This document shows positions 1 to 64,000 of a stretch of DNA of 64,000 bases, piece by piece; position 1 is the stretch's first letter, and each line of letters begins with the position of its first letter. The stretch lies in assembly GCA_963971285.1 (NCBI GenBank), contig OZ020248.1:25533764-25597763 (forward strand). Direction: 5' to 3'. This stretch comes from Astropecten irregularis. Lineage: Eukaryota; Echinodermata; Asteroidea; Paxillosida; Astropectinidae. A program made the position numbers and the translations under genes. The notes under the pieces are model-generated. The model did no database searches. It worked only from the letters and a program-made list of their open reading frames with translations, and was not told the DNA's origin.

Positions 1-87
1 ACTCCAGGTGAAGGTATTGGACATTGTCCCACCAGAGGATGATAATGCCCTTTAATCACAGCTTTGTCTTGATTATTTCTTGTCCAG

Positions 88-227
88 GGTTCTCGTCATG
101 GCTACTCTCGGGGACCGAACACCGCCCCCTCTGCACATTTTTCGCAGCTACGAGCCGCCTGCCTCCTCATCCTCTGCGATTGTTGTATACAATAAAGATT
201 CCTTTGAATCGCCACCATTGTTTCATG
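88..227 (+). CDS. PLA2G6: PLA2G6-like exon (first complete in window)
   Basis: The acceptor is TTGTCCAG at 80-87 and the donor GTAAGG at 228. It encodes [20 protein letters not shown] and a less conserved stretch ending LFH, matching the TLSDRxPxxLHLFRNY region of iPLA2-beta. It ends with one base of a codon, completed by AG of the next exon. Confidence 0.88.
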
Positions 228-2669
228 GTAAGGACAAACAAATAATTGTTTTAAGATTGTAAAAAAAAATTGCTTAGAAAATATTAAAGGTACTATCATA
301 CTTTGGGAGCAAAACAGAAGTCTTCACTGATTTACCTACAACTTACAGGATATGAAAAATAAGATGGTGATGGTAGAAACATATCGTTCAAGTTTTTCTG
401 CCTGAAATGCTGTATTTATCAATAAAACAGTAAAAAAAATGACCAAAAACAATTTTGGTATGTAAAAGATAAAAAATAACCATGGCAAGATTTTTAAAAT
501 ATTGTGGGCATTTTTCAGTGTTTTCTCAAAAAGTTGGCACCGTATGGGACTGGAAATTTTCACAGATGACTGCCATTGTATTTTCCTTGATATTTTTGCC
601 CATGAATCTGCATTTCTTTGACAAAAACCAAAGTATGATATTACCTTTAAAAGCAGAGGCCAACCAAAAATTCTTATTGATGATTTAGGGAAACAAGCTG
701 CAGTTGAAAGAAATCCAGGGCTTGATTTCACCAAACACTAAGATTAATCTTAAGATGAGTTGTCAGTATCACCATAGTGATTTGTATTGTGACATCACAT
801 GTTGCTTAGCAATTAGGATCAACACACACTTAAGATCAATCTTAGTGCTTGGTGAAATCAGCCCCAGAAACGTAAAGTAAATTCAGGAATTCTGTTGTCT
901 TACAGAGCAATTGATGTGGAAAGCAGCGAGATGCAGTGGTGCCGCCCCCACGTACTTCCAGCCAATGGGAGCGTTCCTAGACGGAGGTCTGATCGCTAAT
1001 AATCCAACCCTAGATGCACTGACCGAAGTGCAGGAATACTACATGGACAAAAAGATGAAGGTACCAGTCTATTTTTATCAGAGCGTCATACTCTTACAAT
1101 GAATTTCAGGCAAGAAAAGAGGATTTGACTATACAGTGGAAAGCCACTAGGCCTATAACATACACGCTGGGATGTACAGAAATTTTCTGTTATAGTGGTC
1201 GTTCATCATAGTGAACAATGTTACGAACAATTGTACGTAAAAATTGGGAGCCATGGATGATGTTCGATATAGCCAAATGTTCGGTATAGTATGAGGTGTT
1301 CGTTATAGTGGCATATTCCACTGTATTATGAGACATTTGCCATAGCATGGCCATGCTCAAACAAAATGAACACAATTTGAGAGAATGTTCATGTAGACAT
1401 AATCAGAATAAAGAGAGGAGAATGAATTTAAAATTGTCCTCTCGGTGAGGAAGTGAACCCGTCCCACCAAAAAAGAAACAAAATGGAAACTTGATGATAG
1501 CATATGATTTTTTCTCGACAGTGGAAAATATATTTCCCTACAGAATGGCAAAACTCGCAAGTAAGATTACATGTATCTTTATGAAGGGATTTGTAAGATT
1601 TGAAAGCAGTGCATTTGAAAATATTTCCACACTTGTACCAAGCAGGAGGTTACAGGTTCGAATCCCACCTGAAAGTCTGACTGTGTCAAACCAATAGGCT
1701 GATTATGTGCCATCATGTGACGTGTAGTGGGTATTTTGTCATCTCATTTACCACAATGACCACAGAGCAGCGGGGGAAATGTGCAAAGAAGAATGTGGAA
1801 GATATACATGTAATACAGTCTTTTTGGCATGTTTCCGCTGCTGTCAGAAATCATTGAAAAGTGAACAAAGAAAAATTTACTAGAACGGGATTCGAACCGG
1901 TGACCTGCTTTCAGAAATCCCTCAACTTGGTGGACTAACCTGCCTATTTTGTGTTTTCCAACAGGGCAAGGCCACGCGTGAGGTAGGCGTGGTCCTGTCA
2001 GTAGGCACAGGGTGTGTCCCAATCAAACCCATCAAGAGCACCACCATATCAAAGCCCTCAGGCGTCCTGGACCTGGTGAGCGCGGCCAAGGCCATCTACG
2101 GTGCGGCAAGCCTTGGAGAGATCTTCGTGGATCAGGTACGGGCCTCAAATTTTCGGAGGAAGCAACTTTTTTCAAGAATGTTTAGGTTTATCTTAACAAG
2201 ATTGCTAGTAGCATTCTGTAAAAATGCAGTTGACACGCTCTGTGGATGCTGATGTTGTTCATCAGATTACATTGATTGTGTCCCTAAAAGTCAATTATCT
2301 TTGTTCGTTTGGCAGTCAGAAGCCATGAAACCACTCACACACCGCCATATCCCGAGGATCATTTGAACGATATGCTCAGCTGGCTCGAAAAAAAAGAAGT
2401 TTTCTTGTTTCTTTAAAAACTTGATTGTTTCGACTTTATTTTGTTCCTAGGTGTGCGATGCCCGAGGCAGAACCTTAGACCGCGCCCGCTCCTGGTGCAA
2501 CATGATAGGAGCACCGTTCTTTCGCTTCAGCCCTCCGCTGAGCGCCGACATTCCACTGGACGAGAAAAAAGACGCCACCATTCTCAAGATGCTGTGGGAG
2601 ACCCAGGTCTACCTTCATCTGAACCAGGACAAGCTTAGACAACTCGGAGACGTTCTCAAGACCCTGTAG
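88..2669 (+). CDS. PLA2G6: Calcium-independent phospholipase A2 (PLA2G6/iPLA2-beta-like), C-terminal four exons
   Basis: Spliced gene fragment: 88-227, 906-1060, 1965-2135 and 2451-2669 join in frame with GT-AG introns and phases 1, 0, 0, and end at TAG 2667-2669. The joined protein covers the C-terminal half of a patatin-type lipase. The second exon has the conserved SGAAPTYF and [14 protein letters not shown] segments. In patatin-fold lipases this DGG/DGA element carries the catalytic Asp of the Ser-Asp dyad; the GXSXG serine lies upstream, outside the window. The third exon has LSVGTG and the last has [10 protein letters not shown] and LWETQVYLH, all matching the order of vertebrate PLA2G6. 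The enzyme hydrolyses sn-2 acyl chains of glycerophospholipids and acts in membrane remodelling. Bases 1-7 before GTGAAG could be the end of the preceding exon, since the phase fits a Ser-Arg join, but this is weak. Family assignment is recalled, not searched. Confidence 0.93.
284..650. mobile_element. TTAA-flanked MITE in PLA2G6 intron 1
   Basis: The element is bounded by TTAA on both sides (284-287, 647-650). Its inverted termini read AAAGGTACTATCATACTTTG and, on the other strand at the far end, AAAGGTAATATCATACTTTG. A related copy lies at 41047-41406. TTAA target sites with short inverted termini are typical of piggyBac-type elements. It has no coding capacity. Confidence 0.75.
718..865. 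mobile_element. Short foldback MITE in PLA2G6 intron 1
   Basis: Arms starting GGGCTTGATTTCACCAAACA and GGGGCTGATTTCACCAAGCA face each other, each followed by CTAAGATT-A/G-ATCTTAAG. The whole 148-bp stretch can fold back. The terminal motif resembles the other GGGGCYRATTTCA elements of this window. Confidence 0.65.
906..1060 (+). CDS. PLA2G6: PLA2G6-like exon with catalytic Asp motif
   Basis: The acceptor is CTTACAG (899-905) and the donor GTACCA at 1061. It encodes [19 protein letters not shown], then [20 protein letters not shown]. The DGG motif is the catalytic-Asp element of patatin-like lipases. It ends in phase 0. Confidence 0.93.
1185..1325. repeat. Dispersed repeat with TTCGKTATAGTG motifs, copy 1
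   Basis: It shares GTTATAGTGGTCGTTC, GAACAATGTT, AAAAATTGGGAG and ATGATGTTCG in the same order with 42655-42792. It lies in PLA2G6 intron 2. The class is unknown. Confidence 0.6.
1850..1960 (-). mobile_element. tRNA-derived SINE fragment (intron 2 of PLA2G6)
   Basis: Read on the minus strand it has a box-B-like GGTTCGAATCCCGTTCT followed by a tail with CTTTGTTCACTTTTCA. The same tail follows the box B of the fuller copy at 40425-40630. Box A is degenerate. It ends just before the exon acceptor at 1964. Confidence 0.55.
1965..2135 (+). CDS. PLA2G6: PLA2G6-like exon
   Basis: The acceptor is TTTTCCAACAG (1954-1964) and the donor GTACGG at 2136. It has 57 codons, in phase at both ends, encoding [20 protein letters not shown] and [20 protein letters not shown]. 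The LSVGTG strand is typical of the family. Confidence 0.92.
2268..2350 (-). mobile_element. SINE head fragment (intron 3 of PLA2G6)
   Basis: It matches the non-tRNA head of the SINE at 40425-40630: GTCAATTATCTTTGTTCG, TTTGGCAGTCAGAAGCCA and ACCGCCATATCCC in the same order. It shows the head only, and lies on the other side of an exon from the tRNA-like fragment at 1850-1960. Confidence 0.55.
2451..2669 (+). CDS. PLA2G6: PLA2G6-like terminal coding exon
   Basis: The acceptor is TTTTGTTCCTAG (2439-2450). It encodes [20 protein letters not shown], then [16 protein letters not shown] and [15 protein letters not shown], ending LKTL and TAG. The vertebrate protein ends at the same place with a short hydrophobic tail, so this is a natural C-terminus. 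Confidence 0.93.
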   Translation: MCDARGRTLDRARSWCNMIGAPFFRFSPPLSADIPLDEKKDATILKMLWETQVYLHLNQDKLRQLGDVLKTL

Positions 2670-3960
2670 AGGCAGAAGAGCTCGGCAAAATTGTGAGACT
2701 GTTGGACAACACCTGTCCTGGAATAACTTTCCACGTACTAACACGTGCTGCCATCAGGTGATTCCTGTATGTGTGGTCTTTTCTGCAATCTCTGTAAACT
2801 GAAAAACAAATTCAAATCATGCATGAAAGATATTCTACAAGAATTCTTCAAATCTATAATGAAATTTTTTTTTTTTTTTCAATGCAAGAAATAGATAGTT
2901 GCAATTTGTTAATTAACAATGGCTGAAATATGTAATTTTAAGACTTAATAATTTATATGAACTGATGTTAAAGTCCTACACCACTTTCAGACCAGGTCCC
3001 GATTATTGGAGGCAGTTTGAAGACGGCTTGTCTTTTTTACCTCCGACCGTCCACACTGTGTTCGAATGTCCCTGCTTTTCTTGGACAATTCACGGCTTAA
3101 GTGGTTTCACCTGTGCGTTAGGTCACGAAGCACTTATGATGAAAACAGCTGTATGATATCAGCGACGAGCCCAAGGTCGCTCTCCGACTGCAAAATTTTC
3201 CCCAAACCCAACATGTTTGGCAGGGGCAACGGAACAAGTCCCGGCAAACATCCACACTATGGGTTTGCCGAGGAAAGTCCGGTTTATCGGAACCTAGTCT
3301 GAATGTTCTGTTAGATGTTTCTGCCTAAATTTCCATGCCTAGATGCTTGTAACCTCATGACCTCCTTACTCTTTAATAAGCATGACATTTTTATTTACCT
3401 TTTGCCTAGTTTTTTAAAGATTACGCAGTCAACAATCAAACTGAAATGCATTGGAACATGTTTTAATCGCCGGCTTAAAAAACATGATATTTTCCTGACT
3501 CCAATTCAGCATGCCAGTTGGTATTTTCAAGGCAGTATTTGGAGAGGAACTTTCAAGTAAGGCTGCATCCGAATCTGTTGTCTAGAGCTAGGTCTAGGTC
3601 TTTGCTCCATTGGAAATGGACACCAAGCGACACCAAGACAATAGACCTAGCCATAGCTCTGGAAGCCCGTTCGGACACGGCCTTAGTAAAAGTGCTCAAA
3701 ATGCATTGCAATGGAGACACATTTGTAGGTAGTCTTTAAAATCTGTATAGCTTCATCAAATCACAGCGATTACTTATGCAAGACAGTTTCGCAACTTGTG
3801 AGGGACTTTTGACAATCAAAATTATCAAAGCTCCAGTACTGTTCTGGCAAGATTAAGTTTTAGTGCAATTTTATAAATAATAACTGCAGGGAGTTATATT
3901 TTATATATTTTAGTACACTCTGGCTGATGTCGTTCTTAAATAATAAAATATTTTTTATTT
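2670..3960 (+). other. Probable PLA2G6 3' UTR and flank
   Basis: There is no convincing coding signal after the TAG at 2667. An AATAAA at 3942-3947 is the best poly(A)-signal candidate I see. A poly-T tract lies at about 2867-2880. The short ORFs here look random. Confidence 0.35.
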
Positions 3961-4284
3961 CTCATTTTAATAGTGAGTTGAGAAATACATGTAGTATGAG
4001 ATGAGCTTAGGTTTCTTAGGAGGGAAAAATAGAGGGTTGATGTTATTGTACAAGCCTATGGAAGCACAAAGCTGCAGAAGCACAAATTTAGAGAAGTGTA
4101 ACCCTTTTATGGCATTAACATTATTTTTATCATTAATATTAATAGCAATTTGTGTATGGTTAACCTAATCGTTTTGTTTATTTGACAACAGGTTTCAATG
4201 TAGAAAATTATTTGTTTTTAGTCCGAAAAGAATCAGGTATTGCAATATTTTATCAGATTCTGCATAAATTAAAACTTTGTCTTT

Positions 4285-4485
4285 GTTAACTTTTGTGAGT
4301 ATGGGGTGGCTCTGAATCTCAACGTTTCAACATTCTCCTGATGAAGACGACCAGAGTGTACTTGCCGCAACGTCGAGTTAACCAGCTCTTTTCAGAGCCA
4401 CCGCATACTCACAAAAGTGTTTCTATATGTCACATGGTGTTACCACTAATCCTATCACTTTATGTACTTCAACCATGCATAGCCT
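4285..4485. repeat. Foldback repeat, TGTGAGTATGGGGTGGCT family, copy 1
   Basis: An arm CTTTTGTGAGTATGGGGTGG (4289-4308) is matched by an inverted partner ending at 4417. Between them lies CCTGATGAAGACGACCAGAG followed by ACGTCGAGTTAAC. The same arms, centre and outer flank (CACATGGTGTTACC) recur at 51674-51942, and a weaker copy near 52555-52700. Confidence 0.7.
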
Positions 4486-4773
4486 TAAATCCAAATTTGT
4501 TTTTGTAGTTTGGTTAGGACATTGTGTTAAAGAACACTGAGTATTAGTATCATTTTTGAACATTTAACATTCTTCCATCAATTTTGGGGCTGTTTTCTAC
4601 CATGTGAATGACAATTTAACCTCTGTGCCTTTTTAAAGAGCTCTACACTTTGTATTTTTTTGTTTAATAAGTTGATAAGTCAATTTTAGAAAGTGTGGAA
4701 ACACCTTGGCTCTAACGAAAGGTTGTGTTGAACATTCCCAAATCTACCCAAATCCAACACTGCCTCGTGATTC

Positions 4774-5022
4774 ACTGGGTGGCTCACTGGGTGGCTCCCT
4801 GGGTGGCTCACTGGGTGGCTCACTGGGTGGCTCACCGGGTGGCTCACTGGGTGGCTCACTGAGTAGCTCACAGGGTGGCTCACTGGGTGGCTCACTGGGT
4901 GGCTCACCGGGTGGCTCACTGGGTGGCTTACTGAGTAGCTCACTGAGTAGCTCATAGGGTGGCTCACTGGGTGGCTCACTGGGTGACTCACTGGGTGGCT
5001 CACTGGGTGGCTCACTGAGTGG
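4774..5022. repeat. 12-bp minisatellite (GGTGGCTCACTG)n
   Basis: About 21 tandem copies with variants GGTGGCTCCCTG, GGTGGCTCACCG and AGTAGCTCACTG. The period is a multiple of three, so several frames stay open across it; these are not genes. Confidence 0.9.
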
Positions 5023-5249
5023 CAAGATCTTTGATGGGGAAAAAGGTTCTCAATGTTATATCCATAATTAATGATCTTTAACCAAGACTACATGTACATC
5101 ATAAAGAAAACGCTGTATGATATTCCCCACAGATTAATACCAAAGGTAATTGTTAAGTATGGTATTTATGTGGCAACAGTTATCCCTGCTTTTACAGAGA
5201 TGTATAAAGAGATGAAGCACTGCATAATAGTTTCTCCTGTGTATTTTAC

Positions 5250-5970
5250 TCTGTCATGTCAAAGGGGTACCCCTTGCCGTTTTTGTGATTTTTGGCCAAA
5301 AATCGACTTTTTCCAAAAGTTTTCCAAATAGATGTCTTAGAGCTCAAATGAACCGTTGCTGATATGAAAACTGGTCTATTTCTTATCTGCGAGGAGAATT
5401 GAATAAATTTTAGGACATTTGATTTTTCATCGGAAAAATGTCACTTTTTGTTCATAAATTTACTATAAGAATCCAATTCTGATATAGAAACTGGTCTATT
5501 TCCTCTCTGCGTTGAGAATTCCAGGACTTTTAATTTTTCATCAAAAATTTAAAAAAAAGGCAAGAAACGGTTTGCCTTTTTTTTTTTGGATGAAAAATCA
5601 AATGTCTCTTAATTGATTCAATACTCCTCGCATATATGAAATAGACCTGGTTTTTATATCAGAAATGAGTTCTTTGTGCTCTAAGACATATATTTAGATG
5701 ATTTGGAACACTTTTGGAAAAAGTCAAATTTTTGCCAAAAATGGTAAAAACGGCAAGGGGTACCCCTTGCCATTTTTTCAATTTTTGATGAAAAATAAAA
5801 TGTTCAAAAATAAAATCAATTTTCCTCTCAGATACGAAATAGACCAGTTTTGTATATCAGAAATGGGTTCTTTGTGCTCTAAGACATCTATTTGTATGAT
5901 TTGGAACACTTTTGAAAAAAGTACATTTCTGGCCAAAATGACAAAAACGGCAAGGGGGTTACAGGCCTAC
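5250..5970. repeat. Diverged palindrome modules, set 1
   Basis: Three occurrences of the GGCAAGGGGTACCCCTTGCC core or its half lie near 5264-5281, 5752-5775 and 5949-5957. The spacer DNA between them contains GTTCTTTGTGCTCTAAGACA twice. The same palindrome core dominates 15.6-34.5 kb. Confidence 0.7.
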
Positions 5971-5999
5971 GGGGGGACACCACAGATTAAACGGGAACC

Positions 6000-7017
6000 A
6001 GTCTACTCACACAAAATGGTCAGCCATTTGGATACCTAGAGCACGAAATAAGGATACGAAATAAGGCTTGAGGCTAGGTTTGGGATTTATTTTTCTACTG
6101 CTATTTTGGGTCCTAAATGAAATGCAGGGCTTAAGAGCCAAGCCCGTAGCTTGGCGTCCACATTTGATAGTCATTTGATACTCAATGACTATAGCGGTCG
6201 CTGTTTTTAATCTAATAAATACAAAAATTTACTAAATTAGCAAATAAATGTTGGCAGTTTTACTTTGCGAATTCTAACGCAAAATATGACTGTGGCCAGT
6301 CTATGTTTAGAAGTGGGCGTGTCCAATTGTTCTTTCTGGTGGTTGGACATTGTGTCCTTATATTGCATGCATACTGAACGCTTATTGTACAGCGTTGTTT
6401 CACAATGCCAACATGGTGGCAAATTTGAATAGCAGACCACGCCGTGTGTAACACGTAAAAGTCATGCACCAGTACAGTGAGTACATGCAGTTAGTGGCCG
6501 TTGGCGTATTGCACGTATAGCATGGTGCGAACGCATGCGGTCACAAAGTTGAAGATTCGCCATTAATTTCACCTTTTTACATCGCCCTGCAGCCTACTTT
6601 TGACACCGAGAATGAAGCCAAATGCTACATAGTGTAGGTAAGTACACTTCAGAGGGTTCTACGGGGTTAAAAAGATTGGGAAAGTCGGGGAAAATCCAGC
6701 TTAGTCGGCCGTGGGGCCGCGGTGGGCCTACTGAGCTATGCATGCATTATCATGGCGGTACGGTATAACACATCTAGGGAAAGAATTCCACTGACGGCCA
6801 TGACGGAAACAGGGTTATTTCCTCCGAGAGTTCACTTATTTGATGCAAGTCATAATGAACTTACATCTCAGGTGTGTAAACTGGGGTAGCTTATCTAAAA
6901 AGTGAGATTTTCAGGTTTTTTGGACCTACAATTATATACACTTTGAATGCAGCGGTAGCCATTTTTCTCAAAACGCCCTCTGTCTGTCTCATAGGTTTGT
7001 GCACAAGTGATGGCCGT
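6000..7017. other. Intergenic stretch, no gene seen
   Basis: There is no conserved coding pattern and no recognisable repeat with two ends. The ORFs present are short and lack codon or domain signals. Confidence 0.5.
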
Positions 7018-7475
7018 CAGTGGTTCCCAAAACTATAAAGGAAAGTGGTTTATAAAACTATAGTCATGGGAAAGGGAAGCAACTTTTTATCTAGTACTTG
7101 CTTAGGCCTACTGCTCCCAAACGACGTTTTTTTAATTTTCAGCAAATGTTCCCGAGTCCTTAAAACCCTAGATTGAAGAAATTTCTCCAAATCCAATATT
7201 TCAGTGAAAATGTACATTTTTCTTGGCATTCGTTTCACTTTCACGCCACCCATATTATTTTCAGTATTTATTTGGGTGAGAAATTTTGCCGAAATATGTT
7301 CATTTTATTTTTAGGGTTTACAGGACCCATGAATATGTTTGCTTTAAGTAACAAATCTCATTTTGGAACAGAAGAAGCTAAATAAATACTGAAAATAATA
7401 TGGGTGCCGTGGAAGACACTACAACCCTGTTTTCTTACCTTCTCGTTACTATGGTTTTAGGAACCATTTGTCCAC
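7018..7475. mobile_element. Inverted-repeat element, GTGGTTCCYAAAACTATA family, older copy
   Basis: GTGGTTCCCAAAACTATA near 7019 faces an inverted ATGGTTTTAGGAACCA near 7450. Internal motifs (CTCCCAAACGA, AGCAAATGTTCCCGAG) also occur, in the opposite orientation, in the better-preserved element at 34794-35049. Confidence 0.5.
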
Positions 7476-7753
7476 AATTGCCATTAATAGTTTGGTGAAA
7501 TCCTGGCGTCGGTTCCATGGAGTGTGTGCACAATTAGTAATGGTCTTTAAGGGAATTCTTCCCAAAGCGTTAAATCCTTTATTTAAGAGCTAACTTGAGA
7601 AATTTCAGAATTTCAAACGTAGAACTGGGGTTGCATAGGCCTTCCTGAAAATCGAATTGTTCTGGATGTTCGTCATAAACGATGATAGATTTCGAATCCA
7701 TTTACAGCCTTTTCTATCTTTAAACGCCGTCTGTTGTGCGTTCCAGTTCAGTC

Positions 7754-7956
7754 CAGTGGCTTCACCAGACTTTTGAGTCTGGGGGGCACAATGGGGGCAC
7801 TAGCAATTGTTGAGGGGGCACCGCTACAATATATAATATATTTTTTTCACCAACCCAAATCTCAAATGGGGGGCACGCGGGGGGCACGAGGTTTTCCAGG
7901 GGGGGGCACGTGCCCCCCCCCCCCCCCCCCCCGGCCCCCCCTTGGCGACGCCACTG
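7754..7956. mobile_element. hAT-type MITE with 8-bp target duplication
   Basis: The termini are CAGTGGCTTCACCA and, inverted at the far end, CAGTGGCGTCGCCA. The 8 bases GTTCAGTC lie directly on both sides (7746-7753 and 7957-7964). CAGTGGC ends with an 8-bp duplication are the hallmark of hAT elements. The interior has G-rich tracts and a long C homopolymer (about 7913-7932). There is no transposase, so it is non-autonomous. Confidence 0.85.
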
Positions 7957-8568
7957 GTTCAGTCCCATAGGACTGAATGGATGTCATGTGCTGTCCATCA
8001 GTGGAACTCTTTCCCAACAAAGTTGTTAGAATCTCTAAGCAAAATTGGTGTTCGTGTACATAAGTCCACTCTTGATCTGGTAAGTCTCGTACCCAGATCC
8101 AACATATGAAAAATCCTATTTAGGTTACTTTACTGTAAAGGATGGGTACACAAATGCCGCAAAATATAACTTATGATGAAACGGCTGGGACGTGCGTTTT
8201 ATGTGATTTATTTTTTCCATCCGCAGCTTTTCAGCCGTGAATTGTTCAAGACCCCTCTCAAGAAACCTCCACTGATGCTGGTGAGCTGGTGAGCTGGTGA
8301 GCCGATCGAAGAACTTTGCATCTCTGATGCCTGCTCCTCTTTACGTTAAAAGGTTAGCCATGCTTTCCTTTTTTGTATCTGCGATTTTCTTGACAATTCC
8401 CCCGTAGGCCTACTCTCTTCACTTCTGGCCTCGTTCTCATCACTCAAGATCCAGTTTTCATCTTCTTTTGAACAGGAGCTGAGGGTGCATGGCCATGTTG
8501 ATGTAGAGGCCCAGGATACAAGACTAAAGCATGTTCACTAAAGGTTCGACTAACCAATTCTCTTTCAG

Positions 8569-8682
8569 CTGTGAACATGCTCAAGACCCTGGGTTGCAAG
8601 TCCTCGATTGCTGCAGTTGATGAGCTGGGAAACCTGGAACCGAAGGGACTGAGGTTGTCTGACGGCCACTCCTTCGCCTTAG
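8569..8682 (+). CDS. Candidate coding exon, unknown protein
   Basis: The acceptor is TCTCTTTCAG, the donor GTGAGACA, the length 114 bp and the phase 1-1. The open frame encodes VNMLKTLGCKSSIAAVDE and then NLEPKGLRLSDGHSFAL. The counterpart at 11521-11637 has a disrupted frame, so only this copy could be functional. No family is recognised. Confidence 0.35.
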
Positions 8683-9819
8683 GTGAGACATGTTTTACTT
8701 ATGTTTCCCTTCTCCAATTCCCTGTAAATCTGTCGACCTTGTTTTCACTGCAGCCTTGTCCTGAAATCGAATCTAATGTTTATCCTTCAATTTTTATTTT
8801 TTCAGCACAAGCTTGGGAGCTGGGCAATGATGACGTAGAGGCCGAGGGTACAAGACCACATGTTCACTAAGGTACGATTATTAACCCTTCTTTTGCAGTC
8901 ATGAGCGCTCAAATTGAGCCGTGAACATGTTTCAAGACCCTCGGATGTTGCCCAACAGAACTGTGCTTGACCGGATGATATTGGCTGGATGTTGATGGGG
9001 TGAGAGCTGAGAAACCTGGAAACGAAGGGACTGAGGTTGTCTGACGGCCACTCCTTCGCCTTAGGTGAGACATGTTTTATTTATGTTTCCTCCTCCTATT
9101 CCCTGTAAATCTATCGACCTTGTTTTCACTGCAGCCTTGTCCTGAAATCGAATCTAATGTTTATCCTTCAATTTATATCTTTTCAGCACAAGCTTGGGAG
9201 CTGGGCCATGATGACGTAGAGGCCGAGGGTACAAGACCACATGTTCACTAAGGTACGATTAACCCTTCTTTTGCAGTCATGAGCGCTCAAATTGAGCCGT
9301 GGACATGTTTCAAGTCCCTCGGAGGTCGCCCAACAGACCAGTGCTTGACCGGATGATACTGGCTGGATGTTGATGGATGGGGGGTGAAAGAATTACATGT
9401 CACCAAGGTAGGACTAACCATGTTCTTTTTCAGCCAGGAGCGCTCAAATTGAGCCCGGTGACATGTACAAGATCGACCTACCTTACCCCCACAAGATCAT
9501 CAAAGGAGTGAGTCGCCTCTCTGAGGTCCTTTCATTCTTGAGGATGATGACTGGTGGGCCTATCATCTTCCTTATTTCAATTCTCATTGATCATCTCCAC
9601 TCCCTGGGGAGTGTTTGCTGTTGACTTATATCCCTCCACGATTCAGAAATTTTAATTAAACTGAAAATCTAAAATGCATACTCATTTTTTTCTAGAGGAT
9701 ATTTGAACTATCAAACTTTGTCCTAACGAGAAAACAGTCAGCATTGAACTTGAAGATAATTTTTTTTTAAGGTAGAATAGGCTAAATGTTTATCTTAGCT
9801 TAGGAGTAGGCTAGTGGTG

Positions 9820-10195
9820 GTGCGGCAGATCACATCACACCTTGGCATTGATGCGATCTCTGTTGTCAAGGGGCTGGACACACCGCCAAGGGGTGTGGGC
9901 CTTACCAACGGCTGTTTCAACAGGGCAGTGGCTTGTCTTAAAGATGCAAGTAATCATGGTCCTCGGCAGGGATAGGGCTGTGGTCTTGTTATCACGAGCG
10001 GGTCTAACGTTGGTACGTCCTCTACCGGCCAACGGGCACGAGAGGGCGGCAAGCACAGATGGTAGGGTACTCCCGAAAGGGGGCGGACCGGACAACGGCG
10101 TTGCTCTATGCCTTCGGGCGTAACCTCGTCAAGCGATGGACTCTACAATCCGGATAGCTTGTTGGGGCTGGTTTCCTGGGACCTTCTCGTTGGTG
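9820..10195. repeat. GC-rich block, copy 1 (duplicated at 12759-13135)
   Basis: This GC-rich block stands out from its AT-rich surroundings and is almost base-identical to 12759-13135. Both strands are open for about 90 codons in both copies. I cannot match it to a known gene or element. Confidence 0.5.
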
Positions 10196-10274
10196 GCCCT
10201 GTTTAAACTGACCTTACCAGGATAAAGACTTCAAGCTGTACCATAAAAGGTTAGTGATTTCCACAAAGAATGTA

Positions 10275-10425
10275 GTATATAACCTCCACTAATTGACATG
10301 TTCCAAAATGATCATTAATTTTAGAGTTTGAAAACTAAAACAGGTAGGGTGCAATCCTGAATAATGTCGGCAACTTTGTTGTCTTCCGAACTTTGAAGTG
10401 GAGGTTATATACTGCATTCCTAATG
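10275..10425. mobile_element. Short foldback element, copy 1
   Basis: GTAGTATATAACCTCCACT and its inverted partner AGTGGAGGTTATATACTGC bound about 140 bp. The segmental-duplication copy lies at 13210-13360. Confidence 0.6.
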
Positions 10426-10962
10426 CAATTTGTTAAGAATAATTTCAAAGTAAGCTGACAAATCCAATTTCACTCGTCCAAGCCTAAAACAGAAATCGTG
10501 CTGATGGTGACTATTCTGGCATTTATTACAGCATCAAAGTCATGTCCACCCGTCAGCCTCTTCCCTCTGAAGACAACGTATACAATCAGCCTCTGTTGGA
10601 AAAGCCAGACATTTAACTATTTGAATTTGAAATAATTGGTCTTCTTTTCGCGGACTCATAATTTTGTATTGTCCTGTCTTTTTTTGTCTCTGTACGTCCT
10701 TGATCTGTAGGGGAGCTCAGACCACTCCCACCTGATATATAAGACATCTTGACGGCACTCGAGTCTGGATGCAGGTTGATCAGTGAGTCCTACATGACAA
10801 TTGATGCATCATTTGCTACCATAATGACGTCTCCATCCACTGTGGCTAGCGAGCCGAGGATCTTCAAATTTCTGATGACGTTTCCTCAGCCATTGGTAGG
10901 ACATGCTTTCTTGACTAACAAGTGCTTCTCTCAACAGTTTTACCAACTAGAGTTGTGGACCT

Positions 10963-11112
10963 GGAGCCGATTTCACTAACGCTTTGCGATCATCGCTAAA
11001 GCCCAAATGCATCGCTAAACGGAAAATTTATCGCTATTTTGCGTAGCAATTTTCCGTTTAGCGATGGATTTGGGCTTAAGCTATGATCTCAAAGTGGGAG
11101 TTAAATCGGCCC
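10963..11112. mobile_element. Foldback MITE, copy 1 (GGAGCCGATTTCACT ends)
   Basis: Ends GGAGCCGATTTCACT and AAATCGGCCC face each other. Inner arms CATCGCTAAACGGAAAAT and ATTTTCCGTTTAGCGATG form a long hairpin. The second copy is at 13882-14042. Confidence 0.65.
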
Positions 11113-12758
11113 TTGGTAAAATGTTACAGATCGAACAAAAGGAAACCAAAATTCTTGCTTGCCCAAGCAAATCTTGTACTGATGTTTGCCGTTCGTCTTT
11201 AGGTCTCATCTTCAGGTGGAACTATATGAACTTTCCTGATGTCGGATGGTGACTAACTGGAGCTGGTGAGCTGATCAAAGAACTTTTTATCTCTGATGAT
11301 GGCTGCTCCTCGGGCATTTGTAGGTGAGGCATGCTTTCCTTTTTACATGTGACTCTCTTGACATTCCCCAGTAGGCCTACACTCTCCACTTCTGGCCTCG
11401 TTCTCATCACTCAAGATCCAGGTTTCATCTTCTTTATTTGAACAGCAACTGACGGAGCATGGCCATGTTGATGTAGAGGCCCAGCTAGATACAAGACTAG
11501 CATGTTCACTAAAAGTAGAACTGACATGCTCAAGACCCTGGGATGCAAGTCCTCGATTGCTGCAGTTGATGAGCTGAGAAACCTGACTGAGGGACTGAGG
11601 GACTGAGGTTGTCTGACGGCCACTCCTTCGCCTTAGGTGAGACATGTTTTATATATTTTTCCTCCAATTCCTTGTAAATCTATCAACCTTGTTTTCACTG
11701 CAGCCTTGTCCTGAAATCGAATCTAATGTTTATCCTTCAATTTATATCTTTTCAGCACAAGCTTGGGAGCTGGGCCATGATGACGTAGAGGCCGAGGGTA
11801 CAAGACCACATGTTCACTAAGGTACGATTAACCCTTCTTTTGCAGTCATGAGCGCTCAAATTGAGCCGTGAACATGTTTCAAGACCCTCGGATGTTGCCC
11901 AACAGACCAGTGCTTGACCGGATGATACTGGCTGGATGTTGATGGGCTGAGAGCTGAGAAACCTGGAACCGAAGGGACTGAGGTTGTCTGACGGCCACTC
12001 CTTCGCCTTAGGTGAGACATGTTTTATTTATGTTTCCTATTCCCTGTAAATCTATCAACCTTGTTTTCACTGCAGCCTTGTCCTGAAACCGAATCTAATG
12101 TTTATCCTTCAATTTATATCTTTTCAGCACAAGCTTGGGAGCTGGGCCATGATGACGTAGAGGCCGAGGGTACAAGACCACATGTTCACTAAGGTACGAT
12201 TAACCCTTCTTTTGCAGTCATGAGCGCTCAAATTGAGCCGTGGACATGTTTCAAGTCCCTCGGAGGTCGCCCAACAGACCAGTGCTTGACCGGATGATAC
12301 TGGCTGGATGTTGATGGATGGGGGGTGAAAGAATTACATGTCACCAAGGTAGGACTAACCATGTTCTCTTTCAGCCAGGAGCGCTCAAATTGAGCCCGGT
12401 GACATGTACAAGATCGACCTACCTTACCCCTACAAGATCATCAAATGAGTGAGTCGCCTCTCTGAGGTCCTTTCGTTCTTGAGGAGGATGACTGGTGGGC
12501 CTATCATCTTCCTTATTTCAATTCTCACTGATCATCTCCACTCCCTGGGGAGTGTTTGCTGTTGACTTATATCCCTCCACGATTCAGAAATTTTAATTAA
12601 ACTGAAAATCTAAAATGCATACTCATTTTTTTCTAGAGGATATTTGAACTATCAAACTTTGTCCTAACGAGAAAACAGTCAGCATTGAACTTGAAGAAAT
12701 TTTTTTTAAGGTAGAATAGGCTAAATGTTTATCTTAGCTTAGGAGTAGGCTAGTGGTG

Positions 12759-13135
12759 GTGCGGCAGATCACATCACACCTTGGCATTGATGCGATCTCT
12801 GTTGTCAAGGGGCTGGACACACCGCCAAGGGGTGTGGGCCTTACCAACGGCTGTTTCAACAGGGCAGTGGCTTGTCTTAAAGATGCAAGTAATCATGGTC
12901 CTCGGCAGGGATAGGGCTGTGGTCTTGTTATCACGAGCGGGTCTAACGTTGGTACGTCCTCTACCGGCCAACGGGCACGAGAGGGCGGCAAGCACAGATG
13001 GTAGGGTACTCCCGAAAGGGGGCGGACCGGACAACGGCGTTGCTCTATGCCTTCGGGCGTAACCTCGTCAAGCGATGGACTCTACAATCCGGATAGCTTG
13101 TTGGGGCTGGTTTCCTGGGACCTTCTCGTTGGTGG
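12759..13135. repeat. GC-rich block, copy 2
   Basis: Almost identical to 9820-10195, including both roughly 90-codon overlapping open frames. Confidence 0.5.
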
Positions 13136-13209
13136 CCCTGTTTAAACTGACCTTACCAGGATAAAGACTTCAAGCTGTACCATAAAAGGTTAGTGATTTT
13201 CACAGAGAA

Positions 13210-13360
13210 TGTAGTATATAACCTCCACTTATTGACATGTTCCAAAATGATCATTAATTTTAGAGTTTGAAAACTAAAACAGGTAGGGTGCAATCCTGAA
13301 TAATGTCGGCAACTTTGTTGTCTTCCGAACTTTGAAGTGGAGGTTATATACTGCATTCCT
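13210..13360. mobile_element. Short foldback element, copy 2
   Basis: Counterpart of 10275-10425 inside the second segmental copy, with the same inverted termini and a few base changes. Confidence 0.6.
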
Positions 13361-13881
13361 AATGCAATTTGTTAAGAATAATTACAAAGTAAGCTGACAA
13401 ATCCAATTTCACTTGTCCAAGCCTAAAACAGAAATCGTGCTGATGGTGACTATTCTGGCATTTATTACAGCATCAAAGTCATGTCCACCCGTCAGTCTCT
13501 TCCCTCTGAAGACAACGTATACAATCAGCCTCTGTTGGAAAAGCCAGACATTCAACTATTTGAATTTGAAATAATTGGTCTTCTTTTCGCAGACTCATAA
13601 TTTTGTCTTGTCTTGTCTTTCTTTGTCTCTGTCTCGATCTGCAGGAGAGCTCAGACCATCTTCACCTGATATTATAAGACGGTTTACATCTTGACGACGT
13701 CTCGAGTCTGGATACAAGTTGATCAGTGAGCACTGCATGACAACTGATGACGTCTCCACTGTGGCTGGCTAGCTGAGGATCCTGAAATTTCTGATAACGT
13801 CTCCTCAGTCATAGGTAAGACATGCTTTCTTTACTTATATGTGCTTCTCTCAACAGTTTAACCAACTAGAGTTGTGGACCT

Positions 13882-14042
13882 GGGGCCTGATGCTTCACTG
13901 ATGCTTTGCAGTCATCACTAAAGCCCAATTCTATCTCTAAACCGAAAATCGATTGCTACTTTTCCTAGCAATTTTCCGTTTAGCGATGGATTTGGGCTTT
14001 TAAGAGCGATAATCGTGGATAAAGTGGGAGTGAAATCGGCCC
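13882..14042. mobile_element. Foldback MITE, copy 2
   Basis: Counterpart of 10963-11112. It begins GGGGCCTGATGCTTCACT and ends AAATCGGCCC, and is more diverged than the central part of the segmental duplication. Confidence 0.6.
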
Positions 14043-14570
14043 TGGTAATACAATTGAACAATAAGGAAACCAAACATGTTGCTTACCGTATTCATGTTTG
14101 GCCTTCGTCTTTATGTCTCATCTTTAGGTGGAACCATATGAACTTTCCTGATGTCGGATGTTTTTACAACTGGTGGAAATGAAGTCATGATACGTACAGA
14201 CTGTTTGGTGAGTTTTGCATGACTGATGACAAAAACGAGCTTTTTATTAAAATTCTGCAGAAATGCTTAAGCTATAACAATTTACCTGCCTCAGCTCAGT
14301 TCAGTCCTACCAAGATGAACGTACCTAGAAGCATAGACCATACGCAGCCTTTTATATAGCTGTCTGCTAAGCAACATGATGAAAAGGTCAGACAATTTAA
14401 CTGACTGGTTCAACCTTTGTCAACTCCTAAGTCTAATCATTGTATGTAATTCAGGTCGTTGTTTTGGTTGAGGAGCAGTTAATAACTTGTATAGGAACCT
14501 GAAATCTGAGCTTTTCTTGTTGTGAATCTGTAATTAATTTGTCAAGGATCTCTCTCTCTCTTCCTTACAG

Positions 14571-15411
14571 ACATGGAAGACCCACGGCGCAGAAGGGAGC
14601 TCACACCCCGCCTGTTCGAAGTCGTAGACCACGGCTAAAGATGGACTACCAAAATAACCCCAATAATCTGAGCCCAGAACGGAAGCTCCCTAAAGGTATG
14701 CCTACGCATTTTGTGGAACTCCAACAGGGGATACATCCTCTCAAGCTCCAGACTGTTAGAGAGGTCCACAAATTCAAACTCATTCTGCTTACCACGTGGT
14801 TTGATTTTCTTAGAAAGGTTACAGGCGTCTCCATCAAAAATTAATTCACAACCTTTCAAAACCTTGTTACTCAACAATCAAAATCATTCAGCGACCTCAC
14901 TTGCTCTGTTGTCAGTCAAGCTTTGGGAGCTGAGCTGCTCAAATTATAAAATATTGATAATTCGGTAGATGATTATCTTTTGATAATTACTACGACCCCG
15001 TCTGGGCAAAAAATATTACATTTGAAAAAAAAAGCAAATCTATACTGGCTTCAAAAGGAATGTATACCACATTGACTGTGGCTAGACAATACGCAGGGCT
15101 GTTGGTAGCAAAACTACTGGAAATGCGCCGTACGGTCGAAAACAGATTCAACTTTTCGAATGAGAATGCAATCTTTGTAGGCCCACTTAATTCACTTGAA
15201 AAAAATCATCGGAAACTGAAATTTGACCTGCACTACATTTAAAAATCCCTCTAAGGACACAATCTTTGGTACAATATGTAATCCTTTTCTTCACTTTTCT
15301 CTTTTTTCCCCTACATACCTGTATATCTTTTCCTGTATCTCAGATGTGGTTGTGAGTCCAGGAGGAAAGGGCCAAGTTACTAACAACCAATCAGCCTCAT
15401 CCAGACTTTAG
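14571..15411 (+). CDS. C-terminal two exons of an unidentified gene
   Basis: Exon 14571-14695 (acceptor TTCCTTACAG, donor GTATGC) joins exon 15344-15411 (acceptor TCCTGTATCTCAG) with matching phase: the final G of the first plus AT gives Asp. The joined tail reads RPRLKMDYQNNPNNLSPERK, then DVVVSPGGKGQVTNNQSASS and stop TAG 15409-15411. It is hydrophilic and Ser/Asn-rich, as in a disordered C-terminus. It may be the 3' end of the gene whose exon remnants fill 8.2-14.2 kb, but I see no proof of linkage. No domain is recognised. Confidence 0.4.
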
Positions 15412-15589
15412 ACGAAAACTTGAAGAAACATCAACCTCTGCAATGTGTGACATTCTGGTCCTTGCCCATCGAAGTGAACTTGAAGGCTGCCTTCTATCCT
15501 TTCTGGAAGCAATATCCTACTTATAGGTTCATGTGTTCTTCATAGTCGTACTCCAAGCGACCAGTTAAATTAATTTCTAACATACTTGT

Positions 15590-17399
15590 AAAACTTAATT
15601 AATTTTTTGGGGTAAAAACGTATTAAAACACGCAAAATGGCATCAGTTGCCATTTTTGATGTTTTTTTGTGTGAAATATTAGAACGATCAAATTTGATCT
15701 TTTCTTGCTGGAAGTGGATGTACTCTCAGACACAAGTACGAGTGATTTCTCTAAGATTTAGAAAGTTGTTTCGGATCATAATTGATAAAAACGGTAAGGG
15801 GTACCCCCTAGTAATTTTTGCTGTTTTGGTGAAAAATAAGAAAGATAAATGAATAAAAATAATCAAACATGATGTTTTCTTGCTGCAAATGTGTTCTTTG
15901 TACTCAAGTAGTTGTGATTTCTGTAAGAATGAGAAACTTTGTATTTTGCATCAACATTGAAAAAACGGTTAGGAGTCCCTCTTGCCATTTTATTGCTGTT
16001 TTGGTGAAAATATAAACTCAGCAAATATGACATTTTGAGACTGGGAATGTGTTCTTTTTACTCCTAGGGACCTGTTCAAGTGATTTGTCAGACATTTGTA
16101 GAACTGCATTTTTGGTCAAAATTTAAATTAAAAAAACCGGCATAGGGGTACCCCTTGCCATTTTTGCTGTTTTGGTGAAAAAATAAACTCATCAAATATG
16201 ATCTTTTCATGCTGGAAATGTTCTTTGTACTCCCAGACACATGAATAAGTGATTTCTGCAAGATTAAGAAACTTTGAATTTTTGTTCAAAATTGATAAAA
16301 ACTGCTTGGGCAAAACTGAGAATAATCCAATTAAGTTCTTTTGATGCTGGAAATGTTTTCTTAGTACTTCTAGCGACCTCTTCAAGAGATTTTTAAGACA
16401 TTTGTAACCTCATTTTTATATCCAAATTGATACAAACGGCAAGGGGTCCCCCTTGCCATTTTTAGTGTTTTTAGTGGTGAAAAAAATAAGCAGATCAAAT
16501 ATGATCTTTTGTCGCTGGAAATGTGTTCTTTGTTCTCTCAGACACAAGTAGGAGCGATTTCTGTAAGATTTATAAACTTTTGGATCCAAATTTATCCAAA
16601 CGGGGTAACCCCTTGCCATATTTGTCATTTTTGGGTGAAAAATCAGAAAGATGAATTATGAATAAAAATGATCCAAAATAAAGATTTCTTGCTGAAAATG
16701 TGTTCTTTGTACTCTCAGACACAAGTACACAAGGGGTTTATGTAAGATTTAGACAGTTTTAATTTCGGGTCAAAATTGCCATTTTTGCTGTTTTGGTGAA
16801 AAAATAAACTGATCAAATATGACATTTTCATGCTCTAAATGTGTTCTTTGTACTCTTCGTACTCTTTGTGACCTGTTAAAGTGATTTTTCGCAGATTTGT
16901 TAAAGTTAATTTTGGGGTCAAAATTAATAATAAAAAAACGGTAAGGGGTACCCCTTGCCATTTTTGCTGTTTTTGGTGAAATAATAAACTGATCAAATAT
17001 CATCTTTTGATGCTAGAAATGTGTTATTTGTACACCTGGGAGACGCGTTTATAAGTGATATCTCCGACATTTTGTAAAATTACTTTTTCTAAGATTGATC
17101 CAGAAGGCCCTAATGGATGTCTACAAGTGAAATGAAGAACTTTCGTGCATAAAAACATATAAATTGGTGTCTTCGAAGGCAATAGAAATTTCAGAACATA
17201 TCAAAAATAGGAAAAAATTGGCAAAAAATGCAAGGGTTGCCGTTTTACAAATTTTGGCAAAATAATTTCCTTTTCTAAAATTGATCCAGAAGGTCGAAAT
17301 TGATGTCTACAACTTAAAAGAAAACAATTCCAAGAATAAAAACGGCAATATAGGGGTCTTTGAAGGCAATAGAAATTATTTCAGAACATATGAAAAATA
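15590..17399. repeat. Diverged palindrome modules, set 2
   Basis: About six irregular tandem modules (about 170-350 bp). Each carries an intact or decayed GGTACC-centred palindrome (near 15796, 16147, 16449, 16605, 16947) and a spacer with TGTTCTTTGTACTCTCAGAC-like sequence. The last part (17100-17399) grades into the spacer type of the main array (CCAGAAGGTC, GATGTCTACAA). Confidence 0.75.
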
Positions 17400-17457
17400 G
17401 GCCAAAATTGGCAAAAACGGCAAGGGGTACCCCTTGCCGTTTTTGCCAATTTTGGCC
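17400..17457. repeat. 58-bp perfect palindrome
   Basis: Each 29-base half reads GGCCAAAATTGGCAAAAACG followed by GCAAGGGGT, and the other half is its exact reverse complement, centred on GGTACC. It is the cleanest copy of the palindrome that punctuates 15.6-34.5 kb. Confidence 0.95.
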
Positions 17458-17559
17458 AAAAAATGACTTTTTCTAAAATTGATCCAGAAGGTCCTAATGG
17501 ATGTCTACAAGTAAATGAACAACTTTCAAGCATAAAAACTGCAATATTACCCCTTGCCG

Positions 17560-17858
17560 TGTGTAATTGATGGTAGCTGTACACATGAAGCCTGTTTGTG
17601 ATTGATGGTAGATGTACATATGAGGCCTGTCTGTGATTGATGGTAGCTATACGTATGCAGCCGGTGTGTGATTGATGGTAGATATACGTATGAGGCCCGT
17701 TTGTGATTGATGATAGATACACGTATGCAGCCCGTGTGTGATTGATGGTAGATATACGTATGAGGCCTGTCTGTGATTGATGGTAGTATTATGCAGCCCG
17801 TGTGTGATTGATGGTAGATATACGTATGAGGCCCGTCTGTGATTGATGGTAGCTATAC
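17560..17858. repeat. 35-bp satellite block A
   Basis: About 8.5 units. It starts with the end-type unit carrying GTACACATGAAGCCTG and ends TAGCTATAC before GGCAAG. Confidence 0.9.
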
Positions 17859-17864
17859 GGCAAG

Positions 17865-18290
17865 GTAGTTCCCACAGTAGTTCCCCAGTATGAAGTAGTG
17901 CCCCCGGTAGTTCCCCTAGTAGTTCCCCCAGTACGAAGTAGTGCCCCCGGTAGTTCCCCCGGTAGTTCCCCAAGTATGGAGTAGTGCCCCCTAGTAGTTC
18001 CCCTAGTAGTTCCCCCAGTACGAAGTAGTGCCCCCGGTAGTTCCCCCGGTAGTTCCCCAAGTATGGAGTAGTGCCCCTAGTAGTTCCCCCACTAGTTCCC
18101 CCAGTACGGAGTCGTGCCCCGGTAGTTCCCCCAGTAGTTCCCCCAGTATGAAGTAGTGCCCCCGGTAGTTCCCCCAGTATGGAGTAGTGCCCCCAGGTAG
18201 TTCCGACAGTAGTTCCCCAGTAGTTCCCCCAGTAGTTCCCCCAGTATGAAGTAGTGCCCCCGGTAGTTCCCCCAGTAGTTCCCCCAGTAT
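17865..18290. repeat. GTAGTTCCCCC minisatellite beside block A
   Basis: A second, unrelated tandem repeat of GTAGTTCCCCCAGTA and AGTAGTGCCCCCG pieces. It starts right after the GGCAAG that closes block A. Its minus-strand open frame (Gly/Tyr/Thr-rich) is a by-product of the repeat. Confidence 0.88.
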
Positions 18291-18563
18291 ATCTACCAAT
18301 ATTTTGCCAAAAAATGACTTTCTCTAAAATCGTTCCAGATGGTCCTAACGGATGTCTACAAGTGAAAGAAACAACTTTCAAGCATAAAAACAGTAATATT
18401 GGTGTCTTAGAAGGCAATAGAAATGATTTCAGAAAGTATACAAAATATGCTAAAATTGGCAAAAAAAATTCTTTTTCTAAAATTGATCCATGAGGTCCTC
18501 ATTGATGTCTACAAGAAAAGGAACAACTTCCAAGCATAAAAAATGCAATATTACCCCTTGCCG
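18291..18563. repeat. Spacer between minisatellite and block B
   Basis: Module of TTGCCAAAAAATGACTT type, shorter (273 bp) than the standard 331-bp spacer. The GGTACC palindrome is missing and replaced by AATTGGCAAAAAAAATTC. Confidence 0.8.
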
Positions 18564-20713
18564 TGTGTAATTGATGGTAGCTGTACACATGAAGCCTGTT
18601 TGTGATTGATGGTAGATAACCGTATGCAGCCTGTCTGTGATTGATGGTAGATATACCTATGAGGTCTGTCTGTGATTGATGGTAGATATACGTATGAGGC
18701 CTGTTTGTGATTGATGTTAGATATACGTATCGAGGCCCGTTTGTGATTGATGATAGATATACGCATGAGGCCTGTCTGTGATTGATGGTAGATATACGTA
18801 TCCAGCCTGTGTGTGATTGATGGTAGATATACGTATGAGGCCTGTTTGTGATTGATGTTAGATATACGTATCGAGGCCCGTTTGTGATTGATGATAGATA
18901 TACGCATGAGGCCTGTCTGTGATTGATGGTAGATATACGTATCCAGCCTGTCTGTGATTGATGGTAGATATACGTATGAAGCTTGTCTGTGATTGATGAT
19001 AGATATACGTATGAGGCCTGTCTGTGATTGATGGTAGATATACGTATGAGGCATGTCTGTGATTGATGGTAGCTATACGTATGAGGCCTGTCTGTGATTG
19101 ATGGTAGCTATACGTATGAGGCATGTCTGTGATTGATGGTAGCTATGAGGCTTGTCTGTGATTGATGGTAGATATACGTATGAAGCTTGTCTGTGATTGA
19201 TGATAGATATACGTATGAGGCATGTCTGTGATTGAAGATAGATATACGTATGAGGCATGTCTGTGATTGATGATAGATATACGTATGAGGCTTGTCTGTT
19301 ATTGATGGTAGATATACGTATGAAGCTTGTCTGTGATTGATGGTAGATATACGTATGCAGCCTGTCTGTGATTGATGGTAGATATACGTATGAGTTCTGT
19401 CTGTGATTGATGGTAGATATACGTATGAAGCTTGTCTGTGATTGATGGTAGATATACGTATGAAGCTTGTCTGTGATTGATGGTAGATATACGTATGAGG
19501 CCTGTCCGTGATTGATGGTAGATATACGTATGAGGCCTGTCTGTGATTGATGGTAGATATACGTATGCAGCCTGTCTGTGATTGATGGTAGCTGTACACA
19601 TGAAGCCTGTTTGTGATTGATGGTAGATATACGTATGAGGCCTGTCTGTGATTGATGGTAGCTATACGTATGCAGCCTGTCTGTGATTGATGGTAGACAT
19701 ACGTATCCAGCCTGTGTGTGTGATTGATGGTAGATATACGTATGAGTTCTGTCTGTGATTGATGGTAGATATACGTATGAAGCTTGTCTGTGATTGATGG
19801 TAGATATACGTATGAAGCTTGTCTGTGATTGATGGTAGATATACGTATGAGGCCTGTCAGTGATTGATGGTAGATATACGTATCCAGCCTGTGTGTGATT
19901 GATGGTAGATATACGTATGAAGCTTGAGTGTGATTGATGGTAGCTATACGTATGAGGCATGTCTGTGATTGATGGTAGCTATACGTATGAGGCCTGTCTG
20001 TGATTGATGGTAGATATACGTATGAAGCTTGTCTGTGATTGATGATAGATATACGTATGAGGCCTGTCTGTGATTGATGGTAGATATACGTATGAGGCAT
20101 GTCTGTGATTGATGGTAGCTATACGTATGAGGCCTGTCTGTGATTGATGGTAGCTATACGTATGAGGCATGTCTGTGATTGATGGTAGCTATGAGGCCTG
20201 TCTGTGATTGATGGTAGATATACGTATGAAGCTTGTCTGTGATTGATGATAGATATACGTATGAGGCATGTCTGTGATTGAAGATAGATATACGTATGAG
20301 GCATGTCTGTGATTGATGATAGATATACGTATGAGGCTTGTTTGTTATTGATGGTAGATATACCTATGAAGCTTGTCTGTGATTGATGGTAGATATACGT
20401 ATGCAGCCTGTCTGTGATTGATGGTAGATATACGTATGAGTTCTGTCTGTGATTGATGGTAGATATACGTATGAAGCTTGTCTGTGATTGATGGTAGATA
20501 TACGTATGAAGCTTGTCTGTGATTGATGGTAGATATACGTATGAGGCCTGTCCGTGATTGATGGTAGATATACGTATGAGGCCTGTCTGTGATTGATGGT
20601 AGATATACGTATGAGTTCTGTCTGTGATTGATGGTAGATATACGTATGAGGCCTGTCTGTGATTGATGGTAGCAATACGTATGCAGCCTGTGTGTGATTG
20701 ATGGTAGCTATAC
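18564..20713. repeat. 35-bp satellite block B
   Basis: About 61 units in a mosaic of variants (GAGGCC, GAAGCT, GAGGCA, GCAGCC, GAGTTC, TCCAGC after the TACGTAT core). The first unit is the GTACACATGAAGCC end type. Its distal part repeats in blocks C and D. Confidence 0.9.
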
Positions 20714-21044
20714 GGCAAGCCCTTGCCGTTTTTGCCTATTTTGGCAAAAAAATGACTTTTTCTAAAACTGTTCCAGAGGGTCCTAATGGATGTCTACAAG
20801 TGAAAGAAGCAACTTTCAAGCATGAAAACAGCAATATTGGTATCTTAGAAGGCAATAGAAATGATTTCAGAAAATATCAAAAAAAGGCAAAATTGGCAAA
20901 AACGGCAAGGGGTACCCCTTGCCGTTTTTGCCAATATTGGCCCAAAAATGACTTTTTCTAAAATTGATCCAGAAGGTCCTTATTGATGTCTACAAGTAAA
21001 GGAAAAATTTTCAAGCATAAAAAATGCAATATTACCCCTTGCCG
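20714..21044. repeat. Palindromic spacer B/C (331 bp)
   Basis: It begins GGCAAGCCCTTGCCG, carries the GGTACC-centred palindrome (44 bp perfect, centre 20912/20913), and ends ATTACCCCTTGCCG. Confidence 0.9.
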
Positions 21045-23402
21045 TGTGTGATTGATGGTAGATATACGTATGAAGCTTGTCTGTGATTGATGATAGATAT
21101 ACGTATGAGGCATGTCTGTGATTGAAGATAGATATACGTATGAGCCCTGTCTGTGATTGATGGTAGATATACGTATGAGGCCTGTCTGTGATTGATGGTA
21201 GATATACGTATGATGCCTGTTTGTGATTGATGGTAGCTATACGTATGCAACCTGTGTGTGATTGATTGTAGATATACGTATGAGGCTTGTCGGTGAATGA
21301 TGGTAGCTATACGTATGAAGCTTGTCTGTGATTGATGGTAGATATACGTATGAAGCTTGTCTGTGATTGATGGTAGATATACGTATGAGGCCTGTCCGTG
21401 ATTGATGGTAGATATACGTATGAGGCCTGTCTGTGATTGATGGTAGATATACGTATGAGTTCTGTATGTGATTGATGGTAGATATACGTATGAGGCCTGT
21501 CCGTGATTGATGGTAGCTATACGTATCCAGCCTGTGTGTGATTGATGGTAGATATACGTACGAAGCTTGAGTGTGATTGATGGTAGCTATACGTATGAGG
21601 CATGTCTGTGATTGATGGTAGCTACACGTTTGAGGCCTGTCTGTGATTGATGGTAGATATACGTATGAAGCTTGTCTGTGATTGATGGTAGCTATACGTA
21701 TGAGGCCTGTCTGTGATTGATGGTAGATATACGTATGAAGCTTGTCTGTGATTGATGATAGATATACGTATGAGGCCTGTCTGTGATTGATGGTAGATAT
21801 ACGTATGAAGCATGTCTGTGATTGATGGTAGCTATACGTATGAGGCCTGTCTGTGATTGATGGTAGCTATACGTATGAGGCATGTCTGTGATTGATGGTA
21901 GCTATGAGGCCTGTCTGTGATTGATGGTAGATATACGTATGAAGCTTGTCTGTGATTGATGATAGATATACGTATGAGGCATGTCTGTGATTGATGATAG
22001 ATATACGTATGAGGCTTGTCTGTTATTGATGGTAGATATACGTATGAAGCTTGTCTGTGATTGATGGTAGATATACGTATGCAGCCTGTCTGTGATTGAT
22101 GGTAGATATACGTATGAGTTCTGTCTGTGATTGATGGTAGATATACGTATGAAGCTTGTCTGTGATTGATGGTAGATATACGTATGAGGCCTGTCCGTGA
22201 TTGATGGTAGATATACGTATGAGGCCTGTCTGTGATTGATGGTAGATATACGTATGCAGCCTGTCTGTGATTGATGGTAGCTGTACACATGAAGCCTGTT
22301 TGTGATTGATGGTAGATATACGTATGAGGCCTGTCTGTGATTGATGGTAGCTATACGTATGCAGCCTGTCTTTGATTGATGGTAGACATACGTATCCAGC
22401 CTGTGTGTGTGATTGATGGTAGATATACGTATGAGTTCTGTCTGTGATTGATGGTAGATATACGTATGAAGCTTGTCTGTGATTGATGGTAGATATACGT
22501 ATGAAGCTTGTCTGTGATTGATGGTAGATATACGTATGAGGCCTGTCAGTGATTGATGGTAGATATACGTATCCAGCCTGTGTGTGATTGATGGTAGATA
22601 TACGTATGAAGCTTGAGTGTGATTGATGGTAGCTATACGTATGAGGCATGTCTGTGATTGATGGTAGCTATACGTATGAGGCCTGTCTGTGATTGATGGT
22701 AGATATACGTATGAAGCTTGTCTGTGATTGATGATAGATATACGTATGAGGCCTGTCTGTGATTGATGGTAGATATACGTATGAGGCATGTCTGTGATTG
22801 ATGGTAGCTATACGTATGAGGCCTGTCTGTGATTGATGGTAGCTATACGTATGAGGCATGTCTGTGATTGATGGTAGCTATGAGGCCTGTCTGTGATTGA
22901 TGGTAGATATACGTATGAAGCTTGTCTGTGATTGATGATAGATATACGTATGAGGCATGTCTGTGATTGAAGATAGATATACGTATGAGGCATGTCTGTG
23001 ATTGATGATAGATATACGTATGAGGCTTGTTTGTTATTGATGGTAGATATACCTATGAAGCTTGTCTGTGATTGATGGTAGATATACGTATGCAGCCTGT
23101 CTGTGATTGATGGTAGATATACGTATGAGTTCTGTCTGTGATTGATGGTAGATATACGTATGAAGCTTGTCTGTGATTGATGGTAGATATACGTATGAAG
23201 CTTGTCTGTGATTGATGGTAGATATACGTATGAGGCCTGTCCGTGATTGATGGTAGATATACGTATGAGGCCTGTCTGTGATTGATGGTAGATATACGTA
23301 TGAGTTCTGTCTGTGATTGATGGTAGATATACGTATGAGGCCTGTCTGTGATTGATGGTAGCAATACGTATGCAGCCTGTGTGTGATTGATGGTAGCTAT
23401 AC
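21045..23402. repeat. 35-bp satellite block C
   Basis: About 67 units. The order of unit variants matches block D with an offset of 2689 bp over most of its length. Confidence 0.9.
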
Positions 23403-23733
23403 GGCAAGCCCTTGCCGTTTTTGCCTATTTTGGCAAAAAAATGACTTTTTCTAAAACTGTTCCAGAGGGTCCTAATGGATGTCTACAAGTGAAAGAAGCA
23501 ACTTTCAAGCATGAAAACAGCAATATTGGTATCTTAGAAGGCAATAGAAATGATTTCAGAAAATATCAAAAAAAGGCAAAATTGGCAAAAACGGCAAGGG
23601 GTACCCCTTGCCGTTTTTGCCAATATTGGCCCAAAAATGACTTTTTCTAAAATTGATCCAGAAGGTCCTTATTGATGTCTACAAGTAAAGGAAAAATTTT
23701 CAAGCATAAAAAATGCAATATTACCCCTTGCCG
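23403..23733. repeat. Palindromic spacer C/D (331 bp)
   Basis: Same sequence as spacer B/C, 2689 bp downstream of it. Confidence 0.9.
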
Positions 23734-26231
23734 TGTGTGATTGATGGTAGATATACGTATGAAGCTTGTCTGTGATTGATGATAGATATACGTATGAGGC
23801 ATGTCTGTGATTGAAGATAGATATACGTATGAGCCCTGTCTGTGATTGATGGTAGATATACGTATGAGGCCTGTCTGTGATTGATGGTAGATATACGTAT
23901 GATGCCTGTTTGTGATTGATGGTAGCTATACGTATGCAACCTGTGTGTGATTGATTGTAGATATACGTATGAGGCTTGTCGGTGAATGATGGTAGCTATA
24001 CGTATGAAGCTTGTCTGTGATTGATGGTAGATATACGTATGAAGCTTGTCTGTGATTGATGGTAGATATACGTATGAGGCCTGTCCGTGATTGATGGTAG
24101 ATATACGTATGAGGCCTGTCTGTGATTGATGGTAGATATACGTATGAGTTCTGTATGTGATTGATGGTAGATATACGTATGAGGCCTGTCCGTGATTGAT
24201 GGTAGCTATACGTATCCAGCCTGTGTGTGATTGATGGTAGATATACGTACGAAGCTTGAGTGTGATTGATGGTAGCTATACGTATGAGGCATGTCTGTGA
24301 TTGATGGTAGCTACACGTTTGAGGCCTGTCTGTGATTGATGGTAGATATACGTATGAAGCTTGTCTGTGATTGATGGTAGCTATACGTATGAGGCCTGTC
24401 TGTGATTGATGGTAGATATACGTATGAAGCTTGTCTGTGATTGATGATAGATATACGTATGAGGCCTGTCTGTGATTGATGGTAGATATACGTATGAAGC
24501 ATGTCTGTGATTGATGGTAGCTATACGTATGAGGCCTGTCTGTGATTGATGGTAGCTATACGTATGAGGCATGTCTGTGATTGATGGTAGCTATGAGGCC
24601 TGTCTGTGATTGATGGTAGATATACGTATGAAGCTTGTCTGTGATTGATGATAGATATACGTATGAGGCATGTCTGTGATTGATGATAGATATACGTATG
24701 AGGCTTGTCTGTTATTGATGGTAGATATACGTATGAAGCTTGTCTGTGATTGATGGTAGATATACGTATGCAGCCTGTCTGTGATTGATGGTAGATATAC
24801 GTATGAGTTCTGTCTGTGATTGATGGTAGATATACGTATGAAGCTTGTCTGTGATTGATGGTAGATATACGTATGAGGCCTGTCCGTGATTGATGGTAGA
24901 TATACGTATGAGGCCTGTCTGTGATTGATGGTAGATATACGTATGCAGCCTGTCTGTGATTGATGGTAGCTGTACACATGAAGCCTGTTTGTGATTGATG
25001 GTAGATATACGTATGAGGCCTGTCTGTGATTGATGGTAGCTATACGTATGCAGCCTGTCTTTGATTGATGGTAGACATACGTATCCAGCCTGTGTGTGTG
25101 ATTGATGGTAGATATACGTATGAGTTCTGTCTGTGATTGATGGTAGATATACGTATGAAGCTTGTCTGTGATTGATGGTAGATATACGTATGAAGCTTGT
25201 CTGTGATTGATGGTAGATATACGTATGAGGCCTGTCAGTGATTGATGGTAGATATACGTATCCAGCCTGTGTGTGATTGATGGTAGATATACGTATGAAG
25301 CTTGAGTGTGATTGATGGTAGCTCTACGTATGAGGCATGTCTGTGATTGATGGTAGCTATACGTATGAGGCCTGTCTGTGATTGATGGTAGATATACGTA
25401 TGAAGCTTGTCTGTGATTGATGGTAGATATACGTATGAAGCTTGAGTGTGATTGATGGTAGCTATACGTATGAGGCATGTCTGTGATTGATGGTAGCTAT
25501 ACGTATGAGGCCTGTCTGTGATTGATGGTAGCTATACGTATGAGGCCTGTCTGTGATTGATGATAGATATACGTATGAGGCCTGTCTGTGATTGATGGTA
25601 GATATACGTATGAGGCATGTCTGTGATTGATGGTAGCTATACGTATGAGGCCTGTCTGTGATTGATGGTAGCTATACGTATGAGGCATGTCTGTGATTGA
25701 TGGTAGCTATGAGGCCTGTCTGTGATTGATGGTAGATATACGTATGAAGCTTGTCTGTGATTGATGATAGATATACGTATGAGGCATGTCTGTGATTGAA
25801 GATAGATATACGTATGAGGCATGTCTTTGATTGATGATAGATATACGTATGAGGCTTGTTTGTTATTGATGGTAGATATACCTATGGAGCTTGTCTGTGA
25901 TTGATGGTAGATATACGTATGCAGCCTGTCTGTGATTGATGGTAGATATACGTATGAGTTCTGTCTGTGATTGATGGTAGATATACGTATGAAGCTTGTC
26001 TGTGATTGATGGTAGATATACGTATGAAGCTTGTCAGTGATTGATGGTAGATATACGTATGAGGCCTGTCCGTGATTGATGGTAGATATACGTATGAGGC
26101 CTGTCTGTGATTGATGGTAGATATACGTATGAGTTCTGTCTGTGATTGATGGTAGATATACGTATGAGGCCTGTCTGTGATTGATGGTAGCAATACGTAT
26201 GCAGCCTGTGTGTGATTGATGGTAGCTATAC
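23734..26231. repeat. 35-bp satellite block D
   Basis: About 71 units. It is 140 bp (four units) longer than block C, with an extra partial repeat near 25380-25520. Confidence 0.9.
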
Positions 26232-26563
26232 GGCAAGCCCTTGCCGTTTTTGCCTATTTTGGCAAAAAAATGACTTTTTCTAAAACTGTTCCAGAGGGTC
26301 CTAATGGATGTCTACAAGTGAAAGAAGCAACTTTCAAGCATGAAAACAGCAATATTGGTATCTTAGAAGGCAATAGAAATGATTTCAGAAAATATCAAAA
26401 AAAGGCCAAAATTGGCAAAAACGGCAAGGGGTACCCCTTGCCGTTTTTGCCAATATTGGCCCAAAAATGACTTTTTCTAAAATTGATCCAGAAGGTCCTT
26501 ATTGATGTCTACAAGTAAAGGAAAAATTTTCAAGCATAAAAAATGCAATATTACCCCTTGCCG
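26232..26563. repeat. Palindromic spacer D/E (332 bp)
   Basis: One base longer than spacers B/C and C/D, with the same two half-palindrome borders. Confidence 0.9.
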
Positions 26564-27113
26564 TGTGTGATTGATGGTAGATATACGTATGAAGCTTGTC
26601 TGTGATTGATGATAGATATACGTATGAGGCATGTCTGTGATTGAAGATAGATATACGTATGAGGCATGTCTGTGATTGATGATAGATATACGTATGAGGC
26701 TTGTCTGTTATTGATGGTAGATATACGTATGAAGCTTGTCTGTGATTGATGGTAGATATACGTATGCAGCCTGTCTGTGATTGATGGTAGACATACGTAT
26801 CCAGCCTGTGTGTGTGATTGATGGTAGATATACGTATGAGTTCTGTCTGTGATTGATGGTAGATATACGTATGAAGCTTGTCTGTGATTGATGGTAGATA
26901 TACGTATGAAGCTTGTCTGTGATTGATGGTAGATATACGTATGAGGCCTGTCCGTGATTGATGGTAGATATACGGATGAGGCCTGTCTGTGATTGATGGT
27001 AGATATACGTATGAGTTCTGTCTGTGATTGATGGTAGATATACGTATGAGGCCTGTCTGTGATTGATGGTAGCAATACGTATGCAGCCTGTGTGTTATTG
27101 ATGGTAGCTATAC
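26564..27113. repeat. 35-bp satellite block E
   Basis: About 16 units. Near-end units TGTGTTATTGATGG and TATACGGATGAGG are shared only with block H. Confidence 0.88.
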
Positions 27114-27847
27114 GGCAAGCCCTTGCCGTTTTTGCCTATTTTGGCAAAAAAATGACTTTTTCTAAAACTGTTCCAGAGGGTCCTAATGGATTTCTACAAG
27201 TGAAAGAAGCAACTTTCAAGCATGAAAACAGCAATATTGGTATCTTAGAAGGCAATAGAAATGATTTCAGAAAATATCAAAAAAAGGCCAAAATCGGCAA
27301 AAACGGCAAGGGGTACCCCTTGCCGTTTTTGCCAATTTTGGCCAAAAAATGACTTTTTCTAAAATTGTTCCAGAAGGTCCTAATGGATGTCTACAAGTGA
27401 AAGAAGCAACTTTCATGCATAAAAACAGCAATATTGGTGTCTTAGAAGGCAATAGAAATGATTTCAGAAAACATAAAAAAAAGGCCAAAATCGGCAAAAA
27501 CGGCAAGGGGAACCCCTTTCCGTTTTTGCCAATATTGGCCAAAAAATGACTTTTCTAAAATTGAGCCAGAAGGTCCTTATTGATGTTTACAAGTAAAGGA
27601 ACAACTTTCAAGCATAAAAACAGCAATATTGGTGTCTAAGAAGGCACAAGAAATGATTTCAGAAAATATCAAAAAAAGGCCAAAATCGGCAAAAATCGGC
27701 AAAAACGGCAAGGGGTACCCCTTGCCGTTTTTGCCAATATTGGCCAAAAAATTAATTTTTCTAAAATTGAGCCAGAAGGTCCTTATTGATGTCTACAAGT
27801 AAAGGAACAACTTTCAAGCATAAAAACTGCAATATTACCCCTTGCCG
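27114..27847. repeat. Palindromic spacer E/F (734 bp, two extra modules)
   Basis: Three palindromes, near 27320, 27510 and 27718. One has decayed to GGGGAACCCCTTTCCG. The length is 331 plus about two modules. Confidence 0.9.
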
Positions 27848-28502
27848 TGTGTAATTGATGGTAGCTGTACACATGAAGCCTGTTTGTGATTGATGGTAGC
27901 TATACGTATGCAGCCTGTCTGTGATTGATGGTAGATATACGTATGAGGCCTGTCTGTGATTGATGATAGATATACGTATGAGGCCTGTCTGTGATTGATG
28001 GTAGATATACGTATGAGGCCTGTCTGTGATTGATGGTAGCTATACGTATCCAGCCTGTGTGTGATTGATGGTAGATATACGTATGAAGCCTGTTTGTGAT
28101 TGATGGTAGATATACGTATGAGGCCTGTCTGTGATTGATGGTAGATATACGTATGAAGCTTGTCTGTGATTGATGGTAGATATACGTATGCAGCCTGTCT
28201 GTGATTGATGGTAGATATATACGTATGAGTTCTGTCTGTGATTGATGGTAGATATACGTATGAAGCTTGTCTGTGATTGATGGTAGATATACGTATGAAG
28301 CTTGTCTGTGATTGATGGTAGATATACGTATGAGGCCTGTCCGTGATTGATGGTAGATTTACGTATGAGGCCTGTCTGTGATTGATGGTAGATATACGTA
28401 TGAGTTCTGTCTGTGATTGATGGTAGATATACGTATGAGGCCTGTCTGTGATTGATGGTAGTAATACGTATGCAGCCTGTGTGTGATTGATGGTAGCTAT
28501 AC
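27848..28502. repeat. 35-bp satellite block F
   Basis: About 19 units. The first unit is the GTACACATGAAGCC end type; one unit has a 2-bp TA insertion near 28217. Confidence 0.88.
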
Positions 28503-28834
28503 GGCAAGCCCTTGCCGTTTTTGCCTATTTTGGCAAAAAAATGACTTTTTCTAAAACTGTTCCAGAGGGTCCTAATGGATGTCTACAAGTGAAAGAAGCA
28601 ACTTTCAAGCATGAAAACAGCAATATTGGTATCTTAGAAGGCAATAGAAATGATTTCAGAAAATATCAAAAAAAGGCCAAAATTGGCAAAAACGGCAAGG
28701 GGTACCCCTTGCCGTTTTTGCCAATATTGGCCCAAAAATGACTTTTTCTAAAATTGATCCAGAAGGTCCTTATTGATGTCTACAAGTAAAGGAAAAATTT
28801 TCAAGCATAAAAACTGCAATATTACCCCTTGCCG
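28503..28834. repeat. Palindromic spacer F/G (332 bp)
   Basis: Standard spacer with one palindrome (centre near 28709) and both half-palindrome borders. Confidence 0.9.
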
Positions 28835-30330
28835 TGTGTGATTGATGGTAGATATACGTATGAAGCTTGTCTGTGATTGATGATAGATATACGTATGAGG
28901 CATGTCTGTGATTGAAGATAGATATACGTATGAGGCATGTCTGTGATTGATGATAGATATACGTATGAGGCTTGTCTGTTATTGATGGTAGATATACGTA
29001 TGAAGCTTGTCTGTGATTGATGGTAGATATACGTATGCAGCCTGTCTGTGATTGATGGTAGACATACGTATCCAGCCTGTGTGTGTGATTGATGGTAGAT
29101 ATACGTATGAGTTCTGTCTGTGATTGATGGTAGATATACGTATGAAGCTTGTCTGTGATTGATGGTAGATATACGTATGCAGCCTGTCTGTGATTGATGG
29201 TAGACATACGTATCCAGCCTGTGTGTGTGATTGATGGTAGATATACGTATGAGTTCTGTCTGTGATTGATGGTAGATATACGTATGAAGCTTGTCTGTGA
29301 TTGATGGTAGATATACGTATGAAGCTTGTCTGTGATTGATGGTAGATATACGTATGAGGCCTGTCAGTGATTGATGGTAGATATACGTATGAGGCCTGTC
29401 TGTGATTGATGGTAGATATACGTATGAGTTCTGTATGTGATTGATGGTAGATATACGTATGAGGCCTGTCCGTGATTGATAGTAGCTATACGTATCCAGC
29501 CTGTGTGTGATTGATGGTAGATATACGTATGAAGCTTGAGTGTGATTGATGGTAGCTATTCGTATGAGGCATGTCTGTGATTGATGGTAGCTTTACGTAT
29601 GAGGCCTGTCTGTGATTGATGGTAGATATACGTATGAAGCTTGTCTGTGATTGATGATAGATATACGTATGAGGCCTGTCTGTGATTTATGGTAGATATA
29701 CGTATGAGGCATGTCTGTGATTGATGGTAGCTATACGTATGAGGCCTGTCTGTGATTGATGGTAGCTATACGTATGAGGCATGTCTGTGATTGATGGTAG
29801 CTATGAGGCCTGTCTGTGATTGATGGTAGATATACGTATGAAGCTTGTCTGTGATTGATGATAGATATACGTATGAGGCATGTCTGTGATTGAAGATAGA
29901 TATACGTATGAGGCATGTCTGTGATTGATGATAGATATACGTATGAGGCTAATTGTCTGTTATTGATGGTAGATATACGTATGAAGCTTGTCTGTGATTG
30001 ATGGTAGATATACGTATGCAGCCTGTCTGTGATTGATGGTAGATATACGTATGAGTTCTGTCTGTGATTGATGGTAGATATACGTATGAAGCTTGTCTGT
30101 GATTGATGGTAGATATACGTATGAAGCTTGTCTGTGATTGATGGTAGATATATACGTATGAGGCCTGTCCGTGATTGATGGTAGATATACGTATGAGGCC
30201 TGTCTGTGATTGATGGTAGATATACGTATGAGTTCTGTCTGTGATTGATGGTAGATATACGTATGAGGCCTGTCTGTGATTGATGGTAGCAATACGTATG
30301 CAGCCTGTGTGTGATTGATGGTAGCTATAC
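28835..30330. repeat. 35-bp satellite block G
   Basis: About 43 units, with a local duplication of the TCCAGCCTGTGTGTGTG unit near 29070 and 29215. Confidence 0.88.
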
Positions 30331-30661
30331 GGCAAGGCCTTGCCGTTTTTGCCAATTTTGGCAAAAAAATACTTTTTCTAAAACTGTTCAAGAGGGTCCT
30401 AATGGATGTCTACAAGTGGAAGAAGCAACTTTCAAGCATAAAAACAGCAATATTGGTATCTTAGAAGGCAATAGAAATGATTTCAGAAAATATCCAAAAT
30501 AGGCCAAAATCGGCAAAAACGGCAAGGGGTACCCCTTGCCGTTTTTGCCAATATTGGCCCAAAAATGACTTTTTCTAAAATTGAGCCAGAAGGTCCTTAT
30601 TGATGTCTACAAGTAAAGGAACAACTTTCAAGCATAAAAACTGCAATATTACCCCTTGCCG
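30331..30661. repeat. Palindromic spacer G/H (331 bp)
   Basis: The left border is the intact short palindrome GGCAAGGCCTTGCC; the GGTACC palindrome is centred near 30530. Confidence 0.9.
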
Positions 30662-31176
30662 TGTGTAATTGATGGTAGCTGTACACATGAAGCCTGTTTG
30701 TGATTGATGGTAGCTATACGTATGCAGCCTGTCTGTGATTGATGGTAGATATACGTATGAGGCCTGTCTGTGATTGATGGTAGATATACGTATGAGGCCT
30801 GTCTGTGATTGATGGTAGCTATACGTATCCAGCCTGTGTGTGATTGATGGTAGACATACGTATCCAGCCTGTGTGTGTGATTGATGGTAGATATACGTAT
30901 GAGTTCTGTCTGTGATTGATGGTAGATATACGTATGAAGCTTGTCTGTGATTGATGGTAGATATACGTATGAAGCTTGTCTGTGATTGATGGTAGATATA
31001 CGTATGAGGCCTGTCCGTGATTGATGGTAGATATACGGATGAGGCCTGTCTGTGATTGATGGTAGATATACGTATGAGTTCTGTCTGTGATTGATGGTAG
31101 ATATACGTATGAGGCCTGTCTGTGATTGATGGTAGCAATACGTATGCAGCCTGTGTGTTATTGATGGTAGCTATAC
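30662..31176. repeat. 35-bp satellite block H
   Basis: About 15 units. It starts with the end-type unit and is closed by the TGTGTTATTGATGG variant, as in block E. Confidence 0.88.
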
Positions 31177-32296
31177 GGCAAGCCCTTGCCGTTTTTGCCT
31201 ATTTTGGCAAAAAAATGACTTTTTCTAAAACTGTTCCAGAGGGTCCTAATGGATTTCTACAAGTGAAAGAAGCAACTTTCAAGCATGAAAACAGCAATAT
31301 TGGTATCTTAGAAGGCAATAGAAATGATTTCACAAAATATCAAAAAAAGGCCAAAATCGGCAAAAACGGCAAGGGGTACCCCTTGCCGTTTTTGCCAATT
31401 TTGGCCAAAAAATGACTTTTTCTAAAATTGTTCCAGAAGGTCCTAATGGATGTCTACAAGTGAAAGAAGCAACTTTCAAGCATGAAAACAGCTATATTGG
31501 TGTCTTAGAAGGCAATCGAAATGATTTCAGAAAATATCAAAAAAAGGCCAAAATCGGCAAAAACGGCAAGGGGTACCCCTTGCCGTTTTTGCCCATTTTG
31601 GCCAAAAAATGACTTTTTCTTAAATTGTTCCAGAAGGTCCTAATGGATGTCTACAAGTGAAAGAAGCAACTTTCAAGCATAAAAACAGCAATATTGGTGT
31701 CTTAGAAGGCAATAGAAATGATTTCAGAAAATATCAAAAAAAGGCCAAAATCGGCAAAAACGGCAAGGGGAACCCCTTTGCCGTTTTTGCCAATATAGGC
31801 CAAAAAATGACTTTTTCTAAAATTGAGCCAGAAGGTCCTTATTGATGTCTACAAGTAAAGGAACAACTTTCAAGCATAAAAACAGCAATATTGGTATCTT
31901 AGAAGGCAATAGAAATGATTTCAGAAAATATCAAAAAAAGGCCAAAATCGGCAAAAACGGCAAGGGGTACCCCTTGCCGTTTTTGCCAATTTTGGCCAAA
32001 AAATGACTTTTTCTAAAATTGTTCCAGAAGGTCCTTATGGATGTCTACAAGTGAAAGAAGCAACTTTCAAGCATAAAAACAGCAATATTGGTGTCTTAGA
32101 AGGCAATAGAAATGATTTCAGAAAATATCAAAAAAAGGCCAAAATCGGCAAAAACGGCAAGGGGAACCCCTTGCCGTTCTTGCCAATATATGCCAAAAAA
32201 TGACTTTTTCTAAAATTGAGCCAGAAGGTCCTTATTGATGTCTACAAGTAAAGGAACAACTTTCAAGCATAAAAACTGCAATATTACCCCTTGCCG
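31177..32296. repeat. Palindromic spacer H/I (1120 bp, four extra modules)
   Basis: Five tandem modules with palindromes near 31380, 31580, 31775, 31968 and 32165. Two of these have GGGGAACCCC at the centre, which breaks perfect symmetry. Confidence 0.9.
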
Positions 32297-32957
32297 TGTG
32301 TAATTGATTGTAGCTGTGCACATGAAGCCTGTTTGTGATTGATGGTAGCTATACGTATGCAGCCTGTCTGTGATTGATGGTAGATATACGTATGAGGCCT
32401 GTCTGTGATTGATGATAGATATATACGTATGAGGCCTGTCTGTGATTGATGGTAGATATACGTATGAGCCCTGTCTGTGATTGATGATAGATATACGTAT
32501 GAGGCCTGTTTGTGATTGATGGTAGATATACGTATGAGGCCTGTTTGTGATTGATGGTAGATATACGTATGAGGCCTGTTTGTGATTGATGGTAGCAAAA
32601 CGTATGCAGCCTGTGTGTGATTGATGGTAGATATACGTATGAGGCCTGTTTGTGATTGATGATAGATAGGCCTATACGCATGAGACCTGTTTGTGATTGA
32701 TGATAGATATACGCATGAGACCTGTCTGTGATTAATGATAGATATACGTATGAGGCCTGTTTGTGATTGATGATAGATATACGTATGAGGCCTGTTTGTG
32801 ATTGATGGTAGATATACGTATGAGGCCTGTTTGTGATTGATGGTAGATATACGTATGAGGCCTGTTTGTGATTGATGATAGATATACGCATGAGGCCTGC
32901 TTGTGATTGATGGTACCAATACGTATGCAGCCTGTGTGTGATTGATGGTAGCTATAC
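32297..32957. repeat. 35-bp satellite block I
   Basis: About 19 units, richer than other blocks in GATGATAGATATACGCATG and TTTGTGATTGATG variants. One unit has an insertion GGCC near 32669. Confidence 0.88.
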
Positions 32958-33288
32958 GGCAAGGCCTTGCCGTTTTTGCCAATTTTGGCAAAAAAATACT
33001 TTTTCTAAAACTGTTCAAGAGGGTCCTAATGGATGTCTACAAGTGGAAGAAGCAACTTTCAAGCATAAAAACAGCAATATTGGTATCTTAGAAGGCAATA
33101 GAAATGATTTCAGAAAATATCCAAAATAGGCCAAAATCGGCAAAAACGGCAAGGGGTACCCCTTGCCGTTTTTGCCAATATTGGCCAAAAAATTACTTTT
33201 TCTAAAATTGAGCCAGAAGGTCCTTATTGATGTCTACAAGTAAAGGAACAACTTTCAAGCATAAAAACTGCAATATTACCCCTTGCCG
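32958..33288. repeat. Palindromic spacer I/J (331 bp)
   Basis: Near copy of spacer G/H, including AAAAAAATACTTTTTC and TGGAAGAAGCAAC variants. Confidence 0.9.
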
Positions 33289-33661
33289 TGTGTAATTGAT
33301 GGTAGCTGTACACATGAAGCCTGTTTGTGATTGATGGTAGCTATACGTATGCAGCCTGTCTGTGATTGATGGTAGATATACGTATGAGGCCTGTCTGTGA
33401 TTGATGGTAGATATACGTATGAGGCCTGTCTGTGATTGATGGTAGCTATACGTATCCAGCCTGTGTGTGATTGATGGTAGATATACGTATGAAGCCTGTT
33501 TGTGATTGATGGTAGATATACGTATGAGGCCTGTCTGTGATTGATGGTAGATATACGTATGAGGCCTGTCTGTGATTGATGGTAGATATACGTATGAGGC
33601 CTGCTTGTGATTGATGGTAGCAATACGTATGCAGCCTGTGTGTGATTGATGGTAGCTATAC
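33289..33661. repeat. 35-bp satellite block J
   Basis: About 10.5 units, starting with the end-type unit and closing TAGCTATAC. Confidence 0.88.
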
Positions 33662-34559
33662 GGCAAGGCCTTGCCGTTTTTGCCAATTTGGGCCAAAAAA
33701 TGACTTTTTCTAAAACTGTTCAAGAGGGTCCTAATGGATGTCTACAAGTGAAAGAAGCAACTTTCAAACATAAAAACAGCAATATTGGTATCTTAGAAGG
33801 CAATAGAAATGATTTCAGAAAATATTTAAAAAAAGGCCAAAATCGGCAAAAACGGCAAGGGGTACCCCTTGCCGTTTTTGCCAATTTTGGCCAAAAAATG
33901 ACTTTTTCTAAAATTGTTCCAGAAGGTCCCAATGGATGTCTACAAGTGAAAGAAACAACTTTCAAGCATAAAAACAGCAATATTGGTGTCTTAGAAGGCA
34001 ATAGAAATGATTTCAGAAAATATCCAAAATAGGCCAAAAACGGCAAGGGGTACCCCTTGCCGTTTTTGCAAATTTTGGCCAAAAAATAAATTTTTCTAAA
34101 ATTGTTCCAGAAGGTCCTAACGGATGTCTACAAGTGAAAGAAACAACTTTCAAGCATAAAAACAGCAATATTGGTGTCTTAGAAGGCAATAGAAATGATT
34201 TCAGAAAATATCCAAAATAGGCCAAAATCGGCAAAAACGGCAAGGGGTACCCCTTGCCGTTTTTGCAAATTTTGGCCAAAAAATTACTTTTTCTAAAATT
34301 GTTCCAGAAGGTCCTAATGGATGTCTACAAGTGAAAGAAAAAACTTTCAAGCATAAAAACAGCAATATTGGTGTCTTAGAAGGCAATAGAAATGATTTCA
34401 GAAAATATCAAAAATAGGCCAAAGTCGGCAAAAACGGCAAGGGGTACCCCTTGCCGTTTCTGCCAATTTTGGCAAAAAAGTGACTTTTTCTAAAATTGTT
34501 CCAGAAGGTCCTAATGGATGTCTACAAGTGTCTAAAAACAGCAATATTACCCCTTGCCG
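33662..34559. repeat. Palindromic spacer J/K (898 bp, three extra modules)
   Basis: Palindromes near 33870, 34057, 34250 and 34446. The last module is internally deleted before ATTACCCCTTGCCG. Confidence 0.9.
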
Positions 34560-34690
34560 TGTGTAATTGATGGTAGCTATACATATGAAGCCTGTTTTTG
34601 ATTGATGGTAACTATACGTATGAGGCCTGTCTGTGATTGATGGTAGCTTTATGTATAAAAGCCTGTCTGTGATTGATGGTAGCTGTACGT
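34560..34690. repeat. 35-bp satellite block K (array edge)
   Basis: Four degenerate units (CATATGAAGCC, TTTATGTATAAAAG). The array then stops without a closing half-palindrome and gives way to unrelated DNA. Confidence 0.85.
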
Positions 34691-34793
34691 ATTTGGTATT
34701 TCTTATCGACCAGAGTCACTGTAGGCGGCTTACACACATGTCAAGATTATGCTGCTGCTGCTTCTTTTGACAGAAATTACATAGAAGTAATAA

Positions 34794-35049
34794 TGGTAAT
34801 TGTTAAAAAGTGGTTCCTAAAGCTATACCAACAAACAGGTAAGAAAATTGTACTTTTTCACTGAAATATTGGAGAGGTTTCTTCAATCTGTAGGGTAAAA
34901 TACTCGGGAACATTTGCTGAAAGTCAAAAATATCGTTTGGGAGCAGAAGAGGCTATAAAAAGTTGCTTTCCTTTCCTATAACTTTATACATTCAGAAACC
35001 ACTTGTTCTTTCCTTTATAGTTTTAGGAACCACTTGTCAACAATTACCA
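34794..35049. mobile_element. Inverted-repeat MITE, GTGGTTCCTAAA family
   Basis: Termini TGGTAATTGTTAAAAAGTGG and TGGTAATTGTTGACAAGTGG (inverted) are both followed by TTCCTAAA-RCTATA. Similar GTAATA sequence flanks both sides. It lies just outside the satellite array. Confidence 0.75.
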
Positions 35050-37326
35050 GTAATATCATAATGTTATAAGAACACAATTCACGAGAACGTCATTTGTAAT
35101 ACAATATTTATTTAAAACCGGCAATTAAAAAATGTATAAATGTGTAAAATATTGCAAATGTTTTTTCAACATTGCTATCACAAAGATGTTTAAACTAAAA
35201 ATAAAAAAGTGTATAAATGCAACGGAATAAAGATACTGGGCTTACAGATATATAACTGTTTCTTTAAAACTGAGTTTTTACTTAAAATTGGTTGGCAACT
35301 TTAATATGAAGTCGCCTTTGTATTATGTATTAACTTCTATGACGATTAAGGCAAAGTCAGCTACCTATCGGTCTGTAGACATTGAAAGAAAATATTCATA
35401 TTTGCTGCAAGATGTCTCATGTTGTCAATTAATTTCATCTCATTTTAAACCAAAGGTTATAATTGTGCTATGCCCTTCCAATGGGAAAAGCAAAACCAAA
35501 GAATATTGATAAACTTGTCAAATTTCTGTTCAGTCATTATGAAGTGCCTGGGCTCTTGGGCTTCTATAATCCCATGCCTTAAACTATCAACTTCAAGCCC
35601 CTGCTGTGTCCCGGATCATAGTTGGCACTAACCTGATTAACAAATTGAGCCCACAATGATCATGGACAGTATCTAGAAGCCAAACTTGATTGATTTTGAG
35701 CATCTCTATTGTAGTCAAGTTCAATGCTGGCTGACAAGAGGCTGAAATGTAGGGCCTGGCCAGGCTTTTCAAAGGCTTGGCCTGTCCAGCATTAGAGTTG
35801 CTAACCCTAGTATTCTACTTATTTCACAATCGGCCTTGCTGAAACTGATATAACCACTTTGAGTAAGATAGCTGGCTGCATATTTTGGCTTTGGCAGTCT
35901 GGGAATACATTTAACAGAGTTCAGTAAACGGAACCTTAGGCATAGAAAATGATAGCCGTTATGCAGCAATTTAAGCAGTTTTTCAGACCTGCTGAAATCA
36001 TGTTCTTTATACTTTAAACAAACAAAGGAACAGAGTGCATCAGATCAAACCTAGTACAGTTGCTGAAATGCTGCTCTGGCCATGCAATATTTTACTCTAA
36101 AACTGAAATTCTTCTCAAAACAGAACACAAACCAAATGCTGGACAAAGGCGAACATTTAAAATTAGATTTAGACATAATGTCAAACTTCAGTAATAAACT
36201 CATTTCTTGGTCTACTTACAAAAATGATATCGGTGTAAATAACTAAACTCCTCTGCATTTGACTTTCGATATCAATTGTGCTTTATGTCCGTAACCTACC
36301 GGCTGGAATTAGGGGTTCTTCCTCGTTTTAACTGACATTTAAGGGGAGATTTCAGCCTTGCATTTCATTTAATAGACAAGTATCATTGCCTGAAAATAGC
36401 TGGTGAACTTGCCACTCATTTAAGTTGCCAATTTGCAATTGGGCTAAACTTGATTAAGCATCATCCCTACCGTATGCCTTCCAAATTAAAAACAAAAACA
36501 ATAAAAAAGATATACTTCACATAATGTATACATTCTTGGGTTGCCAATCCTCCAATTAAAATATACTAATCCATCACATAGAGAAAACACCAATACATGG
36601 ATAACATAAAAATAATAATAATGATTATAAATGTACGTTCAACGTCAACATGTAAATATGTAAAATAAAACACACTTTAATGTTTATGAAAAACTAAATA
36701 CAAAACAAATAACTACTTTCGGTAAATAATATTTCAATCTGTATCAAATTTCAAGGAAATTTCTTAAAGAAACGCAACATCAAAATCATGTTTATGGAGA
36801 ATCATATTGTAAAATCGTTACCATAAAAATGCCAATATTTCTGGTGAATTCATGTCATATTTGATCACCAATACATTAACCTGTCCACATAACGTTTTTT
36901 GAAAAGGACTCAAACAACTAAAATTATACAAATTATATGAAAGACTATGACATAAAACAACACTCGGAAATATTTCCTAGAGGTAAATTCGAATTTATAA
37001 CATACTCATGATATATAAAAATGCAAATAAAAAAATTACTCTCATCTTCAAAAATCTGTAAAATTGGGGATAAAAACAATTTTACAGAGTTAAGCGGGCG
37101 CACAAAAGCGTCAAAGTACAATATTTCAAAACAATATCTGGTTTTCTTTCCGCAATTAAAAGGGAATAGTCCATAGGAGTTTTTGGCAGAGCGATGCAGT
37201 TCCCAGCTTCAAATGCATATCCACGACAAATAAAAAAGCAACCAAAAATGGCATTTTGAATAATTTGTTATAATACATTGCTGTTTTTGTTTGGCTGTCG
37301 GGGTGTTTGTTTGGTTGTTTTGTCAC
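35050..37326 (-). other. AT-rich flank, probable 3' UTR of the EGF/CUB gene
   Basis: There is no coding signal. The terminal coding exon ends at 37327 on the minus strand, so this DNA lies immediately 3' of it. A TTTATT (AATAAA on the minus strand) near 35106 is a possible poly(A) signal. It contains the repeat at 35530-35795. Confidence 0.35.
35530..35795. repeat. GCCTGGCCAGGC dispersed repeat, copy 1
   Basis: It shares GCCTGGCCAGGCTTT, TGATTGATTTT-RAGCA and ACAAATTGAG blocks in order with 59970-60265, and the end motif with 56215-56545. Confidence 0.6.

Positions 37327-64000
<26,674 letters not shown>

Follow-up and report, generated by a model that had tools for sequence, protein, structure and literature searches.

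An inverted-repeat-ended unit that holds a tandem repeat is known from Xenopus tropicalis, where the Tc1/mariner MITE miDNA4 carries an internal satellite (Scalvenzi & Pollet 2014, as described in PMC12628747 and PMC9659126). These accounts mention the proposal that the tandem repeat existed beforehand and was captured, with microhomologies involved. Xenopus also has the Xstir tandem repeats and a MITE (Hikosaka & Kawahara 2004, as described in PMC12628747), a composite of inverted-ended unit and tandem array for which a stem-and-loop model has been put forward (PMC12628747). In Drosophila virilis, tandem repeats inside the inverted-ended units of the foldback element Tetris seed satellite arrays, the TIR-220 arrays, with unequal crossing-over (PMC4079207). 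The 'mirage' minisatellites of amphioxus show tandem-repeat turnover in which the array edges lie outside homogenisation (PMC3087553).

How does the locus described here compare? Within the window (the whole stretch analysed, 64,000 nucleotides of Astropecten irregularis, contig OZ020248.1, positions 25,533,764 to 25,597,763), about 17 kb is a composite satellite in which blocks of a 35-bp repeat alternate with palindrome-ended modules of about 197 bp. It resembles miDNA4 in having inverted-repeat-ended units around a tandem repeat whose copy number varies, and capture with microhomologies is proposed here too. In contrast to miDNA4, as far as the available descriptions go, the carrier modules here form tandem arrays, copies loaded with the repeat were found at just two paralogous places, and the repeat that was captured is also widely dispersed outside modules. 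The composite structure is shared with Xstir, whose repeats may derive from the MITE interior (PMC12628747), whereas the 35-mer shows no greater likeness to the module body than shuffled sequence does (scores as high came from 257 of 300 shuffles). The Tetris repeats are located within long terminal inverted repeats, with which they have a stretch in common (PMC4079207), and the amphioxus minisatellites duplicate exon-intron borders (PMC3087553), neither of which is the case here. A literature text search with two short stretches of these repeats found no paper.

Architecture of the composite satellite

Eleven blocks on the plus strand hold 338 monomers in total and measure 133-2,498 bp (4-72 monomers). 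They lie at 17,560-17,858 (block 1, 9 monomers), 18,564-20,713 (block 2, 62), 21,045-23,402 (block 3, 68), 23,734-26,231 (block 4, 72), 26,564-27,113 (block 5, 16), 27,848-28,502 (block 6, 19), 28,835-30,330 (block 7, 43), 30,662-31,176 (block 8, 15), 32,297-32,957 (block 9, 19), 33,289-33,661 (block 10, 11), and 34,560-34,692 (block 11, 4). Blocks 1-10, with 9-72 monomers each, are enclosed by half-palindrome arms; block 11 passes into unique sequence at about 34,692 and has no right half-palindrome. With its head-to-tail monomers and tandem duplication of multi-monomer units, this is satellite DNA with higher-order structure. The sequence CCTTGCCG occurs 38 times in the window, only once outside 17-34.7 kb, which excludes chance.

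The initial annotation had stated that all blocks start directly after one palindrome arm, that all but the last end before GGCAAG, and that these junctions are base-precise and repeated. This proved correct for 11 left and 10 right junctions in the window. An identical stretch of 19 bases, GCAATATTACCCCTTGCCG, stands immediately 5' of the 35-mer in 11 of 11 blocks, and all ten blocks with a right border end in GGTAGCTATAC followed by GGCAAG. The sequence TAGCTATAC, said to precede GGCAAG usually, does so in 10 of 10 cases. Beyond GGCAAG the sequence continues as CCCTTGCCG in six blocks, as GCCTTGCCG in three, and as a 12-mer array in one. The arms flanking 10 of the 11 blocks are inverted, with CCCCTTGCCG on the left and CGGCAAG on the right. 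The borders had been read as the two arms of one palindrome; the arms are present, but the left border of every block is more than a half-palindrome. It is a module truncated near base 119 of 197 and ending ATTACCCCTTGCCG (17,432-17,559, plus strand, before block 1), and the remainder of the cut module does not follow the block. Ordinary 35-mer variants at other loci read GCTTGCCTGTG (more than 20 of them at locus L048), and some of the left 'half-palindrome' is therefore also similar to the 35-mer. The end units, described as conserved, are so on the right (10 of 10) but are of two kinds on the left: TGTGTAATTGATxGTAGC... in blocks 1, 2, 6, 8, 9, and 10 and, diverged, in block 11; and TGTGTGATTGATGGTAGATATACG... 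in blocks 3, 4, 5, and 7.

A palindrome was said to sit in each spacer, and this is true of nine of the ten inter-block spacers. The exception is spacer 1 (17,859-18,563), which has none and contains instead a 12-mer/43-mer minisatellite, AGTAGTTCCCCC, directly after the half-palindrome CGGCAAGG (17,864-18,290, plus strand). Spacers 2, 3, 4, 6, 7, and 9 are 331-332 bp each; spacer 2 (20,714-21,044) consists of one module of about 197 bp plus a cut module, with one palindrome. There are three palindromes, two of them exact, in spacer 5 (27,114-27,847), four in spacer 8 (31,177-32,296; at most three substitutions, three exact), which has several module units and a cut one, and four in spacer 10 (33,662-34,559), these spacers likewise being on the plus strand.

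Palindrome-ended modules

The perfect 22-bp palindrome CGGCAAGGGGTACCCCTTGCCG (for example at 31,958-31,979) is centred on TA and marks the meeting point of head-to-tail modules, neighbours sharing that TA. It is the core of a longer hairpin, predicted to be strong (-31.2 kcal/mol, z -8.4). A representative intact module of 197 bp, at 31,969-32,165 on the plus strand, has terminal inverted repeats of about 30 bp. The seven intact units of the window measure 188-205 bp, with inverted ends of 21-31 bp (at most three mismatches). Older, diverged modules lead into the array (15,762-17,100), and a short array of related ones lies elsewhere in the window (5,260-5,960). In the genome the palindrome is found at 519 places and the modules give at least 301 matches on at least 11 contigs; five of seven palindrome loci read have no 35-mer array. 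None of six candidate single copies stands alone, each adjoining at least part of another module, and no clean flanking target duplication was seen by eye at module array ends.

As short non-coding units with terminal inverted repeats, the modules look like MITE units standing in tandem, an old, non-coding family. Their TA-centred inverted ends suit a Tc1/mariner-like MITE. Blocks 1-10, a variable-copy tandem repeat between inverted ends, have the make-up of a MITE with an internal satellite of the miDNA4 kind. Scans of the window for tRNA and Rfam families gave no match at their thresholds.

Distribution and copying of the junctions

The genome was searched with junction patterns that allow substitutions only and so miss a join in which a base was inserted or deleted, such as that at locus L087. 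The left pattern (at most three substitutions) gave 23 matches, of which 17 are real on reading the full list: 11 lie in the window and 6 in C11:24,042-24,057 kb. The remaining six look like 35-mer variants without the arm. The right pattern (at most two substitutions) gave 21 matches, 15 of them real, 10 in the window and 5 at the C11 place. By pattern, both junctions are thus confined to two places, 1.5 Mb apart on one contig, in 475.7 Mb. The 35-mer itself has 7,729 matches. The initial annotation had named 35-mer loci lacking half-palindrome borders as evidence against its interpretation, and such loci were found: none of 15 others has these borders (26 of 30 edges lay inside the stretches read), the loci covering about 100 of the 7,729 matches, among those listed, on contigs C1 and C8 only. 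At L039 and L042-L045, 35-mers stand beside a different tandem repeat of about 240 bp, a shared carrier whose ends were not found.

On their left sides the two places have collinear flanks (11,256-16,952 in the window and C11:24.0354-24.0406 Mb, 68-92% identity by piece), so the two are read as one segmental duplication carrying the junction. The C11 place is diverged, with different block contents and intact palindromes. At C11:24,056,667 the right palindrome CGGCAAGGGGTACCCCTTGCCG is intact after the 35-mers, which we take as nearer the first state; two blocks there end without the right arm. Within the window, the sequence around spacer 3 is a copy of that around spacer 2: a segment of 3,317 bp, which starts 1,281 bp into block 2 and stops 1,705 bp into block 3, is repeated at an offset of 2,689 bp with three mismatches and spans junctions. 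Likeness in the 118 bp upstream of a block tracks likeness in its first 130 bp (r=0.52; 0 of 2000 permutations as high). On the right side, the relation between the following 190 bp and the last 300 bp of nine blocks is weaker (r=0.50; 101 of 2000). Monomer strings share runs inward from the borders.

Because the junctions occur by pattern at only two paralogous places and a near-identical duplication runs across them, they look like copies of one event, and a cut or copy process acting repeatedly at the palindrome is not needed. The argument that 'ordinary satellite drift' does not give precise ends leaves out in-register unequal exchange inside a block, which keeps the outer junctions. The first monomer is changed in blocks 3, 4, 5, and 7 with the border unmoved, which is what such exchange would give. 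Overall, the initial interpretation is partly supported, in that 35-mer blocks of variable length are indeed found between palindrome arms, with base-precise junctions.

Origin of the borders and competing explanations

How did the borders arise? We put at roughly three in four the probability that a dispersed minisatellite entered an old satellite of palindrome-ended, MITE-like modules in a single capture, and that in-register exchange and larger duplications multiplied it. The starting point would be an old family of modules of about 197 bp, in tandem, their inverted ends meeting in the 22-bp TA palindrome. In an ancestor of the locus, an array of the 35-bp minisatellite, a separate and dispersed repeat, would have become part of the module array. 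Its left end would have met the arm CCCCTTGCCG, which adjoins a module truncated near base 119, and its right end the arm CGGCAAGGGG. The distribution of the junctions is the basis for inferring a single capture. The first joining may have come about when a break within or close to the hairpin-forming palindrome was repaired, perhaps guided by short shared stretches (the arm has CTTGCC and the 35-mer CTTGTC or CTTGCC; at the right end, ACG is shared), a microhomology of 3-6 bp with mismatches that was noticed after the fact. The junctions would then have been copied by segmental duplication to or from C11:24.04 Mb, in either direction, and by tandem duplication of composite units, while in-register unequal exchange changed block lengths and left the outer borders in place. 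The look-alike exact borders are thus most likely one junction made once and then copied, not the product of repeated cutting. Precise, repeated satellite borders can on this account arise without a site-specific enzyme, and the series of junction copies lets the capture of one repeat by another be studied.

Might each block with its half-palindrome ends instead be a transposable element with short inverted ends and a TA target, inserted 11 times? The inverted arms of 10 of 11 blocks, the complete right arm with TA at C11:24.0567 Mb, and the mariner-like look of the ends would suit this, but an element dispersed by transposition is not what the substitution-only patterns find, the junctions being at two paralogous places only. 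Moreover, the rest of the left module, cut at about 119, is absent after the block, and no target duplication was seen, by eye only. The junction distribution largely refutes this very improbable explanation. An assembly artefact, with repeats mis-joined or copied by the assembler, is hardly credible: the 3,317-bp tandem copy is of a kind that assemblers can miscount, but the junction is found again at another, diverged place whose block contents differ and whose palindromes are intact, and the blocks vary in content and length.

A recurrent palindrome-directed process, in which breaks at extruded hairpins or an endonuclease make the palindrome a fragile capture site, is improbable but draws on more observations. 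The hairpin is predicted to be strong. A 35-mer array is independently joined to a palindrome arm at C8:36.4848 Mb (L087) and another abuts a palindrome centre at C8:36.80 Mb (L066), so joining near a palindrome has happened more than once in the genome; in the window, the 12-mer has a further join of this sort at 17,858. Of 37 array edges, 11 are no more than 12 nt from a palindrome centre, where a uniform spread would give 4.7 (p=0.005); the count is soft, with distances read by hand, duplicates collapsed by eye, and module-to-module deletions omitted, and it excludes the three palindrome-side junctions of the window. Against this, a separate set of 20 edge stretches yielded 15 located edges, some probably internal deletions that were kept, three of them at most 12 nt from a centre (p=0.29). 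A palindrome is in any case where arrays of inverted-ended units would begin and end, and copying explains the identical junctions of the window. The breakpoint excess at the palindrome is weak, though compatible with a fragile capture site. Visual inspection had also pointed to the middle of the module as a hotspot where minisatellites enter, but the count did not bear this out (9 of 37 edges, about 8.5 expected).

A broader and doubtful idea is that the TA-centred palindromes of MITE-like modules are fragile sites that repeatedly take up minisatellites (the 35-mer, the AGTAGTTCCCCC 12-mer, and the polypyrimidine repeat CTGCCTCC) by microhomology-guided repair, acting genome-wide as satellite trap and incubator. 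If palindromes were preferred entry sites, hairpin-prone inverted repeats would be linked to the birth of composite satellites. Other module arrays in the genome also abut minisatellites, in one case with the join at a palindrome arm.

Architecture of the composite array

The window spans C11:25,533,764–25,597,763. Between its ~17.1 and 34.7 kb, a 35-bp repeat forms 11 blocks (338 monomers, 81 variants) that alternate with spacers built of ~197-bp modules; minus-strand exons with EGF-like and CUB domains lie to the right. The block borders described in the initial annotation are confirmed with small corrections. An identical 19 bases, GCAATATTACCCCTTGCCG, precede all 11 blocks as claimed, and 10 of the 11 end in ...GGTAGCTATAC followed by GGCAAG; the last block, already noted as the exception, passes into unique DNA. 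The palindrome CGGCAAGGGGTACCCCTTGCCG, said to sit in every spacer, is found in nine of the ten, and spacer 1 carries a 12-mer array in its place.

What is this palindrome? It is the junction of two adjacent modules, with TA at the centre between them, and inverted ends of 21–31 bp (at most 3 mismatches) are found in seven intact window units. As single-stranded DNA, the palindrome stretch gives one hairpin of −31.2 kcal/mol (shuffled sequences: mean −11.1, sd 2.4). Beyond the array, palindrome-ended modules also occur at 5260–5960 and 15,762–17,100, some of them with a body that is older and of another kind. Other minisatellites in the window occupy 4772–5023 (12 bp), 38,803–39,245 (39/56 bp) and 57,322–57,532 (27 bp).

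Modules and the 35-mer across the genome

Across the 475.7 Mb (168 contigs) searched, the palindrome occurs at 519 places with at most one mismatch, and a 199-base module query has at least 301 matches on at least 11 contigs. Of the seven palindrome loci read (L059–L065), five lack a 35-mer array in the stretch concerned. Module bodies vary from the window type of 197 bp to a different 197-bp body (L060), ~427 bp (L059) and longer forms (L063, L064); the ends are AAAAACGGCAAGGGG and CCCCTTGCCGTTTTT or near it. The modules resemble a family of MITE-like inverted-ended units in tandem. Six candidate single modules yielded no lone copy, as all six adjoin at least part of another module. At L065 (C29:509.5–513 kb), interstitial TTAGGG/CCCTAA runs in inverted arrangement separate a 35-mer array from palindrome modules.

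The 35-mer is a minisatellite in its own right, separate from the modules and dispersed. One 26-base pattern (at most one mismatch) has 7,729 genome matches (3,810 + 3,919) and its reversed control none, and the 35-mer resembles the module body no more closely than shuffles do. By the initial annotation's own account, 35-mer loci elsewhere without half-palindrome borders would refute its interpretation, and such loci were found: window-type borders occur in none of the 15 loci read, which came from about 100 listed places of the 7,729, on contigs C1 and C8 only, and four of which (L046–L049) have one edge beyond the stretch. Five of the 15, on C8 (L039, L042–L045), have another context in common, a ~240-bp tandem repeat terminating in a short 35-mer array, which is another way in which the 35-mer is spread. 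At L048 and L049, the 35-mer adjoins palindrome modules at other points than in the window.

One capture or many

Has the 35-mer been joined to the palindrome once or repeatedly? The composite satellite probably reflects one capture, then multiplied by duplication and exchange (probability roughly 0.76). The left junction, palindrome arm to 35-mer, has 23 matches at up to 3 substitutions: 17 with the arm (11 in the window, 6 at C11:24.042–24.057 Mb, 1.5 Mb away on the same contig) and six that read as 35-mer variants. The right junction, 35-mer to GGCAAG arm, has 21 at up to 2 substitutions, 15 of them real (10 in the window, 5 at the second place); both patterns allow substitutions only, so that joins with gained or lost bases would escape. 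At the second place the left context is as in the window and the right mostly so; by eye, two blocks have different ends, and one left border is apparently minus 13 bases between two TTG. The left flanks are collinear: window 11,256–13,167 matches 24,035,432–24,037,384 at 92.4%, followed by 13,166–14,045 (90.8%), 14,817–15,968 (81.1%) and 16,342–16,952 (68.4%). The right flanks have only scattered pieces in common. We read the two places as one segmental duplication; the junction either predates it or was transferred with it.

The ~2-kb unit of the first collinear piece is tandemly duplicated in the left flank: 8227–10,228 is its copy (93.9%), and both are 92–94% identical to one region at C11:24.035 Mb. 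A 122-aa open frame in this unit (8502–8870) has no Pfam match. At the second place, a ~7.3-kb inverted-orientation 35-mer array stands beside the forward blocks (C11:24.044–24.051 Mb; L053 ~4001 to L054 ~1370).

Copying within the array crosses the borders. A segment of 3,317 bp, which takes in 1,281 bp of block 2, all of spacer 2 and 1,705 bp of block 3, has a copy with 3 mismatches at an offset of 2,689 bp downstream. Blocks that are alike in the 118 bp upstream tend also to be alike in their first 130 bp (r 0.52, a value reached in 0 of 2000 permutations); the corresponding comparison at the right border is weak (r 0.50, reached in 101 of 2000). The first monomer is of one type in blocks 1, 2, 6, 8, 9, 10, 11 (diverged) and at the second place, and of another in blocks 3, 4, 5 and 7; the border is at the same point in both groups. 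Such a change at a fixed border is what in-register exchange within a block would yield, and the ends need not be under any constraint. The borders seem to be non-independent events. The initial interpretation is supported in part: its precise and repeated borders stand, but a recurring cut/copy process is not required to explain them, given junctions found by pattern at two paralogous C11 places and copying across them.

A recurrent process, with palindromes acting as capture sites, is unlikely. In its favour, 11 of 37 edges in a hand-read set are no more than 12 nt from a palindrome centre, against 4.7 expected (p 0.005; 14 of 40 when the window's three palindrome-side junctions, omitted from this count, are added). 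However, a separate set gave 3 of 15 (p 0.29), and inverted-ended units would terminate at a palindrome in any case; the excess should be taken as a lead only. Two points slightly lower the confidence in a single capture and slightly raise that in recurrence: indels escape the junction patterns, and CTTGCC variants of the 35-mer are common in L048.

The first junction and comparable arrays

The left arm, CTTGCCG, adjoins 35-mer DNA whose monomers read AAGCTTGTCTGTG in the window and GCTTGCCTGTG elsewhere (more than 20 cases in L048), and the right end has ACG in common. The first joining may have been the repair of a break within the palindrome, which is prone to form hairpins, and these short matches may have guided it.

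The array works like the history proposed for miDNA4, a Tc1/mariner MITE with an internal satellite in Xenopus tropicalis, though its own modules are only putative MITEs; Xstir and Tetris are related in kind as well. Here the carrier modules stand in tandem, the minisatellite that they hold is also dispersed independently of them, and spread was by duplication rather than transposition. A loaded element dispersed by transposition, as in miDNA4, was looked for and not found. The array is a clean, traceable example of a composite satellite.

Minisatellites meet modules elsewhere as well. At C8:36.4848 Mb the 35-mer is independently joined to a palindrome arm (L087; GGCAAG followed by CTTGCCTGTGATTGATG, one exact match genome-wide), and at C8:36.80 Mb (L066) another 35-mer array abuts the palindrome centre. 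The 12-mer is found in module arrays at L053, L061, L062, L077, L088 and in the window. When 20 stretches at the edges of 10 module arrays were picked without regard to minisatellites, three (L077, L087, L088) adjoined one. A polypyrimidine repeat occurs in the module array of L060 (C16:20.0500–20.0530 Mb), another composite satellite built in this way, where polypyrimidine blocks and palindrome modules form repeated ~1,186-bp composite units with the left edge ...TTTTTTGCCG joined to TCTGCTTCC.
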